From positions 1-64,000 of the IMG/VR virus record IMGVR_UViG_3300028829_003504: a DNA stretch of 64,000 bases. One strand, given 5' to 3'. This document shows positions 1 to 64,000 of this stretch, piece after piece. Source of the DNA: a virus. A program made the translations under genes and the position numbers. The notes under the pieces were generated by a model. That model worked only from the letters and a program-made list of their open reading frames with translations, searched no databases and had not been told where the DNA came from. The number at the start of each line of letters is the position of its first letter. Positions within the stretch are counted from its first letter, which is position 1.

Positions 1-309
1 TATAATCAAGCGTTACGTTTAGCTAAGACACTAGCACCTCGCTTACCTGAAGTTAGAGTGGATATATCACCTGACGTATTAGTTAAGGCCGCCTTTGATA
101 TAGCACAGATTGTTCAGGCACTATCTAGATTCGTTGACGATAGTGACGTACAGCAGGTTAAGTTAACCAAGTTCACTGTAGGAAAGCTGCACGACAAACT
201 GGAGCCTATAGCGGAGTTCTTATTAGCGTTACCTAAGAACCACGTGGCTATAAAGCATTTAGATAGCCATATAGCTAGGCTCGGTACGTACATGAAATCT
301 ATAAAGTAA
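1..309 (+). CDS. 3' end of a hypothetical phage protein (partial)
   Basis: The reading frame is open from the first base of the window and stops with TAA at 307-309, so the start codon lies outside. About 102 residues are visible, alpha-helical in character, ending DSHIARLGTYMKSIK. A GTG at 58 could act as an internal start, but the frame is equally good upstream of it. I do not recognise a family. It sits just before a terminator and the head gene cluster, so a structural or morphogenesis role is possible but not shown. Confidence 0.7.
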   Translation, partial: YNQALRLAKTLAPRLPEVRVDISPDVLVKAAFDIAQIVQALSRFVDDSDVQQVKLTKFTVGKLHDKLEPIAEFLLALPKNHVAIKHLDSHIARLGTYMKSIK

Positions 310-313
310 CACT

Positions 314-345
314 AACCCATCTGATTATGTCATTTGGGTTTTTTT
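314..345 (+). terminator. Rho-independent terminator after the partial gene
   Basis: AACCCA at 314-319 pairs with TGGGTT at 335-340 and is followed directly by five T residues. It lies 5 bases after the upstream stop codon. Confidence 0.7.
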
Positions 346-725
346 ACGTCTCCACTTCATATTTCTGTTGCGAGATCTAATTTCATATAGACAAACAGAG
401 AGATTGCACTCCTCTGTTTGGATATACCAAAAGCGGAGGGTATTTAGTTTATCCTACTTACCCTCCAATTCTGGCTATCCTGGTATTCTTGCAGGGATAT
501 CTAATAAGAGTTGAAGACCTACCTGTAGTTGTATTTCCGAAAGTACGCTCACTTTTGAAGCGCTACTTCCTGACAACTAGTACTTAGTACTTAAATCAGG
601 TTATTTAGCTAAAACATGCTGTATATCTTAATTTTTTACTAGTTCGCAAGAAAGTATGTTCTCTTGCGTAACTTTGATGATGTGAGAATCATATTTTCTT
701 GCTTAACTATTAGGAGTCGCTCGAT
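346..725 (+). promoter_or_regulatory. Long hairpin-rich leader before the head genes
   Basis: This gap of about 380 bases has no convincing gene. It holds at least three clear stem-loops: CAAACAGAG 392-400 with CTCTGTTTG 412-420; GGAGGGTA 435-442 with TACCCTCC 459-466; and CGCAAGA 645-651 with TCTTGCG 662-668, extendable by AGTT/AACT. A direct repeat of the form YTCTTGCKTAACT occurs near 661 and 694. The ribosome site AGGAG (712-716) precedes the ATG at 726. It probably carries the promoter and 5' untranslated region of the head operon; no promoter can be fixed by eye. Confidence 0.5.
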
Positions 726-2684
726 ATGGCGGTTAAGAAAAAACTCGGCAAAAGAATGGTACCAGCATTTGCTGGAATCATTGTAGCCGGTGCTTCAAAA
801 AATGAAGCTATCAACCATTACCGTGCCGTTGCCTCTGGTGAGGATGCTCAAGCCCTACGTTCTTCTGACAGTAAATACCAAATGGTAACTGTTGCAAGCT
901 CGGCTGACAGCTTTTTCGATCCATTGACAGGTAACCATGACATGGTAGCTATAGATGCTAATCTAGCATCGGAATCAAGCGGACTTTCGGAGCCTGTACA
1001 GGCGTTTATGACGGTTTGTGCTGACGGATGTGGACACGTTGTTATTGCTGACAGTGACCAAGCCGTTAAATTCTGCCCTAGCTGTTCAACGGCTATTCCG
1101 GACTTAGACAATGACGAAATTGATCGTTTGTGTGCTGAGTCGGAAACGGAGTCTGCTTTAGAAGGTCCTACTGGCCATCAAGGTGTAATAGTTGCTGCAA
1201 CGTCTTACGACGAAGCAGAAACCTTATTTCTTGAAGCCATGAATGGTGAAAATATTGTTGGTATTGTTGATACCACTGACGATGGTGCTAACGTATCAGA
1301 ATCTAGCAGTACTGGTTTAGCTTTTAACACGCATCGCAAATGCGGTGTCAACTTTAGTCCTTTCTTCGGTGAGTCATCTGTTGAAAAAAGTAACGAAGTT
1401 GTATCGGAATTTGAAGCAGTAGCCTCAAATGAAGATGGTGAGTCTGGCTTTGTAGGACAATACTTACTTTGTTCGGATGACACTAATTGTGGTATGCACA
1501 TTATAGCATCTAACAACGAAGCCGTATTCTGTCCATCATGTTCTGGCAACTTAGTCGACCCACAAGATCTTGTGGATATGGAAAATGAAGCGTTAGCCAC
1601 AGGTAATGAAATCTATGCTTCATCTGACGACGACGAAGATGACGACGAAGATGACGACGACAACGTCAGTGTTGATCCTTCAGGCGACGACGAAGATGAC
1701 GACGACGAAGATGACGATGACCTGAAATCTGAATCGACAGGCGACGACATGGACGAAGGCGACGACATGGACGAAGGTGAAGACTTCGAAGAAGAAGATA
1801 CGGATCTTGACGACCTTGACGACCTTGAAGACGATGAAGACGATGAAGACTTCGATTCAGAATCATCTAACCAAGAATTTAAAATCAATATGCTTCAACT
1901 TATCGCTTCTAACGAAGATGATGGCCTTGAAGCATCTCAACTGTCAGTTGCACATTGTGGTTCAATTGCAGGCGTTGAAACTTGGACGGCCTTTTATAAA
2001 GGTACTCCAGTAGCGATGGCTAAAGCAAACGCAGTACCTGACAGTGTATCTAATATTTTCAACACATCTAAGTTTGGCGAAGCCACTGCGGCATCCGCCC
2101 GAGAGCTTGGTGTTGAATCTGCTTTATCTTCTATGGGATTCCAGGCTATTGTACCTGACTGTTCTATGGAAGTTGCCGTTGCCCAAGCCATCCTTGATGA
2201 AGCCGATAGTATAAAGCAACAAGCTTTAGCCTCTGTCGATACTTTACGCAATGACATGGTAGCAAGCTTCGGTTCTGCACTAGCTACTTCCGCTATGGGT
2301 ATTAACCGTGGTGTGTTTGCAGGTGTAAGTAACCCTATCCGAGATAACTTAGTTGCATCTTTAAGTGCAGCGGGTATCAAAGATCCGGCACCACTTGTCG
2401 ACCGCGCTTTCGAGCAAGGCTCAGACTCGTATGCCAAAATTCTTCTGGCCAAAGCTTCGGACATAAACTCCAAGGCGCCTGAGGTTCAGAATCAAATAGC
2501 AGAGTCGGTCTCACAGACTAACTTCTTAGCAGCACATGCTTCTACACAAGGCGCAGAGTCTATTGGTACGGTTATCACCAGTACAAGTAGTAACCGCGAC
2601 AACGTAGCAGACCCGATGTTAAGTAAATCTAGTTCGTCGGACATGAAATCTATGGTTCAAGGTCTTAACCTAAGCCGTCGTTAA
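726..2684 (+). CDS. Acidic scaffold/prohead-core-like protein with two zinc ribbons
   Basis: 652 residues. The N-terminal half has two similar Cys4 knuckles, a CxxxC...FCPSC arrangement near residues 98-120 and CxxxxxC...FCPSC near 249-272. Residues about 300-380 are almost entirely Asp and Glu, interrupted by LKSES (333-337) and DSESS (377-381). The C-terminal 260 residues are Ala/Ser-rich and mostly helical. Very acidic, low-complexity proteins just upstream of the capsid gene are typical of scaffolds or prohead cores, which viral Glu-specific proteases process. The Glu-Ser sites around the acid tract fit such cleavage. No protease gene is visible in the window. Role is inferred from position and composition. 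Confidence 0.5.
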   Translation: MAVKKKLGKRMVPAFAGIIVAGASKNEAINHYRAVASGEDAQALRSSDSKYQMVTVASSADSFFDPLTGNHDMVAIDANLASESSGLSEPVQAFMTVCADGCGHVVIADSDQAVKFCPSCSTAIPDLDNDEIDRLCAESETESALEGPTGHQGVIVAATSYDEAETLFLEAMNGENIVGIVDTTDDGANVSESSSTGLAFNTHRKCGVNFSPFFGESSVEKSNEVVSEFEAVASNEDGESGFVGQYLLCSDDTNCGMHIIASNNEAVFCPSCSGNLVDPQDLVDMENEALATGNEIYASSDDDEDDDEDDDDNVSVDPSGDDEDDDDEDDDDLKSESTGDDMDEGDDMDEGEDFEEEDTDLDDLDDLEDDEDDEDFDSESSNQEFKINMLQLIASNEDDGLEASQLSVAHCGSIAGVETWTAFYKGTPVAMAKANAVPDSVSNIFNTSKFGEATAASARELGVESALSSMGFQAIVPDCSMEVAVAQAILDEADSIKQQALASVDTLRNDMVASFGSALATSAMGINRGVFAGVSNPIRDNLVASLSAAGIKDPAPLVDRAFEQGSDSYAKILLAKASDINSKAPEVQNQIAESVSQTNFLAAHASTQGAESIGTVITSTSSNRDNVADPMLSKSSSSDMKSMVQGLNLSRR

Positions 2685-2714
2685 TAACTTTTTTGGTAAC
2701 TTGGAGACATTAAT

Positions 2715-3413
2715 ATGTTGAATTACCGTGGTACAATTTTCACACAAACAGATAGCTCAAAAGTAGCAACTGGTGAAATCATAAATGAAGAAGGCGCAGC
2801 ATTAGTAATCTTACGTGAAGGTTCTAGTTCTGTAATACAAGAGTCGAAAGGTGCATCAGGTGAAATCTTTGCAGGTTTTTCTTATGAACGTACTCGTCGT
2901 CCATCTATCCTAGCTGCAATCGAAGAAGGCGTTATTGCTGATTCGATTATACGTTTAGGCCGTACCCCTGAGCCTGGTAAGATTGCTATCTGGGTTGCAG
3001 GTACAGAAATCACAATCGAAGTTGGCGCAGATGCACCTGATGATGCAACTACCGTTAACTTAAATGGAAGTGAAATCCTTACCCATGCTGACATGAATGA
3101 TAAAGATTTTATTGTTCAGTATCTATATGAGCCTACAGTTAGCGAAGCCCGTTTATTTGGTGAAGGTAACGAATTTTCTGCAACTCCAGCCTCTGCTGAT
3201 ATTGGTGTTTGTGGTCGTATTCTTGGTGGTGTAGTTTCAACTAACTTCTTCGACATTGATGCCGATTGGTCTGATGAAACTAAAATGCACCCAAGCCTCG
3301 GCGCAGATGGTCGTTTGACTATTGGCGGTCCTGGTACTGAGCTGACTAACCTTATCATTAAGGAAGCTCCTCGTTCAGATAGTGCTTTCCTTACTGTCGA
3401 ATTCATTCGCTAA
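2715..3413 (+). CDS. Probable head structural or decoration protein
   Basis: 232 residues, mostly beta-strand in character, start ATG after TTGGAGAC. It lies between the acidic scaffold candidate and the capsid gene, 30 bases after one and 47 before the other. No membrane segment or catalytic motif is visible. Small beta-rich proteins at this site in tailed phages are commonly capsid decoration or auxiliary head proteins; that is the reason for the call, not sequence recognition. Confidence 0.4.
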   Translation: MLNYRGTIFTQTDSSKVATGEIINEEGAALVILREGSSSVIQESKGASGEIFAGFSYERTRRPSILAAIEEGVIADSIIRLGRTPEPGKIAIWVAGTEITIEVGADAPDDATTVNLNGSEILTHADMNDKDFIVQYLYEPTVSEARLFGEGNEFSATPASADIGVCGRILGGVVSTNFFDIDADWSDETKMHPSLGADGRLTIGGPGTELTNLIIKEAPRSDSAFLTVEFIR

Positions 3414-3460
3414 TTAGTTACCTGGTAACTTTCTATTAAAACAAATTTGGAGTTTTAAAT

Positions 3461-4567
3461 ATGCAAAATTTACGTAACGTAAATCAAATGGTAACTAAGA
3501 CAGGTAGTCCCCTGAGCGGTGTTACGCTAAACGGCCGAGGTAATACTCCGTCAGTTTCAATCTCGAACGACGGTAATATCTCAGCTTACACTAATGCTGA
3601 TGCGTTAGCACAAGCCCAGCAATTAATGGCTTTAAGTTCTTCGCAGCAAGTTGTTCCTGCTCAGTCTGTTTCTACAGCCGCAGAACAACGCTTACAGAAT
3701 GAAAGTCGTCAAGAAGCAGTTGCCCGTGCTCAAGAATCGGACGTTGAATGGTCAGCACTTGGTGCCGCATTAGCGGATGAAATTCAAGAGCAAGCTGATC
3801 GTGACGGTTTCTTACGTCGCATTTGTCAAGGCCAAACTTTACGTCAAGGCGAATTGCCTCGAGTACCTATGGAGCAAAACATTGCGGAAGCAATTGTTGC
3901 AACTTCTGAGTCTCAAATGGGCTATCAACGCCTAACAGCTAAAGTAATGAACCCGCCTGAATTCCAAATCAAAGCAAACGTTCGCGTTGCTCAAATCGAT
4001 TTGGACCAAGTATCTGGTGATTTACTTGACAAAGCTTACAACGACGGCTTAAACGCTATCATGGTAGAAGAAGATCGTATGTGGAAACGTGCTGCCGACC
4101 AAGCTGTAGGTATCGTTAATCCGATTACATACATTCAAGGTCGTTTAAGTCCTCGTTACTTATCTGAGCTTCGTACGTCGGTAACTAACTGGAACTTACC
4201 TGTTTCAACTGCTATCTTAAGTAATGATTACTGGAACGACATTAATGGCGATCCTGAATGGGCTACAATGCTTGATCCAATCACACAGCATGATTTAGTT
4301 CTTCACGGCCAAATCGCAACGTTGCAAGGTATGACATTATTGACTGATGGTTACCGTGCACCTAACCAGATTGTTTTACGTCCTGGTGAAATCTACGTTG
4401 TTGCTGATGCTAAATACCACGGTTCTTACTCAACTCGTGGTGGTATTCGCTCTGAACCTACTTCAGGCGCTAATAGCGGTGATACTACTAAGGGCTGGTT
4501 AATGCACGAAACTTTTTCTTTTGTTTTGGCTAATCTACGTTCTGTTGCCAAAGGACAAAGAATCTAA
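3461..4567 (+). CDS. Probable major capsid protein
   Basis: 368 residues with a Ser/Gln/Ala-rich N-terminal region of roughly 95 residues, then a compact alpha/beta region containing a helical stretch and the segment YITRGGIRSEPTSG-like (visible as YSTRGGIRSEPTSG) near the end. The N-terminal arm contains LQNESRQ, a Glu-Ser site that could be a prohead-protease cleavage point. It follows a scaffold-like gene and precedes tail genes, and its length suits an HK97-fold major capsid protein with a removable N-terminal domain. ATG follows TTTGGAG. Identification rests on order, size and architecture. Confidence 0.65.
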   Translation: MQNLRNVNQMVTKTGSPLSGVTLNGRGNTPSVSISNDGNISAYTNADALAQAQQLMALSSSQQVVPAQSVSTAAEQRLQNESRQEAVARAQESDVEWSALGAALADEIQEQADRDGFLRRICQGQTLRQGELPRVPMEQNIAEAIVATSESQMGYQRLTAKVMNPPEFQIKANVRVAQIDLDQVSGDLLDKAYNDGLNAIMVEEDRMWKRAADQAVGIVNPITYIQGRLSPRYLSELRTSVTNWNLPVSTAILSNDYWNDINGDPEWATMLDPITQHDLVLHGQIATLQGMTLLTDGYRAPNQIVLRPGEIYVVADAKYHGSYSTRGGIRSEPTSGANSGDTTKGWLMHETFSFVLANLRSVAKGQRI

Positions 4568-4601
4568 GGTTAGTCCTTAAATTCTAACAGGGTGTTGCAT
4601 T

Positions 4602-4743
4602 GCAGCGCCCAACCAAAACTCTTTCCGATTAATAGCGAACACGACCGGCCAGTCCTGACGAAGTCCAATCACTTTGTCTAACTCTATTAATCTGATTCAC
4701 AATGATTGGATTGAAACATGGAAAGAGTTTTGGTGGGCGCTGC
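4602..4743 (+). ncRNA. Structured RNA with long closing stem, pseudoknot and hammerhead-like core
   Basis: Located between the capsid gene and a terminator, with no credible ORF on the plus strand. Closing stem P1: 4602-4626 pairs with 4720-4743, about 24 base pairs with one bulged A. Inside, GATTAATAG (4627-4635) pairs perfectly with CTATTAATC (4684-4692), and AGTCCAATCA (4662-4671) pairs with TGATTGGATT (4703-4712, one G-U). These two cross, forming an H-type pseudoknot. CTGACGA (4655-4661) directly precedes the second stem and GAAA (4713-4716) directly follows it, as in hammerhead ribozyme cores, and GAC/GTC (4643-4645/4652-4654) forms a small hairpin in the stem I position. The required U at 16.1 is absent, so cleavage is uncertain. 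A further hairpin with AGC triloop lies at 4779-4797. Confidence 0.55.
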
Positions 4744-4802
4744 TAGTGCCTTGCCTTGTGCATTGGTAAACTTCCCTGGGTCTATCAGCGATAGGCCTCT
4801 TT

Positions 4803-4836
4803 GGCTGAGTTGAAATACACTCAGTCTTTTTTTTTT
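4803..4836 (+). terminator. Strong Rho-independent terminator after the structured RNA
   Basis: GGCTGAGT (4803-4810) pairs with ACTCAGTC (4819-4826) with one G-U, followed by ten T residues at 4827-4836. It ends the capsid and structured-RNA transcript. Confidence 0.85.
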
Positions 4837-4849
4837 GTGGAGCGGTTTC

Positions 4850-5329
4850 ATGCAGAACAACGCTAAAGACCTTATTGCCTTAGCAGCCCTTGCCTTTAAT
4901 CGAAAAGATTTTGAGACAGCAGGTACATTATTTGCATCTGCTATGTCTACTAAAGATACCGGAGAGTTCATTGAAAGCCTTATGGCAGACAACTACTCAC
5001 TGGCGGCTTTGTCTAGTACACTTGAAAACATTTCGGAAGAAACAGAACTAGATAATCTAGCTTCTGCTGCTGCTACGTTAAGCCTTTCTATGGAAAGTAC
5101 ATTCAAAGATAAAACCAAAGCCGCCTTGTCGGAGAGTGGGTTTATTAATGAAGACGAATTATCTGAATCTTATAGTGGAGATCACTATGATGACGAGGAT
5201 GATGAAGATGACGATGACGATGACGATGACGCAGACGAGGATGATGGAGAGGATGATGAAGATCTAAAATCAGAATCTTCAACGATAGACTTCGGTGCCG
5301 TAAGGTCTCCAATTCAAATCATTGAATAG
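4850..5329 (+). CDS. Small head-region protein with acidic C-terminal tract
   Basis: 159 residues from the ATG at 4850, chosen over an upstream TTG because GGAG lies 7 bases before it. The first 100 residues are helical; residues about 112-138 are nearly all Asp/Glu. The tract ends in LKSESS (139-144), the same motif that follows the acid tract of the scaffold-like protein at 726. It is a separate transcription unit between two terminators. A head-core or tail-completion role is possible. No family recognised. Confidence 0.6.
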   Translation: MQNNAKDLIALAALAFNRKDFETAGTLFASAMSTKDTGEFIESLMADNYSLAALSSTLENISEETELDNLASAAATLSLSMESTFKDKTKAALSESGFINEDELSESYSGDHYDDEDDEDDDDDDDDADEDDGEDDEDLKSESSTIDFGAVRSPIQIIE

Positions 5330-5339
5330 TCCAAAATGA

Positions 5340-5380
5340 CCTCGACAGATGTAGTTTATGCTATATCCTCGAGGCTTTTT
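5340..5380 (+). terminator. Rho-independent terminator
   Basis: CCTCGA (5340-5345) pairs with TCGAGG (5369-5374); C then five T residues follow. The loop can form its own weak stem. Confidence 0.65.
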
Positions 5381-5398
5381 ACGTTTTAGGTGATAATC

Positions 5399-6058
5399 AT
5401 GACAGAACACGTACCAGCACGTTCCATTGATTTCCTAGATGGAGTGGAAAAGTCTGACGCTCCTCTTCTAGCTACGTTGCTTGGTTTTAGGACACAGGTA
5501 CAGAACCATCTACGTATTAAAAAGTTCCCTCTAATATTTGATGACGATCCTAAAGGCGCCATTAAACGGGCTTACGCAGGGTCTATATCTCTTCCTTACG
5601 GTTACTGGCGTATATCGTCAATGAACCTATCTGAGGACGACCAAGCTATACAACAAATCAAAAGAGCAGGCAGTGGCTTCTCTATGCCGGATTTAGAAGA
5701 TGCTGTTATTAATAAAGACTTCCTATTTAGGGCCAACATTGAGGTAGAGTGTACTTACATTAACGATGACCCTAGAGAAGTCTTAGCTTTCGTAGAGAGG
5801 TTAATGATCGTTAACGCTACTCGTATGTTAACCTTTGAGATACATCTTCCTACAGGCTCTAATTGGACTGTTACTCCTTTCGCTTCCGAGAAAGGTGCTA
5901 GTATTCCGCAAGCCACTAGGGAAGACGAAGGTAAACCTGGAGTAATGGAAGTTACCTTTAGTTATAGGCTGAGTACTAAGACTGGACTCATTAAACCTGT
6001 AGCTAAGATTAATAACGACGGTCACATAACTACTAATACCAAAATAGGGAGACCTTAA
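5399..6058 (+). CDS. Structural protein, candidate tail completion or terminator protein
   Basis: 219 residues from the ATG at 5399, preceded by AGGTGA; a GTG at 5390 is inside that ribosome site. Alpha/beta composition without membrane segments. It is the first of two genes immediately upstream of the tail sheath, where neck, head-completion or tail-terminator proteins are usually encoded. Its stop overlaps the next ATG (TAATG), showing translational coupling. No sequence match recognised. Confidence 0.4.
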   Translation: MTEHVPARSIDFLDGVEKSDAPLLATLLGFRTQVQNHLRIKKFPLIFDDDPKGAIKRAYAGSISLPYGYWRISSMNLSEDDQAIQQIKRAGSGFSMPDLEDAVINKDFLFRANIEVECTYINDDPREVLAFVERLMIVNATRMLTFEIHLPTGSNWTVTPFASEKGASIPQATREDEGKPGVMEVTFSYRLSTKTGLIKPVAKINNDGHITTNTKIGRP

Positions 6059-6429
6059 TGCGAAAAAGAGCTAACCCGTATAAAGAGCAAGGACGAACCA
6101 TTGTAACACAGTTGGCTATGTCACTTACTAGAATTACTACACGTAGTAGTTTGTTTAAGCAGAGCGTATCAGCTAACATACCCGATGGTGAACCCTTTTA
6201 CAATATAGACCAGAATATGTCAGTTGATGTTCCACATGAAATCACAGGCATTAAGCATCTGCTTTATATTAAAACGCCACAGAAGGTTAATCTTACAATT
6301 GAAAAAGACGGAATGTCAATCACTCAAGAAGTCGATGGCCTTTATGTATTTCACGGTAAGATTGATGGGGTAATAAAAATTACCTCTGCACTTGAAGAAC
6401 CAGTCATGTGCAACTTGGTTTATTCGTAA
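6058..6429 (+). CDS. Hypothetical protein upstream of tail sheath
   Basis: 123 residues, beta-rich, basic N-terminus. The ATG overlaps the preceding stop codon. It ends 34 bases before the sheath gene; a short perfect hairpin, ATTTAGT/ACTAAAT with a 5-base loop, lies between. Probably part of the neck or tail assembly set by position only. Confidence 0.6.
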   Translation: MRKRANPYKEQGRTIVTQLAMSLTRITTRSSLFKQSVSANIPDGEPFYNIDQNMSVDVPHEITGIKHLLYIKTPQKVNLTIEKDGMSITQEVDGLYVFHGKIDGVIKITSALEEPVMCNLVYS

Positions 6430-6463
6430 TTTAGTTACATACTAAATAGAGGAGACATAGTAT

Positions 6464-8065
6464 ATGTTAGCAACTAACAGCCCTAGTGCTGGTGTCTATA
6501 CTGTCGAAAATGACAGGTCGCAACGTATTAAAGCGGCTTCTACTTCTATCGGAGCGATCGTTGGTGCAGCAAATAGAGGTCCAATAATGGAACCTACTAT
6601 CTGTTTCGACAATGAAGAATTCCGTCAGAAGTTCGGCAAGAAAGACCCACGCATCGGTTACATGCACTACTGCGCCGAAGCTTTTCTTGAGCAATCAAGA
6701 CTAAGCGTAGTACGTGTTGCATTAGATACAAAACTTGGCGGTGTTTACATTGCCACCGAATCGAATTTTTCCAAGCCTAGAACTTTACCTGCTGGTTTAG
6801 ACTCTGCTGACTTGTTAGACTTCGGAGTCGAAGACATAATGTTTATTTATGCCGTAGACCCGGGCAAATGGAATAACGAACTACGTATAGTTTGGTACCC
6901 AGATGTAAACGACGCAGAAGGTCAGGCTTTCTTTATTCAGGTATACGAAGGTAATACAGGTATCGCTACCGAGATTCACCATTGTACTACTCATGAAAAA
7001 GTTAACGGTAACGGTACTCAGATGTTTGTTGAAGACGTTATTAATGAAGGCTCAAATTTAATCCGAGTCCGCATTAATGAGAACCATCCTGCATTTGACA
7101 ACAATGATGAACCTGTACTTATAAACGCTGTAGGTGAAGCTACCCTTACTGGAGGCGATGATGGTTTACCTTTTAGCTTAGGTGAGCCTAGATTCGTAGC
7201 AGCGTGCTTACAAGCCTGGGAGTTGTATTCTGATTGGGAACAAGTCGAAGTTAATATCTTAATTAACGGCGGTTTGTCTATACCTTCAATCCAATTGAAG
7301 ATGGATGAAATCTGTATACGTAGACAGGATTGTATTGCTGTACTTGATATACCTAGCGATAAGCAAGACCCTATAGATGCAGTGGATTATCGACGTAATA
7401 CCTTGAATTTGAATAGTTCATTAAGTGCTTCTTATGCACCTGATATTTTAATCAGAGACAAAGATAACGGACGTGATCAATACGTTCCACCTTCAGGCCA
7501 TGTTGCAGCGCGTTACGCCTTTACGGATAATGACTTCGCTACTTGGTTTGCACCAGGCGGTCTTACTAGAGGTAGAATGCCTACTGCTATTGGCTTACGC
7601 CATAACTACAAGTTAAGTCACAGAAACATTCTTACTGAGAACCAAATCAACTCGATTATATCAGTTGAAGGTAACGGTATTAATATCTGGAATGCCGATA
7701 CTATGTATGCAATAAAGTCAGCATTAAACGACATTGGTATTCGTCGTATGCTATGCTTCTTACATTCTAGTGTTCGCATCAATAATTTGTATGCGGTATT
7801 TGAACCTAACGATAGTATCTTACGCCAACGTCAACGTTCTTCTGTGGAAGACTTGCTTGAGCCTATTTTACGAGGCCGAGGTTTATACTGGTACCAGGTA
7901 GTATGTGACGAAAGAAATAACACGGCTGAAACAACGGATAATGGCGACTTGATTGTTGACATTTACCTAGACCCAGTCCGATACACTAAGCGAATCCATT
8001 TAAGTGCGATTATTCCTCGTACAGGCCAAATAGATTTTGCTGAAAAACTTATTAACAATAGTTAA
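6464..8065 (+). CDS. Contractile tail sheath protein
   Basis: 533 residues. The start SPSAGVYTVENDRS and the following STSIGAIVGAANRGPIMEP match the conserved N-terminus of phage tail sheath proteins (the SPGVY, IVG and GP pattern). The C-terminus, with TKRIHLSAIIPRTGQIDFA, is also typical of the conserved sheath C-terminal domain that interlocks neighbouring subunits. It polymerises around the tail tube and contracts at infection. A clear ribosome site, GAGGAG, precedes the ATG. Followed 11 bases later by the tube gene, the usual order. Confidence 0.93.
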   Translation: MLATNSPSAGVYTVENDRSQRIKAASTSIGAIVGAANRGPIMEPTICFDNEEFRQKFGKKDPRIGYMHYCAEAFLEQSRLSVVRVALDTKLGGVYIATESNFSKPRTLPAGLDSADLLDFGVEDIMFIYAVDPGKWNNELRIVWYPDVNDAEGQAFFIQVYEGNTGIATEIHHCTTHEKVNGNGTQMFVEDVINEGSNLIRVRINENHPAFDNNDEPVLINAVGEATLTGGDDGLPFSLGEPRFVAACLQAWELYSDWEQVEVNILINGGLSIPSIQLKMDEICIRRQDCIAVLDIPSDKQDPIDAVDYRRNTLNLNSSLSASYAPDILIRDKDNGRDQYVPPSGHVAARYAFTDNDFATWFAPGGLTRGRMPTAIGLRHNYKLSHRNILTENQINSIISVEGNGINIWNADTMYAIKSALNDIGIRRMLCFLHSSVRINNLYAVFEPNDSILRQRQRSSVEDLLEPILRGRGLYWYQVVCDERNNTAETTDNGDLIVDIYLDPVRYTKRIHLSAIIPRTGQIDFAEKLINNS

Positions 8066-8076
8066 CGGAGCATACC

Positions 8077-8586
8077 ATGCCTAAAGTTGAACTAAAAGAA
8101 CTTCAAGATAACGTTAAAGACCCGTTGCTATCTGATAACTACGAAATCGTTTTCGCTTTACCTTCCGGTATAGGCGGTGATGCAGCCTCGTTACGTGTGC
8201 AATGTAAATCTGCCGCAAAGCCGGGTAGTACTATCGAGCAACAAATGGTAGAAGTGTTTGGTCACACTACACGACACGCTGGACGTAAAACATTCAGTGG
8301 TACCATGTCAATTTCTTTCCAAGAGAACAGTACTGCAACAATTACTACTATCTTAGAAGATTGGCACGAACTTATCCGTAGTACGGAAGGTCAAATTGGT
8401 GCATTCAAATCTGAATACGCTACTAACGCTGAGTTCCATCTTCTTAACCAGAAGGGAGAGCCTATTCGTTCATACAAGATTCATGCGGTATGGCCTACAG
8501 AAGTTCCTGAAATTCCAATGGAACAATCTGCTACGGCAATTGAATTATCTGCAACATTCTCGTTTGACCACTATACTCCTATCTAA
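8077..8586 (+). CDS. Tail tube protein (gp19-like)
   Basis: 169 residues, beta-rich. It begins with a region containing DPLLSDNYEIVFALPSG, then an internal MSISFQENSTATI, and ends IRSYKIHAVWPTEVPEIPM followed by TATFSFDHYTPI-type strands; that late strand pattern is characteristic of T4 gp19-like tube proteins. It forms the hexameric inner tube through which DNA passes. Directly follows the sheath gene and precedes a UUCG hairpin. Confidence 0.88.
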   Translation: MPKVELKELQDNVKDPLLSDNYEIVFALPSGIGGDAASLRVQCKSAAKPGSTIEQQMVEVFGHTTRHAGRKTFSGTMSISFQENSTATITTILEDWHELIRSTEGQIGAFKSEYATNAEFHLLNQKGEPIRSYKIHAVWPTEVPEIPMEQSATAIELSATFSFDHYTPI

Positions 8587-8599
8587 CAGAGTATTCTCG

Positions 8600-8626
8600 G
8601 TAAAGGGGGCTTCGGCCCTCATTTAC
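8600..8626 (+). terminator. UUCG-loop hairpin after tail tube gene
   Basis: GTAAAGGGGGC (8600-8610) pairs with GCCCTC and TTTAC (8615-8626, one bulged A) around a TTCG tetraloop. There is no T run, so it may act as a processing or stability element rather than a strict terminator. Confidence 0.55.
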
Positions 8627-8660
8627 ATTATCTTAAGCTAATTAAAGAGCAGCTATTTTT

Positions 8661-9335
8661 ATGTTAGTTTCGTTATCAGCTAAAGCCAAAGTGACAGACT
8701 TTCAGTGGTATACTTTTGAAGGTACGCGTAAGGTCTTGATAGAAAATGCAAACAGACACTACGACCTTGAGATAACCAAGGGTGAGCATTTCGGCCTAAA
8801 GTTAGGACGTACTCATTTCTGGCTGGTTCAAGTCGAAGAGGAATCTGGGGATATTATCAAATTTAAGTTAGAGCCTAAGAACGCTCGAACTATAGTTGAG
8901 AAGTCAAAAGGATTCAGCGGTAAGATAGGTAAGACTAAAGTCCAGCCTGGTACTTTCGGCAAAGAGCGTAAAGCCTCAGGTAAACCTCTTGGTACTACTC
9001 CTACTAGCGCATCACCTTTACCTGGTGGTGTACCTAGAGAAAATAAAGTAATAACCAAAGCAGTTAAAAAGATTAAGTTCCCAGGAGCCTCTAAGATAAC
9101 TCATGTTATGACTCAACGTGCCATCGAGGGTGAGATTTACCATTACTATGATATCAGCGACACATTACCTGGTTATCGACGTAAGCATAAACTTACTGTT
9201 AGAGAGGTAGGTAACTGGGCTAAAGATATTGAAGCCGCCGCCGAGTCTTCTATCAAGGGTATTGATGCTGAGATTGGTACGGTAAGATGGAAAGGTAAGT
9301 TGATAAGAGTGATGGCCTTATTAGAATTGGAGTAG
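8661..9335 (+). CDS. Protein with the phage's repeated KGE/GK domain
   Basis: 224 residues, basic. Residues about 12-85 contain FQWYTFEG, ITKGEHFGLKLGRTHFWLVQVEEE and FSGKIGKTK, which match a region near residues 538-620 of the 1003-residue protein at 31602 and, more distantly, the proteins at 10628, 11337 and 25016. The N-terminus MLVSLSAKAKV resembles the short tags of other genes in this phage. A Pro/Gly-rich linker joins a C-terminal alpha/beta segment. Function unknown; its place among tail genes suggests a virion protein. Confidence 0.6.
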   Translation: MLVSLSAKAKVTDFQWYTFEGTRKVLIENANRHYDLEITKGEHFGLKLGRTHFWLVQVEEESGDIIKFKLEPKNARTIVEKSKGFSGKIGKTKVQPGTFGKERKASGKPLGTTPTSASPLPGGVPRENKVITKAVKKIKFPGASKITHVMTQRAIEGEIYHYYDISDTLPGYRRKHKLTVREVGNWAKDIEAAAESSIKGIDAEIGTVRWKGKLIRVMALLELE

Positions 9336-9338
9336 TCT

Positions 9339-9860
9339 ATGTCAATGAAGAAGACTCTTGAGTTAGCCAAATCACTTAACGAAGGAGATAAGACTCCCTT
9401 ACCTAAATGGTTATGGAAAGTCGAGTCAATGCCTGCCTTCGACGGTGTGACATTAGAGCCTGAATACATCCAACAGTTTGGACTACCTTTTCCTAAGTTC
9501 GATACAGGTAATCAAATTGAAGTCGCCGGCGCTACGTTAACGTTTCCCGGTAAAATAGATGTGTCAAGTGTCACTATGCTTATACACGAAGACAATAAAG
9601 TCCGTGCATTGAAATATATATTCCAATGGATGTCAAACATTAGAAACCCAGTTACTGGGGGTTACTTCTTACCATCTAGATACAAGAAAGGTATTAACGT
9701 AGTCCTCCATGATAACAAGGGTGATCCCTTAGCCAAAGCTTCTTTACGAGGCGTATGGCCTAGTGCCATCCAAGATTGGGAACTGGTATATAACGATGAT
9801 GGGTTTCATCAAGTCAGTGTTCAACTGGAAGTTGACGCTTCCTACTTAGAAATTCTGTAA
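9339..9860 (+). CDS. Second tail-tube-like protein, baseplate or tube initiator candidate
   Basis: 173 residues, start ATG after TTGGAG. After a basic N-terminus it has the beta-rich layout of tube-fold proteins, including INVVLHDNKGDPLAKASLRGVWPSAI-type strands (compare the tube protein's IHAVWPTEV) and a late VSVQLEVDASYLEIL. Contractile-tail phages often encode extra tube-fold proteins that start or cap the tube. Only four bases separate it from the preceding gene. Confidence 0.5.
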   Translation: MSMKKTLELAKSLNEGDKTPLPKWLWKVESMPAFDGVTLEPEYIQQFGLPFPKFDTGNQIEVAGATLTFPGKIDVSSVTMLIHEDNKVRALKYIFQWMSNIRNPVTGGYFLPSRYKKGINVVLHDNKGDPLAKASLRGVWPSAIQDWELVYNDDGFHQVSVQLEVDASYLEIL

Positions 9861-9871
9861 AGGTAAATATA

Positions 9872-10618
9872 ATGCAAATACTAAAAGAAAAGCTAGCCGC
9901 TGGAGGTATATGTTTTGGTGAAGGGTCTCCAGAACATGTTACTATAAACCCAATTGGCATGACTGAACTCAGTATGCTATCTGAGTCAGCCACACTAAAC
10001 AAACATGTAACCTTTGTCGATGCAATACTAAGTACGGTTGAAGGCGTTGAAGATCATCAATTATCAATGGGTGAGTTCTTCCAAATAGTCGCATACCACA
10101 GAATACACGCATTCCCTGATAGCCCAATTGAATTGAACTGGACTTGCTCTGGATTTATGTTCGTAGACCTTGACGGCAATGAACTACGTTACACTGATGT
10201 AGACAGCAAAGACAAAGAGTTCCAGAAGACTTTACGTCCTAAGCCTTGTGGTCAAACTTGTCACGTTGACTTTGATTACGATGATTTAGATATATTGATA
10301 ATGCCTGAGCGTGAACTGCCTGAAGGCTTCTCCGTTCCTACTTCCTCTCTATATGCTGAGTATGTAGAGTTATCTAATGACCCTAAACTGGCTAAGATTA
10401 TTCCAGCGGCCCAATGGATTGCACACGGTAATACGATTGAAGATAAGATTAAATTCTTACGCAAGCAAACAGACTTAAAGATGTTTGACCAAGCCAGTCG
10501 ATTGAATCATGAACTTAGACATGGGCCTCTCAACAAATTACACGCAGCTTGTCCTAATTGCGGCACCCAAGTTGAACAAGGTATAGTGTTCGACCAATAC
10601 TCATTTTTTAGACAATAA
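9872..10618 (+). CDS. Baseplate hub assembly protein, gp26/gp51-like, with C-terminal zinc finger
   Basis: 248 residues. It contains MGEFFQIVAYHRIHAFPDSPIELNW near the middle and ends with CPNCGTQVEQGIVFD followed by an aromatic tail. The protein at 12222 shares both regions (DFAYVLAWLRINSYPESPINAVW and a CxxC tail), so they are paralogues. A helical protein ending in a CxxC plus Phe-rich tail resembles T4 gp26/gp51-type hub assembly factors. The family assignment is by architecture and context among hub genes. Confidence 0.5.
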   Translation: MQILKEKLAAGGICFGEGSPEHVTINPIGMTELSMLSESATLNKHVTFVDAILSTVEGVEDHQLSMGEFFQIVAYHRIHAFPDSPIELNWTCSGFMFVDLDGNELRYTDVDSKDKEFQKTLRPKPCGQTCHVDFDYDDLDILIMPERELPEGFSVPTSSLYAEYVELSNDPKLAKIIPAAQWIAHGNTIEDKIKFLRKQTDLKMFDQASRLNHELRHGPLNKLHAACPNCGTQVEQGIVFDQYSFFRQ

Positions 10619-10627
10619 GAGACTACC

Positions 10628-11275
10628 ATGAGAATATTTATAAGCGAATCAGCTAGACTAACTAAGTCACTACGCGGCGCTACGGCCTATATCGCCAAGT
10701 CCAGTATCAAAGTAGGTGATGACGACCACGAAAGTAATATCAAGAAGGGTGAGAAGTTTTACTTGAAGACTCTTGGTAAGAAACATTACCTAATGGACGT
10801 TGAAGGTAAAGAGATTTATCAATTCGTTATTGATGAAAAGACTTTCAAAGCTTTGGACAACAAACATGAAGCCTTTAAGGATGAAGGTAAAGCGGCTACG
10901 CAGAAGAAAGGTAAAGCCAAGACTCATACTGACGGTGCTACTGGTATGAAAGAGAAACGCAAGCAAGCTAAATCGTCTAAAGGCGCCAATACGAAAAAGA
11001 TTAAGTCCTTATTGGACGATGGTTATAATAAAAATCTAGGCATCGGAGAATCAGATGCTAAGACTGCTATATCTGATGCTTTTAAAGGTAAGACCCACGC
11101 CCAAAGAGTTAAAGACATTAACAAGTCTAAGCTAGGTTTACACGAATATGATCCGGAAGACTTTGACTTGGACGAATCGGAATACGATAAGTTAGTTGGC
11201 AAACTTAAGAAAAAGCTAATAGACGTTTCTAAGAATATGGACTCAGGTGATAAACTCTCTGACTTCGGTCTATAG
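10628..11275 (+). CDS. Tagged lysine-rich protein, copy 1 of duplicated pair
   Basis: 215 residues. N-terminus MRIFISESARLTKSLRG is followed by the repeated domain (IKKGEKFYLKTLGKKHYL, YQFVIDEKTF) and a Lys-rich linker, then a conserved C-terminal segment AFKGKTHAQRVKDINKSKLG and a DKLSDFGL end. The first residues resemble the T4 internal-protein capsid-targeting peptide (FIxE followed by A or S), suggesting packaging in the head and removal by the prohead protease; this is inference. Function unknown. The copy at 11337 is its closest relative. Confidence 0.7.
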   Translation: MRIFISESARLTKSLRGATAYIAKSSIKVGDDDHESNIKKGEKFYLKTLGKKHYLMDVEGKEIYQFVIDEKTFKALDNKHEAFKDEGKAATQKKGKAKTHTDGATGMKEKRKQAKSSKGANTKKIKSLLDDGYNKNLGIGESDAKTAISDAFKGKTHAQRVKDINKSKLGLHEYDPEDFDLDESEYDKLVGKLKKKLIDVSKNMDSGDKLSDFGL

Positions 11276-11283
11276 TAAACTAG

Positions 11284-11340
11284 ATGGATTGGGAAACCTC
11301 AATCCGTGGCACTCGATTCAACCTTAAGAGACTACCATGA
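11284..11340 (+). pseudogene. Truncated remnant of the 12222 gene start
   Basis: ATG at 11284 opens an 18-codon frame, MDWETSIRGTRF then unrelated residues, ending in TGA. The first 12 codons match MDWETAIHDTRF of the gene at 12222. It marks the junction of the tandem duplication and is very unlikely to be functional. Confidence 0.75.
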
Positions 11341-12221
11341 GAATATTTATAAGCGAATCAGCTAGATTAACTAAATCACTCAGAGGCGCTACGGCCTATG
11401 AGGCCAAGTCTACTGTTAAAGTAGATGACGACGATCACGAAAGTAATATAAAGAAGGGTGAGAAGTTCTATCTTAAGAAGTTAGGTAAGAAGCATTACGT
11501 TATCGACCTTGAGAAAGAAGGCGGTAAGACTGTCTATTACCAATTTGCAGTCGATGAAGCCACTTACGATAAGTTAGCCAAGAAGCATACGAACACCGAT
11601 GATGCTCCTGGTATGAAAGAGAAACGCGAGCAGGCAGCAGGTCGTAAGGCTACTCAAAATAAGAAAGCTTCGGTCGGTTTAAAGTACACCCCCGCTAAAG
11701 GCAAGCACGACAACGTGGACCCTAAAATAAAGAAGAAGCTTAGAAAAGAATTCGAGACTGAGATTAAAGAGTTGAGGAAAACGGGCCAACACTTTGTAGG
11801 TAAACCTGGACTCAAGAAAGCCAAAGCTGCTTTCAAGAAAGCCATGGACCTCGCTGAGAAAGCAGGTAAAGCCAAAGACGGTAAAGGCAAGATTGCTCAA
11901 CGTGCAGACACTAAGAAAACTCAGAATAAAAAGAAAATCGTAACTGGAATCTTAAAGAATAAGAAATATCAAGAATTGGGCATGGGGGATTCCGCGAATC
12001 AGAGCGCCATGCTAGACGCGTTTAAAGGTAAGACACATGACCAGCGAGTTAAGGCTATTAAGAAATCAAATTTAGGCCTTTTCGAGTGGGACGAAGACGA
12101 TGATATATCTGAAAAAGAGCATAACGCTACTTTGGCAAAGATTAAGTCTGAACTTATTGATCTGTCAAAAAATATGAATAAAGGCGATAAGCTTTCCGAC
12201 TTCGGCCTAGATTATTTATAG
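11337..12221 (+). CDS. Tagged lysine-rich protein, copy 2 of duplicated pair
   Basis: 294 residues, start identical to copy 1 (MRIFISESARLTKSLRG). It keeps the repeated domain (IKKGEKFYLKKLGKKHYV, YQFAVDEATY) and the C-terminal AFKGKTHDQRVKAIKKSNLG and DKLSDFGLDYL, but the Lys/Ala-rich linker is about 75 residues longer. The strong basic charge suits a DNA-associated internal head protein. Its stop codon directly abuts the next ATG. Confidence 0.7.
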   Translation: MRIFISESARLTKSLRGATAYEAKSTVKVDDDDHESNIKKGEKFYLKKLGKKHYVIDLEKEGGKTVYYQFAVDEATYDKLAKKHTNTDDAPGMKEKREQAAGRKATQNKKASVGLKYTPAKGKHDNVDPKIKKKLRKEFETEIKELRKTGQHFVGKPGLKKAKAAFKKAMDLAEKAGKAKDGKGKIAQRADTKKTQNKKKIVTGILKNKKYQELGMGDSANQSAMLDAFKGKTHDQRVKAIKKSNLGLFEWDEDDDISEKEHNATLAKIKSELIDLSKNMNKGDKLSDFGLDYL

Positions 12222-13175
12222 ATGGATTGGGAAACCGCAATCCATGACACTCGGTTCAGAGACATAGGCGATCTCCCCACGGGTTTTCGCCTATACTCGT
12301 TTAAAGAGCTTATGATTCGTCCATTTAGTTTGAACGAACTATACATAGTCGGTGCAGGACATAGGGCAGATTCAATACGCCATGTTATCCGTGCCGCAGA
12401 AATCGTAACGTCATGTGATGTAAACCAATTAACGGATGGTGACTTCGCTTATGTGCTTGCTTGGCTAAGAATCAATTCATATCCTGAAAGCCCAATCAAT
12501 GCCGTATGGCAATGTAAAAGTAAATCACTCCTCGACCACAAACGTAGACCTCTTAATATGTCGAAAGCAGCAGGCAAGTCCTTTGCCGAGATTGATAGAC
12601 TAGGTTGGACGTTAAAAGAATGTGGCCACGAAAACGTTTACCTGGCACATAATGCCTCAATGGACATTACTGTACTGGAAGACTTCGACTTACCCGAGGG
12701 ACTTTCGTTTCCTACTGTATCGACATTAGTTGAAGCCGAAGACCTAATGGAAGAACCTGAGTTCACCCATATACTTGATGCACTACGTTGGATTAAAGAG
12801 GGTAAAACCCTTAGAGATAAATACGAATATGTCAAATCACTAGGTAACTTAGAACTCTTTAACAAAGCCAAAGAAATGGCTAACGGTAGAATAACCCACG
12901 GTATAACTGAGACCGTACCAATTGAATGTATGATGTGTAGCACTAAGCAAACCGTATTCGATAAAGTACCATCGTTTATAAAGTTCTTTGCCGCTTACAC
13001 TGAAACCTCTCTGTACAACATTCAGTATAACCTGACTACGGCCTTTAATATATTCATTGAAGATACTATGCCTAGTCAGAAACTTTTATACATGCACAGT
13101 TCTTACGTTAAGGACCTTAACGAGAAGAAAGAGCGTGACGCCTTGAAAGCCGCTACGCGACGCAAAGGTAGATAG
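12222..13175 (+). CDS. Baseplate hub assembly protein, gp26/gp51-like paralogue
   Basis: 317 residues. Related to the protein at 9872 over its length: LPTGFRLYSFKELMIRPFSL aligns with its start, DFAYVLAWLRINSYPESPIN with its middle, and CMMCSTKQTVFDKVPSF with its zinc-finger tail. It then extends about 70 residues more, ending in a Lys/Arg-rich stretch. No ribosome site is seen before the ATG, which follows the upstream TAG directly, so coupling is likely. The remnant at 11284 supports this start. Confidence 0.5.
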   Translation: MDWETAIHDTRFRDIGDLPTGFRLYSFKELMIRPFSLNELYIVGAGHRADSIRHVIRAAEIVTSCDVNQLTDGDFAYVLAWLRINSYPESPINAVWQCKSKSLLDHKRRPLNMSKAAGKSFAEIDRLGWTLKECGHENVYLAHNASMDITVLEDFDLPEGLSFPTVSTLVEAEDLMEEPEFTHILDALRWIKEGKTLRDKYEYVKSLGNLELFNKAKEMANGRITHGITETVPIECMMCSTKQTVFDKVPSFIKFFAAYTETSLYNIQYNLTTAFNIFIEDTMPSQKLLYMHSSYVKDLNEKKERDALKAATRRKGR

Positions 13176-13189
13176 ATAGAGGAGCATGT

Positions 13190-15757
13190 ATGTTAGACCC
13201 AATTGAACTCATGGCCGAACGCGCCGGCGAGTTGGAACAGACATACGAAAATAATGTAATGCTACCGGGGCTTCCTGCTCCGGGAGTGTTAGCGTTTAAA
13301 TCTGAACCCGGACTCCCTACACCTTATACAGGAAGAGGCAGTGTGGATAGAGGAGTAATCGAAGGCCAGCTAGTTCCAAATGATAACGCCGACCTTAGAC
13401 TTGCACCGTCGACTGGGATGGTATCGCCTGGTAACAACATGACGTTATCCGAACTGGACAACGTTTATGATGCAGCTACCGAAGAAGTCTTAGATGCCTT
13501 ATTCTTAATAGATGAAGACCTTAATAGCGGTCTTGATATCCTTTCAAACTCTATCACTACTTATAATGGTAAGAGTATGCGATTGCAAATACAGCAACGC
13601 GATATGATGAAAGAAATGGGTAAGATATTTAGAGATTGGTGGGAAGTAACGCAACGTGACCGCAACAAGCCAGAAGTTCTAAAGACTAAGGATACTGATG
13701 TAGGTCCAGGTACTGGCTTAGCTGTTGATACAAGTCAATCTACCAATAGCGATTCAGGTAGTCTACTTGATGGCCTAAACATAGGTGGTAGTAGATCAAG
13801 TAAAGACGATGACAAAAAGAATAACAGACGTAACGAGAAACGAAGCAAGCGACCTAAAGGTAAGTGGGCTGGACTGGCTTGGGATGTTAAAACTTATGGA
13901 GGTAAAGCATTAGACTTCGCTAAAGGTAATGCAGGCAAGTTAGCGTTAGGCGCTGGTGCAGGCTATTTAGCGTATAATGCTATATCCGATAATCGTGAAG
14001 AAGACGTCATGACTCCGGAGAAGGTATTGGCTAAACAGAAGGCTGAGCGTACTGGAACTATGATGGACCCTCAATCTGGTGAACAAATCACTTGGGATGA
14101 GTATGACAGTAAGTATGGGCAAGCGAAAACTAGCGAAATTAATGCCTCTACCACTGCGCCAGCTACCTCTACCACACCCGTATTAGAGCCAGGGCAGGCA
14201 TCAATTCCTAGTCGTGTACAAGACGTATCAGATGGCAGTTTTAGCACTTCTCAGATGATTGGTGCTGCGGGGTTGACAGCAATGGGAGGAACGGTAGCAG
14301 CACAGCACATGCGTAATAGGTCTACTATTCCTAAGCCTACAGCAGGTTTACTTCCACAGAGCCCAGATGTCCCCAAAGCTAATACTCCTAAGACTAATGC
14401 TAAAGTACCTAAGAAAGGCATACTTAGCACTTTGAAGAAAGTTCCTAAGCTAGGTGCCTTGAATGCGGTACTAGGTGCTGCTAATATATACGGTACGGCT
14501 ACTGATGATTCTCTTGATAGCAGAGAGAAGACTACAGGCATAGCTGACTCTGTTGGTTCTATGGGAGCTTATGCAGGTGCAATGGCACTAGGGCCTTTAG
14601 CGCCTTTCGCATTAAGTGCCCTTGGTATTTCTGATGGTATTAGTTTTGCAGGCGACTTAATGGGTTACGATATACCTAGTTTAAGTGGTGCTGCTGGAAG
14701 TATGGTGAGCGGTGCTGCTGGAGGAATCTATGATGGTGCCTCTGCTGTCGGTGACTTCTTCGGATTCGGCGATGACCCTACAGAAGAAAATGTACAGACG
14801 GCCGCAGCCCTGACTAGTACTAATGCTAGCATACCTACTGGCGGTGACGAGTTTGGTGATATTAATATGGCACCACCAGTAGCTGCAACCCGTAAGTCTG
14901 AGAAGATTAAAGAACTCCAAAAGGTCGTCAGTAACAATCAAACTAATATGATTACTACCAATCCTGTGCAGGCTGTTGTTAATAAACAGAAGCAGGATGA
15001 AGGTATAGGTAAAGCCCTATCTTTATTAAAAGATAAGCCAGCACTTGAGCGTAAGAGTTCTGAATCCGCAGTGACTAGTAGTTTGTTTACCGCTGCGTCT
15101 GCAATGAGCCCGGGTCTTAGCTCAGGTGTAAATGCCATGTATGGAAATACTGATATATCTGATATAACCAACATGTATAGTTCTCCTACTACAGTGGCTA
15201 ATAATAGAAATACTTCCGGAGGTAGCGACTCAGTTATAAACGAAGGCTCCCTATATAGTAATAAGAAAATACACGAGACTCAAAGTTTCTTTGGTAGTAT
15301 GATGGACAGAGTTAGTTCTGCTGCAAGTAAAGCTTACGACTTCACACCAATGGGAATGATTAGTAACCTCAAGACATCGCCTGCTATTTCCAATTCACTG
15401 AGCAGCGTATCGAATAGTATACTAGGCGCCGACCCTAGTACGGTTAATACCAATCAGTCTCAGGCAGGTACTTCGAGTGTTGATACTGTTCAGGTAAATG
15501 CTAACACGGTTGAAGTTCTTCCTAAAGTCGAAAGCACTGAACGTTCTAATTTTACTACTATAAAAGAAGCATCTGCACCTATGGTTGATAGCACACCGCA
15601 AGCTCCTATCGTAGTACAAGCACCTGCTCCTAAAACCGCACCTAAACAGCATACTCGAATTATCAAACAAGTTGTTCAACCAAGACCGACTATTGATGAT
15701 ACACCTACCATGATTGGTAACGGCGGTCTTGGCCTTATAGGCAACACACTTGTATAG
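13190..15757 (+). CDS. Putative tape measure or hub-associated long tail protein
   Basis: 855 residues. Residues about 210-240 are strongly basic; two hydrophobic Ala/Gly-rich stretches (AGKLALGAGAGYLAYNAIS and GAYAGAMALGPLAPFALSAL) could cross a membrane; the C-terminal third is Ser/Thr/Asn-rich and low in complexity. Long proteins with buried hydrophobic segments between tube and hub genes are typical tape measures, which set tail length and leave the tail first. Size and position support this but no domain is recognised. Confidence 0.5.
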   Translation: MLDPIELMAERAGELEQTYENNVMLPGLPAPGVLAFKSEPGLPTPYTGRGSVDRGVIEGQLVPNDNADLRLAPSTGMVSPGNNMTLSELDNVYDAATEEVLDALFLIDEDLNSGLDILSNSITTYNGKSMRLQIQQRDMMKEMGKIFRDWWEVTQRDRNKPEVLKTKDTDVGPGTGLAVDTSQSTNSDSGSLLDGLNIGGSRSSKDDDKKNNRRNEKRSKRPKGKWAGLAWDVKTYGGKALDFAKGNAGKLALGAGAGYLAYNAISDNREEDVMTPEKVLAKQKAERTGTMMDPQSGEQITWDEYDSKYGQAKTSEINASTTAPATSTTPVLEPGQASIPSRVQDVSDGSFSTSQMIGAAGLTAMGGTVAAQHMRNRSTIPKPTAGLLPQSPDVPKANTPKTNAKVPKKGILSTLKKVPKLGALNAVLGAANIYGTATDDSLDSREKTTGIADSVGSMGAYAGAMALGPLAPFALSALGISDGISFAGDLMGYDIPSLSGAAGSMVSGAAGGIYDGASAVGDFFGFGDDPTEENVQTAAALTSTNASIPTGGDEFGDINMAPPVAATRKSEKIKELQKVVSNNQTNMITTNPVQAVVNKQKQDEGIGKALSLLKDKPALERKSSESAVTSSLFTAASAMSPGLSSGVNAMYGNTDISDITNMYSSPTTVANNRNTSGGSDSVINEGSLYSNKKIHETQSFFGSMMDRVSSAASKAYDFTPMGMISNLKTSPAISNSLSSVSNSILGADPSTVNTNQSQAGTSSVDTVQVNANTVEVLPKVESTERSNFTTIKEASAPMVDSTPQAPIVVQAPAPKTAPKQHTRIIKQVVQPRPTIDDTPTMIGNGGLGLIGNTLV

Positions 15758-15765
15758 GATATAAT

Positions 15766-16554
15766 ATGGCTAATTATTTAATTGATGTAACAGGTAGGCC
15801 GTTGTCTAAAGGTACAGACTCAATCCGAGATACTTTTGATGGAGGTGCCGCAGCGGCTGACTTGTATTACACATGTTTCTTGTATAACAGAAACCCAAAC
15901 CCTGACGAGCAAATAAGCATATATGGTAAGCTGCCTGCTGACTTCTCACTGGATTTAAACTCTTCGTGGGATGCACCTTTTGATTCTACATTCGGCGATC
16001 TGTCAGGTGGTGCAGGTGCTGCGTTAGGCGCACTGGCAGGTAACGCGGCAATAGGTCAACAGTTAGGAAGCGTGACCGGTAAAGCCACGGGGGTTACTCG
16101 CGCTGTAATCGGCAGTGCTAAGACTTGGACCGGTAATACTGATATTGATATTACCTTACCTATTAAGATTCAAGCCTATGATGATACTACTAAAGAAATC
16201 ATGGAACCTATGAAGCGTATACTTAAAGCAGTAACGCCTCACTTAAACAAAGCAGGTATCTTAATTCCACCAGGCCCTTCCATTATCAACTTCGATACTT
16301 CAACGTTCGGCGCAGGTAATGAGAAAGAATGGGCCAGTGCGATGCTTGCCGGCTTTGGTAAGAAAGCATTCTATGTTCAGATTGGTACATGGTTCAAAAT
16401 GTTCCCTGCTATAATTGAAGGTGTATCAGTACAGTTCGACGGTCTAGTTGAAGACGGTACTGGTCATCCTATGTTCATGGAAGCAACATTCAAAGTTAAG
16501 TCCTACTTGACTCCTACCAAATACGATATAGATAACTGGATTAATATACGATGA
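15766..16554 (+). CDS. Baseplate tail-tube-junction protein (gp48/gp54-like)
   Basis: 262 residues. The C-terminal part reads FYVQIGTWFKMFPAIIEGVSVQF, then GHPMFMEATFKVKSYLTPTKYDI, the pattern of baseplate proteins on which the tail tube nucleates (T4 gp48 and gp54 type). An Ala/Gly-rich stretch lies near residues 80-110. It overlaps the next gene by four bases (ATGA). Assignment by motif resemblance and position next to the gp53-like gene. Confidence 0.55.
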   Translation: MANYLIDVTGRPLSKGTDSIRDTFDGGAAAADLYYTCFLYNRNPNPDEQISIYGKLPADFSLDLNSSWDAPFDSTFGDLSGGAGAALGALAGNAAIGQQLGSVTGKATGVTRAVIGSAKTWTGNTDIDITLPIKIQAYDDTTKEIMEPMKRILKAVTPHLNKAGILIPPGPSIINFDTSTFGAGNEKEWASAMLAGFGKKAFYVQIGTWFKMFPAIIEGVSVQFDGLVEDGTGHPMFMEATFKVKSYLTPTKYDIDNWINIR

Positions 16555-16874
16555 GGCATAAAGCTATACACGTTGACCGATTCGGGATCGACCCATTAAA
16601 AGATAACGTATCGGAAAACCTACATAAGATTACTGACTACCAGGAGCACCTAATAACGTTCCCTGATGTCGGTAACATTGATACAATATCCGACTTATAC
16701 TACGAGACCTCAAGTCTTGGTTTTATTCTACTGGATTATAATGGTATAGGTCATGAAATGCAACTTGAAGTTGGACAGATGTTAAAGATACCAAGCAAGC
16801 TAAAAGTGTTGACTTTGTTCTCAGAGAAGTCAAAACCTAAAGCCATCGGTACTACAAGCAGAGTCTCCATCTAG
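16551..16874 (+). CDS. Baseplate wedge protein, gp53-like with LysM-like end
   Basis: 107 residues. The central LYYETSSLGFILLDYNGIGHEMQLEVGQMLKIPS resembles the LysM-like C-terminal part of T4 gp53 and related wedge proteins (a short helix, a turn, then GQxLKIPS). ATG overlaps the upstream stop as ATGA, so it is translated with the preceding baseplate gene. Confidence 0.6.
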   Translation: MRHKAIHVDRFGIDPLKDNVSENLHKITDYQEHLITFPDVGNIDTISDLYYETSSLGFILLDYNGIGHEMQLEVGQMLKIPSKLKVLTLFSEKSKPKAIGTTSRVSI

Positions 16875-16882
16875 GAACTATT

Positions 16883-18847
16883 ATGTCTATGAACGTTGAG
16901 GACTTAGGTGTCTTCGAATTAAAAGTAAACGGGTCGAGTATTAGTGCAGGGTTGAATGTCTTTAGGGAAGGCATCATGCAATCTGGATACGGTCTGCCTG
17001 TAGCAACGGCTAAGTTTGTGTTTGCCGATCACCACGGAGCATTAGTTGGTGACCAAGCACTGAACGACGGTACTAAACTTGAAATCCTATTAGGGCAAAC
17101 GCCAGAGGACTCAGTTACGTATGTATTTTCGGTCTACAGCATAAACTCGTACGAAGATAATGGTGCTAATATTCAAGAAGCCTATTGCATGTTGGACGTT
17201 CCTGCATTAACTATCGGTGCATTCAGAGACATGTACGAAGATACGAGCAGCGGTGTAGTTGGGGCTATTGCAGGTGAAGTTGGTCTTGAATTCGATGGAC
17301 CTGACTCCACAGATGATAGCATGACATGGATTAATTGCGGTAGTACACGCTTACAATTTCTAGAACAAACCTGCCTAAGGGCCTACGCCTCAGATAAGTC
17401 CTGTATCTCACTTGCGGTCGACTTCGATACCATTCGAATGAAAGACCTATTCGCACAGTTCAGTAAAGAGCCTGAGTACAGCCTCTACTATTCAATTAAT
17501 ATAGATGATGACGACCCAGGCATTAAAGTTAGTATGGATGAAAGCAAGCCCTGCTCTCGTAATGGCTTCTATAATCAAGCCACTAACTATGGCCATACCC
17601 ATTGGCAGCATTCTCTTTCAGGCGAACCTATTAAGCTGGACAAGATTGACCCAGTTGTTTTAGGTGATGGTTTACCTATCAACAGCGACATTAAAGGTCA
17701 AGTTGAAGCTTCTGCGTTTACGATGGGACCGGGTTTCGATACAGGTAGTGGTGACTTGCCTGGAGCAAACGTCCATGAGAACTACTACAAAGCACGGTAT
17801 CAAAACTTAAGGTTCTTGAGTTTGTTTACCGAGGGTGTTACAACCCTGTCACGAACATTCTTAAACATACCTCTATTCACTCCTGTTAGATACGTACATG
17901 GTTCTGTAAGAGACGACGATAGTGCCGAAAGTAAAAAGCATACTGGTAATTATATCGTAGGTGGTAAAACTCTATTACTCAGAGGTAAGCACTATGCGGA
18001 ACTTTATGACTTATATAGACCTTTCATCAATGAGACAGGTAATACTCCAACTGTAGGCGGTCCTTCTAGCAGCAGTGCCTCAGACGGAAGTCCTACACCT
18101 CAGATAAGTAGAGAGCAGGACCTCGATGCAGCGCCTACTAGTTCGGATAGTGTAAATAGTATATCAGCTAAAGCGACTAACGCTACAGGAAATAAACCAA
18201 GCATCAAGCAGCCTAGTATTATAGATAAAGCCAACGATGTTAATGGCCAAATCAATAGTAATGTATCAGGCATCGCGTCAAATGGTGATACATTATTTGA
18301 CGATACGGTCAAAACCCTTAATGATAACTTAGATAAAGCCGAGAAGAAACTTAAAGACTTAGGCGACTCCCTAGGTGCTGACTTCCTCGCCGATAAATAC
18401 GGCGCGGGTTATGATAAAGCCGATGCTCTTATGAATGAATTCCAAGGAGCTATGGCTCAAATGGACCTATGTAAGAAACTAAGTGGACTTGAAACCCTTA
18501 CCGTTGACTTCACAATGAATAACAAAGACAAAGTACTTAATGTTATCTCCGAAAGGGAGAGTGTTTTGCAAGGTGCTCTTGACTCTAATATAGGTGCAGT
18601 GAATGCCCTTATAGATAAAGGCGGAGTTCCTGATAGCTATGTCGATGCACCTGATATTAAAGCTAAATGTAATGCTGAAACCGTAAGCGAGATTAATAAA
18701 GCTCTTAAGGATACATTACCCGATAAATGCTTAGATAAAAGGGACATCGATAAGCTTAATGGTCCTAGTATTGACCTTTCCCAGAAGCTTCGTAAGTTAC
18801 AGAAACAATTAGAAGACCTTTTATGTGCAATGGGTCTAGGAGTATAA
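16883..18847 (+). CDS. Baseplate hub protein (gp27/VgrG-like N-terminal region)
   Basis: 654 residues. The first 380 are beta-rich and contain RLQFLEQTCLRAYASDK, a recurring feature of hub proteins where a domain starts the FLxxxxxRA helix. From about residue 385 the chain becomes Ser/Asn-rich, then a long helical, charged region with four Cys residues near the end. It probably forms the trimeric hub between tube and spike. It is followed one base later by the spike gene, the T4 gp27-gp5 order in reverse. Confidence 0.65.
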   Translation: MSMNVEDLGVFELKVNGSSISAGLNVFREGIMQSGYGLPVATAKFVFADHHGALVGDQALNDGTKLEILLGQTPEDSVTYVFSVYSINSYEDNGANIQEAYCMLDVPALTIGAFRDMYEDTSSGVVGAIAGEVGLEFDGPDSTDDSMTWINCGSTRLQFLEQTCLRAYASDKSCISLAVDFDTIRMKDLFAQFSKEPEYSLYYSINIDDDDPGIKVSMDESKPCSRNGFYNQATNYGHTHWQHSLSGEPIKLDKIDPVVLGDGLPINSDIKGQVEASAFTMGPGFDTGSGDLPGANVHENYYKARYQNLRFLSLFTEGVTTLSRTFLNIPLFTPVRYVHGSVRDDDSAESKKHTGNYIVGGKTLLLRGKHYAELYDLYRPFINETGNTPTVGGPSSSSASDGSPTPQISREQDLDAAPTSSDSVNSISAKATNATGNKPSIKQPSIIDKANDVNGQINSNVSGIASNGDTLFDDTVKTLNDNLDKAEKKLKDLGDSLGADFLADKYGAGYDKADALMNEFQGAMAQMDLCKKLSGLETLTVDFTMNNKDKVLNVISERESVLQGALDSNIGAVNALIDKGGVPDSYVDAPDIKAKCNAETVSEINKALKDTLPDKCLDKRDIDKLNGPSIDLSQKLRKLQKQLEDLLCAMGLGV

Positions 18848-18848
18848 A

Positions 18849-19649
18849 ATGAAGTCCAATATTAATCTACCTCGACACCTAGAGCGTAAGGGTCTTAATC
18901 CAAGAAAGCCCTACCTTGCAAAAGTTGTTGATAACCGTGACCCTGCGGAGCTAGGTAGAATACGTGCAAGGATAGACGGATTTTTTGATCACGTACCTGA
19001 TGATAAGCTTCCTTGGTCAATCCCTAGATGGGATCATCCTCAGGGATTGAAAGGAGGTAGTGATACAGATAGGACAGGTACGGCCTGTATACCAAAGCGT
19101 GATACTAAGGTCTCATTGCAGTTTCCTCACGATGGAGACCCGATGCAGTCTGAGTACAGTACTAAGTTACCTTGGGACCAAGAGAACCAACTACCTGAGT
19201 TCTTAGAAAACTATCCGGATAGACTAGGTACTAAGTTAGATAATGGCTACACTAAGATTATTGACACTAAGACCAATGAGATATTTATCATTAACCCTGG
19301 CGATGCGAACGTTACTATCTTAGGTGACACTAACGTTCAAACTATAGGAAACTTGCAGTGGCATGTTACTAGTGATACAGGTAAGATACCCGGCTATTTA
19401 CTTAATGCTCCTGCAACAGTACTAAGTCAACTAAGTCAGAATCAACAAGGCCAGATAAGTTTCGAAGGCCTATATGGAGGGAATAGCGGCAACGTCCACT
19501 TCGATGTGGAAAATCATTTTACTATTAAGACAGGAGGTAACATGAAGTTTGATGTCGGTGGTAAGATGGAGCATAAGACAGGCGGTAAGTACGATATTAA
19601 AGCAGGTGGTGCATACAAAGCGAAAGCCACCCGCATTGACTTAAACTAA
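18849..19649 (+). CDS. Baseplate central spike protein (gp5-like, no lysozyme domain)
   Basis: 266 residues. Near the start, YLAKVVDNRDPAELGRIRARIDG matches the OB-fold entry of gp5/VgrG-type spikes (xGRVxV pattern). The C-terminus is a repeating beta-helix: ENHFTIKTGGNMKFDVGG, then KMEHKTGGKYDIKAGGAYKA. Such Gly-rich repeats form the trimeric needle. No lysozyme insert is present, unlike T4 gp5. It punctures the outer membrane at infection. Confidence 0.85.
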   Translation: MKSNINLPRHLERKGLNPRKPYLAKVVDNRDPAELGRIRARIDGFFDHVPDDKLPWSIPRWDHPQGLKGGSDTDRTGTACIPKRDTKVSLQFPHDGDPMQSEYSTKLPWDQENQLPEFLENYPDRLGTKLDNGYTKIIDTKTNEIFIINPGDANVTILGDTNVQTIGNLQWHVTSDTGKIPGYLLNAPATVLSQLSQNQQGQISFEGLYGGNSGNVHFDVENHFTIKTGGNMKFDVGGKMEHKTGGKYDIKAGGAYKAKATRIDLN

Positions 19650-19661
19650 CAAGGAGGCCTC

Positions 19662-20057
19662 GTGGCTTTCCAAAAAGTATTAAAACCAAAAGCAAAGGAC
19701 TTCAGGCGATTAACAGTTACTACCGATGGTAAAGTATTCAAACGTAGTTATGCCCTGTACCTTCCTCGATGTCCTAAACCTAAACGGCACCTCATATTCT
19801 TACCGAAAGATATCGTTGTTCAAGAAGGCCAGCATGTAGAAATGCTATGGCTTGTAGCATCGGATGAACAGAACGGTAAGCCTACTAAACCTCTAAAGGG
19901 CTATCACCTAAAACATCACTACACTGCATTCCTAGAAGATAGAATGCACGACTGGGATATACATAACGATGAAAAAGGTAAACCTTATTTAAGCTATGCA
20001 GGCTCAGGTACACGGGGTGAAGTATGGCTAATTATTATCATTAAAGGAGATAAGTAG
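19662..20057 (+). CDS. Hypothetical baseplate-region protein, GTG start
   Basis: 131 residues from GTG at 19662, chosen because GGAGG lies 5 bases upstream and the frame has no closer ATG. Basic and beta-rich, ending with a strongly hydrophobic strand (EVWLIIIIKGDK). No family recognised. Its stop overlaps the next GTG. It may be a spike-associated or wedge component. Confidence 0.6.
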   Translation: MAFQKVLKPKAKDFRRLTVTTDGKVFKRSYALYLPRCPKPKRHLIFLPKDIVVQEGQHVEMLWLVASDEQNGKPTKPLKGYHLKHHYTAFLEDRMHDWDIHNDEKGKPYLSYAGSGTRGEVWLIIIIKGDK

Positions 20058-20629
20058 TGGACGATTATAGAAAACGAGCACAGGTAGGAATGCTACATAT
20101 CAGTATAGAGGGATACAACTCTACCCATAGAAGTATGATTCATACCGTAAACCTATCAACGCCTACCGACGAACTTAGAACGTCACGAAGATTCGGCGAA
20201 ACAGGCTTTGCTAAGATTGATATATCTGATACCTTAGGGAACAAAAGCTATAGTAACTTCATGTGTAGTAATATGGAAGGCTATACTTCCAAGTTCGAAC
20301 ATACGCACGAAGAATGGAACGTTGAAGTTAGACTTACCACAGCCATTGAATTTCTTAATATATTCCACTCGGTATCACAAGACGTATTAACTCAAGACCA
20401 ATACTTCGAAGCCTTGTACTTCCTATATGATAATCACATTAAACATTATGTAGGTAAGCCAGAACTGGTAGAGTACGCCGAACGTAAATTCCGTACGAGG
20501 TCAGATAAGATTCCTTTCTTATCTAACCCTAAGGTAATGGGTTGGATCTCAATATTAACTGCATGTGTTAAACGTAACTCCAGACCCTGTTGGGTACGTA
20601 GGGCCTCAGGCGAACCTTTTTCCCAATAG
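20057..20629 (+). CDS. Hypothetical baseplate-region protein, GTG start
   Basis: 190 residues from GTG at 20057, which overlaps the previous TAG; GGAG lies about 8 bases before it. Alpha/beta, with many aromatic residues and a basic C-terminus (CWVRRASGEPFSQ). Last gene before a strong terminator, so it ends the hub operon. No recognisable domain. Confidence 0.6.
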   Translation: MDDYRKRAQVGMLHISIEGYNSTHRSMIHTVNLSTPTDELRTSRRFGETGFAKIDISDTLGNKSYSNFMCSNMEGYTSKFEHTHEEWNVEVRLTTAIEFLNIFHSVSQDVLTQDQYFEALYFLYDNHIKHYVGKPELVEYAERKFRTRSDKIPFLSNPKVMGWISILTACVKRNSRPCWVRRASGEPFSQ

Positions 20630-20639
20630 AGAAGTTAAC

Positions 20640-20661
20640 AAGCCTCAATTGAGGCTTTTTC
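20640..20661 (+). terminator. Rho-independent terminator
   Basis: Perfect palindrome AAGCCTCAATTGAGGCTT at 20640-20657 with a 4-base AATT loop, running into a T tract. Confidence 0.85.
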
Positions 20662-20693
20662 TATTTTAATATTAAAGTCATAGAGGCTCAAGC

Positions 20694-21062
20694 ATGATAA
20701 ACATAGCATTAATTACCGATGGGTTTATAGAAGACTACCTGCTAGAAACAAGACTAGACTCGTTAATTAGTAAAACCATCAAAGCCCATCCTACTGCGAG
20801 AAGTCCAGCCGCGGTGAGATTACATATCCAATATTCTCCCGATGATTGTAATTTGTCATCAGACGTCCACAATTATATGCAAACATCATCCGTTGGTTTT
20901 CAGTCATACCACTCTATATCAAAAACCACCGCATCCAACACAGTTAAGAAAATGATGTTGTCCAATTGTGAGTACGCCATTCTATATATCACGATACCTA
21001 AACTACAAGAACAGGTTATAGCGTATTGTCGAAAACTCAATATCAAATTTCATCTAGGATAG
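20694..21062 (+). CDS. Small hypothetical alpha/beta protein
   Basis: 122 residues, start ATG after GAGG. The opening hydrophobic strand (INIALITDGF) and closing EYAILYITIPKLQEQVIAYCR suggest a small Rossmann-like fold related in layout to the next protein. Nothing catalytic is visible. First gene of a three-gene unit. Confidence 0.55.
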   Translation: MINIALITDGFIEDYLLETRLDSLISKTIKAHPTARSPAAVRLHIQYSPDDCNLSSDVHNYMQTSSVGFQSYHSISKTTASNTVKKMMLSNCEYAILYITIPKLQEQVIAYCRKLNIKFHLG

Positions 21063-21066
21063 CATT

Positions 21067-21411
21067 TTGAAAATAGGAATAGTAGGTCCCGAGGGATACA
21101 AGAACCCTGATATACTTTCTATAATAGGGAAAGTAGTTACCAAGGTTATGAAAGCCCATAACTTGACCGAAGAACATATACAGCTACAGGTTATAGGAGC
21201 AGACAATGTCTCTTCATCCGTATTAGACTTTATTACGGACAGGTCATTTCAATATTACTCGACAGGCAGGTGGTTACGAAAAGACGCCCTACCTACTATG
21301 GCAGGAAGAATCGACTACGCTTTAATCTTCTCACCGAGTAGTGAGGAATGCTTAGAGATGTTCGTTGAGGAGTGTAAGAAGTTCAAAGTAAAAAGGAAAG
21401 TCATACTATGA
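21067..21411 (+). CDS. Small Rossmann-like protein, possible SLOG/DUF2493 relative
   Basis: 114 residues from a TTG at 21067 preceded by TAGGA. MKIGIVGPEG at the start, VIGADNVSSS in the middle, then a GRWLRKDALPTMAGRIDYALIF stretch resemble small nucleotide-binding SLOG proteins (GxxG loop, later MAxxxDxxLIF). The match is by pattern only. The start is weak; no better codon lies upstream in frame. Confidence 0.45.
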   Translation: MKIGIVGPEGYKNPDILSIIGKVVTKVMKAHNLTEEHIQLQVIGADNVSSSVLDFITDRSFQYYSTGRWLRKDALPTMAGRIDYALIFSPSSEECLEMFVEECKKFKVKRKVIL

Positions 21412-21845
21412 AAGAAGTGGACGTGGCCTCTATAAAGACTACATGCCTGGAGTATGGTAACTTCAAGTTTAGCGTATCTTCCAACTGTACCTCTCTTGAC
21501 CATCCTGATAGCCTAGAAGTATCAGTGGATTTTAGCTGTAAGGTTAATACTAATAGTCAATTCTTTATAGTTATCGTAGTACCTAATAGTAATAAAAGGA
21601 ATTTAGATTTCCACATGACCTATCCGTCAGACTTGGAACCTCATACAACTTCACATGAAATAGTCCCAGTAGTCAACTATGAGGAGCTAACATCATGTGT
21701 TTCTATGATAATAGGAATACTCGGTCGGGTTTATGGCCAAACCTACAAAGAACTACATCAATTTAATAGCCCTCTATTGTCTATTATATCTATACTTTTC
21801 TTTGAAGTAATAGGCTTTAGCGGTATAGGAAATGAGCCTCATTAA
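21408..21845 (+). CDS. Hypothetical protein
   Basis: 145 residues; ATG overlaps the upstream stop (ATGA). Beta-rich first half, with a hydrophobic C-terminal half (SPLLSIISILFFEVIGFSG) that could associate with membrane. No family recognised. Last of the three-gene unit. Confidence 0.5.
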   Translation: MKEVDVASIKTTCLEYGNFKFSVSSNCTSLDHPDSLEVSVDFSCKVNTNSQFFIVIVVPNSNKRNLDFHMTYPSDLEPHTTSHEIVPVVNYEELTSCVSMIIGILGRVYGQTYKELHQFNSPLLSIISILFFEVIGFSGIGNEPH

Positions 21846-21924
21846 ACTTATATTCGTAATTTAATCAATGATGAAAGCAACAGCTTTTGTTACACTTTAA
21901 AGTAACTGAGAGGTAACCTCCCCT

Positions 21925-23601
21925 ATGAAGGCACATACTATTGATGTCTTAGGTAGATGTACACTACCTGGCCTACCAAATAACGACCTAGATGCGGCTC
22001 CAAAGCTCTACGTCGATTTAGCGACGGCTGGTGGTATATTTATCACAGATATTACACCGACTAACGAAGGTGGTAACAACATAGTTGGTCTAAAGACCTA
22101 TGAAGCAGATACAATTCCTGCGGATTTCTTAATGACCAATGGCATTACAAACGTTGCGGCTATACGCATCCATTTCCTAGCTGAGCCAAAACATGCGCTA
22201 TATAAGCTTGCAGTTATAGCTAAGTACGCAGATGGAGCTAGCGAAGTTGCGGCACAAAGTATTACACAACATGCAAACGACATGCGTATGTATGAAGGCT
22301 ACGTGGATATAGTAGTTGACGACCAGAAGATGGAAGAAACTATTACACTGGTTTCTTCTACAGGGACAGAAGCTACTGTCCACCTTGATCTATTAATAGG
22401 CGGTCCTGAAGTTTCGGCCTTTACTATCGGTTCATTGCCTGATGGTCAAACTGAACTTAAGGAAGGTGACGTAGTTTCAGTTAGCGGCGTAGTATCTAAC
22501 GATGCAACCTCGGTTAAGGTCCTTAACTCGGGAGTATCAATAGATTCCCATAACTTAAGTATAGGTGAAGAAGACTCAGGCGGTGCGGGTTCTCGTACTT
22601 TCTCAGGCTCTGTGACTGTATCTAGCCTAAGTGGATCGCTGGTAGCACAAGCTGTCGGTACGAACATGTTAGGTACTGAAGGCGATGCGTTTGATAGTAA
22701 CTCTGTTACGTTAAACCAGACACATCCTTCAATAGGTGCTGCAACTTATTCTTATCCTGGTACGCAAGAAGCAATTAAGGAAAGCGAAAGCGTAGGCATT
22801 GACGTTACTATTACTGATGCCGACGACTACGACTATTCTGCCGCAGCGGGTCTTTCGATTGACTCGCCTTCGGACTATTCAGTTTCTAAAACTGTTACCC
22901 GTGAAGATGAAACGATTCAATATAGCGTAGATGCTGACCTATTAACTATCACAGCCACTAAAGAAAGTAACGGTGCTGTTACTGTTAAGACTTTTAGCAT
23001 TAACGTAGTAAACACTCCGCCTAGTGCTGCCCTTTCTTTCGTAGGCAATCCAGCCCGTTTAAGATCTGATGCCAATGGAGAGACGTATAAGTTACAGATT
23101 ACTCCTAACCAACCTCTACTTAACGCACCTGACGCCCTTATGTCTGCTGCTAATGCTGGTGAGTTTACAGGTAATTGGTCTACATCTGGTCAGAACTACC
23201 GTCACAATTTTAAAGTTGTCGATACTGACTTACGTGGCGTACATAATTGGGATGGTCTTATTATTACAGGTCTTTCTGGTATACAGGCAAGCACAATCAC
23301 TAGTGGTTCTATCTATGAAATAGGTGGCTTCCTTGCTCGTACGCTTACTATACCTGCTTTAGCTCAGTTCGCCTCGATAGGTGCATTCGTATCAGACTTC
23401 TCTAAAGTCCGCGCAATGTACGTTGGTGCCGACGAGTTAGTCCGTCAGGTTGATTTGGCTCAAGTTGTTAAAGCATTCACTATCGTAGATTCAGGCGGCG
23501 CTTTAGATAACAACGGTGATCACCTATTCTTAAATGATGCAAACTTTGCAGGTACTAATACAACAGGTACCCTGCAGGTTGAAGTGGAGGAGTTAGAATA
23601 A
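21925..23601 (+). CDS. Virion surface protein with Ig-like repeats, tail fibre or baseplate candidate
   Basis: 558 residues, almost all beta-strand. Sections near residues 165-260 and 265-365 look like successive Ig-like domains (VSAFTIGSLPDG then VSVSGVVSND; later TPPSAALSFVG). No coiled coil or chaperone domain. Phage Ig-like domains usually decorate tails or bind cell surfaces. The ATG is preceded by GAGAGG that can pair with CCTC just before the start. Stop overlaps the next ATG. Confidence 0.6.
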   Translation: MKAHTIDVLGRCTLPGLPNNDLDAAPKLYVDLATAGGIFITDITPTNEGGNNIVGLKTYEADTIPADFLMTNGITNVAAIRIHFLAEPKHALYKLAVIAKYADGASEVAAQSITQHANDMRMYEGYVDIVVDDQKMEETITLVSSTGTEATVHLDLLIGGPEVSAFTIGSLPDGQTELKEGDVVSVSGVVSNDATSVKVLNSGVSIDSHNLSIGEEDSGGAGSRTFSGSVTVSSLSGSLVAQAVGTNMLGTEGDAFDSNSVTLNQTHPSIGAATYSYPGTQEAIKESESVGIDVTITDADDYDYSAAAGLSIDSPSDYSVSKTVTREDETIQYSVDADLLTITATKESNGAVTVKTFSINVVNTPPSAALSFVGNPARLRSDANGETYKLQITPNQPLLNAPDALMSAANAGEFTGNWSTSGQNYRHNFKVVDTDLRGVHNWDGLIITGLSGIQASTITSGSIYEIGGFLARTLTIPALAQFASIGAFVSDFSKVRAMYVGADELVRQVDLAQVVKAFTIVDSGGALDNNGDHLFLNDANFAGTNTTGTLQVEVEELE

Positions 23602-24008
23602 TGACTGCATTTACTGACTTTATTCAAGTAGAACTTCCTAAGAGACCTTACTTAGAAAGTGACGTACCTAAGAACTCTGTTATTATACGTAATGGAGCAG
23701 GCCCTCGTCAATTAGATGGTATACAACTGCTACCTGGGCAGATCATTATGAACATAGGTGGGACGGTACAAGCTGTGGCTATTGAGGATGTAGCGGGTAA
23801 TACCTCCACATTCGTGCAGCTGGTAGAAACCGCCTCGGCTCAATGGACATTGAATCACGGAGGTAGCTCCGAGAATGTGTTAATTGCACTGTATGATACC
23901 TCTGGACGTTATATGATTCCTGATGAAATCACAATTGTAGACGGTGATACAATTACTGTAGACTTTGGTACTGCTATCGACGGTAAAGCCGTTGTGCTAT
24001 ACTTCTAG
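23601..24008 (+). CDS. Small tail/fibre-associated structural protein
   Basis: 135 residues. The C-terminal 60, beginning near TASAQWTLNHGGSSENVLIA and ending DGKAVVLYF, match the beta-sandwich segment often found at the end of phage tail structural proteins (W-x-L-x-H, then VxLYDxxGxxIxP-like strands). ATG overlaps the upstream stop as TAATG. Probably assembles with the preceding Ig-like protein. Confidence 0.6.
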   Translation: MTAFTDFIQVELPKRPYLESDVPKNSVIIRNGAGPRQLDGIQLLPGQIIMNIGGTVQAVAIEDVAGNTSTFVQLVETASAQWTLNHGGSSENVLIALYDTSGRYMIPDEITIVDGDTITVDFGTAIDGKAVVLYF

Positions 24009-24026
24009 TAGGTATTAGCCTAGTGT

Positions 24027-24042
24027 GGGGACTTCGGTCCTC
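24027..24042 (+). terminator. UUCG-loop hairpin
   Basis: GGGGAC and GTCCTC pair around TTCG with one G-U. No T tract follows. The same kind of hairpin follows the tail tube gene at 8600. It lies just before the next start codon. Confidence 0.5.
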
Positions 24043-24057
24043 GCTCTTGGCTTTAAT

Positions 24058-24546
24058 ATGGGAAAGCTTAACAGGAAGATAGTAACCGAAGGGTTGACTA
24101 AAGCTTCTACTAACTACTGGGTTAAAAAATTATATTCCGTGTATACGGAAGTTGGACTCCAGAAGAAAACAAAGGGCGCTATTCGTGCCGACGTAATTGC
24201 TTTCAATATGAAGCAGCAGTTTATTATTAGTGAAATCAAAAGTTGCTGGAGTGACTATACCAGTGATAATAAATGGTCCACATATCTACCTTTCTCCAAC
24301 AAAATGTACTTTGTTTTACATAGAGGACTATGTGATACAGACAAAGGCAAAATCATTTGTGAAGACGCCAAGTTCCAAGGCGTAGGCGTAATGCGCTTAG
24401 GTACAGATGGTACTCTATCCGTTGTCCAGAATGCTAAGAGCAGAGAGTTAGACCCTGACCGAAAACAATGGCTTTTAACTAAACTAGCTTGGCGTGGCGG
24501 GCAAAGCCGCTACAATATGAAAAAAATTAAAAGAGTCTACATATAG
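24058..24546 (+). CDS. MmcB-like PD-(D/E)XK nuclease-fold protein
   Basis: 162 residues from ATG at 24058; an upstream GTG would begin inside the UUCG hairpin. The core RADVIAFN, then IISEIKSCWSDYTSDNKWSTYLPF and MYFVLHR, matches MmcB-family restriction-fold proteins, where D in xDV and E-x-K are the metal-site residues. Those residues (D and ExK) are present. MmcB proteins are linked to DNA repair. Its place in the late region suggests action on phage DNA late in infection or in the virion. No good ribosome site is seen. Confidence 0.7.
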   Translation: MGKLNRKIVTEGLTKASTNYWVKKLYSVYTEVGLQKKTKGAIRADVIAFNMKQQFIISEIKSCWSDYTSDNKWSTYLPFSNKMYFVLHRGLCDTDKGKIICEDAKFQGVGVMRLGTDGTLSVVQNAKSRELDPDRKQWLLTKLAWRGGQSRYNMKKIKRVYI

Positions 24547-24553
24547 GACTACT

Positions 24554-24751
24554 ATGAAGCTAAACGAATTTCCAGTTGGTTGTACTGAAAACGGAACAAC
24601 TCTTTACGTAGACGTTGCGGCGGCTACTTCGCAAGAAGCACAGGCATTTATTGAACTCAATAGGCCTAGACTTGATATCATACATGTAGGTGAGTCATTA
24701 GGTGAGGTCAAAGTACCTAAGCCTATGATAATGCGACTACGCGCCTCATAA
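24554..24751 (+). CDS. Small hypothetical protein
   Basis: 65 residues, ATG at 24554 after AGGAC. No family recognised, no membrane segment. Tightly packed between neighbours (7 and 8 bases), so part of the same operon. Confidence 0.55.
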   Translation: MKLNEFPVGCTENGTTLYVDVAAATSQEAQAFIELNRPRLDIIHVGESLGEVKVPKPMIMRLRAS

Positions 24752-24759
24752 GGAATACT

Positions 24760-25014
24760 ATGAAGCCCATTGAAATAAGCCTTTCGGCATCTCCCGTTGA
24801 AAAGAAAACAATAGAACTAGCTTTACTGAAAGAGTCACTAGAGGCAGCTAAAGAGAAGCTACCTATCTTAGTGAAAGCTTTACGTATGCAAGACTCTCAA
24901 AAAGGTAAGACTAAATACCGCTTACAGATAAAGAAACTTAACTTGAACATTAAGAAGAAATCCAAGAAAATCCAAAAAGTTTCTTTAACCCTACGTAAAA
25001 CTAAACGAGGTTAA
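24760..25014 (+). CDS. Small basic helical protein with ISLS-type N-terminal tag
   Basis: 84 residues, about a quarter Lys, predicted helical throughout. Starts MKPIEISLSASPVEKK, similar to the starts at 27136 and 8661. Strongly basic small proteins of this type suit DNA binding or an internal head protein. One base separates it from the next gene. Confidence 0.55.
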   Translation: MKPIEISLSASPVEKKTIELALLKESLEAAKEKLPILVKALRMQDSQKGKTKYRLQIKKLNLNIKKKSKKIQKVSLTLRKTKRG

Positions 25015-25015
25015 T

Positions 25016-25918
25016 ATGCAGACATTTATTGTAGAGTCAGCTGCAAAAGTACGAAAAGGAAATCTACCTAAAGAAGCCGTTGCGTATCGCTCAGTAGGAC
25101 GCGTTAAAGTAGAAGATGATAAGCATGAATCCGATATTAAGAAGGGCGAGAAATTCTACTTGATGGAATTCCGTAAGAAGTTTTATCTGCTTGACGTTGA
25201 AGGCAATGATATATACAAGTTTGCCATTGATGAAAAGACCTACAGACGTATATCTAAGAAGCATACCTTGTTGTCGGCTCCTAAATTTAAGTCAAAGCCG
25301 CTACCTGTCAAATTCAATAAACCCAATTACGGTTTCATTAAATCCGAAGTCCGTAAAGCAATGCAGCTTGTTAATGACGACCCCGGCCTTGCAGGTATCA
25401 TTGATGTCCTATACCGCGAAGACCATACGCATATAATCGTATACGGTTCGGCCAAAGGCTCGACTGTTACCTTGACTCACGTTTCTAAAGGCAAATGGTC
25501 TGCGGGTAGTTACGACGGAGAAAGTGTTGAGTATAGAAGCCCTACTAAACTTGAAGTAGCGTTTGCTCAAGCTAAAGCTATGTCGTTACCTAGCTGGAAG
25601 GGAGGTAAGCCTACGGCTAAAGCCGCTCCTGGTGATTTATTGAAGTATTTAGAAGACAACGTACATTTTAATTCCAGAACCGCCAACGTAAATTCTTTCC
25701 TTGTATCAGGTGATAAGAACCGTATTGACATTGATGCCGAAACAAGAGGCTATCCTGAAGATGCAGCGCGAGCCTTGCGTAGTAAACTAAACTCAAGTAA
25801 GATCAAGCAGTTGATTACTGAGGGTGGCTGGAAAGAAACTAATTTTAGCTCAGGCGAGGGCGACGATAGCAACTATGCTGGAGACCATGCCGCCTCCTCT
25901 ATAACTTACAAGCGATAG
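25016..25918 (+). CDS. Tagged protein with repeated KGEKFYL domain, internal-head-protein candidate
   Basis: 300 residues. N-terminus MQTFIVESAAKVRKGNLPK resembles the T4 internal-protein start (FIAEA then a basic KxKG stretch) in spacing and residues. The repeated domain follows (IKKGEKFYLMEFRKKFYLLDVEG, YKFAIDEKTY), related to those at 10628 and 11337. A middle domain (about 95-190) is alpha/beta, and the last 90 residues end in a Ser/Asp-rich tail. Function unknown. Confidence 0.6.
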   Translation: MQTFIVESAAKVRKGNLPKEAVAYRSVGRVKVEDDKHESDIKKGEKFYLMEFRKKFYLLDVEGNDIYKFAIDEKTYRRISKKHTLLSAPKFKSKPLPVKFNKPNYGFIKSEVRKAMQLVNDDPGLAGIIDVLYREDHTHIIVYGSAKGSTVTLTHVSKGKWSAGSYDGESVEYRSPTKLEVAFAQAKAMSLPSWKGGKPTAKAAPGDLLKYLEDNVHFNSRTANVNSFLVSGDKNRIDIDAETRGYPEDAARALRSKLNSSKIKQLITEGGWKETNFSSGEGDDSNYAGDHAASSITYKR

Positions 25919-25925
25919 GATACTC

Positions 25926-26402
25926 ATGGAAATTTTCATTAGTGAGAGCAAGACTCGTATAAGCGAAAGCACGTTACCTAAGTTTAAGAAGCCTCGTAAG
26001 CAAGGGGCCGTCATACCTTACATGTTCGACGATAAAGGTAATATACTGATTGTCCTTATCAAGTCAAAGCATGGCGGTAACTGGGGTCTTCCTAAAGGTG
26101 CTATTGAAAAGCATCTTACCAATAAGAAAAGTGCAAAGATGGAAGCACTTGAAGAAGCAGGACTTAAAGGTAAAATGGGTATGAAGATAGGTGAATATGA
26201 ATACGTTAAAGGTCTTACTGAACGTAAGCAGCATGTACGCGTATACCCTATGTTAGTTAAGAAGATGCTAAAGACCTACCTAGAAAGCAAATGGCGGATA
26301 CGTGAAGTAATGCCTGCACATAAAGCTATTAAGAAACTCAAAAAGAAGCAGTCTGTTTTGGTCAAGGCCCTTGTTTTAGAATTGTCTAAGCAAAGACTAT
26401 AA
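25926..26402 (+). CDS. Nudix hydrolase with tagged N-terminus
   Basis: 158 residues. Starts MEIFISESKTRISES, then WGLPKGAIEKHLTNKKSA and ALEEAGLKG, which is a Nudix box in the diadenosine-polyphosphate/inositol-phosphate-like form (W-x-LPKG...EALEEAGxxG). Two usual box residues differ: the first conserved Glu is Leu and the Arg is Met, though the EExG metal ligands remain. It probably hydrolyses a nucleoside diphosphate-X substrate. The tag suggests packaging in the capsid (inference). Confidence 0.75.
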   Translation: MEIFISESKTRISESTLPKFKKPRKQGAVIPYMFDDKGNILIVLIKSKHGGNWGLPKGAIEKHLTNKKSAKMEALEEAGLKGKMGMKIGEYEYVKGLTERKQHVRVYPMLVKKMLKTYLESKWRIREVMPAHKAIKKLKKKQSVLVKALVLELSKQRL

Positions 26403-26483
26403 GACCTTACATGGTGCAGTACACGTAGATTAGCTCCATCGGCGCTAACTTAAATAATAAGAATTAAACCTTAAGGCCAAAAT

Positions 26484-27125
26484 ATGTTACCTATATCCAT
26501 AAAATTAAACCCTCTAGACTCAGAATCGAATCTTCTTCAATACCTTCCTGACTTTGAAGAAGGGGAATCTACCTCGTCTCTCATAGAGAGTACAGAGAAG
26601 AAATTTGGTTCTATTGTAGTTTACCTACATGCGCTAGGTTCTTATAACTACCGTATTGAATGGTTCAGCAAAATGACAGGTGCATCTACTAGTCTTGTCA
26701 GATCATCTAAAGGAAAGTACTTAGTTGTACGTAAATGGGCAGCTATTAAAAAGATGCCTGATGTAAGCTCACTGTTTACAAGCCGCAAACAGGCGCTAAT
26801 ACACTTTTTATCTAATGTGGACGTTATCAAAGCTGCGGATACTACTATGAATTCCGCAAAGCAGTTATGCTTAGAACTATTTGCCAAACAGGAAGGCTTG
26901 AAAGAGATTAAGCCTACACGCTTCCCTAGAATTAGAATGCAGGGTGCAATAGGAAGACGTATTGAAGTACGTGCACCTAATAGTACGAAAGACAGAGTAG
27001 TAGCCTATGGAGTTCTACTACAAATAATAGGAAACCTCGCCGAAGTTAAGATAACTGAACGAATCGATCTTTCTAACCCGAGTGATTTCCAGAAATTCCC
27101 AATGAAGCAGATTTACTTACCTTAA
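26484..27125 (+). CDS. Hypothetical protein
   Basis: 213 residues, ATG after AAGGCCAAAAT. Starts MLPISIKLNPLDSES, loosely like its neighbours' tags. Alpha/beta with a basic C-terminal half (RFPRIRMQGAIGRRIEV). An 81-base gap upstream contains a short hairpin (TTAGC/GCTAA). No family recognised. Confidence 0.55.
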   Translation: MLPISIKLNPLDSESNLLQYLPDFEEGESTSSLIESTEKKFGSIVVYLHALGSYNYRIEWFSKMTGASTSLVRSSKGKYLVVRKWAAIKKMPDVSSLFTSRKQALIHFLSNVDVIKAADTTMNSAKQLCLELFAKQEGLKEIKPTRFPRIRMQGAIGRRIEVRAPNSTKDRVVAYGVLLQIIGNLAEVKITERIDLSNPSDFQKFPMKQIYLP

Positions 27126-27135
27126 GGGGAAATTC

Positions 27136-27516
27136 ATGAGACCTATACTAATTAGTCTATCTAAATCAGGGTTTAGTACAGACCCTAAGAGAATCCTCTC
27201 TCGCATAAAAGATTACGTAGCAGGACGACCTACCAATTTCGCATCACATGGTAACTTATGCTACGGCGTAGTGGCGGACTATATTAAAGCTCTAGGTGAT
27301 ACCTCGGGATACACTATAGTTCTTTTAGGTTCTGGTGACTATAGTATACATGGCATATTACTTGATCCAAAAGGCGAAGTAGTAGCAGATAAACAAGAAG
27401 GTTTAGGTAAATGGGATGGTAAGAAGTACAACAAACGTAAAGTGCTTACTAGAAAAGGAATTAAGACTTTACCTAAACCTATCTCATACTCAGTGGTTCT
27501 AAAGGAATCACTTTAG
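27136..27516 (+). CDS. Hypothetical protein, possible papain-like fold
   Basis: 126 residues. Starts MRPILISLSKSG, the ISLS tag. GNLCYGVVADYIKAL, then YSIHGILLDPKGEVVADK gives a Cys...His...Asp order seen in papain-like cysteine peptidases and transglutaminase-fold proteins. Short for such an enzyme; the assignment is tentative. Confidence 0.5.
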   Translation: MRPILISLSKSGFSTDPKRILSRIKDYVAGRPTNFASHGNLCYGVVADYIKALGDTSGYTIVLLGSGDYSIHGILLDPKGEVVADKQEGLGKWDGKKYNKRKVLTRKGIKTLPKPISYSVVLKESL

Positions 27517-27525
27517 GAAAAATAC

Positions 27526-29187
27526 ATGAAACAATTTACATCAATCAGTGCTGTAGATACTGACTCGGTGAAGGCATTTTCTCAGGTAATGGTATACTTG
27601 GCATACATGCGAGGAATCGGTGCCTTATCAAACTCTGCTTTGAAAACACTAGCCTCTCTAGAATCTAGATCTTATCCTTTCCTTGAGAGATTCAAAATAA
27701 GAAAGCCCTTATTCAAACGTATTATTGAAGATACAAGTAACAATGAATACGACGAAGATGATTGGTTGGCCTTAGTTAAAATACTTAGAGCCAAAAAAGA
27801 TATCATACATGCTGAGACTGACATAGACACTCACTTCTATAAACTAATATTCGATTGTGCTAGCTATATGATACGAGGCACGGATAGTGCATTAGTCCGT
27901 ATAGGTAAGGCTGTGTCTCACTTCCAAGACCCGAACTTGGGCCGAATGTTCTTAACATCCGTTGCAGACCAAGGTGACATATTAACTAAATTGAAGACAA
28001 TAGTACGACGGATGGTTAAACGCGATGGCCTTGAGATAGACGCCGACGAACGTAAAGTACTTAAGGTTAAAAAGCCCGATCTACTTAAACAGTACAACAA
28101 GTTACGCCGCGATCTTAATGCCGTACCTAAAGACTTTGTGTCCTCCTATATAAGACAAACTGGTAATAGTTTAGTAGCGATACATGAAGTTATTGACCAA
28201 CTCCATAAAGCAGGTATCAAGCACCATAGTATACCTAGAGGTTTCAAAGGCTATTTGGATGATACTCTTTCATTTTATACAGAAGCTAAGTTGAAGCTTA
28301 ACGGGGTTCCTGCAGGTGAAGTCTTAATGAATCCCTCATACGATCCTAAGAAAGATAACGGGTACGTGTGTCAGGCTAAAGCTCCTATGGCAAAAGACTA
28401 TTCTCGTATATATACGGTCAAATTCAAATCAGATAGCACAAAGAAGAAATTTGATGCTGTAGGTAATCTATCTACTAAGGTAAGTTCTATTAGGGCCAAG
28501 TGGCTCTCTGACTTACGTAAAGGTACTGCCGAACGTGCTGCTGTTCTAGCTATGTGCTGTGAACTGATTTACTTGACTTCCGCCAGAATAGGTTCAACTA
28601 AAGGATCGACGGCTGGTGAGAAAACTTACGGTTTTACCTCACTGATAGTAGGCCACTATAAGAAGAAAGGTAAAGCTAGATTACTTGAATATAAAGGTAA
28701 GAAATCACAAACCCAGAGACATACCATTCCAGATAACCCCTTAAGTTCAAAAATCTGTATTGAGTATTTAGACGAAATGGTCATAGGCAAGAAACGCGCT
28801 GACCGATTGATTACTTTTAGGGGCAGGCCTGTCTCGCCTAAGTCCATTAACGATTATCTAAGAACTCTAGGTGTACCTGAAGGCGTTACTATACATAAGT
28901 TTAGAACTTTACGGGGGACTATGATAGCACGTAAAGCTATAGATAGAAGCCCTTTCAAGAATAGAACAAAACAACCTACACAGAAACAAGTAAACGATTG
29001 GTTGAAGAAAAGTTTAGAGAAGGTAGCCAAAGAGTTAGGCCACTTTAATAATGGTAAACTTACTGTTAATACCGCTATACAGAATTACATCGACCCGTCC
29101 ATACTTGAAGAATTCTATGAAGAAGCAGGAGTAAGACCTCTTGCTGTAATTGAACGTAGTATCAAGCTAGCCAAAGGCAATGTGTAA
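27526..29187 (+). CDS. Type IB DNA topoisomerase
   Basis: 553 residues. The C-terminal half has the TopIB catalytic set: Arg354 in SARIGS, Lys392/393 in YKGKKSQ, the HKFRTLRGT block with His457 and Arg460, and Tyr521 in QNYIDPS, the nucleophile that attaches to the 3' phosphate. The pattern YGFTSLIVGHYKKKGK and VAKELGHFNNG agrees with bacterial and poxvirus-like enzymes. The first 250 residues are an uncommon helical extension. It relaxes supercoils without ATP. Starts MKQFTSISAVD, weakly like neighbouring tags. Last of the tagged run. Confidence 0.85.
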   Translation: MKQFTSISAVDTDSVKAFSQVMVYLAYMRGIGALSNSALKTLASLESRSYPFLERFKIRKPLFKRIIEDTSNNEYDEDDWLALVKILRAKKDIIHAETDIDTHFYKLIFDCASYMIRGTDSALVRIGKAVSHFQDPNLGRMFLTSVADQGDILTKLKTIVRRMVKRDGLEIDADERKVLKVKKPDLLKQYNKLRRDLNAVPKDFVSSYIRQTGNSLVAIHEVIDQLHKAGIKHHSIPRGFKGYLDDTLSFYTEAKLKLNGVPAGEVLMNPSYDPKKDNGYVCQAKAPMAKDYSRIYTVKFKSDSTKKKFDAVGNLSTKVSSIRAKWLSDLRKGTAERAAVLAMCCELIYLTSARIGSTKGSTAGEKTYGFTSLIVGHYKKKGKARLLEYKGKKSQTQRHTIPDNPLSSKICIEYLDEMVIGKKRADRLITFRGRPVSPKSINDYLRTLGVPEGVTIHKFRTLRGTMIARKAIDRSPFKNRTKQPTQKQVNDWLKKSLEKVAKELGHFNNGKLTVNTAIQNYIDPSILEEFYEEAGVRPLAVIERSIKLAKGNV

Positions 29188-29247
29188 ATATAGCCAAACA
29201 CATGCCTCTTAACCGGGGCCCTTAATTTTAAAGAAAGAGACTTAGGT

Positions 29248-30297
29248 ATGGTACCTTTATCCCACAACGTAAAATCCGTTAAATACGTAAGGTCACCCAG
29301 TGACGTATTTAAGTTAGAGCCACTTCCTGCGGGTATTAAAGAACAAACTATTGGTTTTAGAACACAGCTGGCACGTATACTAACAAACGACGACTACCGA
29401 CGTATTGTTATATTAGGCCCCTGTAGTATCCATGATACCGAAGCAGGTTTAGAGTACGCAAACTTAGTCAAAGAATGGCAAAAGAAGTTACCTCACCTGT
29501 TACTTGTTATGCGTGTTTATTTTGAAAAACCAAGAACAACTACAGGCTGGAAGGGATTCATCAACGACCCTAACTTGGATGGATCTTTTGATATCAATCT
29601 AGGCTTACTTAAGGCTCGTGATTTCTTAATCAAGATTGCCCAAATAGGCGTGCCTACTGCTACCGAGTTTCTCGATCCATTCACGCCGAACTACTTCAGG
29701 CATTTGTTTTCTTGGGGAGCTATAGGTGCAAGGACTCTAGAGTCTCAAATACACCGTGAACTTGCATCAGGTTTGCCTATGCCTATTGGCTTCAAGAACT
29801 CGACCGGCGGTAACTCTAAGTTATTGGTTAATGCTATTAAGTCCGCACGGAGTCCACACTCTTATTTAGGTATCGACTCCGAGGCAAGACTATCTATAAT
29901 GGAGTCTGAGGGTAATCCTTATGCACATACAGTCCTCAGAGGTTGCACCAATGGACCTAATTACAATAAGAACAGCTTAATGTCTACTACGGTGTTATTG
30001 CAGAGAAATAACGTAAGTGATAGTATAATTGTAGATTGTTCGCATGACAATTGTGACGGTGATTACAAAAAGCAGTATGGGATATCAAGATACGTATTCG
30101 CCGAGATTCGCCAAGGGCACTACAACGTTAAAGGTGTTATGCTTGAATCGTTCCTTGAGGAGGGACGACAATCTATAAGCGATTCACTGACTTACGGAAA
30201 GTCAATCACGGACCCTTGTTTAGGTAAAGCAACCACTGCGTCTCTTCTTATAGACTTAAATGGCCAAGCGTCTTCACTGGAGTTATACTATGCGTAA
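29248..30297 (+). CDS. 3-deoxy-D-arabino-heptulosonate 7-phosphate synthase, class I
   Basis: 349 residues, near full length for the AroF/G/H family. It condenses phosphoenolpyruvate with erythrose 4-phosphate, the first step to chorismate. Visible landmarks: GPCSIHD with Cys59, YFEKPRTTTGWKG, ATEFLDP, WGAIGARTLESQ, GFKNSTGG, VDCSHDN, MLESFLEEG and SITDPC. These include the metal ligands (Cys, His, Glu, Asp) and catalytic lysines, so it should be active. Rare as a phage gene. It overlaps thymidylate kinase by 8 bases, suggesting a link to nucleotide or folate supply. Confidence 0.93.
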   Translation: MVPLSHNVKSVKYVRSPSDVFKLEPLPAGIKEQTIGFRTQLARILTNDDYRRIVILGPCSIHDTEAGLEYANLVKEWQKKLPHLLLVMRVYFEKPRTTTGWKGFINDPNLDGSFDINLGLLKARDFLIKIAQIGVPTATEFLDPFTPNYFRHLFSWGAIGARTLESQIHRELASGLPMPIGFKNSTGGNSKLLVNAIKSARSPHSYLGIDSEARLSIMESEGNPYAHTVLRGCTNGPNYNKNSLMSTTVLLQRNNVSDSIIVDCSHDNCDGDYKKQYGISRYVFAEIRQGHYNVKGVMLESFLEEGRQSISDSLTYGKSITDPCLGKATTASLLIDLNGQASSLELYYA

Positions 30298-30940
30298 ACT
30301 TAAATCAAACTTTGTAGTAGTTGAAGGAGCGGATGGGGCTGGTAAAACGGCACTGCTAACTAACTTAAAATCAAAGTTAGAGGAATTGGGCTACACTGTG
30401 GTTGTAGGCCGAGAGCCTGGTGGTACCATCTGGTCTGAACTTATTCGTGATGCTGTCCTTTACGCTCCCTCAGAAGATAAACCTAGTAATAAGTGTGTCC
30501 TTACAGGAATGTTCCTTAGCCGATTTAATCTATACGAAAAGCGGATAGCTCCGGCGTTAAGTGAGGATAAGGTCTTTCTGTGTGATAGGTTCGTAGCTAG
30601 TTCTTTTGCTTACCAAGTATATGGTAAAGACCCTATATACTATGATATGTTTGATTCTTTAAATCACTTTGGTCAGTTCAGTAGGTACCAATCCATTGTC
30701 CTTGACGTGACGTATGCTGAAAGTATTAAGCGTAGAGGTAAAGGTCGCGACCTTCTTTTTGAAGACGATATGGAGATTCAAAATAGCTCCGAAGATAAAT
30801 TCAATAACCTACGAGAAGGTGTTAAGGACTTTTACAAAAGTACTCAACACGGTACTTACATCCTAATAGATACTACAACTAAGTCATTGGATGAAGTTAA
30901 CGACTTGGCTCTTGACAGCCTATTTAAGCAGGTAGATTAA
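30290..30940 (+). CDS. tmk: Thymidylate kinase
   Basis: 216 residues from ATG at 30290 (GGAG 8 bases before); an upstream in-frame ATG lies within the previous gene. It has the P-loop VVVEGADGAGKT, REPGGT, DRFVASSFAYQ and a lid with KRRGKGRD. It phosphorylates dTMP to dTDP. Together with thymidylate synthase and dCMP deaminase encoded on the other strand it completes dTTP supply. Confidence 0.92.
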   Translation: MRKLKSNFVVVEGADGAGKTALLTNLKSKLEELGYTVVVGREPGGTIWSELIRDAVLYAPSEDKPSNKCVLTGMFLSRFNLYEKRIAPALSEDKVFLCDRFVASSFAYQVYGKDPIYYDMFDSLNHFGQFSRYQSIVLDVTYAESIKRRGKGRDLLFEDDMEIQNSSEDKFNNLREGVKDFYKSTQHGTYILIDTTTKSLDEVNDLALDSLFKQVD

Positions 30941-30941
30941 T

Positions 30942-31451
30942 ATGAAGAACTTACCTATTTATATTAGACCGAAACGTCTGCCCCTAGATATAAGAAAAGA
31001 GCTTATAGGAAATATCGATAACCAGATGGACCTATTTACCCATCTGAGTAAAATGGTCCACGTAAGACGGGGTGTCATGTTGAATCACCGCATAAAGAAT
31101 CTAACGCGCTCCCACGATAACGCTATAGAGTGCGCTAGAGAGAATGGGTATGAGGTATTCCTCGGTTACTTTGTGTGGAAGTATACGGACGAACCTTGGC
31201 AATATAGACCACATTCTTTTTGCGTTGATGGAAAGGGCAAAGTAGTAGAACCTAGCGCTGTTCCTAATTGGACTAGCGTAAGAAGTTACTATATAGGAAT
31301 TCCTATCCCTGAAAGAGAGCTTATAGGTAATAAGCATCTTATTAACTTCAATTCTAAATCTTTTGTAGACGAGCATTCACCTTTGGCTTTATTCGACTTA
31401 GATTATAAGAAGGACCCGGATAGCGCTAAAGGTATAGTACGTAGGAGTTAA
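30942..31451 (+). CDS. Hypothetical protein with His/Asp-containing core
   Basis: 169 residues, start one base after the previous stop. Contains ENGYEVFLGYFVW, then RPHSFCVDGKGKVVEPS and YYIGIPIPE. The His-x-Phe-x-Val-Asp, Val-Glu-Pro-Ser layout occurs in phage and plasmid proteins of unknown role that may have a papain-like fold. Not assigned further. Confidence 0.5.
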   Translation: MKNLPIYIRPKRLPLDIRKELIGNIDNQMDLFTHLSKMVHVRRGVMLNHRIKNLTRSHDNAIECARENGYEVFLGYFVWKYTDEPWQYRPHSFCVDGKGKVVEPSAVPNWTSVRSYYIGIPIPERELIGNKHLINFNSKSFVDEHSPLALFDLDYKKDPDSAKGIVRRS

Positions 31452-31487
31452 CCTCCCGTCCTCTCTTCTGTTGTCTATAAACTAATT

Positions 31488-31522
31488 AAACTGTAGTGGT
31501 CTTAAACTGTAATATAAGACCA
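31488..31522 (+). promoter_or_regulatory. Tandem AAACTGTA motifs with hairpin, probable promoter
   Basis: TTAAACTGTA occurs twice, with cores at 31488 and 31504; the second, AAACTGTAATATA, matches the motif found before many minus-strand genes. TGGTCTT (31497-31503) and AAGACCA (31516-31522) form a perfect stem around the second copy. Next gene starts at 31602. Confidence 0.5.
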
Positions 31523-31601
31523 TCAAGTAAAACTTTACTGGATATAGAAAAGCCTTACAGCTTGACTCTATCCTCAACGAAATATACGTAGGTAATTAAC
31601 T

Positions 31602-34600
31602 ATGCTAGGAAATCAAATAGCCAGAGCCATAGGCACACTTAAGTCAACTGGAATACTTTCAAATTTAACTGTAGACTACCAGAGTCAGAGTGCCTCCGTA
31701 CAACTCCTCACTAGTACCTCAAGTGCTGATGAAAACGGCTTTAATAGAACTACGGTTGCTACTCACATGATGCCAGAACGTGGCTACCTGATTAGAACTG
31801 AGCAAGTGTATCAGGATGGTGATGAAGACAACGAGTTTGAAATGAAAACTGCGTTCACCATGAATGAAGAATATATAGGAGACCCTGAGTGGGCTGAACG
31901 TCTATACAATATGGGTATTGTTCCTCAACTAGCTAGCCCTAAACATAAAGTATGTTCAGTAGGCTACTGTGAGAAAGAAGACAAATGGTACGGCTGGAGC
32001 CATAGAGCGATTAGTGGTTTCGGAGTAGGTAGTGAGGTGACCAGAGGTCATTGTGCATATAAACCTTCTACTAAGGCAGAATTCCTACAAAGCTTAGATG
32101 ATTGGTATCGCCACAACGGCAACGAAGTGAATGTTATTCCTACTGACGATGGTGCTATCGTAAACACTACATCTTTTCGAGTGACTGATGGTAAGCCTTT
32201 ACGATATACCCACATTGAAGAGTTTAAACCAGGTCGCGGTTCATTTAAGGTTTGTGATATGGATGAGGCTAAGACACTAGCCTTGGATTTCGCCGAATCC
32301 GTCAGCGCTGCTGCGGTTAACGTAGATTCCGCTATAGTACAGGATTCGGTACTCAGTGAACTGTCTAAACGTTTTCAAGAGATGTCGGCACGTATGCTAA
32401 CGAAGGCCAATCAACTACTTCGTATACAGAGATTCCTCAATGTAAATACAGATGGAGACTTAGACGGTCCAGGCTGCGCCGATAAATTTCATACTAATCT
32501 TAAATCAACCATAGAAGCCCTTAACGGTCCTAATGACAGTGACGCTAACTTTGGTCTTACTACACGTAAAGCTTCTTTGGTTAATATACCCTCAGGTGAT
32601 AATCAACCTGATGTAGGAACTCCTCCTAAACCAGTCGAAGAAGTAGGCCCTGTTGTAGGGGAAAAAGACGACGATGAAGATTACACGGATAGACTAGATA
32701 GGCTTAAAGCTCGACACGGTAGTACAAACTACATTGAATCAGAAATACAACAACGTACCATTGAGATGTTCTCCGGAGCTGAAAGTCCCGTTAGCCTTAG
32801 CATGGAGAGTGAGGAATCAGAAGAAATACTGGCTGAGTGCGAACACAGTCGTATTATCCGTAACGTTATCCACTTTGACGAGTATGCCCCTGCCTCGGGT
32901 TTACCCTTTGTTAAAAACAAAGAAAATGGTAACACGAGTAGCATCCTGGATGCCAATTTGTCGGATTATAAGGTCATGGACGAACGTTGTGCTTCTATAA
33001 TACAAGAAGCCCGACTTAAAATTATATCTAATCGAGAAGCGTATAAGGCCCGAACTGAAAAGCAGAAATCAGAAGATGACAACTGGTCAAAGGTCATCAA
33101 TAAGATGCTCACTGGGTCAGAGTTGAATGAAGGTCCAGTTAGATCCAGTAGAACGAGCGGTGTTGATTCAGGTATGGCCTCAGAAGCAGCGGCAAAGTTT
33201 GCACCTACTGAGTTTAGTTGGTTCAAGTATATAGGTAAGAAGACACGCAGCTTCGATCACCATAAGCAAGACGTTGAACTTGAAATCGAAACTAATGAGC
33301 GTTTCGGTATTATGTATAATTCAAGACTTAAAGCCTACATTATAGTTGAAGCATCTATGTTTGGCGCAAGGGGAGAGGTGTGGGAATTCCGCATTAACGA
33401 AAAGGAACTTAAACTTCTAGTTAAGTCTAGTAGACCTTTCAATGGTAAAATCGGCGGACAGAAGATTGTTAAAGGTGAACCTACTAACTTAAACCTGTTT
33501 ACTAATCGTAAGCAAGTAGAAGTTAAACCGTTGCAGGATACAGGAATGGTTGCTCCTAATCGACGAGTTAAAAAGACGGGAGGTGTTAAGATCATTAAAC
33601 GCCTTGATATGGATGATGTTGAAGACGGTGTTAAGATTAAACGTAAGCCTGTCTATATTGGTGTGTTCCAACCTAGCGGTAGTAGTGACAAGTATAACTT
33701 GGTGACCAACGAGAAACTATCCGAATTGAAGACTGACCTACAATCTAGAATGGAAGCCTTGCCTGATATCGGCTCGTTTGCTACTATATACCAATTACGT
33801 TCTGATAATCGTTTCGTCATTAAGGCATTGAAGGCTAAAGTACCTAAGATACAACCAGCACATAAATCCATACTTGATCGTGAGTCTCTCATAAAGCCTG
33901 TTGAGTTCAAAGGTAAAAATATACGTTTACGTAATGATAGTGTACCACTACCTCATTTCCAACCAGGTGCTCCTGAGTTTACCGAACCTATGTTCTTCGG
34001 TAACCAGACAAACGTGTTGGCTGAGATTCGTGACTCCATAGTATTGGATAAATACTTTAGTGGTGCATTCACTTTGCTTGACCCTAAAGGTTATATGCAA
34101 AAGAAATCTTACAAGCGATCGTTAAACCAAGGTAAGGCTAGTGAGCGTCGAAGCAAAATGGGTATTAGAGATTTAAAGTCGAAAGGTATGGTGTTCTTAG
34201 AACTAGTTGCTTTGCATGATTCAAATTCTTTTGAGGACGAAGCTTATGCCTTACTTATACGTTTACGTAAACAGTTCGGTAAGAAGATTATAGGTCAGGT
34301 CGAAGTGAAGCGTTTGAAGCTAGATGGTATCAATAAAGAGTACCTAACAGTTAGACTAATCGCTAACATTAAGCCAGTGAGCGATGAAATTAAAAAACGA
34401 TCACTTAAACTGTATGACCTAATTGAGTCTAATAAGCTTTCTATAGGAATCAATCAATATGGATTTATGGTAGGTGACAAGCTAATTCCTTGTGCTGTGA
34501 TTGAACCCGTGTATACGGAAGGTAGCATTAAGGTCCAACCTACTAATGCTCAGCTACGTCCAGAAGTTGTGTCCGATTTATATGACTTAAATGGTACTGT

Positions 34601-34613
34601 TAAACTATTCTAG
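31602..34613 (+). CDS. Large multidomain late protein, possible internal head or ejected protein
   Basis: 1003 residues. N-terminal domain (to about 215) has VGYCEKEDKWYGWSHRAISGF near residues 120-140, a motif I have seen in other phage hypothetical proteins. Residues about 325-415 are acidic and Ser/Glu-rich with LSMESEES. Residues 538-620 are a copy of the repeated domain of the protein at 8661 (FSWFKYIGKK through FNGKIGGQK). The last 300 residues are basic alpha/beta (FLELVALHD, RLIANIKPV). It has its own promoter-like region and terminator. The Glu-Ser site could allow prohead protease processing. Function unknown. Confidence 0.6.
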   Translation: MLGNQIARAIGTLKSTGILSNLTVDYQSQSASVQLLTSTSSADENGFNRTTVATHMMPERGYLIRTEQVYQDGDEDNEFEMKTAFTMNEEYIGDPEWAERLYNMGIVPQLASPKHKVCSVGYCEKEDKWYGWSHRAISGFGVGSEVTRGHCAYKPSTKAEFLQSLDDWYRHNGNEVNVIPTDDGAIVNTTSFRVTDGKPLRYTHIEEFKPGRGSFKVCDMDEAKTLALDFAESVSAAAVNVDSAIVQDSVLSELSKRFQEMSARMLTKANQLLRIQRFLNVNTDGDLDGPGCADKFHTNLKSTIEALNGPNDSDANFGLTTRKASLVNIPSGDNQPDVGTPPKPVEEVGPVVGEKDDDEDYTDRLDRLKARHGSTNYIESEIQQRTIEMFSGAESPVSLSMESEESEEILAECEHSRIIRNVIHFDEYAPASGLPFVKNKENGNTSSILDANLSDYKVMDERCASIIQEARLKIISNREAYKARTEKQKSEDDNWSKVINKMLTGSELNEGPVRSSRTSGVDSGMASEAAAKFAPTEFSWFKYIGKKTRSFDHHKQDVELEIETNERFGIMYNSRLKAYIIVEASMFGARGEVWEFRINEKELKLLVKSSRPFNGKIGGQKIVKGEPTNLNLFTNRKQVEVKPLQDTGMVAPNRRVKKTGGVKIIKRLDMDDVEDGVKIKRKPVYIGVFQPSGSSDKYNLVTNEKLSELKTDLQSRMEALPDIGSFATIYQLRSDNRFVIKALKAKVPKIQPAHKSILDRESLIKPVEFKGKNIRLRNDSVPLPHFQPGAPEFTEPMFFGNQTNVLAEIRDSIVLDKYFSGAFTLLDPKGYMQKKSYKRSLNQGKASERRSKMGIRDLKSKGMVFLELVALHDSNSFEDEAYALLIRLRKQFGKKIIGQVEVKRLKLDGINKEYLTVRLIANIKPVSDEIKKRSLKLYDLIESNKLSIGINQYGFMVGDKLIPCAVIEPVYTEGSIKVQPTNAQLRPEVVSDLYDLNGTVKLF

Positions 34614-34653
34614 TATATAGTGTATGACACGAAAAATAGCCTCCTATAGACGC

Positions 34654-34687
34654 CTCTACCTATAAGCTAAACGCCACATAGGTAGAG
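34654..34687 (+). terminator. Rho-independent terminator for the plus-strand genes
   Basis: CTCTACCTAT (34654-34663) and ATAGGTAGAG (34678-34687) form a perfect 10-base-pair stem; ATATTTTA follows. It lies 41 bases after the last late gene. Confidence 0.6.
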
Positions 34688-34733
34688 ATATTTTAGGTAA
34701 TACGGGCTAAAATAGCATAGTATAGATAGCAAA

Positions 34734-34758
34734 AAGGGAGCAAATTGCTCCCTTCTTT
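34734..34758. terminator. Bidirectional terminator between convergent operons
   Basis: AAGGGAGCAAATTGCTCCCTT is a perfect inverted repeat. T-rich sequence follows on the plus strand and five T on the minus strand, so it can stop both convergent transcripts. Confidence 0.8.
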
Positions 34759-34769
34759 ACGTCTGAGGT

Positions 34770-35699
34770 TTATATTTCTGTACATAGATTGGTAACGATA
34801 ACCTCAATAGTATTATTGGACTTGCCTGAGTCAGAGGCTCTATTTAAAACGTAAGCCTGACCCTTGCCTGTGAATTCAGGAAATCTTACATTAAGGTTAC
34901 TACTATTATTTTTAATCCAACGTATTAATAGGTTGTTGACATGTCGCCTATGTTTCAGTACATTAGATAGCATAAACTTAATGTTATTATCCAACATGTA
35001 CTGTAGGTGATTTAAAAGTTCCTCCTCAAGTCCTTCTGACCAATCACCCGCATATACGTTGTCTCCGCTTGCTAGGTAAGGAGGGTCAAAGTAGAATATC
35101 TGGTACTTGTTGCGGTTCATATACTCGGCATTGTACAGTGTACGCTTTAAATACCTTTGATATGACATACGGGACATACGGACTTGCTTGAAGCTCTCTA
35201 ACCACTTCGTTATCTTGTTAGTCCTGTCCTTACCCTCGACAAATCCACGCTTACCCCAGGAATAGTTGAACTCACCTGAACCGTTGAATCTTATTAATGA
35301 ACTAAATGCGTGTTTAGATAGCACCCAAAGTTTGAAAGGGCCTGGGTTCTCATTATAGTAATCCCGAAAAGCATAAAAGGCTTTCTCTTTCTTTAGGGCG
35401 TCTTTAGCAGAAGTACCTTTACCTAAACCCCACTTCTCCACGTGGTAATCCAAGCCGTCGGCAATCTGCCTTGGATTGCCTGCGCTCTGCAATCTCCTGA
35501 GGACCGAGAAGACATTACGGTCAATCTCATTATATCGAACTATATGAGACTTATCTAACATGTTAATTCCAACTGTGCCGCTTCCACCAAACACGTCATG
35601 GAATATATCACAAGCAGGCATTAAACTTCTTAACTCAGGTATCAATCTATACTTACTTCCTTGGTATGATAGTAGCGACCTTATTGTTTTATACGACAT
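34770..35699 (-). CDS. DNA adenine methyltransferase (Dam family)
   Basis: 309 residues. SLLSYQGSKYRLIP and DVFGGSGTVGINM form the S-adenosylmethionine pocket; YFDPPYLASGDNVY carries the DPPY catalytic motif. The order FxGxG then DPPY fits the alpha class of T4/E. coli Dam enzymes, which methylate adenine (often GATC). Probably protects phage DNA or times packaging. It is the last gene of its operon and overlaps the preceding gene by 11 bases. Confidence 0.9.
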   Translation of the reverse strand: MSYKTIRSLLSYQGSKYRLIPELRSLMPACDIFHDVFGGSGTVGINMLDKSHIVRYNEIDRNVFSVLRRLQSAGNPRQIADGLDYHVEKWGLGKGTSAKDALKKEKAFYAFRDYYNENPGPFKLWVLSKHAFSSLIRFNGSGEFNYSWGKRGFVEGKDRTNKITKWLESFKQVRMSRMSYQRYLKRTLYNAEYMNRNKYQIFYFDPPYLASGDNVYAGDWSEGLEEELLNHLQYMLDNNIKFMLSNVLKHRRHVNNLLIRWIKNNSSNLNVRFPEFTGKGQAYVLNRASDSGKSNNTIEVIVTNLCTEI

Positions 35700-35928
35700 T
35701 GGCTTTTCTCAATAGAATTATTTGACTTTCAGATAAGAAGTCACCGTTACTTAGTTCATAGATTAATATATTACGGCCGAATGAATCTCGGTAAATCCCC
35801 ACACTTTTAACTGTATGTTCTGTTTGGCTTATGATAGCACCGCAGCATCCTGAAGGTATGGTCCGTACTACTAAGTCACCTATGCCAATTTTTAGCTTTA
35901 GTTCTGCTAGAACTCTCTCTATATCCAT
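35689..35928 (-). CDS. Small hypothetical protein
   Basis: 79 residues, ATG with AAGGAG upstream. Beta-rich (GDLVVRTIPSGCCGAII, ILIYELSNGDFLSE), suggesting a small SH3-like barrel. Overlaps the Dam gene. A stem GGTCCAA/TTGGACC lies between it and the next upstream gene. Confidence 0.55.
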   Translation of the reverse strand: MDIERVLAELKLKIGIGDLVVRTIPSGCCGAIISQTEHTVKSVGIYRDSFGRNILIYELSNGDFLSESQIILLRKANVV

Positions 35929-35985
35929 ACAACTCCTTAAAGGTCCAAGACTTATGTGCTTACCTTGCCTTTGGTTTGGACCACA

Positions 35986-36348
35986 TCATGCAGCTCTCTT
36001 GCGTTGGCGTTTAAGTTTATTTCTATTGACGTTGACTTTAGGCTCTAGGCCTCCATCCATTTGACGCATCGCTTTCAAGAATACATTATCTTTAGGGTGG
36101 CAGTCAGGAGAACTAGCCACTCCGCAGGTTGACCAAAAGAACTGATCAAATATCCAATCCGCTTTCTCAGGAAGTCGCTGGAGGACTTCACACATTTCAG
36201 CCACAGCAGGCTCTTTAGTTTTCTTAGCTACCTGCTTTGCTTCGTTAAAGAAGAAGAAGGTACGGTCGACACCGCTTACGTTCTGTATTAGACTGTTCCA
36301 ACTGAGTGCCGTGTGGACACAGAAATCTAAGATGCAATCTTGTCTCAT
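35986..36348 (-). CDS. Hypothetical protein
   Basis: 120 residues from the ATG at 36348, which overlaps the upstream stop (ATGA); an earlier ATG at 36414 would force a large overlap. Helical, Cys- and Trp-containing, with a strongly basic C-terminus (NRNKLKRQRKRAA). No family recognised. Confidence 0.5.
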   Translation of the reverse strand: MRQDCILDFCVHTALSWNSLIQNVSGVDRTFFFFNEAKQVAKKTKEPAVAEMCEVLQRLPEKADWIFDQFFWSTCGVASSPDCHPKDNVFLKAMRQMDGGLEPKVNVNRNKLKRQRKRAA

Positions 36349-36650
36349 TCTAGTACCAATGTTATGTTGATGGGAAATGGCGAGCAACGACCATAGCCTA
36401 TAATACCGTTGCAAAACTTAAGGTCATCTGATACACCGAGACCTACATCAGATCCTATTTCAGTTAGTCTGTACTTGTGGTGTTTACCTAGAAGGCCTGA
36501 GGCGGGTCTTGCCGATAGCTCACTGTGTTTAAGTAAGTTCATAGTTTTTAAATGTGCGGTATCTTTAAGAATTTTAGAGCATCTCTTGGCATTTGCCTTA
36601 ATCTTAGCAGCTTTGTTAACTTTCTTTTTCTTTGTTTTTGGATTTGTCAT
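36345..36650 (-). CDS. Small Lys-rich protein
   Basis: 101 residues from ATG at 36650, with AGGGGG 7 bases upstream. The first 25 residues are mostly Lys and Asn; the C-terminal part (KYRLTEIGSDVGLG) is short alpha/beta. Possibly nucleic-acid binding. Coupled to the next gene by ATGA. Confidence 0.5.
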   Translation of the reverse strand: MTNPKTKKKKVNKAAKIKANAKRCSKILKDTAHLKTMNLLKHSELSARPASGLLGKHHKYRLTEIGSDVGLGVSDDLKFCNGIIGYGRCSPFPINITLVLE

Positions 36651-36652
36651 AA

Positions 36653-36730
36653 TCAACCCCCTAATGAGTTAAGTAAATCGACTGCGGCTTTCGGGGCAAA
36701 GTCTATTTGCTTATCCCTCAGAGCAGTCAT
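36653..36730 (-). CDS. Very small ORF filling the operon gap
   Basis: 25 codons, MTALRDKQIDFAPKAAVDLL then NSLGG. The ATG lies two bases after the upstream stop, with GAGAG 8 bases before it, and the ORF ends two bases before the next start, inside its ribosome site. Tight packing is the only support. Confidence 0.4.
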   Translation of the reverse strand: MTALRDKQIDFAPKAAVDLLNSLGG

Positions 36731-36732
36731 AG

Positions 36733-37089
36733 CTAATCTCTCTTTATAGGCTTACTAGGCTTAGGCATAACAGAAGTCTCAGCCCCTGCTAAGCATTCGC
36801 TATTAATTATATCACACGCTTTAGTCAGAACAATATGGTGCGTACTTTTCTCCGCGCGTAATACCGTACGCTCATGGCGGAGTTGTTCAAGACGGTCACG
36901 ATCAGAAGTTAATTGTTCTACTGCGGCCTTGTAGCTGACGTACCCGGTAGTTCCTGCTGCACCTCTTAAATGTACCTCTTCACCTTTAAGACGTTTAATA
37001 TCATCTTCTATGTAGGCACACTTATCACGGAGTTGGCTTATAGCACTGGTGATGTCATCCATTGTTATTGACTGTGGATTATATTTCAT
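36733..37089 (-). CDS. Hypothetical coiled-coil protein
   Basis: 118 residues, mostly charged helix (AISQLRDKCAYIEDDIKRLK; LTSDRDRLEQLRHERTVLRA), expected to form a coiled coil. Preceded by the AAACTGTAAATA motif 30 bases upstream, so it heads an operon running to the Dam gene. Confidence 0.6.
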   Translation of the reverse strand: MKYNPQSITMDDITSAISQLRDKCAYIEDDIKRLKGEEVHLRGAAGTTGYVSYKAAVEQLTSDRDRLEQLRHERTVLRAEKSTHHIVLTKACDIINSECLAGAETSVMPKPSKPIKRD

Positions 37090-37118
37090 GGGATTCCTTA
37101 ATCGGGTTGCTTAACTAG

Positions 37119-37130
37119 TATTTACAGTTT
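37119..37130 (-). promoter_or_regulatory. AAACTGTAAATA promoter motif
   Basis: Exact motif on the minus strand, 30 bases before the ATG at 37089 and 13 bases after the UUCG terminator. The same word occurs before several other minus-strand genes. Confidence 0.6.
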
Positions 37131-37142
37131 CTTCCTTTAGAT

Positions 37143-37174
37143 AAAAAAAGGGCAGCCGAAGCTACCCTTTTTTT
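37143..37174 (-). terminator. UUCG-loop terminator after the PEP-CTERM gene
   Basis: On the minus strand, seven A, GGGTAGC, TTCG, GCTGCCC, then seven T. It ends the PEP-CTERM transcript and may also work on the other strand. Confidence 0.85.
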
Positions 37175-37202
37175 GTAACGCTTACTTTAAGTCACGAGAT
37201 TT

Positions 37203-37991
37203 TTAGTTCTTGCGTTTTTTAACAGAAACGCCCATCGCTAATAATGCAATACCCATTAGCGCTAATGGTTTTGGTTCTGGTACTTCTACGGCTGTAATAC
37301 TACCGACTGTAACATCAAAAGACCGCACTCTATGTCCTTCAGGCAGGTCTTCACCACCGATAAAGTCTAGGTATTCTGCAGGTGCGGATACATTACCGCC
37401 TACTACGAGTGCCGTAACGTCTGTAAGATCTGCAAACTCAAATACTCCATAATTCAAGAAAGCATTATGAGGAGTCACGTAATCATCATGGCCGGGGCCT
37501 AACACGGTAACCTTTTCAGATTTAGTACCTGCGTCCCACCAAATTTCAACTTCGAATAGGTAGTTTTCATCTGCAAAAACTGTCTCAGTCATGAATGCAC
37601 TAAGCCCTTCTTCCAGGAAATTAACCCCACGCCCAGTAACCAAGTCCATTAAACCGCTTGTGTTGACTTCGGACGAATTGTCTTCACCATCCCACTGCAT
37701 CCAGAAACTTGCGTCCACTGTTGACTGTGCTGAAAAAGACATATTGCCATCGGCTACACCTATCGCGGCAGTATATTCTTCATTCAAGGCACCGTAGTTT
37801 GTAACGACTAAGTCACGCTCGCCTCCCAAGATACCTGCGCCGAATACTGAACTCGAAACAGTCTCACCGACTTCCGCCGTTATGAATTCTTGGTCTGTAT
37901 TAAAAGTATCTATGATACCCGCGTTTGCTACACTTGACATCGAGACTAGTATCACTGCCAGTACTAACAGTATGTTAATAATAGTTTTCAT
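37203..37991 (-). CDS. PEP-CTERM sorted surface protein
   Basis: 262 residues. The N-terminus has a signal peptide (basic MK, hydrophobic core to about residue 22, ANA cleavage site). The body is beta-rich, acidic and low in Cys, like other exported PEP-CTERM proteins. The C-terminus is VPEPKPLALMGIALLAMG then VSVKKRKN: the PEP motif, a transmembrane helix and a basic tail, recognised by exosortase in hosts that make exopolysaccharide. It has its own promoter region (TATAAACA-like, about 35 bases upstream), ribosome site AAAGGAAA and terminator, so it looks like an independent cargo gene. Confidence 0.85.
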   Translation of the reverse strand: MKTIINILLVLAVILVSMSSVANAGIIDTFNTDQEFITAEVGETVSSSVFGAGILGGERDLVVTNYGALNEEYTAAIGVADGNMSFSAQSTVDASFWMQWDGEDNSSEVNTSGLMDLVTGRGVNFLEEGLSAFMTETVFADENYLFEVEIWWDAGTKSEKVTVLGPGHDDYVTPHNAFLNYGVFEFADLTDVTALVVGGNVSAPAEYLDFIGGEDLPEGHRVRSFDVTVGSITAVEVPEPKPLALMGIALLAMGVSVKKRKN

Positions 37992-38498
37992 TTTGTTTCC
38001 TTTATCCGTATGTTTATATTTGGATTAAACAGGAGACCATCAAGGGTCACGGGAGTAATCATTATTAGAGGTGATGACTAGCACCACCTCGTATGAACGC
38101 TTTTTTACTGTGGTAATCACTGTTACGATATTCGGTCTGCACAGGGTTGGATTGTATCAGAAGCGTAATCCCCAAAACGCTATAGTGCTTGGGCTCCGTA
38201 GAACCTATGTGACCTTGATGCGGTCTTATCAAGCTAATCGAGCTGGTGTCAGACTGTGTATTTATGCCTTGCGCCCACAGATTATATATTTGGCGCGCCC
38301 AACCTTCGTCTAACCGTTTTTGGGTGCTTGTATACTTGCAATGTTCTAGACCTAAATCTATCCGCCAGAATCATAAGATATATATGAGAATAAAATGAGT
38401 TGGCAGAAGTCAATGCACTTATACTAGGACCGTTCAGCACGGTTATCCAAAGTAGGACTATGTAGTATTTAAACATATAGCCGCTCTTTACGTTTGTA
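37992..38498. other. Long intergenic region with weak ORF
   Basis: Only one weak ORF is seen on the minus strand (38282-38476, listed separately). GAGGTG/CACCTC forms a stem near 38069-38091. No tRNA could be recognised. The part near 38000-38030 holds the PEP-CTERM promoter region. The rest shows nothing I can assign. Confidence 0.4.
38282..38476 (-). CDS. Possible small secreted or membrane protein
   Basis: 64 residues beginning MFKYYIVLLWITVLNGPSIS, which resembles a signal peptide, then a Arg/Lys-rich tail. A variant of the promoter motif (AAACGTAAA) lies 11 bases upstream, very close; ribosome site is weak. Could equally be a chance ORF. Confidence 0.25.
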   Translation of the reverse strand: MFKYYIVLLWITVLNGPSISALTSANSFYSHIYLMILADRFRSRTLQVYKHPKTVRRRLGAPNI

Positions 38499-39236
38499 TT
38501 AGTTTAAGCCAAGGTGCACTTCAATTGCGTTGGTAAGTGTAGCCATACCAACTTCGACTGATGCAAATATGACCGTGTCACCTGCCTTTAAATCAAGAAA
38601 TATGCTAGGTTGGGTGCGAACAAGTATAAATTTACCGTCCTTCTTAGTTACCATATCCATATCCTGCATAGCTATACTGACGGTACTGGCGTTCCAATCG
38701 TGTTTACTTTTAACGTGTGTCAAGAACGAAGCCCAAGGAATCATTAAGTCACCTGTGATTTTAGGAATGGTAACATCTGTACTTTGGGTTACTGGCTTTC
38801 TTACTGGTATGCGAGCCCGGGCATGCCTAGCACTTAGCTTAGGTTCTACCTCCGGCTTAGTTGGTTCTTCTGAAACCTCCACGGCAGCTTTAGTGTTTTG
38901 CCTATCGTTAAGTTTTCCTAACGTAGAAGCTTCTTTAGACCAAGCTTTCTTTGCGCGGTCCTTAACTTGAGCTTCAACCTCAAGCTTAGCCTTCATCTCT
39001 TCTCTATTCTTTTTAGTGAGAGTAGAGTTCCACCAGCCATTCATTTTAATTTCATTAAGTTCAACTAATCCTGATTTCTGTAGCAATTCAATAACTTTCT
39101 TACGTTTGATTTTCTTAGTCACGGTTAAGTCATAGATTACGTCGAAGGCTTTTGACAATTGTACGTAAATAGCGCTTTCGTGTTCAGGCTCTGTCTCATT
39201 CGCTAATTCTGCGAACTTTCTTAGATCTAATTCCAT
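38499..39236 (-). CDS. Hypothetical protein, possible DNA-binding N-terminus
   Basis: 245 residues, AAGGAG-like site upstream. Residues about 35-60 (KKIKRKKVIELLQKSGLVEL) look like a helix-turn-helix; the middle is a charged Pro/Lys linker; the last 90 residues are alpha/beta with KAGDTVIFASVEVG. No known family. Sits downstream of guanylate kinase. Confidence 0.5.
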   Translation of the reverse strand: MELDLRKFAELANETEPEHESAIYVQLSKAFDVIYDLTVTKKIKRKKVIELLQKSGLVELNEIKMNGWWNSTLTKKNREEMKAKLEVEAQVKDRAKKAWSKEASTLGKLNDRQNTKAAVEVSEEPTKPEVEPKLSARHARARIPVRKPVTQSTDVTIPKITGDLMIPWASFLTHVKSKHDWNASTVSIAMQDMDMVTKKDGKFILVRTQPSIFLDLKAGDTVIFASVEVGMATLTNAIEVHLGLN

Positions 39237-39247
39237 AAGGAGGCTCC

Positions 39248-39793
39248 TTAATATACGTGTTTATGTATGCAACCTAAAGCTCTAGTAGCGGCTTGGCTAA
39301 GGTTATCGTTTGTAATTCTGTATGTGTACTTGAACGCGTGGCACACTTCGTCTTCGGCAATATGGATACGTCTTTCGATTTCATCTTCTTTATCACCACG
39401 CTTCTTAAGACGCTTTCTTAAAATATCAATACTAGGAGGTTCTATGAATATAGAAACCACATTGTCGTACTTTTCAATAAAGGCATCAGCGCCATTTATA
39501 TCTAATATGATAATAGGATGTCTGTCACTGCTCTCCACGTCCTTAAGGGATGATATAGTAGTACCGTACAGGTTACCGTTGTATTCATTATACTCAATGA
39601 ATTCTTCCCGGGCGGCCATCATTTCAAAGCTGCTTCGCTCCATAAAATGATAGTCTATGCCATTCTTTTCGTCGTCGCGTTGGTTACGACTTGTATGAGT
39701 TACAACCGTAGCTAGACTTTTATTCCACGTTAAAAGTTTCTTTAGTATAGAATCTTTTCCTACACCACTAGGCCCTATTAGTACTATTATCAT
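39248..39793 (-). CDS. gmk: Guanylate kinase
   Basis: 181 residues, usual length about 200. P-loop IGPSGVGKDS, THTSRNQR (GMP-binding TSR), EFIEYNEYNGNLYGT and the ILDINGAD segment are all typical of guanylate kinases; IERRIHIAEDE is the adenine-binding region. It converts GMP or dGMP to the diphosphate, raising dGTP supply for replication. Confidence 0.9.
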   Translation of the reverse strand: MIIVLIGPSGVGKDSILKKLLTWNKSLATVVTHTSRNQRDDEKNGIDYHFMERSSFEMMAAREEFIEYNEYNGNLYGTTISSLKDVESSDRHPIIILDINGADAFIEKYDNVVSIFIEPPSIDILRKRLKKRGDKEDEIERRIHIAEDEVCHAFKYTYRITNDNLSQAATRALGCIHKHVY

Positions 39794-39796
39794 CGA

Positions 39797-40087
39797 TTAC
39801 TCAGTTTTAATTTTTGTTATTTTTACGGCGCCTGAATCATTAACAACGACTTCAAATTTGAAGTCGTTCAGTCTGCACCATTCCTCTATCAACCAGACAG
39901 CCTTAGTGCTATCTCCGTGATAACTTACGTTTACATTTTCGAACTCAGCTATTATGAATTTGGCAGTAGCTAGAGTGAAATTAGAAGTGCTTTGGGGATA
40001 ACGTAGTTCAAACTTAGGATTAGGTATAAGTACATCGAAGTTATTGCCTGATAGTTCTTTATTTAGAAAAGATGGTTTGACTGGCAT
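39797..40087 (-). CDS. Small hypothetical protein
   Basis: 96 residues from ATG at 40087, chosen for GGGAG 6 bases upstream instead of the ATG at 40099. It overlaps the end of the previous gene by 29 bases. Beta-rich with a short helix; no family recognised. Confidence 0.5.
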   Translation of the reverse strand: MPVKPSFLNKELSGNNFDVLIPNPKFELRYPQSTSNFTLATAKFIIAEFENVNVSYHGDSTKAVWLIEEWCRLNDFKFEVVVNDSGAVKITKIKTE

Positions 40088-40730
40088 CAGAACTCCCATA
40101 CGTCATTTCTATAGCAAGTTCAGGATCACCCCCACTAGCGGTGTCTACGTTATTATGCAAATGGCAATCCTTAAACAGCATTTTAGTAATAGGTTTACCT
40201 CCGTACTTGCGAGTACACTTACCTCTAGGTAACTTAGCACCTTTAGAAAACGCATCGTTCTTCATCAAATAATATCCTTCAGGACAATCTTCTTGCCAGG
40301 GTACTGAGTATATATCGATGTCAGTACCTATAGGAGGAACGTCTTTCTGCTCAATAGGATTGACCATATCAACCCATCTGTTGAAGATACTCCCAATAGG
40401 CTTATGTTCTTCAAATAATACATCGAATGAACCTCGTATACTTGCTGACTTATCTCGGAATCCCATAGGCTCTTGAGGTCTATCTAGGATAGCTACATTA
40501 ACCTTACTATCTCTACTTATAGCAGTTGACATAGCGCGACCAAAAGTAGCGTCATGCCCTAATATAACAGGCTTGAACTCCGAGCATTTACCTATTACCT
40601 TAGGTAAGCTATTAAACTCAATAGTAACGCCACTTAGTTTTAATTCAGGTCTTTTCAATCGATCCAGTGCCTGTTCGTGTATCTCTGCGGACCAAACATC
40701 CTTGGGTGTACCACCAGTCTTGTTAGTCAT
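40059..40730 (-). CDS. Hypothetical protein
   Basis: 223 residues. Contains ATFGRAMSTAISRD and DCPEGYYLMKNDAFSKGAKLPRGKCTR; the second part is Cys/Gly-containing and may bind metal. The start overlaps the DHH gene by 8 bases. No domain recognised. Confidence 0.55.
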   Translation of the reverse strand: MTNKTGGTPKDVWSAEIHEQALDRLKRPELKLSGVTIEFNSLPKVIGKCSEFKPVILGHDATFGRAMSTAISRDSKVNVAILDRPQEPMGFRDKSASIRGSFDVLFEEHKPIGSIFNRWVDMVNPIEQKDVPPIGTDIDIYSVPWQEDCPEGYYLMKNDAFSKGAKLPRGKCTRKYGGKPITKMLFKDCHLHNNVDTASGGDPELAIEMTYGSSDASQTIFSK

Positions 40731-41613
40731 TTAGTATATCCCAAAGTCGCTGTTTAGTAATTGTCGCACCTGCTGCATTCGTATGACCACCGCCTCCAAA
40801 TGCCTCAGCATGGTCGCGGGCAGAATGGTCGGCACTCCTAAAGCTCAGGTTAACTTCATCGTTCTTATCAATAGCGTAACACATAATGGTATCGTGTTTA
40901 TCTTTAATAGATTCAGCCAACTCACTAATAATATGTCCGGGGCAGTTAACTGCAAATACATTACCTTTACTTAGCTTAATAACACTACCACGCGCAACAT
41001 GGTCGCTAATCATTTTATCAACGTAGCTTAAAACCGCTTTACCTTGTTGAATAAACTTAACATAGAAGGCGCTATTTACATTAACCTTGTTTAAGGTGAA
41101 GTCTGAGTAAAGAGCAAGAGATATCTCACCGATAGGAGTTGCTTGCAGTGCAAGGTGTACAGCTTTAGCATTGGGGAAATCTTGCTGCCATCCTTTACGC
41201 CATAGGTCTCTTCTACCTACATCCTCCACTATCGGGTGGTAAGGTGTTTTGTATAGATAATCCCAAGCTAGCATAGCTCCTGAACGGTCGATGTCGAGTA
41301 CTAGTTCTACTGACTCAGGTATAGTACCTTCATCGGACATTAATTTAAGGGCATCTATGGCTTTACCGTGATGATCCATCATAGTAACATGATTAGACTT
41401 GGTTGCCAGTAAGGTAAGGTCTGCGCCGTGAAAAGAAAAGTCAACAACAAAGATTCGATGGTAAACACCTTCGTCGATATCAGGTAGGGGCTCACTGTAT
41501 TTAACAGCCTGCATTATAATTTCGTGGTCTTTACTTCGGAAGTAAGAGTGGACAACTGCTGCTGCGGTTTTACCGTCGTTACATTGGGCATGGTACATAA
41601 CTAGAATTTTCAT
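40723..41613 (-). CDS. DHH/DHHA1 family phosphoesterase
   Basis: 296 residues. N-terminal CNDGKTAAAVVHSYF, FVVDFSFHGADL and MMDHHGKAID carry the aspartates and histidines of the DHH metal site; the C-terminal AFGGGGHTNAAG is the DHHA1 substrate-binding loop. Family members degrade short RNA or cyclic dinucleotides; a phage copy could recycle nucleotides or blunt nucleotide-based host signalling. The latter is only a possibility. Confidence 0.85.
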   Translation of the reverse strand: MKILVMYHAQCNDGKTAAAVVHSYFRSKDHEIIMQAVKYSEPLPDIDEGVYHRIFVVDFSFHGADLTLLATKSNHVTMMDHHGKAIDALKLMSDEGTIPESVELVLDIDRSGAMLAWDYLYKTPYHPIVEDVGRRDLWRKGWQQDFPNAKAVHLALQATPIGEISLALYSDFTLNKVNVNSAFYVKFIQQGKAVLSYVDKMISDHVARGSVIKLSKGNVFAVNCPGHIISELAESIKDKHDTIMCYAIDKNDEVNLSFRSADHSARDHAEAFGGGGHTNAAGATITKQRLWDILND

Positions 41614-42328
41614 AAATACTACCTGATATAGTTTTCCTATTAAGTTAAAATTTGACGGCTAACAGATCGCTACATGCTACCGAGTATGCAGTGGAGGGCT
41701 ACTACCTTTGAATCCGGTAGCCCGAAATGCGATAACCTGTCTCCCTAACTGGGTCGTCCTGGACATAATTATCCATTCAGTTTACTATAATACGATAGCA
41801 GTTAGAGGTCTGGACCTAGGATTACATTGAGGGAAAAGGGCTAGAAAGTTACCCGATAAAACTCTATATTGTAACCAACTGATTAAATGATCAGTTCCGA
41901 TACACATGACAGTCAGAGGCTAGACTCTGTTCGCTACTCTGACTGGGACTCAAAATTAGGTTGACGATTAACAAACTCTGCTTATCATGAAGCTAAGGAA
42001 CACGTCTCCTTAAGGCAGCTATAAATAACCACCTTTCAGGGACACGCTGCTTGCGATCTCGTCTTCTCAGATTGCCTTTGGTTGAGATTAAGTAATTGCC
42101 TACTAAGCCTGGCCCCCGCTAAAAAGCATCCGCCAGTTATTTTCTCTATGATACACACTGAGTTCTGGGCTAAAGATATATCGACTGATTGAAGGATGGT
42201 TGGGCACCCTAACTGCTGTCATTATACCAATACCTTATATCCGAGGCATTCCGATTCGGTCGATAGTCTATCAATTAAACTAAACTATCAGTGAGCAGAT
42301 TTTTACATTTGAGTTTAAATTACATTCG
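41614..42328. other. 715-base gene-free region rich in hairpins
   Basis: No ORF of useful length and no recognisable tRNA on either strand. Perfect stems include GGGCTAC/GTAGCCC (41696-41702/41717-41723), CTAACTG/CAGTTAG (41745-41751/41799-41805), AACTGAT/ATCAGTT (41877-41883/41890-41896) and CAGTCAGAG/CTCTGACTG (41910-41918/41937-41945). A weak variant of the promoter motif (AAATGTAAAA) lies near 42301-42310. It may be an untranslated RNA, an origin, or the remains of genes. Confidence 0.45.
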
Positions 42329-42514
42329 TCAACGAATTAAATCTTCCGTAGGACTTATACTATAGTAAGAATTCATGCAGTCTGCATCGGTACAAAAGCG
42401 ATTACCTTGATCATCCCCATATACTCTAGAATTACATTTGTTGTGAAATTTAGCTAGGCTGTTAATCCAAAATTGATGTGGACCAAGTTTTATATCATCA
42501 TTAACTTTACTCAT
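42329..42514 (-). CDS. Small Cys-containing hypothetical protein
   Basis: 61 residues with Cys at 28, 42 and 47 and His at 13 and 24, so a metal-binding fold is possible. The promoter motif lies 33 bases upstream. No ribosome site stronger than AAGGATAT. Confidence 0.5.
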   Translation of the reverse strand: MSKVNDDIKLGPHQFWINSLAKFHNKCNSRVYGDDQGNRFCTDADCMNSYYSISPTEDLIR

Positions 42515-42546
42515 AGATTTATATCCTTCGCTACTTGTATCTATTG

Positions 42547-42556
42547 TTTACAGTTT
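42547..42556 (-). promoter_or_regulatory. AAACTGTAAA promoter motif
   Basis: The minus strand reads AAACTGTAAACA here, 33 bases before the ATG at 42514. Confidence 0.5.
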
Positions 42557-42573
42557 AGTTGATTATACTAGAC

Positions 42574-42777
42574 TTAGGCGTCAGACAGCCACGTCATCGT
42601 TTCATGCCAACGAGTTATTGACTTAGACCATTTATATCCATTAGCACCGACGTAGCATACCGTTATAGGATACTCGTCATTAGTGCTATGTTCATTACGG
42701 ATATCATCGACTTCATATATACGGCCGCTATGGTGTTTCCATACACTCCTGAGCGATGGTATTTTATTCTTAGGCAC
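42574..42777 (-). CDS. Small protein resembling DUF1653
   Basis: 67 residues from GTG at 42777, chosen for GGAG 7 bases upstream; it overlaps the previous stop by 8 bases. The body has WKHHSGRIYEVDDI, then ITVCYVGANGYKWSKSITRW, like the short beta-barrel DUF1653-type proteins (xHxGxxYEV...WxRP). Function unknown. Confidence 0.5.
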   Translation of the reverse strand: MPKNKIPSLRSVWKHHSGRIYEVDDIRNEHSTNDEYPITVCYVGANGYKWSKSITRWHETMTWLSDA

Positions 42778-43162
42778 AGTTATTCTCCAGCATAGTAATA
42801 ATGCTTTGGACACATTCCTCTACGTCGAATGACTTAGGTACCATTACGGTCCCGATACGTTCACGCCTAGAGGGTGTGTCTTTAGGTTGAATTATTTGCT
42901 CAACATAGACTTCTCTACCTATTATCTCACCTACCATATTAAGGACAGCGTACATAACTAAAGGCATTTCTTCACACTCTCCGTTAGTCATTGAGGCGTT
43001 AACTCGCCAGTGGTCATCCCGACTGACAGTAGTATTTGGATTTAATCCGACCAGTTGTACTTGCAGTCTTCTACTCACTTCATTTGTAGCGAGTCTTACG
43101 TCAGTACTGCTTCTTACTTCTATAGTCAGCTCGTTCTCGGCTAACCACGTTACTAGGTTCAT
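42770..43162 (-). CDS. Hypothetical protein
   Basis: 130 residues from ATG at 43162 (GGAG 6 bases upstream; two earlier ATGs at 43177 lack this). Alpha/beta, with repeated Val/Arg strands. Follows the promoter motif by 27 bases. No family recognised. Confidence 0.55.
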   Translation of the reverse strand: MNLVTWLAENELTIEVRSSTDVRLATNEVSRRLQVQLVGLNPNTTVSRDDHWRVNASMTNGECEEMPLVMYAVLNMVGEIIGREVYVEQIIQPKDTPSRRERIGTVMVPKSFDVEECVQSIITMLENNCA

Positions 43163-43188
43163 AGTAATCTCCATCATTGCTTACTGTG

Positions 43189-43200
43189 TATTTACAGTTT
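43189..43200 (-). promoter_or_regulatory. AAACTGTAAATA promoter motif
   Basis: Exact motif on the minus strand, 27 bases before the ATG at 43162 and after the terminator of the upstream gene. Confidence 0.6.
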
Positions 43201-43233
43201 TAGTCTACATATCTTTTTACCTACCACAAGCAT

Positions 43234-43267
43234 AAAAAAAGGCACCGAGTCATTACAACAGGGTGCC
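43234..43267 (-). terminator. Rho-independent terminator after the NAMPT gene
   Basis: On the minus strand GGCACC (43267-43262) pairs with GGTGCC (43246-43241), followed by seven T residues. Confidence 0.8.
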
Positions 43268-43277
43268 CTTTATTAAA

Positions 43278-44729
43278 CTACGCAGCTAACAGTTTTTCAT
43301 AGAAACCGTAGGCCACTTCCCTAACTTCATCGAAGGTTTGATTGCGAAGAAGCTCGCCGGTATTCCAGACAGGCTCAAGAAGCCCGCTATTTATACGGTT
43401 ATCAACTTGCCTCCAAACGATATCACCAAATTCATTAAACTCTACGCAGAAGTAACCTTCTTTAGAATGTTTATTCGGATCAGCTTTAGGACGTTTGCTG
43501 GTTTTAGTAGGAACGCCGTTAATAGTCATCATGCTTGCTTTCATAGCGAAGCCACCATCGTCACGGCCGTGAGCTTGTAGTAGTTTACCGCCTTGACCAA
43601 ACACTAAATTTAAAGCGCTGAGCTTTTTGCTTCTCATTAAGTCTTGGATATCAGTGATAACTTGTACGTCAGTTCCGTCACCCTGTATTACACGAATGTA
43701 ATCAGGTAGAACTTTATAGCCTTTTCTATTGATCTCGTATCCGAAGATTTCCATCAAACGCTCAACTATACGTACAGGTTCGTTAACTGCATGACCTGAG
43801 TCAGGGCGTATTATCAAGCAACCCTTTCCCTTACCTTCTTTGAATGCTGCAATGACTTCATCTTTAAGTTCTTCCCAGTAGCCTAAAGCACGGTCTGTGT
43901 CATAGGTATCAGGTAGTACACTTACTTTGTCGCCGTTTGCTACATACGTTTTAAGTAGGAAAGAGAAAAGTTCTTTTTCACGGGCCTCACCCCAAGATAG
44001 AACTACGTTATGCTCAATAGCAAAAACAGAATATGCTGACATACCCTCTTTAGTGCCGTAAGCTTGCTCAGCAGTCCATGTACCTTCAAGAGTATCACTA
44101 CCCTTAGAAGTAACTTGGTGAGACATTCCACCAACTGATGCACCTTCACCACAATTTACACCTCTAGCACCGAAGTCATTAAGAGCAAAATCCATATAGC
44201 CGGCGATTAGATCATCGTCTATACTTTCATTGGCAAATTTACCTATAATAACTTTCTGCTCTAGACTCTTAGTTGCAACGGTAATAGAATACCAGATGCG
44301 CTGAATTAAAGCTTCGAAGTACATTGGTAACCACGCAAACTCTTTATCAGTGTTGGTAATAACCATCAGTGGAGTTTTCTGAGCCGTTACAGTACCTTCA
44401 GGTAGTGCGCGGAACTCAAGTGGAAGTTTACCATCATGCTTCGTAACAATAAGTTCCCAACCTTTACGATTGAACTTAGCGCCGTGCCGCAATGCGAAGT
44501 CCTCGCAGATATCAATCATTTCCATTGTGATACGTTCACTAAAGTAACGCTTAAGGATATATTGCAATCCAAAGAACATTGTTTTAGTCATACCGTAACG
44601 GCTTTCAAGATAGACGTAAGAGAATTCTAAACCTTCAACCAATTGTTCGTAGTGACCCAATTTGTAGCTGTCGGTTCTCAAGATTAATGGTACATCTGTA
44701 ATTAACATATTAGTGTTAAAAAGTTTCAT
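43278..44729 (-). CDS. nadV: Nicotinamide phosphoribosyltransferase
   Basis: 483 residues, the usual length. TDSYKLGHYEQ near the start, RGVNCGEGASVGGMSHQ, RPDSGHAVNEPVRIV, RVIQGDGTD and NLVFGQGGKLLQ are signature blocks of NAMPT. It joins nicotinamide to phosphoribosyl pyrophosphate to make NMN. With the NMN adenylyltransferase at 47337 it forms a complete route to NAD, as in KVP40 NadV/NatV. Its 27-base leader is identical to that of the adenylyltransferase. Confidence 0.95.
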   Translation of the reverse strand: MKLFNTNMLITDVPLILRTDSYKLGHYEQLVEGLEFSYVYLESRYGMTKTMFFGLQYILKRYFSERITMEMIDICEDFALRHGAKFNRKGWELIVTKHDGKLPLEFRALPEGTVTAQKTPLMVITNTDKEFAWLPMYFEALIQRIWYSITVATKSLEQKVIIGKFANESIDDDLIAGYMDFALNDFGARGVNCGEGASVGGMSHQVTSKGSDTLEGTWTAEQAYGTKEGMSAYSVFAIEHNVVLSWGEAREKELFSFLLKTYVANGDKVSVLPDTYDTDRALGYWEELKDEVIAAFKEGKGKGCLIIRPDSGHAVNEPVRIVERLMEIFGYEINRKGYKVLPDYIRVIQGDGTDVQVITDIQDLMRSKKLSALNLVFGQGGKLLQAHGRDDGGFAMKASMMTINGVPTKTSKRPKADPNKHSKEGYFCVEFNEFGDIVWRQVDNRINSGLLEPVWNTGELLRNQTFDEVREVAYGFYEKLLAA

Positions 44730-44730
44730 A

Positions 44731-44757
44731 GTTGTTCTCCTCGAACATTAGTTTACA
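44731..44757 (-). promoter_or_regulatory. Leader shared by the two NAD-salvage genes
   Basis: 27 bases directly before the start of the NAMPT gene are identical to 48415-48441 before the adenylyltransferase; it includes GTAAACTAATG and GAGGAGAAC. The promoter-like word AATGTAAAC lies at its upstream end. Confidence 0.7.
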
Positions 44758-44916
44758 TTGCATTTAGTTAATAACCCACACTGTGGGGTTGCGTATTCGG
44801 ATTTCGCTAGGGCCGTTAAGACCCAAGTGGTAATAGCATCCACTGGTCACTGGTAGATATTCTATCACTGATAGATATATCAAATATGGTTATAGCCCGA
44901 CACTGTCAGGTCTATG
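44758..44916. promoter_or_regulatory. Upstream region of nadV with three ACT-centred palindromes
   Basis: CCCACACTGTGGG (about 44776-44788), CTATCACTGATAG (44862-44874) and GACACTGTC (about 44901-44909) are all stems with an ACT triloop. They could be operator sites or RNA hairpins in the NAMPT leader. On the minus strand the middle one reads CTATCAGTGATAG, identical to the core of the tetO operator. Confidence 0.45.
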
Positions 44917-45159
44917 TTATTCTTGAGGCGAGATAGCCTTTATGAAGCCTTGTTTAAGATTCAACATTGCTTCTTCTTTATCCTGTCCGTACCCTACCAA
45001 ATCAAGACTTCCGTTAATCATCGAGTCCCAGAAGTTAGTTTTAATATGACACTCATGACTCTGGTGTTTTTGCTTACCATCGTCTATGTGTTCAATTTTA
45101 AACTGCTGCATGAGTGTATCGACTAACGAAACGATTTCGCTACTCTGTTGGGTCGACAT
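44917..45159 (-). CDS. Small hypothetical protein
   Basis: 80 residues from ATG at 45159 (TTGGAGG 5 bases upstream), overlapping the end of the previous gene. Acidic, helical C-terminus (KEEAMLNLKQGFIKAI), which resembles a short HicB-like or DUF1902-type C-terminal helix. Not assigned. Confidence 0.5.
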   Translation of the reverse strand: MSTQQSSEIVSLVDTLMQQFKIEHIDDGKQKHQSHECHIKTNFWDSMINGSLDLVGYGQDKEEAMLNLKQGFIKAISPQE

Positions 45160-45634
45160 CACAGCCTCCAATGCAGGTACTATCTAACATTGCATCCTGT
45201 TGCTTACGGTCATCACTAGGGTAACGCGCTTCTACCGACGAGTGCTGCGCTTCATCAGAGGTACGATTGGCTACGGCTATAGTGTGCATTTCTTCAACGG
45301 CGTCATGGTCTTCTCGAATAATGTCCATCCACACTTCGTTCTTGTGCTTTAGCTTTTTTTGAAGCAAACCCATAACACTCAAAGGGTCTATGCTAAGAGT
45401 CTCACAAGCAAGAACAAAAGCACTTTGAATACTGTCGGCGAGTTCATCTATAACCCCGTCAACGGCAACGGGTTTCTTGTGCCTTACTTTACCTGCATGG
45501 ATTAAGCAGGCTTCGGCGAGTTCACTAGTTTCTTTTTGAGAATAACTAGCCAACGTACCTAAGTCATTGTTCTGTTTACCTACAACCGATGCTATCTCAA
45601 TTAAGTCAGTCGCTAAATGGGATAGGCCATCCAT
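45140..45634 (-). CDS. MazG-like nucleotide pyrophosphohydrolase candidate
   Basis: 164 residues. KETSELAEACLIHAGK then VIDELADSIQSAFVLA gives the ExxEL...ExxD pattern of the all-alpha NTP pyrophosphohydrolases. The C-terminal 60 residues are disordered and acidic. Such enzymes clean up unwanted or signalling nucleotides. Start overlaps the upstream stop by one base. Confidence 0.55.
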   Translation of the reverse strand: MDGLSHLATDLIEIASVVGKQNNDLGTLASYSQKETSELAEACLIHAGKVRHKKPVAVDGVIDELADSIQSAFVLACETLSIDPLSVMGLLQKKLKHKNEVWMDIIREDHDAVEEMHTIAVANRTSDEAQHSSVEARYPSDDRKQQDAMLDSTCIGGCDVDPTE

Positions 45635-45978
45635 TAGCTTTTCTTCTTAGTGGATTTAGCTTTAACTGCCTTAGTACTCGGAGCAATATATACAGGGAAC
45701 ACAGGTGACTTGAAATCCACAAGACGTTTAGCCGCTGCTTTCAAGCGACTGTCATGCTCGCCGTGGGCATTTAAGATCATACCCATTATCAAGTCACGTC
45801 TAGCTACAAGTTCTTCAAGATAACATAACATATCCGTTATATTATCTTCGGGCTCACGCGAGAACGCATCAGGCTTCTGGCCTACCAGTTCTTCATAGTG
45901 TACCGACGCTTCTGTTATTTGAGCTTTAGCTATTTCGATTTGTTCTATAATATTTTCTGAATTTATTAGTGCTTGCAT
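45634..45978 (-). CDS. Hypothetical helical protein
   Basis: 114 residues, two long helices and a Lys-rich C-terminus (KAVKAKSTKKKS). ATG after GAGGAATAACC. A TATAAACA word lies about 30 bases upstream. No family recognised. Confidence 0.5.
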   Translation of the reverse strand: MQALINSENIIEQIEIAKAQITEASVHYEELVGQKPDAFSREPEDNITDMLCYLEELVARRDLIMGMILNAHGEHDSRLKAAAKRLVDFKSPVFPVYIAPSTKAVKAKSTKKKS

Positions 45979-46090
45979 GGTTATTCCTCGTTAGTGTATA
46001 AGGTTGGTGTTTATAATCGCTGAAATTCAATCCTTCTTCGACATTCATGTCCTATATAGGCTTTACAAAACTATCCCATTAGTAGGTACA

Positions 46091-46351
46091 CTAGGTTTCT
46101 TCTGAGTAGTCGCGTAGAGGTCCTAAGCAGAAAGGACAGGCATTCATTACAATACCCGCAGGTACATGGCTACCACTGTGTGCAGTGAAACAGGTACCAA
46201 GACGTTCGTTGCTGGAAGTATTTACTGTAAAAACGTAGAAAATACCTTTTTGATTTTTACGTCGGGCTAATCCGCCAGGTTCTGCTACCTCTTTAAGGCT
46301 TTCGCATTGGGTAGCTGAATACCCACCAGTCTGCGAAGTACATCTGGTCAT
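46091..46351 (-). CDS. Small zinc-finger-like protein
   Basis: 86 residues, six Cys including CPFC near the end, which may bind zinc with the earlier Cys or His residues. ATG after AGGAGAAAGTA. The 123-base gap before it shows a possible broken small ORF but nothing firm. Confidence 0.5.
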   Translation of the reverse strand: MTRCTSQTGGYSATQCESLKEVAEPGGLARRKNQKGIFYVFTVNTSSNERLGTCFTAHSGSHVPAGIVMNACPFCLGPLRDYSEET

Positions 46352-46474
46352 TACTTTCTCCTATACACCTGCTTTATCTTCATCATCTTTGGCTTTACGT
46401 AAAGACAATATATGTGAATCTACATTGCCTTGGAGTTCTTCTATACGTAAAGGGCCTCAGGATTCAATTGTTTT

Positions 46475-46978
46475 CTACCCACCAGACAAACCTTTAATAG
46501 GATTATACTGAACACTTTTGCTGAACATTATTACACCGTCAGCCTCGAACATACTAAAATTACTAACGCTATTGCCATAACGTCCTTCGACATTACCTAT
46601 ACAACGCGCTGCAATGTCTTTGATGGTAAGTTCTTCGGGTATACCGCAGTTAATACCGTAGAATTTGAGTATGGCCTTAACTGCATCATAAATCTTAGGA
46701 GGCATAGGCTGGACAGCGTAGCGCATATCCTCTTCGAATATTTCACCTGCTGTTTCGTCTTCGACTTCAAACTTAACGTTGTCGCGGCTTGTGCCTGTTA
46801 GCCTAACATTGAACGGTACGAAGTCAGGAAGGTCGTCACGCAGAATTACTTCATATATACTACACGAATGGAATCCAGTAGGATGATTTAATGTTTTGGC
46901 CACAGCGTTAGCGTGTGAGGCTTTAACATCTCCGCAAGCCTCATCAAATGCTGCGTTACTTGGAAGTAAGTTATTCAT
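46475..46978 (-). CDS. Hypothetical protein
   Basis: 167 residues, acidic first half (ILRDDLPDFVPFNVRL, EVEDETAGEIFEED), mixed alpha/beta. No recognised domain. Starts 3 bases after the previous gene ends. Confidence 0.5.
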   Translation of the reverse strand: MNNLLPSNAAFDEACGDVKASHANAVAKTLNHPTGFHSCSIYEVILRDDLPDFVPFNVRLTGTSRDNVKFEVEDETAGEIFEEDMRYAVQPMPPKIYDAVKAILKFYGINCGIPEELTIKDIAARCIGNVEGRYGNSVSNFSMFEADGVIMFSKSVQYNPIKGLSGG

Positions 46979-46981
46979 AAT

Positions 46982-47281
46982 CTATCCGTACAAGTTAATG
47001 TTTGAAACATCAACTCCCTTATGGTTTAATAAATCACGTAAGCTCATAGGGCCTTTATGTTCTAGTCCTGTACCGAAGCTATACATTTTATCAGAATGGC
47101 TCGTTTCTTCACACATAGCATCCAATATATTCAATTCGCTTTTCTGGTAATTGTCCTGAATGTATAGTAGGTGTTCTTTATTTTCGACATAGCCACTTAG
47201 CTTTCTGCATGACCACCAGAATACTGGGAATTTCAAAATAGCTTCGTTTAGGTCGTCTTCCGTAATTTCTTGTCTTAACAT
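46982..47281 (-). CDS. Small protein with KFPxFWW motif, paralogue 1
   Basis: 99 residues from ATG at 47281 (AAGGAAC upstream); a longer frame starting at 47371 would overlap the preceding gene. ILKFPVFWWSCRKLSGYVENKEHL and LEHKGPMSLRDLLNHKGVDVSNINL are shared with the protein at 53696. A promoter-like AAATGTAAAC lies 48 bases upstream. Function unknown; probably alpha/beta. Confidence 0.6.
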   Translation of the reverse strand: MLRQEITEDDLNEAILKFPVFWWSCRKLSGYVENKEHLLYIQDNYQKSELNILDAMCEETSHSDKMYSFGTGLEHKGPMSLRDLLNHKGVDVSNINLYG

Positions 47282-47336
47282 GAGGGTGTTCCTTAGATAG
47301 ATGGGGGCACAACTCGTACCCCGATAAAGTTTACAT

Positions 47337-48413
47337 TTAGTCTTGTTGAGTGAAACCTGTTCCGTAACCACTAGCTAACATGTTTTGAATAATGAAGTAG
47401 TGATCCGCGTACAAGGCTTTACTCATTCTACGTACTTGAGCAAAAGGGAACCAACGAGCTTCTTTAGCATCGTCCATCCCTTTTACCTTAGGTAATTTTG
47501 AATCAGTAAGAATGAAAGATCCAACATGTGTGGTGAAATCACCACGGTCATCTCGCATAGGGTCTTCAAACATCTTCTTACCCCGATATGCCTGTTCTAG
47601 CGCACGAGGCGGTACGTTAATGTCTGTTTCTTCTTTAAGCTCACGTAAGATACAATCTCTTGCATACTCACCTGGGTTCTTAAAGCCACCAGGTAAAGCC
47701 CATTGGTCTTTGCCTGGGAAGTCTCTGCGTTTAATCAACAATAAGTGACCGTGGCAAACTACAAGTGCATCTCCCGTTATGAAATTAATTCCGTGAGGCA
47801 GATCCTTGTAGTCATTCTTGTATGCTAGGACTGAGCGATTGTGACCTACCAACCACTCGTACTCCTTTGTTTTACGAAACTTCTCCAAAAACACATTAGT
47901 CGAAGTTGGACAATTCGCAAAAGAAACTTGAGGATATACTGCGTTGTTGAAGTATATCTCACGTAACGGAGTTGCAGATATAGCATCCAAGTTATCTACA
48001 TGATGTTTCTTCCAACGAGGAAAGCCTCTAAGATAATAACTAGTATTATCTTTCAAGTGACCAACAAGTGCAATGTCATCGGGAAGACCCAAATGCTGCG
48101 CATGGTCATGGGCTAAACGTTGTACTTCTGATTCCCAATCATATTCAACATAAAGGTAATCGTTGAGCGGCTTAACTTGACATTTGAAGGATTTGGTTCC
48201 TGTCAGTGCAGGTCGAATCATTTCTAAACGTTCTTCGTATGAGAACGGATTTGCCAAGCTACGACTACGGTTGATTGATCCAATAAGTATCAATACATTG
48301 TCAGCAATCTTGCACGCTTCATCAATTAAGTAATCGTGACCGTTATGGTATATATGACTACGCATAATCACAACAGCCAAAGCTACCTTACCTTTTACTT
48401 TAAAATCTTTCAT
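47337..48413 (-). CDS. natV: Bifunctional NMN adenylyltransferase / Nudix hydrolase
   Basis: 358 residues. Residues about 12-190 are the nucleotidyltransferase domain: SHIYHNGHDYLI (the HxGH motif) and ISATPLREIY (the ISxTxxR motif). Residues 215-345 are a Nudix domain with GGFKNPGEYARDC followed by RELKEETDI, the full box. This matches NadM-Nudix and KVP40 NatV. It turns NMN into NAD, and the Nudix part probably removes ADP-ribose. Pairs with the NAMPT gene and shares its leader. Confidence 0.93.
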   Translation of the reverse strand: MKDFKVKGKVALAVVIMRSHIYHNGHDYLIDEACKIADNVLILIGSINRSRSLANPFSYEERLEMIRPALTGTKSFKCQVKPLNDYLYVEYDWESEVQRLAHDHAQHLGLPDDIALVGHLKDNTSYYLRGFPRWKKHHVDNLDAISATPLREIYFNNAVYPQVSFANCPTSTNVFLEKFRKTKEYEWLVGHNRSVLAYKNDYKDLPHGINFITGDALVVCHGHLLLIKRRDFPGKDQWALPGGFKNPGEYARDCILRELKEETDINVPPRALEQAYRGKKMFEDPMRDDRGDFTTHVGSFILTDSKLPKVKGMDDAKEARWFPFAQVRRMSKALYADHYFIIQNMLASGYGTGFTQQD

Positions 48414-48414
48414 G

Positions 48415-48441
48415 GTTGTTCTCCTCGAACATTAGTTTACA
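48415..48441 (-). promoter_or_regulatory. Leader identical to that of nadV
   Basis: Same 27 bases as 44731-44757, directly before natV. Only one base separates it from the start codon in both genes. Confidence 0.7.
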
Positions 48442-48493
48442 CTTGAGTATGTGGATTAAGTCCACGGCTATATAGACTACTATCTATATTACT

Positions 48494-48505
48494 TATTTAC
48501 AGTTT
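48494..48505 (-). promoter_or_regulatory. AAACTGTAAATA promoter motif
   Basis: Exact motif, 81 bases before the natV start and just after the stop of the preceding gene. Confidence 0.55.
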
Positions 48506-48509
48506 CGTG

Positions 48510-49196
48510 CTATTTGCGAAACTTGCCTAAAATAGAGCCCAAGCAGTTTGTAAGACTTTCGGCATGTACATCGAATGCCACAAGGCCTGGTCTACTAGGA
48601 AAGTTTACCACCAGTTGGAATCGATCGCCCAGGTAGTTAACCTTAACTGCGTCATTAGGGGTATTACCAATAAGAACTCTATCTCGAAGCAGGATGTCCA
48701 CTGAATCATCAAAGATCCTCTGAGCGACACGGTATTTACGTTCCTCTAAGATACTATGTGATAGGTCCTTTAGTACTATAGCCTCAGATAATCCAGAAGA
48801 GGTCATTCGAGCAACAAGTCCTCTAATAACGACTGCTTCAAAGATACTAAATTCGCAGCCTCTAATGTAATTACCGTATACCGCCCAGCCATGTCTTCCG
48901 TAATGCTTAATGGGATTAAGATCCATACAGGATACTCTATCCCACTGGGACGTGGTTAGGGAAAACTCACTAGGTAAGTCAAGCGTGTTCTTAATAATAG
49001 GACCACCACAAGACTGACTACCTAGTAGTACATCGTTGATATAGCTATTGATTTGTTTCAATTGGCCTTCGTTAGGCTTGGCTCCAACTACATATCCAAT
49101 ACCTTCATACTTGAAATCATCTTGTTGAACTTCGTCGAAGCTGAACACTTCCCATTTAGTAGGTATAAACGTCTCTAGAACTACAGGCCATCTCAT
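48510..49196 (-). CDS. Hypothetical protein
   Basis: 228 residues, ATG after AAGGAATCTAT. Mixed alpha/beta; HSILEERKYRVAQRIFDDSVD and RFQLVVNFPSRPGLVAF in the second half. No domain recognised. Lies between RNase H and natV. Confidence 0.5.
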   Translation of the reverse strand: MRWPVVLETFIPTKWEVFSFDEVQQDDFKYEGIGYVVGAKPNEGQLKQINSYINDVLLGSQSCGGPIIKNTLDLPSEFSLTTSQWDRVSCMDLNPIKHYGRHGWAVYGNYIRGCEFSIFEAVVIRGLVARMTSSGLSEAIVLKDLSHSILEERKYRVAQRIFDDSVDILLRDRVLIGNTPNDAVKVNYLGDRFQLVVNFPSRPGLVAFDVHAESLTNCLGSILGKFRK

Positions 49197-49205
49197 ATAG
49201 ATTCC

Positions 49206-49868
49206 TTATTTGGTTTGTTGTATTTGGGCGCTACGAATTTTACTACGAGCTTCGTGCATCGCACGTTTAGCTAACTTATCTACATGGCAGTTTGACATGT
49301 AGTGAGGTCCTGTATTCTCACGACCACGAGCTACGTGGATTATATCGTAGCTTGAGAACGTACTTAGCTCCCCGTAAGCTTGACGCGCCAGGATATTAGT
49401 ACTAATGGAGTATCCTGCTGATGCTTTCTCAATATGCTTCGCAGCTTCAAGACTGTCGGAATATATAACTAAGTGCGTATCGGAATTATTAAATACCGTG
49501 CCGTTTAACTCACGCGTAACATGTTTAGCCGTTAAGAGAATCGCATATATTTCAGCCTTTGTTGAATCCATCGTAGGACTAGCGTCCCCGAACACTTCGG
49601 CTTTCTGTAGGCCACCTAAGTTAAACATACTGGCTATACCTACCGCGGTAGAATCACTATCGAAGGATCCATCACAGTAAGCTACTATGCGTTTAGTCAT
49701 TAGCTCAAGGTAATCTTCAAATTCTTCACCAAACAACTCACGAGATAAGCTTCCGTCGGTATCTTTGGCGTTTTCTCGCCTGAGGACATTTTCAGGATGT
49801 TCAATAAGTATTTCACCTACTTTAAGTATTTGCCGTAAATCTTGAATTACTCTATATCTTCTTTTCAT
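49206..49868 (-). CDS. Ribonuclease HI-like protein
   Basis: 220 residues. After an N-terminal extension of about 60, AYCDGSFDSDSTAVGIAS, then STKAEIYAILLTAKH, VIYSDSLEAAKHIE and CHVDKLAKRA supply the four acidic residues (D, E, D, D) of RNase HI. It removes RNA paired to DNA, such as primers. The promoter motif lies 34 bases upstream. Confidence 0.85.
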   Translation of the reverse strand: MKRRYRVIQDLRQILKVGEILIEHPENVLRRENAKDTDGSLSRELFGEEFEDYLELMTKRIVAYCDGSFDSDSTAVGIASMFNLGGLQKAEVFGDASPTMDSTKAEIYAILLTAKHVTRELNGTVFNNSDTHLVIYSDSLEAAKHIEKASAGYSISTNILARQAYGELSTFSSYDIIHVARGRENTGPHYMSNCHVDKLAKRAMHEARSKIRSAQIQQTK

Positions 49869-49901
49869 TTTTGGTCCAAAAGAGTCACTGCGACTCTAAT
49901 A

Positions 49902-49912
49902 AATTTACAGTT
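49902..49912 (-). promoter_or_regulatory. AACTGTAAATT promoter motif
   Basis: One-base variant of the motif, 34 bases before the RNase H start. A hairpin GAGTC/GACTC (49882-49896) lies between. Confidence 0.5.
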
Positions 49913-49913
49913 C

Positions 49914-50777
49914 CTAGTGTCTATAGAACACTCGTATATTTTCATTCATGCGGGCTATATTACCGTCAGGGTGAAATACTTTAAAGTATGCGTGCTTAAG
50001 GATTAGTTTACTTGCGTTACCTTCAATCCATTGGGACATTCTAGCGGCCGCTATAACACGACCTATCTTTCCGGGTCTCACGCCCATAGCAGACGCTACT
50101 TCCTCCTCCGAGTGTTTGCTCATTTTAAGTTCAATGATCTGCTCGAATGCTTGCCTGTTTTTATTTATCCAGGCAAGCTCGGTAGTGTGCTTACTGTACA
50201 TGTCATCTTTATGTTTAAGGCCTGTTATTTTACGGAAGTTAAAGCAGATTAATTTATAGCGTGCGGGGATTTCTTTCTTTCTACCTTGTATGGCGGATAC
50301 TCGCTTGTCCTCCATTTCTCTGCTGAATTCCTCGAGACTTAAGTACATGGATTTTTCGTCGCCTTCAAATGTACGAGATAGGACTGATCGTACTCTAGTA
50401 GCTTCATTTTCAGTATTACAAGGACTAAAGTTTCGATTATGGACTAGGTAACCTAGGACATCTACATAGCGTATTCCCTTGTTACTAAGTTTTATTAGAA
50501 ACGTCTGCGTATCTACAAGGACACCGCATAGTCGATTGGATTCTTGATATTTATTTAAAGATTCCAGTGCATCTCGGTCAGCCGCTTCACGGAGGAAACT
50601 AGAAGGAAGGTCCATTTCAATCTCAGGAGGGCTATCAGGTATAGACATTTCGCTCAATTCTACGGCATTGCTAGTCTCTATTTTACGTTTGAGTGCTTTT
50701 TTCTTGACTACCAATTGAGCACCTACTCTAGTTAATTTTTTAGTCTTCTTCTTTTTCACCACTGTGCTTTCTCTCAT
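49914..50777 (-). CDS. Hypothetical protein with Lys-rich N-terminus and possible HTH
   Basis: 287 residues. First 35 residues are mostly Lys/Arg. SKHSEEEVASAMGVRPGKIGRVIAAARM near residue 225 reads like a helix-turn-helix, similar to sigma or recombinase DNA-binding segments. ATG after AGGATATTATC. A role as a phage regulator is possible but unproven. Confidence 0.5.
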   Translation of the reverse strand: MRESTVVKKKKTKKLTRVGAQLVVKKKALKRKIETSNAVELSEMSIPDSPPEIEMDLPSSFLREAADRDALESLNKYQESNRLCGVLVDTQTFLIKLSNKGIRYVDVLGYLVHNRNFSPCNTENEATRVRSVLSRTFEGDEKSMYLSLEEFSREMEDKRVSAIQGRKKEIPARYKLICFNFRKITGLKHKDDMYSKHTTELAWINKNRQAFEQIIELKMSKHSEEEVASAMGVRPGKIGRVIAAARMSQWIEGNASKLILKHAYFKVFHPDGNIARMNENIRVFYRH

Positions 50778-50854
50778 GATAATATCCTAGTTGTTTAAAA
50801 TTTACGTTTTTAATTGTTTTTTCTTTTTCGGGATTTTAAGCCTACACAAATAGG

Positions 50855-50878
50855 AAAGGGCAGCCGAAGCCACCCTTT
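50855..50878 (-). terminator. UUCG-loop terminator-like hairpin
   Basis: Minus strand: AAAGGGTGGC, TTCG, GCTGCCCTTT with two wobble pairs. The T tract is short, so strength is unsure. Resembles the hairpin at 37143. Confidence 0.55.
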
Positions 50879-51122
50879 TAGGTATATGAGTTTATAGAAA
50901 CCAATCTTTGCGGTCGTCTTGATTACGACACCTCCGCTTTACCTAAGACAAAGACTTAGAAACCTTGGGGAAGTCTTTGTCACGGAGAATGGTCATTGCA
51001 TACTTTCTATTTAGTATTTTAGACTGAGGCAGTAGTTTGTACCTAAGTACGTTTACCTCAATTAGGTGTCTACCCAATATTATGGAGTAATATTTGTCAT
51101 ATACTATTACTCACTTAGTATG
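50879..51122 (-). ncRNA. Candidate non-coding RNA between promoter motif and hairpin
   Basis: No ORF of useful length. It is bounded upstream by AAACTGTAAATA and downstream by the UUCG hairpin. AAGTCTTTGTC (50971-50981) and GACAAAGACTT (50947-50957) form a perfect 11-base-pair stem, stacked on CTCCG/CGGAG. It could instead be a long 3' untranslated region of thymidylate synthase or a leader for the gene at 49914. Confidence 0.4.
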
Positions 51123-51134
51123 TATTTACAGTTT
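51123..51134 (-). promoter_or_regulatory. AAACTGTAAATA promoter motif
   Basis: Exact motif immediately after the stop of the thymidylate synthase gene; the nearest downstream protein gene starts 346 bases away. Confidence 0.55.
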
Positions 51135-51135
51135 C

Positions 51136-53142
51136 CTATATAGCTACTTCACCATCTAGCTTGGGGCCATGTTCATAATTATGGAGAACAAAATGGTCAC
51201 CTGTCAACTCGTCGAAACTCTCAAAGGGCTTGACTTCTAATGAAGGCATAGGTTTAACTTCTTGCTTCATCTGTTCTTCAAATAGATCTCGATGGAAGTC
51301 ATAGATATGATAGTCACCAAACATGTGAAAGAAGTTACGTGCTGCCATACCTGACTTCTGGGCAAAGGCCATAAGTAACGCACTGTAACTGCCTATGTTA
51401 AAGGGAACTCCGATGAACCAATCCGCGCTGCGCTGGTACATTGTCATATCAATGAAGTACTTAGGTACACCTTTAGAATCGAAGAATTCACCGACGACTC
51501 TTAGATGTTCCTCTTTATCGGCACAAGACATAGAGAATAACTCTTGACTAATTTTACTTTTGATTGTAACCACTACCATAGGGTTCTCAGGATTATAGTC
51601 TAAAAGACCTTCTCTCTCCATGAAGTAAGAGTCTTGCATTAACTCCGCAGTACGTATGTTCGACCAATGTTCATAGCGGTCGGAGTGACTCATAGGACTT
51701 GTACCTAATTGGAACATCATGTGACAGGGAGGTAACGCTTGCTGACCGACCGTTGCGTTTTCATGAGGCTCAAAATATCTTACTTTAGGAGCATCCACGT
51801 AGTCAAGTAAAGCTTCGAGTAATTCCTCCTCGTTCAGACCTTCGGGGAGATCTGAAGGTCCTCCATTGTGTAGGAGACTTTCGCAGTAATCACGCGCTTG
51901 CATTATGGGTGCTTCACCTCCAGAGTCAAGACGCCGTTCGGCCTCATCCATCCACTTCACATTAGCCATTACTTTTTCAATTTCACCGTCCAGATAGTGC
52001 TCTTTGCGATCTACTTGGTTTGCAAATGCTACTTGCGTAACAGGAGTTAAGCCTGGGTTCAAGGCAGTAACTAACATACGGCGGTCATTAGGATTGTTCT
52101 TCAAACTTTCGGCAACGGCATCCAGTTGATCAAACTTCTTAGTATACACAGTATGCTCGGCATCCCATTTACCTTCAATACCTAACGCATTAAGAACTCT
52201 ATAGTAAGTTTCAACGAAAGCGTTGTACTCAGGTAACTCTAAGACATTGTCCCCGAAGTACATTTGGATAGTGCCTTCACTGAGATCACGCCCAGAAGCT
52301 TCGGTAGTAGTAATTATACTAGAGCGCATGCCGTTTTGTTCAAGATAGCCCTGGAAGTCTTCGAGAGTGAAGTCGCCATTTTTAATCTTAGCCCGTAGTT
52401 CTTCATCCATTCTACTAGTTTGGTCAAAAGAGCCTTGTGCAATATAGTTCTGGTTTATTAAGAAGTCAATCATACCAGTATTAGTATCAGCCACGGTGCG
52501 TGTGTCTTCCCATGCTCGCCATTGTGCTCCGTATACAGGACCTAGATTCCCATTGTTGTCAGCCCAACCGTCCCATATTTTAGCACCTAATGTTTTAATG
52601 TTCGTTTCACCTCGACATAGCCAACCCAGCTCTTTCATGATACCTTTAAAGGCTGTGAACTTAGTAGTGACTAGAGGGAAACCATCACGCATATCGAATT
52701 GCATCATGTGGCCGAACAGCTTAGTAGTAGGCGTTGTAGTTCTGTTTCCGCTACGCGCTCCTGCGTAAAGAATGTCCTGAGCCGCAGATAGATACTGTAC
52801 ATCGACATGTCTTTTATTAGGATGATTCTGCCAGGTATTAGGTACTTCTTTTTCTAACGTACCTGATTTAACAAAAGTAATAACAGCATTACGGCCATCA
52901 TAATTACTGTACTGCGCCTGTACTACCACAAGAGGTCCACGTAATGTGTAAGGGCCTGTACGGTCTTCGTAGTGGCAATGCTGTATTAAATCACCTTCCT
53001 TGAAGCGGCTAGACATATCGCGGTCTATATTAAAGAAAGAAACAATATGGTAATGATCAATGTCAGTAGCCATCAGGTAATCACATTTAAGATGGACTGA
53101 TTTACCCATCATAACTTGATAAGGTATTTTAACTGATTCCAT
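51136..53142 (-). CDS. Enlarged thymidylate synthase with N-terminal extension and insertions
   Basis: 668 residues against about 264 for E. coli ThyA. The core is split: KLFGHMMQFDMRDGFPLVTTKF and NLGPVYGAQWRAW (about 140-215), NNPNDRRMLVTALNPG (about 360), LPPCHMMFQL with the catalytic Cys, MYQRSADWFIGVPFNIGSY and a GEVAI C-terminus. Asn in PFNI fits dUMP as substrate, though a hydroxymethylase cannot be excluded. Insertions of about 140, 110 and 70 residues and a 120-residue N-terminal domain are unexplained. GGAGG precedes the ATG. Overlaps the acyl-carrier-like gene by 14 bases. Confidence 0.88.
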   Translation of the reverse strand: MESVKIPYQVMMGKSVHLKCDYLMATDIDHYHIVSFFNIDRDMSSRFKEGDLIQHCHYEDRTGPYTLRGPLVVVQAQYSNYDGRNAVITFVKSGTLEKEVPNTWQNHPNKRHVDVQYLSAAQDILYAGARSGNRTTTPTTKLFGHMMQFDMRDGFPLVTTKFTAFKGIMKELGWLCRGETNIKTLGAKIWDGWADNNGNLGPVYGAQWRAWEDTRTVADTNTGMIDFLINQNYIAQGSFDQTSRMDEELRAKIKNGDFTLEDFQGYLEQNGMRSSIITTTEASGRDLSEGTIQMYFGDNVLELPEYNAFVETYYRVLNALGIEGKWDAEHTVYTKKFDQLDAVAESLKNNPNDRRMLVTALNPGLTPVTQVAFANQVDRKEHYLDGEIEKVMANVKWMDEAERRLDSGGEAPIMQARDYCESLLHNGGPSDLPEGLNEEELLEALLDYVDAPKVRYFEPHENATVGQQALPPCHMMFQLGTSPMSHSDRYEHWSNIRTAELMQDSYFMEREGLLDYNPENPMVVVTIKSKISQELFSMSCADKEEHLRVVGEFFDSKGVPKYFIDMTMYQRSADWFIGVPFNIGSYSALLMAFAQKSGMAARNFFHMFGDYHIYDFHRDLFEEQMKQEVKPMPSLEVKPFESFDELTGDHFVLHNYEHGPKLDGEVAI

Positions 53143-53368
53143 GTTCTACCTCCAAGAAGTCTACTAGGGCGTCGATGGTGTGGATGTCTTCGGCTTGTTT
53201 ATCTAAGATTTCAATGCCAAAAACTTCTTCAATTTCCATGAAAAACTCAACGTTGTCAAGTTCATCGAAACCTAAATCTTCCCAAGTGGTATCAATTTCG
53301 ATTTCATCTTCGTCGATACCAACTACTGTAATTGCGGCTTGCTTGATTTTATTAATAACTGATGACAC
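53129..53368 (-). CDS. Acyl carrier protein homologue lacking the attachment serine
   Basis: 79 residues, close to E. coli AcpP in length and layout. Helix I, then TTWEDLGFDELDNVEFFMEIEE, where AcpP has DxGADSLDTVELVMALEE. The phosphopantetheine Ser36 of the DSL motif is Glu36 here (codon GAA at 53263-53261), so it cannot carry acyl chains. It may mimic ACP to bind host partners. GTG start with AGAGGAA upstream. It overlaps thymidylate synthase, so the two are co-translated. Confidence 0.85.
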   Translation of the reverse strand: MSSVINKIKQAAITVVGIDEDEIEIDTTWEDLGFDELDNVEFFMEIEEVFGIEILDKQAEDIHTIDALVDFLEVEHGIS

Positions 53369-53389
53369 TATATATTCCTCTTCTTTTAG

Positions 53390-53708
53390 CTAGTTTAGTT
53401 CTTGAGTTAAATCTTTATAGTAAGGGCAAGTAACGCCCACGTCATTAAGTAACTCATGTAAGTGGTGATTGTTGTAGAAGCCATGATACTTCTGGGAGTT
53501 ACTAGGCATCGTATTTGGATTCTCTTGAACCCAATTGATTCTAATACCTTGTCTACCTTCAGAAGCGTACAACCGTATTTCCCAAGCATCTTTCACCATC
53601 GATATATATATAATCACCGCACGGTATATGAGACTTAGGCCCGCCATCGTTAAGTGTTGTAGGATGGACAGTGAAACCTAGAGAAGTTAGTAAGTCTATC
53701 GCTGACAT
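53390..53708 (-). pseudogene. Small gene broken by a frameshift in an AT run
   Basis: A frame opens at ATG 53708 (MSAIDLLTSLGFTVHP, then KSHIPCGDYIYI) and stops at 53559. The downstream half (MVKDAWEIRLYASEGRQGIR through TCPYYKDLTQELN, ending 53390) is in another frame. The two join smoothly if the run ATATATATATA at 53602-53612 had one more AT unit. It may be a phase-variable gene, a decayed one or a sequencing error. The start overlaps the previous gene's stop. Confidence 0.6.
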
Positions 53709-54022
53709 AATTCAGGGTCCAGATTCAATTTAGATATATCCACTTTATGTTCTTTCAAGTACTCACCCAACGTAACACTACCGTTGTGCTCCATACGTAA
53801 ACCAAAGTTAGGCGGGGATAAAGTATTACCTAATGTTGATGCCTGGGCGTCAAGTACATTGATACGACCTGCTGCGCTTTTCTTGTAGTGCTCATGGATC
53901 CACTGCAGGTGCTGTACTTCGGTTACGAAGCCCCAACATTGATTGCTTTCCCACCAGAAGAATGGGAACTTACCTGATAATTCCGCTTTATCCTTGGCAC
54001 TTAATGATTGTTGTAGGCTCAT
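53696..54022 (-). CDS. Small protein with KFPxFWW motif, paralogue 2
   Basis: 108 residues from ATG at 54022 (AAGGACC upstream). GKFPFFWWESNQCWGFV and MEHNGSVTLGEYLKEHKVDISKLNLD align with the protein at 46982. Promoter motif 55 bases upstream. Function unknown; conserved aromatic block suggests a binding surface. Confidence 0.6.
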   Translation of the reverse strand: MSLQQSLSAKDKAELSGKFPFFWWESNQCWGFVTEVQHLQWIHEHYKKSAAGRINVLDAQASTLGNTLSPPNFGLRMEHNGSVTLGEYLKEHKVDISKLNLDPELCQR

Positions 54023-54076
54023 GGTTCGGTCCTTATGTGTAGAGAGCAGACATAAGCGCCTACTCAAGTTATCATT

Positions 54077-54088
54077 TATTTACAGTTT
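54077..54088 (-). promoter_or_regulatory. AAACTGTAAATA promoter motif
   Basis: Exact motif 55 bases before the ATG at 54022; it overlaps the stop codon of the acetyltransferase gene. Confidence 0.55.
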
Positions 54089-54533
54089 ACTGCAAACGCT
54101 TTCTAAGAGTCACGGAGCTCTGTTCGTACCCGATGGCCTCAGAAGCAATAAGCATAAGCTGATTGTTTCGCATAGTACCGTACTCAATGTAGTGGACGCC
54201 TACATCGTTAGCGATCTTTTCAACTTCTTCTATGAGTTTACGGAAGATACCCTGCTGCCTATACAGAGGATTAACGTAAACGAACCCTACCCAAATGTAA
54301 GTATCATCCATTGAGTTTGCATGTATAGAGTAAGTTAAAACACCTAAGCCTTCGTTAGAGTCCCCATCTGTAATATAGATATACGGGTCACGCGCGCCTA
54401 GCGAGTAACCTCCATCGACTAGCACTAGGCGATTTGCTACTAATTCACTCCAGCCTTGTGCCGCAAACACGAAACCGCCACCATTACATAGCTGTTTAGA
54501 TTTCTCTATGATGTAAGGAATACTATCAAGCAT
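54087..54533 (-). CDS. GNAT family N-acetyltransferase
   Basis: 148 residues from ATG at 54533, two bases past the preceding stop. YIWVGFVYVNPLYRQQGIFRKLIEEVEKIA contains the acetyl-CoA loop (R-x-x-G-x-x/F) and the following helix of the GNAT fold; HYIEYGTMRNNQLML is the next strand and helix. Substrate unknown. Confidence 0.75.
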   Translation of the reverse strand: MLDSIPYIIEKSKQLCNGGGFVFAAQGWSELVANRLVLVDGGYSLGARDPYIYITDGDSNEGLGVLTYSIHANSMDDTYIWVGFVYVNPLYRQQGIFRKLIEEVEKIANDVGVHYIEYGTMRNNQLMLIASEAIGYEQSSVTLRKRLQ

Positions 54534-54534
54534 A

Positions 54535-55029
54535 CTACAGCGCCTCGACATAGCCAAGAAACTTAGTAGCTTTAGCCACACGTGCCTTGAACATTATGTC
54601 AGTAGGTATGCCCATTTTAATTCTAGATATATGTAAGGCAAGGGCCCCTAGAACAAGCTGTACCTCATGTGAATTACGCATACCTATTAGATAATCTATT
54701 ATTACACCTATAGCCGCATTTATATGAGCTACGGTTATTAGTGTACCCTGCTCACCGATAAAGACTACATCATAGGTCTCTTTTCTATCGAGGCTTTGTA
54801 CGTCAACCGGGAACTTAAATACAATGCCCATTTGAATAAGCATAGTTTCAACGTCAGCTACTTCGCAGGCTAGGTCATATAAAGAATCGTTATGGTTACG
54901 CTTAATACTAATATGATAGGTATTTATTATCTGCGCCGATAGCTCATTAAGTTCTTCGATAGTTTTCAATGTCTGCTCACGTTGGCCTTTGTGGGCCAAC
55001 ATAGTATTACACATTTTTAATAAATTCAT
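54535..55029 (-). CDS. MazG-like nucleotide pyrophosphohydrolase
   Basis: 164 residues from ATG at 55029 (AGGAAG upstream); an earlier ATG would overlap the neighbour more. LKTIEELNELSAQIIN and LACEVADVETMLIQMG give the E-x-x-E and E-x-x-D metal sites of the MazG fold. The C-terminal half is helical. Overlaps the upstream gene by 23 bases. Confidence 0.65.
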   Translation of the reverse strand: MNLLKMCNTMLAHKGQREQTLKTIEELNELSAQIINTYHISIKRNHNDSLYDLACEVADVETMLIQMGIVFKFPVDVQSLDRKETYDVVFIGEQGTLITVAHINAAIGVIIDYLIGMRNSHEVQLVLGALALHISRIKMGIPTDIMFKARVAKATKFLGYVEAL

Positions 55030-55366
55030 TGCTATTCTTCCTGTGGCTAATATTATATACTTCGTCGTACATACGGCGACTGTTTGGACATAAGGCATTT
55101 ACGATACGACCAGAACACACGCTAACCCTGTTCTTAAAGCGTAGGCCTTTCTTCGCATAGTTGACTTCGTAGTCGTCGGTATGTCCTTTCTTGTGGTATT
55201 CAATTCTGTACTGGAGTAATTTCTCCAAGAGAAGTCCATCGGTGAAGATTTTAGTTTTGATGTGCCTACTGATACTGCAATCAAGCATAAGGTTTTGGCA
55301 GTCATTGGCTTTCATCAATTCGTTAATACGTGCGGCAAGTTGTCGTGCAAGGTACTCAGTAATCAT
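55007..55366 (-). CDS. Hypothetical protein
   Basis: 119 residues, basic, helical N-terminus (LARQLAARINELMKA), later a KKGLRFKNRVSVCSG segment. ATG overlaps the preceding stop region. No family recognised. Confidence 0.5.
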   Translation of the reverse strand: MITEYLARQLAARINELMKANDCQNLMLDCSISRHIKTKIFTDGLLLEKLLQYRIEYHKKGHTDDYEVNYAKKGLRFKNRVSVCSGRIVNALCPNSRRMYDEVYNISHRKNSNEFIKNV

Positions 55367-55846
55367 TTATTTATCCACGAATTGTTTGTATACGTTCTGT
55401 ATTATGAAGCTAGTCAAGGCGTTTATGTCATGTCGCCATACAGTAGAGAACACTAAGGACAAATGATTCTCTACGTATTTGAATAATTCATCGGATGTCC
55501 CATTGAAACTTTCATATAGTTCCTTTACGGAAACATCCCATCCACCTAGACCTCCACCTTTAACACTAAGCGCCGTACTGTATGTATGCAACACGTTACC
55601 TTCGGGCTCGAAATATAATTTTAAATCGCTGTAGCTGCCTATAATACCAAAAAGACCTAATGCCTCTGACCTAGATTGATTTTCGTTGGTATTATTAATT
55701 AAGAGTTCAATACACGCTTTTGCTTCTGCGCCTAGCTCATTAGGCTTTCTGCGGATTAGTACCAAATTGAATGAAGGAAGAGAAGCTGACATGGTATTAC
55801 CATCGGCGCTATCAATTTTAAATAAATTTAATTTTACTATTTTCAT
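55367..55846 (-). CDS. Hypothetical protein
   Basis: 159 residues from ATG at 55846, with GGGATTAAC before it and the previous stop 2 bases upstream. Alpha/beta (FNLVLIRRKPNELG; SDLKLYFEPEGNVL). No domain recognised. Confidence 0.5.
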   Translation of the reverse strand: MKIVKLNLFKIDSADGNTMSASLPSFNLVLIRRKPNELGAEAKACIELLINNTNENQSRSEALGLFGIIGSYSDLKLYFEPEGNVLHTYSTALSVKGGGLGGWDVSVKELYESFNGTSDELFKYVENHLSLVFSTVWRHDINALTSFIIQNVYKQFVDK

Positions 55847-55847
55847 G

Positions 55848-56207
55848 TTAATCCCATATAGGGTCCACTTGTAACCAAGCTTCACCGTTGTTTATAAAAA
55901 TACAATCGGCTGATTGCACAAAACATGCCGTACCGGGCGATATCTCAATATTCATTAAGTTGGATATATGCTGCACATCACTTATGAAGGTAGTACCTAA
56001 TATACTAGAATAGAATCCTAAGGATATACTAGGTTCTGACTTGATGCCTTCTCGACCGAACGCCATCATAGCCTTAGCTAGGTCATCCTCCTTTATAGGT
56101 ATGACTACTACTGCCTTAGCTAAGATCTTTAAGAAAGATATTTTGTAGGAACAGGCTGATTTGACAAAAAACCTATCTATTAAATTCTGGACTTTACTAT
56201 CTTCCAT
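55848..56207 (-). CDS. Hypothetical protein
   Basis: 119 residues, ATG after AAAGGAG within the end of the previous gene. Hydrophobic centre (ILAKAVVVIPIKED) and a C-terminal beta hairpin. No family recognised. Confidence 0.5.
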   Translation of the reverse strand: MEDSKVQNLIDRFFVKSACSYKISFLKILAKAVVVIPIKEDDLAKAMMAFGREGIKSEPSISLGFYSSILGTTFISDVQHISNLMNIEISPGTACFVQSADCIFINNGEAWLQVDPIWD

Positions 56208-56538
56208 CTCTAAGCTCCTTTACCCTATTGTCTAATACTATTTTGTAGTTGTTACCGTGGCAGTCATCAGGACTGCACCAGCACACCAGTGCTATCTTCT
56301 CACCCTTTAATACCCTAAGAGCAAGTAGATTTAACTGTTTACGTAAATAACACTTACGTTTCATCTTTCTATTTACATAATCACGATGGGCAGCTATTGA
56401 GCGTCCTCGAGTATCTCGGTGCTCATTGTTACCAAACATCGTTGTCCTATCTATAAGAATGTGTGTGTATCCTTCAGGTATAGGTGCAGCACCTGCTCTC
56501 TTACTTACAACAATAATATCATCAGGTTCGAATAGCAT
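56197..56538 (-). CDS. DUF4326 protein
   Basis: 113 residues. RTTMFGNNEHRDTRGRSIAA, then ALVCWCSPDDCHGNNYK, are the two blocks of DUF4326 (RxTxxGNP...CWCxPxxCHG). The Cys/His cluster may bind metal. Role unknown; common in phages. GGAGG precedes the ATG. Confidence 0.75.
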   Translation of the reverse strand: MLFEPDDIIVVSKRAGAAPIPEGYTHILIDRTTMFGNNEHRDTRGRSIAAHRDYVNRKMKRKCYLRKQLNLLALRVLKGEKIALVCWCSPDDCHGNNYKIVLDNRVKELRDGR

Positions 56539-56557
56539 TATTAACCTCCGTTAATCA

Positions 56558-57121
56558 TTACTGACAGGCAAAGTCCCTAGAAGCTTTCGCTTCATGTAAA
56601 CAGAAGGCATTAGCAATCATTTCTTTAGTTATATTAGGATTAACTTCCCACGTTGCTTTTTTAACACAAGCACCTTCAGTGCCGAACAAGTCTTCGGTTA
56701 TGCTAGGCTTATTATATCTAGTTAGCATAAGTATCGTAGGAATTTTCTCTTCCGTGCACACTTCACGTAGGGCTGTCATAACCCAAGTTACTTCACGGCC
56801 GTTTAGACCACACCAGTCGAAGTCTTCAAGTACTATTAATTCAGGTACCTTAGAGAACCTCGCGAGGTGCTTTATGTGATTAGTTATATCGCCAGGTGAC
56901 ATGGAGTATTCGAATACGTCACTGTTTGGGTATTCTTTTCTGTCACGTGCGGCTGAGGTAGAAAATACCATCATATTACATTTAGTATCTAATTCTTTTA
57001 TTACCTGTGACTTACCCGAGTGGCGACCCCATATAACTTTAAGCTCCTCGGTAGCAGACTTGTCCTCAATGCTACTAAGGACGTCATTGATTAAATTGAT
57101 TTGCTCAGGAAATAGATTCAT
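56558..57121 (-). CDS. P-loop ATPase-like protein
   Basis: 187 residues. VIWGRHSGKSQVIKEL is a Walker A-like loop and ELIVLEDFDWCGL a Walker B. The layout resembles a small AAA or viral DNA-dependent ATPase. Translation is coupled to the helicase gene (TAATG), suggesting a joint role in replication or repair. Confidence 0.6.
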   Translation of the reverse strand: MNLFPEQINLINDVLSSIEDKSATEELKVIWGRHSGKSQVIKELDTKCNMMVFSTSAARDRKEYPNSDVFEYSMSPGDITNHIKHLARFSKVPELIVLEDFDWCGLNGREVTWVMTALREVCTEEKIPTILMLTRYNKPSITEDLFGTEGACVKKATWEVNPNITKEMIANAFCLHEAKASRDFACQ

Positions 57122-59067
57122 TAGTATATATCCTTAAGTCCATCTAAACCGTATCCTCTCTCAGGGGCAAGCTCCTCAGAAGTAGGACCCTTAGAAGTGT
57201 CATACTCCACTAGGTCGACGGGGACTGTATCAAAGAAATAAACTGAATCCTCACTATCGTGTTTCTCATAATAGAAGTTACCTGTGGCATTAGGGACTCT
57301 GGTTATGAAAAGCTCATTCATGGCCCTCGTCAAGCACACGTATAGGATTCGTCTCTCTTCTTCGATCTGCTTATCACTACCTTGACTTCGGGCGTGTGGA
57401 TAGGAACCCGAACTTACATTAAGTGCAAAGCAGATTTTAGATTCAGCGCCTTTGGCGGAATGAACTGTTATTATAGTTACTAAGTCATCTTCGTCCGTTC
57501 TATCGGCTTCGGTCGAAGACATAGGTTCCAAAGTAAACGCATCAACAAAACGCTTAACCTTCTTATATCGCTTAGTGATCTTTTGGATAAGATCAAAATC
57601 TTTTTTCCTCTTATCCCAGTCCTTATATCTATTTTTCAGTAGATTAGACATAAGTTCGATAGACGCAGCGATACATTTTTGTGTATCTTCCTTGAGGGCT
57701 CGAATACGTTTAAATTCATCTATGGCCGCTATCCCATGGCGCTCCATACCTTCGTCACTGATGGTACCTTTATCTCTAAAGCTACTTACTATGGTATCTG
57801 CCGTCTTCTGTCCGACTTTAGGCCATAGCTGTAGGTATCTTGACCAGGCAAGGTCGTCACGCCTGTTTACGACTAGGCGTAACAGTGAAACTAAATCTTT
57901 AACATGAGCTGCTTTGTTGATAGCAGTTCCGCCTACGAATAAGTAGGGAATACCTCGTTTAAGGAATTCCGCTTCCACATAGCGAGCATCGTTGGCTGTT
58001 CTAACTAAGACCATCATATCGTTATAGGCTATATCTTTACTATATCTCTGTTCGATCTGATCTGCGACGTACCAAGCTTCTGTATAGTTGTTTTTAAAAT
58101 CCAAAAATTGAGGCTTGTATTCAGCTAGGCCCTTAGCCGCCTTTAAGTTGGCGCTGTAATCTAAGTTAGACTGACCTAACAGCCAGTTCGATACATCTAG
58201 AATTTCTTGATTACTACGGTAGTTAACATTTAAAGGAATGACTTCGCTACTTTTGAAGTTCTTCGTAAACTCGTATATATGCTTGAACTCAGCGCCCCTA
58301 AAGCCGTATATGGATTGCGCAGGATCTCCTACACAAAACAAACGGACTTTTTCTTTCGCAAATAGTCGCAGGAATCTAAACTGAATAGGATTTGTATCTT
58401 GGACTTCATCTACGCTCATTTCGTGAAATCTTGAACATAAATCTTTTCTGAGTTTCGGTTTTGCTTTGAGTGTTTTGACTACCATATCTAAAAGATCATC
58501 GAAGTCCAGGTAACCTCGTTTCTTCTTTGCTTTCTTATATGCAGAAATAATCGACTGACTCTTTTGGATTTCTTCGTCACATAGGTCTGTGTTTTCTTCA
58601 AGGTAGCTCTCTATGTCAATACAAGTGTTTCGACTATATGAGAAATATTTAAGTAGCTGGGTAGAGGTTACATCTAACTTATTCTTCTTATTTTCAAATT
58701 CTTTCCGCGTAAGATCCAGTAGAATCTTCTGGTCCTCAGAATCTAAAATAGTGCTACCTTTAAGCCCGAAACTTTTAGGCATTCGTTTTATCATACGTAA
58801 ACATATAGAATGGAAAGTACCTGTGACTATTTTACGAGCATCAGGGCCAATAGCCTGCGTAAGCCTGTCTTTAATTACTTTGGCTGCTCTGTTTGAGAAC
58901 GTTATTATGATAAGTGCTTTTGGGTCTACGCCTATGCTTATTAGGTACTCGGCCCGTGATATAATCACTTTAGTTTTGCCCGTACCTGCCCCAGCCATTA
59001 CTAATAAATTATTAGATGGACCTTCATAGTAAGCGGCTTTAGCTTGTTGTGTATTTAATTTAGACAT
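57121..59067 (-). CDS. UvrD/PcrA-type superfamily 1 DNA helicase
   Basis: 648 residues with the SF1A motifs in order: LNTQQAKAAYYEG (Q), VMAGAGTGKTKVI (I), ITFSNRAAKVIKDR (Ia), GTFHSICLRMI (Ib), MSVDEVQDTNPIQ (II), FCVGDPAQSIYGFRGA (III), LNVNYRSNQEILD (IV), ITVHSAKGAESKI (V) and ILYVCLTRAMNEL (VI). Unwinds DNA 3' to 5'. Stop and start overlap with both neighbours. Confidence 0.92.
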   Translation of the reverse strand: MSKLNTQQAKAAYYEGPSNNLLVMAGAGTGKTKVIISRAEYLISIGVDPKALIIITFSNRAAKVIKDRLTQAIGPDARKIVTGTFHSICLRMIKRMPKSFGLKGSTILDSEDQKILLDLTRKEFENKKNKLDVTSTQLLKYFSYSRNTCIDIESYLEENTDLCDEEIQKSQSIISAYKKAKKKRGYLDFDDLLDMVVKTLKAKPKLRKDLCSRFHEMSVDEVQDTNPIQFRFLRLFAKEKVRLFCVGDPAQSIYGFRGAEFKHIYEFTKNFKSSEVIPLNVNYRSNQEILDVSNWLLGQSNLDYSANLKAAKGLAEYKPQFLDFKNNYTEAWYVADQIEQRYSKDIAYNDMMVLVRTANDARYVEAEFLKRGIPYLFVGGTAINKAAHVKDLVSLLRLVVNRRDDLAWSRYLQLWPKVGQKTADTIVSSFRDKGTISDEGMERHGIAAIDEFKRIRALKEDTQKCIAASIELMSNLLKNRYKDWDKRKKDFDLIQKITKRYKKVKRFVDAFTLEPMSSTEADRTDEDDLVTIITVHSAKGAESKICFALNVSSGSYPHARSQGSDKQIEEERRILYVCLTRAMNELFITRVPNATGNFYYEKHDSEDSVYFFDTVPVDLVEYDTSKGPTSEELAPERGYGLDGLKDIY

Positions 59068-59750
59068 TAGCAGAATCTATCCTTCTGTAATCTATAGTAA
59101 GTAGAAGCTATATGTTCAATAACCTCATGTTTGGGTATGCAGACAACCTTAACACCTTTGGCCTGCAGATCAAGTAGTGGTTGTACGAGCCTATGCTGTT
59201 CGGTGAAATAAACTTCTTTGATGCCTGCCTTTAATATCCGTATACAGCATAACTCACAAGGACTACGAGTGGCCACTATAGATAAACCTTTTGTGTCTAT
59301 AGATAGGTCTCCAAGTTTGTCTAAAGCATTACGCTCTGCATGTATTACGATGTCTTGACCTAGGCTTTCGCCTTCATCATCTTCACATCTATTATCAGTG
59401 CCTGACTTCGTTCCATTGTAGCCGTCGCTTAGTATATTTGGAACGTCATGTCTATTATCGACTACTAACGCTCCTACCTTTAAATCAACAGCGTGTGATA
59501 ATTCGGCATTAGTGTAGGCTTTCGCTAACCAGCTAATAACATGCTTACGTTTAAGGAGACTGTACTTTGTAGCATCGTAGGCGATATATCCGTCTGCGCC
59601 CGTGTAAGAACCCGCAGAGTCAAGTCCTTGTAGGGTAGTAGGTCCCCCTGACATAAATTCTGTAGGAACAGCGAATGCCTTGGCAATCTTACTTAGTACA
59701 CGGCTGTGGTCGATATCAGGCTCAGGTTGAGGTTTATTAAGATCGGTCAT
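59067..59750 (-). CDS. dCMP deaminase family protein
   Basis: 227 residues. Zinc site HAERNAL and SPCELCCIRIL are complete. Compared with T4 Cd, there is an N-terminal extension of about 65 residues (SGGPTTLQGLDSAGSYTG). Probably turns dCMP into dUMP for thymidylate synthase. ATG overlaps the upstream stop. Confidence 0.85.
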   Translation of the reverse strand: MTDLNKPQPEPDIDHSRVLSKIAKAFAVPTEFMSGGPTTLQGLDSAGSYTGADGYIAYDATKYSLLKRKHVISWLAKAYTNAELSHAVDLKVGALVVDNRHDVPNILSDGYNGTKSGTDNRCEDDEGESLGQDIVIHAERNALDKLGDLSIDTKGLSIVATRSPCELCCIRILKAGIKEVYFTEQHRLVQPLLDLQAKGVKVVCIPKHEVIEHIASTYYRLQKDRFC

Positions 59751-60088
59751 TACTTCTTCCTCATTCTTCCAATAGGATTGCGACTGGCTGCATCGTATAG
59801 GTCCCAGACGATAGGTACACTCTCAATACCTAAAGGTAGTTTCGTATATAGGATGCCTCCATGGACAGGAGTAGCAAACTCAAACTGTGAACTTTCTCTA
59901 GCTCCTAACTTAGACTCTATCCAATTACGTAGAGTGTAAATGACTCGACCTGAGGTAAAGCATCTATGTAATCTTCGTATGTCTTTAAATGATATGAATA
60001 CTCCGAAGGTAGATCGTATTGAAGAGGATTCGTACTGTATCTCCCGGCTGTGACTCATAGGTTCTTTTAACGTCCACCATCTATTCAT
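59750..60088 (-). CDS. Hypothetical protein
   Basis: 112 residues, ATG with TTGAGG upstream. Basic, ending IGRMRKK; a few strands (GVFISFKDIRRLH, RVIYTLRNWIES). No family recognised. Confidence 0.5.
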   Translation of the reverse strand: MNRWWTLKEPMSHSREIQYESSSIRSTFGVFISFKDIRRLHRCFTSGRVIYTLRNWIESKLGARESSQFEFATPVHGGILYTKLPLGIESVPIVWDLYDAASRNPIGRMRKK

Positions 60089-60105
60089 AAATTTTACCTC
60101 AATAT

Positions 60106-60126
60106 AAAGAAAGGGACCTAAGTCCC
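60106..60126 (-). terminator. Rho-independent terminator
   Basis: Minus strand GGGAC/GTCCC stem with a 4-base loop, followed by TTTCTTT. It ends the membrane-protein operon above it. Confidence 0.65.
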
Positions 60127-60142
60127 AATCAAATAAGTTAGT

Positions 60143-60622
60143 TTACTGTTCTCGACTCAGTCTACGGAGTCTAGCCTCTTCTAACAATAGTTCAAATTTA
60201 ACTTCATCGGCCTTTATATCTTCAACAGTTTCGATAACTTCAATCTGTTCAATGTTTTCGGCTTTGGTGATAGTAACTCGGTCGGTACTATCAACTACGT
60301 TTGTATTAAACGGAGATCGCTCTTCTGGATTGGATGAAATTGACAGGTTTGCTTTACGCCTTTCTTCGTTGTAGTTTTGCCTAATCTCATGAGTGCCTTT
60401 AGTCCAAGCACTATGGATTAATCCTACTCCGTAGAAGAGTGACCAGTACCCAAACAACGCTGCAAATATAGCATATAAGATAGTACGAAATTCCTCTATA
60501 AAGAAGTCTCTGTCTACTGCCCAGTACTTAATGCGCAGCGCGTGGTACTGTCTCATTCGAGGGTGCAGGATATAGACAAAAGGATATATGATAATTAAAA
60601 ATATTTTAGCAATAATCCCCAT
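60143..60622 (-). CDS. Membrane protein
   Basis: 159 residues. Two hydrophobic segments, about residues 5-20 (AKIFLIIIYPFVYIL) and 47-70 (TILYAIFAALFGYWSLFYGVG), then a charged cytoplasmic-type tail rich in Glu. Coupled to the SPFH lipoprotein gene by TAATG, so likely its partner. Confidence 0.65.
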   Translation of the reverse strand: MGIIAKIFLIIIYPFVYILHPRMRQYHALRIKYWAVDRDFFIEEFRTILYAIFAALFGYWSLFYGVGLIHSAWTKGTHEIRQNYNEERRKANLSISSNPEERSPFNTNVVDSTDRVTITKAENIEQIEVIETVEDIKADEVKFELLLEEARLRRLSREQ

Positions 60623-61662
60623 TACTTATCACCATCTTCGCAAGAACCATCTTCCGAATTAGCATCACACTCAGAGGCAGCAGACACTTGAGCTTCAACC
60701 GATGCAATACGTTCCTTGAATGCTTTAAGCGCAGAAGCATTATTTACACTTACATTTGTTGTTTTCTCTAGTGCGGGTAATAGCATAGAAGGGTCAACCG
60801 CAAAAGGAATACCCGCATCGGCAAAGCGATTCGCAGTTTGCTGCCAGCCGTACGCTAATGTTCTAGGTGACATAAAATCCCGCTGAACCCCAAGCAACTC
60901 AAGTTCGTTTAAAGTTTCTTTCATACGGATAAGTTGCATACGAGCCATGCGGCGTTCTTTCATATCCAGTTCTTGTTTCTGTATAAGGTCATCGGAGATT
61001 AAACCTTCTTTACGTTTTTTCTTATCGATTAACTCACTAGGCTGGGCTATTCTACGTACCTGTACTTCAAGTACAATTAAAGGGCTGTTAATTTCTTCTA
61101 AATGGTCTTCAACGGCTTTACGCATTTTATCAAAGATATTACCGTTCTTTGCTATATTATAGTAAGCTACGCTTAACGTAAGAGGTTCAAGTATAGGTCG
61201 GATTTTAGATTTTATGGCAGCAGGGTTTAAATCAACCGAAGTTATGTCATACATGTTTGTTCTGAAAATTTGGTTATCCCGGGTATTACCTGTAACGCTG
61301 TATTTATATTGCTTGGCCGTTAACATAGCGCGTTCTCGTATTTTAGCAGAACCACCTAGTTTACTAAAAGCTACCTTAATATCAAGCTCCAGTGTTAAGT
61401 CCATATCATTAGACATAGGCATTGCGTACTCGCCTTTGATGTTTACTATTTCCTGGTGGGCTGGGAATATGTGGGCATCGTCACAGTGCTTTTCACAAAA
61501 ATCATTAAGCATGATGTTTTCACCGCTATACATACGTGTGTCCCACTCACCGCTAGATAGTAATTCGAAGGCAATTTCGTTTTGTTTAACAGGCACAACT
61601 TTAGTACATGCAGTTATACACAGGACTACCATTAATACGGTAATGGTTTTATATATACTCAT
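60622..61662 (-). CDS. SPFH/prohibitin-like lipoprotein
   Basis: 346 residues. Signal peptide with lipobox ITAC, lipid attachment at Cys19. The body has VVPVKQNEIAFELLSSG at the start of an SPFH-type domain and DLTLELDIKVAFSK; residues about 200-260 (RIAQPSELIDKKKRKEGL onward) form the helical coil typical of prohibitin and stomatin relatives. The C-terminus is acidic. Phage SPFH lipoproteins may form membrane rings; a role in superinfection exclusion or membrane protection is inference. Confidence 0.7.
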   Translation of the reverse strand: MSIYKTITVLMVVLCITACTKVVPVKQNEIAFELLSSGEWDTRMYSGENIMLNDFCEKHCDDAHIFPAHQEIVNIKGEYAMPMSNDMDLTLELDIKVAFSKLGGSAKIRERAMLTAKQYKYSVTGNTRDNQIFRTNMYDITSVDLNPAAIKSKIRPILEPLTLSVAYYNIAKNGNIFDKMRKAVEDHLEEINSPLIVLEVQVRRIAQPSELIDKKKRKEGLISDDLIQKQELDMKERRMARMQLIRMKETLNELELLGVQRDFMSPRTLAYGWQQTANRFADAGIPFAVDPSMLLPALEKTTNVSVNNASALKAFKERIASVEAQVSAASECDANSEDGSCEDGDK

Positions 61663-61907
61663 TTTATTTCCTTTATTTTATCAACAGGCCAACTGACCCA
61701 AATGTTATGGCTACCACTAGTGTAACCTCTACAGCCTTGACTGCTAGTATCGAACTGCGTCCAGGGCATATTAGTTTCTTTACAGATACCGTTGTTCCAC
61801 GCTTGCTTCTCAGCCTGCCTTGCGTATACAGCTACCAATGAGATGGCGATGATGAAAAGTAAAGCAGGCCAATACTCTAATGTGAATGAGGTAATAATTA
61901 AATTCAT
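61659..61907 (-). CDS. Small membrane protein
   Basis: 82 residues, one transmembrane segment at about 12-29 (PALLFIIAISLVAVYA), then a Cys/Trp-containing outer part. Ends overlapping the lipoprotein start (ATGA). Likely part of the same envelope unit. Confidence 0.6.
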   Translation of the reverse strand: MNLIITSFTLEYWPALLFIIAISLVAVYARQAEKQAWNNGICKETNMPWTQFDTSSQGCRGYTSGSHNIWVSWPVDKIKEIK

Positions 61908-61915
61908 AGTAACCT

Positions 61916-62626
61916 CTACAAGAATCGTTCAGGTATAGCACCCTTGACTATATGAAGGCAATCCTCGTATGAGTACGTACAGCTATACATACAATAATAC
62001 ATGTTAGCCACAATAGTTACGACTTCTGTATCTTTGTTTATGCTGCCCCACATCCCGAGACCTGGCCACAATACAGCCTGGGTATTACGTTTAACAAAAA
62101 CATTATCTTTCTTATATCTTAGGATTTCAGAAAATACTGTTCTTATGTCACAATTAGATACCATCTCGCCAATGTGTCCCGACACGTCTACTCTATAAAC
62201 ATTACGCACAAGCTTCCCGAAACTTAGGACAAGTTTCGTTCCTTCCGTAACAGTAGTAACCGAGTGAGGAATTATATCAGGCCTAAAGGTAATAGAATCG
62301 AAGCCTAATAGTTTTCGTCGCTTGATATATGCGGCCTTATTCTTCTTATGTCCCCATAGTTGAAGGACACCTCCACGTAAGGCATTACGTAAGGTGACGT
62401 CCGTTCTAAGATAATCATATCCTGCCCACCAGTGAGAATTATCTACGTGTTGGCATATCTTAGTGCCTTCTTGATACTTAATTAATTTAAGGTCACGCCT
62501 GATTAACTTGCTTAGCCATTGAGGTATGAGCCACATGACTAAGTATGGAGTTAAGAAGCTTGCGTTTTGCTTGTGTTCAATCCACTTTAAGAACTTTCTA
62601 TTTTTCCAGAGGTACATTACCTTCAT
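61916..62626 (-). CDS. Probable Fe(II)/2-oxoglutarate dioxygenase
   Basis: 236 residues. YQEGTKICQHVDNSHW carries an HxD pair; LRGGVLQLWG and ITFRPDIIPHSVTTVTEGTKLVLSFGK give the later strand, distal His and basic residue of the double-stranded beta-helix enzymes. Substrate unknown; nucleic acid or protein hydroxylation are possible. A second ATG at 62617 may be the true start. Confidence 0.5.
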   Translation of the reverse strand: MKVMYLWKNRKFLKWIEHKQNASFLTPYLVMWLIPQWLSKLIRRDLKLIKYQEGTKICQHVDNSHWWAGYDYLRTDVTLRNALRGGVLQLWGHKKNKAAYIKRRKLLGFDSITFRPDIIPHSVTTVTEGTKLVLSFGKLVRNVYRVDVSGHIGEMVSNCDIRTVFSEILRYKKDNVFVKRNTQAVLWPGLGMWGSINKDTEVVTIVANMYYCMYSCTYSYEDCLHIVKGAIPERFL

Positions 62627-63422
62627 CCTTACTAATATTGAAGTTTACATTAACAGATTTAACAGTTGCATTAGGCATTATATGCAAATCAACTATCGTT
62701 TTAGGTGTTTGTATAGTAGCAGTGAAGCTCGCGTTTGTTCGGGCGTTATCTGTCCACATCTCCTCGTCAATCTCATACAAGAAACGACTCTTACCTTCTT
62801 CACCTGTAGGGTTATAGTCTACTACACTAGGCTCCAAGTTAATGAAGCTACGTGCCTGAAGCTTATATCCAAATAACAAGTGATACCATTTAACATCTTT
62901 AATGGTACTGCCTAGTACTCTACAAAGATATCTATTCCACATACCGCGTGCAGCACTAACGCCTTTCATTGTAGTCCATGTTTCTTGGTGTGCTGCTACT
63001 TTACTGTCAGTTAAAGATTTACATTGCACCATGGACTTCATCTGTTCTTCGAGGCTAGCGGACATGTCCTCTATCATATCGTCGTTAGTTGGCTTGTTGA
63101 TGTAAGCCGCAGTGACTTCCTCTACACTCTTTTGTACCATAGAGTTAAGGCGTCTTATAGCAGCGGCCTCTAGGTCATTATGATCGTTCTCGACTGATGT
63201 GGGACCCCAAATAGAAGGTTCTTCTTCTAAATCAATTTCATCGAGATTCCCCACTTTAGGATCATGATCAGTGGTCCATACTTTCCAAGTATCTCCTTCG
63301 ACGTGTATATAATCTAAGACCTTTTTAGGGCAATGTACGAAGCGGCCTAAGCCTTCAATGGTTAACTCCCTGCTAGGCTGGCAACCAACGATATCGCAAG
63401 GACATTCCATATCCACACTCAT
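62598..63422 (-). CDS. Hypothetical protein with N-terminal Cys cluster
   Basis: 274 residues. Begins with CPCDIVGC, possibly a metal site. Middle is helical and charged; C-terminal part alpha/beta with FTATIQTPKTIVDLHIMP and VNVNFNIS strands. Overlaps the oxygenase gene by 29 bases. No family recognised. Confidence 0.5.
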   Translation of the reverse strand: MSVDMECPCDIVGCQPSRELTIEGLGRFVHCPKKVLDYIHVEGDTWKVWTTDHDPKVGNLDEIDLEEEPSIWGPTSVENDHNDLEAAAIRRLNSMVQKSVEEVTAAYINKPTNDDMIEDMSASLEEQMKSMVQCKSLTDSKVAAHQETWTTMKGVSAARGMWNRYLCRVLGSTIKDVKWYHLLFGYKLQARSFINLEPSVVDYNPTGEEGKSRFLYEIDEEMWTDNARTNASFTATIQTPKTIVDLHIMPNATVKSVNVNFNISKDEGNVPLEK

Positions 63423-63928
63423 TAGTAGATACCTTTACTAGCCAGGACTTGGTTCATTTCCATTTTCATTTTCTCAACAGCCATTGCCATCATGTCTCCG
63501 AACATATTAGTAGCCATGGTATTTGCGTGCTTTTCAAACTTGGCCTGCATAGCATCACTAGTGGCTATTTCAAGTTCTTCTTTATTATCAACCCATAGAC
63601 GTTGAATACTACACTTCCAGTCGTCGCCTTCCAGAAGCTTGGTCATCATAGGCTGTATTTCTTCAATCATGGCAGACCACACCATGTTTCTGAAAGGAGA
63701 GACCGAGGTCTGTACGTCATATAAAGTATCATTGCCGTGGAATCTACCATTGTATCTGCTAATGGTAACCTTTTTAGTAGGTTCTTCAAAGAATGCTTTC
63801 CACTCTTTCTCCACAAGAGCTTGGAACTGTTCGTCAGGTAATAAGTCAATCATTGTACCTTTGACCATGTTGCCTACTTTTTCTTGTATAGCTTTTGGGT
63901 CAAAATTTGTCATAGCATTAGTGCTCAT
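63422..63928 (-). CDS. Hypothetical helical protein
   Basis: 168 residues from ATG at 63928 (GAGAGG upstream; an ATG at 63961 lacks one). Helical ends and a Met-rich C-terminus (GDMMAMAVEKMKMEMNQVL). Stop overlaps the next start (TAATG). Confidence 0.5.
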   Translation of the reverse strand: MSTNAMTNFDPKAIQEKVGNMVKGTMIDLLPDEQFQALVEKEWKAFFEEPTKKVTISRYNGRFHGNDTLYDVQTSVSPFRNMVWSAMIEEIQPMMTKLLEGDDWKCSIQRLWVDNKEELEIATSDAMQAKFEKHANTMATNMFGDMMAMAVEKMKMEMNQVLASKGIY

Positions 63929-63929
63929 G

Positions 63930-64000
63930 TTATATCCTCTCTGATGGGTGGTGGTCTTCAAAAATATGAGGGAACATAATATTTGCTTCCTCTTCTGTGA
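63930..64000 (-). CDS. 3' end of an upstream gene (partial)
   Basis: Frame open to the window edge, ending EEEANIMFPHIFEDHH then PSERI and TAA at 63932-63930, just before the next ATG. About 22 codons visible; start lies outside the window. Confidence 0.45.
   Translation of the reverse strand, partial: TEEEANIMFPHIFEDHHPSERI

Follow-up and report, generated by a model that had tools for sequence, protein, structure and literature searches.

A short, phage-specific N-terminal tag on unrelated late proteins of Lu11/PaBG-group jumbo phages is probably a capsid-targeting signal

The closest described counterpart of the peptide reported here is the capsid-targeting sequence (CTS) of phage T4, defined in PMC9026906; the experimental sequence derives from IPIII. 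Like the proteins considered below, the T4 internal proteins IPI, IPII and IPIII are unrelated and basic, and carry an N-terminal peptide of about 10 residues with an h-h-A-x-A core. The injected, defense-related DarB protein of phage P1, likened here by its description, is likewise sent to the head by an N-terminal signal, although the relevant section of PMC9024508 reports 30 residues as sufficient, unlike the short tag of the jumbo phages. phiKZ and SPN3US are also jumbo phages in which many ejection or inner-body proteins are loaded into the head and a head protease is present. In the portions of PMC5694885 and PMC13282480 that concern these proteins, however, several SPN3US propeptides are longer than 100 residues, with cleavage occurring at A-x-E, and a short tag common to many proteins is not described. 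Finally, T4 Alt and the ADP-ribosyltransferases of polyvalent proteins are injected host-modifying enzymes, according to the part of PMC5512222 that treats them, and may be compared with Lu11 gp211, which has a weak ART-PolyVal match (22.9 bits, under the family cut-off of 31.2). No earlier description of the tag was found in open-access full text, a scope that did not extend to the original Lu11 and Y3 genome papers.

The window analyzed here comprises 64,000 nucleotides (positions 1 to 64,000 of IMG/VR record IMGVR_UViG_3300028829_003504). A 144-bp terminal repeat and an open frame running through the record ends indicate a circular genome of about 261.6 kb. The phage, G000 below, is a jumbo phage of the Lu11/PaBG ('Lupandier') group, with a homologous major capsid protein (MCP), a head maturation protease, and two tail sheath genes (6464 and 229915, whose products are 37% identical by BLAST). 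Proteins with a KMPT-N domain were present in G000 and in all five group relatives with which it was compared (Lu11, HRDY3, NCTB, PaBG, and Y3); Motura and PhiXhv-12 served as outgroups. Scanning viral_contigs with single proteins returned one contig 100% identical to the window, or nothing. The MCP gene (3461..4567, plus strand), identified by matches in 92 phage records and by alignment, encodes an N-terminal region with a candidate processing motif. The product of 726..2684 (plus strand; phrog_20988, 1.7e-89), annotated as 'ATPase' in relatives and carrying four SES motifs, is probably a scaffold or core protein, as suggested by its position beside the protease and the MCP. Downstream of the MCP gene, 4850..5329 (plus strand) encodes a small, acidic, probable core protein with three SES motifs, and the head maturation protease (prohead protease) is encoded at 256827-257615 (phrog_18299, E 3.4e-95).

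The first-pass annotation had listed nine gene starts that appeared to share a short N-terminal peptide. All nine readings were correct and began at ATG starts, most of them preceded by a purine-rich stretch. We scanned gene starts with a profile made from 50 tags of the five related phages, G000 excluded; these were chosen by eye from 52 listed starts, of which one Lu11 start that was called differently and one Y3 start without the core were dropped. With this profile, 14 G000 genes scored at least 5, compared with 0.95 expected from internal windows, while 500 shuffles of the G000 N termini gave a mean of 1.79 and a maximum of 7 such genes. Leave-one-out counts were similarly raised in Lu11 (19 versus 1.0 expected), HRDY3 (21 versus 1.9), NCTB (9 versus 0.8), PaBG (9 versus 2.1), and Y3 (6 versus 0.7), and there was no excess in the outgroups Motura (1 versus 1.4) and PhiXhv-12 (2 versus 1.1). 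The scan covered gene starts only, and the excess over both internal windows and shuffles concerns a short peptide lying in roughly the first 10 residues; its consensus is M-[KE]-I-x-[IL]-[AS]-[LIV]-[AS]-A, not the FIxE proposed initially. On these sequence statistics the tag is real and wider than that first reading. Ten of the 14 high-scoring G000 genes lie no more than 25 kb from the MCP gene (P = 7.5e-6).

Several candidates were set aside. The literal pattern FIxE[SA] was rejected as the defining feature, being found in G000 only (4 genes versus 0.07 expected, 0 in the five relatives). The global expression [ILVMF][AST]x[AS] gave only a modest excess over all genes, and the profile was used instead. 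The genes at 194647, 69481, and 53696 score at least 5 in G000, yet were treated as chance, and 4850, which also does, was treated as chance or as a head protein without a tag. The T4-like FIAEA at 249544 was not counted, the match lying 14 residues in and a similar NCTB start lacking FIAEA.

Eight of the nine listed genes were recovered by this profile trained on other phages. The exception, 26484..27125 (plus strand), ranked 41st of 289 and was rejected, leaving five tagged genes in a run that had been read as six in a row. These five, all on the plus strand, encode a small basic protein (24760..25014, MKPIEISLSAS..., rank 2/289; pI 10.5), a protein with a KMPT-N-like domain and a C-terminal part of unknown kind (25016..25918, MQTFIVESA..., rank 19/289), a Nudix hydrolase (25926..26402, MEIFISESK..., rank 1/289), a protein of unknown function (27136..27516, MRPILISLSKS..., rank 3/289), and a type IB topoisomerase (27526..29187, MKQFTSISAV..., rank 10/289). 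The two enzyme calls were borne out, the Nudix by PF00293 (33.7 bits) and an orthologue alignment and the topoisomerase by PF01028 (3e-22), phrog_23460 (1e-130), and matches in 17 phage records. The 27136 product had no family match, and its model (pLDDT 60.5) had no fold match at E ≤ 0.001. The remaining three, also on the plus strand, are 8661..9335 (MLVSLSAK..., rank 5/289), 10628..11275 (MRIFISESA..., rank 7/289; basic C-terminal part), and its tagged paralogue 11337..12221 (MRIFISESA..., rank 6/289). Their products and that of 25016 have in common a domain of ~70 to 100 residues behind the tag (KMPT-N, PF20294/phrog_36535), and therefore represent one family rather than four independent cases. 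PF20294 scored 30.3 bits in the 8661 product (residues 14 to 56; cut-off, 28.9) and 17.2 bits, under that cut-off, in the 11337 product. The 10628 product has BLAST matches to those of 11337 and 25016, and its predicted structure includes a beta-rich domain at ~19 to 80 (pLDDT 66.5, used only for locating the domain start).

Outside the window, tagged G000 genes lie at 243966, 258370, 259266, and 176533, and a further one (MKVFVSNSG..., 123 amino acids, plus strand) starts at record position 261582 and spans the record ends, its 3' part being window 1..309. Altogether, the tagged G000 proteins belong to eight body families. A possible further cargo is the 1,003-residue product of 31602..34613 (plus strand), with a Tad6 domain (residues 59 to 235; PF25188, 2.7e-42) and an internal KMPT-N-like domain (residues 536 to 629) that matches phrog_36535 and reaches 24.1 bits with PF20294, under the cut-off; the standard tag is absent from it. 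tblastn of the 10628 and 27136 products against phages and PADLOC on 10 proteins gave no match, and a family search with ten tagged proteins of Y3 and NCTB gave nothing convincing.

BLAST at E<1e-3 sorts the 62 tagged proteins into 35 body families, and their tags resemble each other by phage. Tag similarity was 2.24 between different families of the same phage, compared with 1.54 within the same family in different phages and 1.48 when both differed, and the within-between difference of 0.757 far exceeded the maximum of 0.255 in 1,000 label shuffles. The difference in A and S among phages follows genome composition in direction but is far stronger. Synonymous codons vary freely where the tag has Leu and Ala, indicating that it is the peptide that is conserved. 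In the Nudix orthologues, the tag sits before the conserved Nudix fold and is missing in Motura and PaBG, so that, on the alignment, it is an add-on in this family. Tagged proteins were more basic than the rest in five of the six phages (G000, NCTB, PaBG, Lu11, and HRDY3; in G000, median pI 9.78 versus 5.76) and not basic in Y3 (P = 0.51).

Head-core proteins carry motifs that match the tag in five of the six phages. A[VTLI]A[AS] occurs in them 14 times in Lu11 (1.0 expected), 17 times in HRDY3 (1.1), and 10 times in PaBG (0.9), and SES occurs 7 times in G000 (1.1) and 10 times in Y3 (1.35). The NCTB head-core proteins showed no excess of SES (2 versus 1.1) or S[EL]S (2 versus 2.0). When the 245 genes of T4 were scanned with a profile made without T4, IPIII ranked first, the scaffold protein gp22 second, and IPII fifth, so that three of the top five are among the 8 internal or core proteins (P = 2e-4); the number of T4 genes scoring at least 5 (2 versus 1.25 expected) is by itself no excess. 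Among 14 reported PaBG virion proteins, gp83, whose gene adjoins that of the topoisomerase and which is reported in CsCl-purified virions, is the only clearly tagged one, a count not above chance. Similarity to the T4 signal can be added to the shared, phage-specific, modular, and clustered character of the tag, and the proposal of a T4-type capsid-targeting peptide gains support from its N-terminal position on unrelated late proteins, near the protease, scaffold, and MCP genes. There are differences: the jumbo tag reads S-x-S or A-x-A depending on the phage, its variable core position is mostly not Glu, and each jumbo phage has more cargo, including enzymes (topoisomerase IB and Nudix).

We consider the tag probably a capsid-targeting sequence by which late proteins are enclosed in the prohead, kept in the head, and delivered with the DNA (rough probability, 0.8). 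Scaffold binding, head location, injection, and cargo action are the steps that we infer. Late in infection, the tag would bind the tagged proteins to the scaffold or core of the forming prohead, leading to their enclosure, and they would remain inside the head upon scaffold removal and DNA packaging. At the next infection they would pass into the host together with the DNA and act before phage gene expression, with the topoisomerase IB and the basic, DNA-binding-like proteins acting on the incoming DNA and the Nudix, GNAT-like, and ADP-ribosyltransferase-like proteins acting on host metabolism or proteins.

Other explanations of a shared N terminus fare less well. Duplicates that keep one N terminus do occur in the set (the KMPT-N family, including the pair 10628/11337), but common descent of all tagged proteins is hardly credible given 35 body families and given that unrelated cargo of one phage has closer tags than homologous cargo of different phages, which contradicts this reading for the whole set. 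The tag's place at the start codon of many late genes might suggest favorable first codons that only aid translation or expression, without targeting. This seems very improbable, since in Lu11 residues 5, 6, and 8 are invariant although their codons vary synonymously, late tail genes of the region (for example, sheath, 6464, and tube-like, 8077) fall outside the top 32 scores, and the Nudix orthologues of HRDY3 and Lu11, which lie off the cluster, still have tags. An address elsewhere (tail, intracellular replication compartment, or membrane) is improbable too; any compartment is compatible with a shared N-terminal address, but a Sec signal is longer than the tag, and the resemblance to T4 IPIII and gp22, the matching motifs in head-core proteins, and the MCP/protease neighborhood of the tagged genes weigh against it.

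Whether capsid targeting by the tag is accompanied by cleavage is a separate matter. The first-pass annotation had envisaged a propeptide of T4 type that the prohead protease cleaves after Glu, with two classes, cleaved (E) and uncleaved (L). In favor are the four FIxE[SA] starts of G000, the repetition of SES in the head-core proteins of G000 and Y3, and the protease gene itself. Characterized T4-type and jumbo-phage proteases need Glu, according to the relevant part of PMC5694885, but most tags do not have it and lack [ILF]-x-E. Glu stands at the variable core position in 4 of 10 tags of G000, 1 of 8 of Y3, 1 of 8 of NCTB, 1 of 6 of PaBG, 0 of 13 of Lu11, and 0 of 15 of HRDY3, or 3 of 50 outside G000, so that a cut of the kind made by gp21, the T4 prohead protease, is not expected, and a cut after Glu finds no support as a general rule. 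Nor do two classes stand out: the tags form a continuum with one variable position, and the G000 tags with E, L, Q, or I there show no other clear difference. We regard this reading as rather unlikely. A cleavable tag with another rule is conceivable but doubtful; here the protease would cut h-[AS]-x-[AS] internally or at its end, both in the tag and where this motif occurs in the scaffold and at the MCP N terminus. The motif is common to the tag, scaffold, and MCP region of one phage (VATASS in Lu11, IATASS in HRDY3), and a cut there would remove ~72 of the 368 residues of the PaBG MCP (19.6%; published loss, ~20%). However, an [AS]-x-E site lies a few residues downstream in five of six MCPs (by eye) and fits the 20% equally; it is close to A-x-E, the known jumbo-phage cleavage rule, given for SPN3US in PMC5694885. 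In Y3, the corresponding MCP site reads T-N-E. A known cleavage site within the Lu11/PaBG group was not found.

Returning to capsid targeting, the tag version of each phage would be matched to its own head proteins, and newly acquired cargo would then have to be re-tagged. More tentatively, and at somewhat less than even odds, the tag may be a phage-specific postal code that coevolves with the head, in S-x-S and A-x-A dialects read by the scaffold and possibly by the protease. Its recognition, with or without cleavage, would differ from the Glu-dependent T4 and phiKZ types, exchange of injected effectors would need re-tagging, and the arsenal would be readable from the genome.

If capsid targeting by the tag is correct, the set of injected proteins of these jumbo phages, which comprises a topoisomerase IB and many proteins whose function is unknown, would be predictable from sequence. 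Proteins of choice could also be loaded, by means of a short tag, into phages that infect Pseudomonas and other hosts. Furthermore, targeting to the capsid by a short tag would extend from T4 to a distant group of jumbo phages, and would be seen here as a signal that changes together with the head.

The nine N-terminal starts that the first-pass annotation had listed for this Lu11/PaBG-group jumbo phage (G000; genes are named by first base) were read correctly. A nine-column tag profile was built from 50 tags picked by eye from NCTB, PaBG, Lu11, HRDY3, and Y3 (52 starts were listed and two dropped), with G000 left out of the training. At a score of at least 5 it retrieved 14 of 289 G000 genes, versus 0.95 expected from internal windows and a mean of 1.79 (maximum, 7) in 500 trials with residues 2 to 15 of each gene shuffled. 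Genes 25926, 24760, 27136, and 259266 ranked 1 to 4, and 8661, 11337, 10628, 27526, 243966, 176533, 25016, and 258370 ranked 5, 6, 7, 10, 11, 13, 19, and 22; 26484, proposed as a weak form, ranked only 41 of 289. Leave-one-out scans gave a similar excess in the relatives (Lu11, 19 versus 1.0; HRDY3, 21 versus 1.9; NCTB, 9 versus 0.8; PaBG, 9 versus 2.1; Y3, 6 versus 0.7). One tagged gene (176533-178194, minus strand) lies distant from the head genes and encodes a 553-residue protein (MARYVLISESAN...) for which a family search returned no match.

The 50 outside tags begin with Met, followed by mostly K or E, I/L/M, any residue, I or L (42/50), A or S (46/50), mostly L/I/V, A or S (50/50), and often A; since the core was picked by such a pattern, these frequencies describe the 50 and are no test. 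Where Leu or Ala is fixed, most of the synonymous codons are in use, so conservation acts on the peptide. An S-x-S core is found in 10/10 G000 tags and most Y3 and NCTB tags, and Ala at core+3 in 13/13 Lu11 and 15/15 HRDY3 tags, PaBG being mixed; the Ala/Ser composition of whole genomes leans the same way, though to a much smaller degree. The proposed division into ISE and ISL classes dissolves, because the variable position in the 10 G000 tags holds E (4), L (3), Q (2), or I (1), making both forms one tag.

When 62 tagged proteins were grouped by BLAST from residue 16 onward (E < 1e-3), they fell into 35 body families, some of which remote homology could merge. Tags on different families within one phage had a mean similarity of 2.24, those on one family across phages 1.54, and those differing in both 1.48; the within-between difference was 0.757, whereas the largest value among 1000 label shuffles was 0.255. 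Sequence comparison thus indicates that the tag goes with the phage, not with the protein behind it: MKIQLAVA or MKIMLATA in Lu11, MEMMLALA in HRDY3, MKIFISLSA in Y3, MKI[IV]SISA in NCTB, and MRIFISESA in G000. It is also an add-on in front of the protein body. The conserved part of the Nudix family starts at about [RK]xQSG; the untagged Motura and PaBG members start at most 8 residues from it, while tag-like extensions occur in SNUABM_35, SNUABM_3, AD1, Y3, fHe-Yen9-02, Yoloswag, Lu11, HRDY3, and G000, and in a weaker form in JA13. The HRDY3 and Lu11 Nudix proteins score 9.3 and 6.3 (neither in the training set; both outside the late cluster). In Erwinia phage Yoloswag (L101:9013-9459) the annotated GTG start falls within the tag and an in-frame upstream ATG gives MEIIVSLSAR, so annotations can miss tags. 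Among proteins with the KMPT-N domain (PF20294), 259616 starts straight with the domain, and 8661, 10628, 11337, 25016, and 243966 carry the tag.

The best reading of the tag is a capsid-targeting sequence that the prohead core would recognize. With paralogues and 4850 counted, 10 of the 14 G000 genes scoring at least 5 map no more than 25 kb from the gene for the major capsid protein (MCP), versus 51/289 of all genes (P = 7.5e-6). The window covers bases 1-64000 of a 261,788-base IMG/VR virus record whose ends (window 1-144) form a 144-base direct terminal repeat, making it circular at about 261.6 kb; one tagged gene spans the two ends, and the head maturation protease (256827-257615; phrog_18299, E = 3.4e-95) lies near the MCP across them. 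The MCP has matches in 92 phage records, the best being Erwinia phages, Pseudomonas Lu11/PaBG/HRDY3, and NCTB, and the neighborhood of protease, scaffold-like protein, and MCP is kept in related phages. Homologues of the 726-2684 product in related phages are annotated as "ATPase" (phrog_20988, RefSeq); being acidic, of low complexity, and encoded between protease and MCP, the protein is more likely the scaffold. When the scaffold-like protein, the small protein, and the first 95 residues of the MCP were pooled, SES exceeded shuffles in G000 (7 versus 1.1) and Y3 (10 versus 1.35), and A[VTLI]A[AS] in Lu11 (14 versus 1.0), HRDY3 (17 versus 1.1), and PaBG (10 versus 0.9). NCTB showed no excess of SES (2 versus 1.1) or S[EL]S (2 versus 2.0). 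As A[VTLI]A[AS] also occurs in G000 (5 versus 0.66) and NCTB (3 versus 0.56), the S-x-S and A-x-A dialects are not mutually exclusive in core proteins, and with six patterns tried in six phages, single weak P values mean little. Built without T4 and applied to 245 called T4 genes, the profile ranked IPIII first, the prohead scaffold gp22 second, and IPII fifth. The outgroup jumbo phages showed no excess in the profile scan (Motura, 1 versus 1.4; PhiXhv-12, 2 versus 1.1), and their topoisomerases lay outside each phage's eight best scores.

Cleavage after Glu, as first suggested, fits poorly, Glu being mostly absent from the tags (3/50 outside G000, all counted at the variable position; 4/10 in G000). 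In contrast, the T4, phiKZ, and SPN3US proteases require Glu, according to PMC5694885. The tag may be cut at an h-[AS]-x-[AS] motif or may never be cut. PMC9026906 reports that head incorporation of T4 IPIII needs its first 10 residues, that targeting depends on positions 4 and 7 and processing on 8 and 10, and that targeting can work while processing fails. For PaBG, PMC7412058 lists 14 proteins of CsCl-purified particles, including gp83, and a mass loss of about 20% for the MCP. The masses listed there look monoisotopic, and by the gp80/gp81 ratio gp83 fits a 320-residue protein (MLIKINLLEA...) that adjoins the topoisomerase and has a leave-one-out score of 6.0 (not in the training set). One protein of 14 is no excess; the entry establishes no more than that a tagged protein of the cluster can occur in the virion.

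The suggested Nudix hydrolase (PF00293) and type IB topoisomerase (PF01028) are both borne out among the tagged G000 proteins, alongside KMPT-N proteins and several without assigned function. Tagged proteins gave three weak GNAT matches in HRDY3 and one weak ART match in Lu11, all below cut-off. Those of G000 are basic (median pI, 9.78 versus 5.76; P = 2e-5), as are, less markedly, those of NCTB, PaBG, Lu11, and HRDY3; the same comparison showed no basic shift in Y3.

Directly after the tagged cluster lies a DAHP synthase gene (29248-30297; PF00793, E = 2.7e-70). The minus-strand gene at 37203-37991 encodes a protein with a signal-like N terminus and no match in a Pfam search; its C terminus resembles a PEP-CTERM sorting signal, which is unusual in a phage. 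A 1003-residue late protein (31602-34613) strongly matches Tad6, a type I Thoeris inhibitor, over residues 59-235 (PF25188, E = 2.7e-42); a KMPT-N-like domain comes after this region, and NCTB has a partial homologue of the protein. Two minus-strand genes encode a NAMPT-like nicotinamide phosphoribosyltransferase (43278-44729) and a cytidylyltransferase-Nudix fusion (47337-48413), a second, untagged Nudix protein. They likely form an NAD+ salvage pair, and the same phage encodes the Thoeris-inhibitor domain of 31602-34613, whose product may be a virion-carried anti-defense protein.
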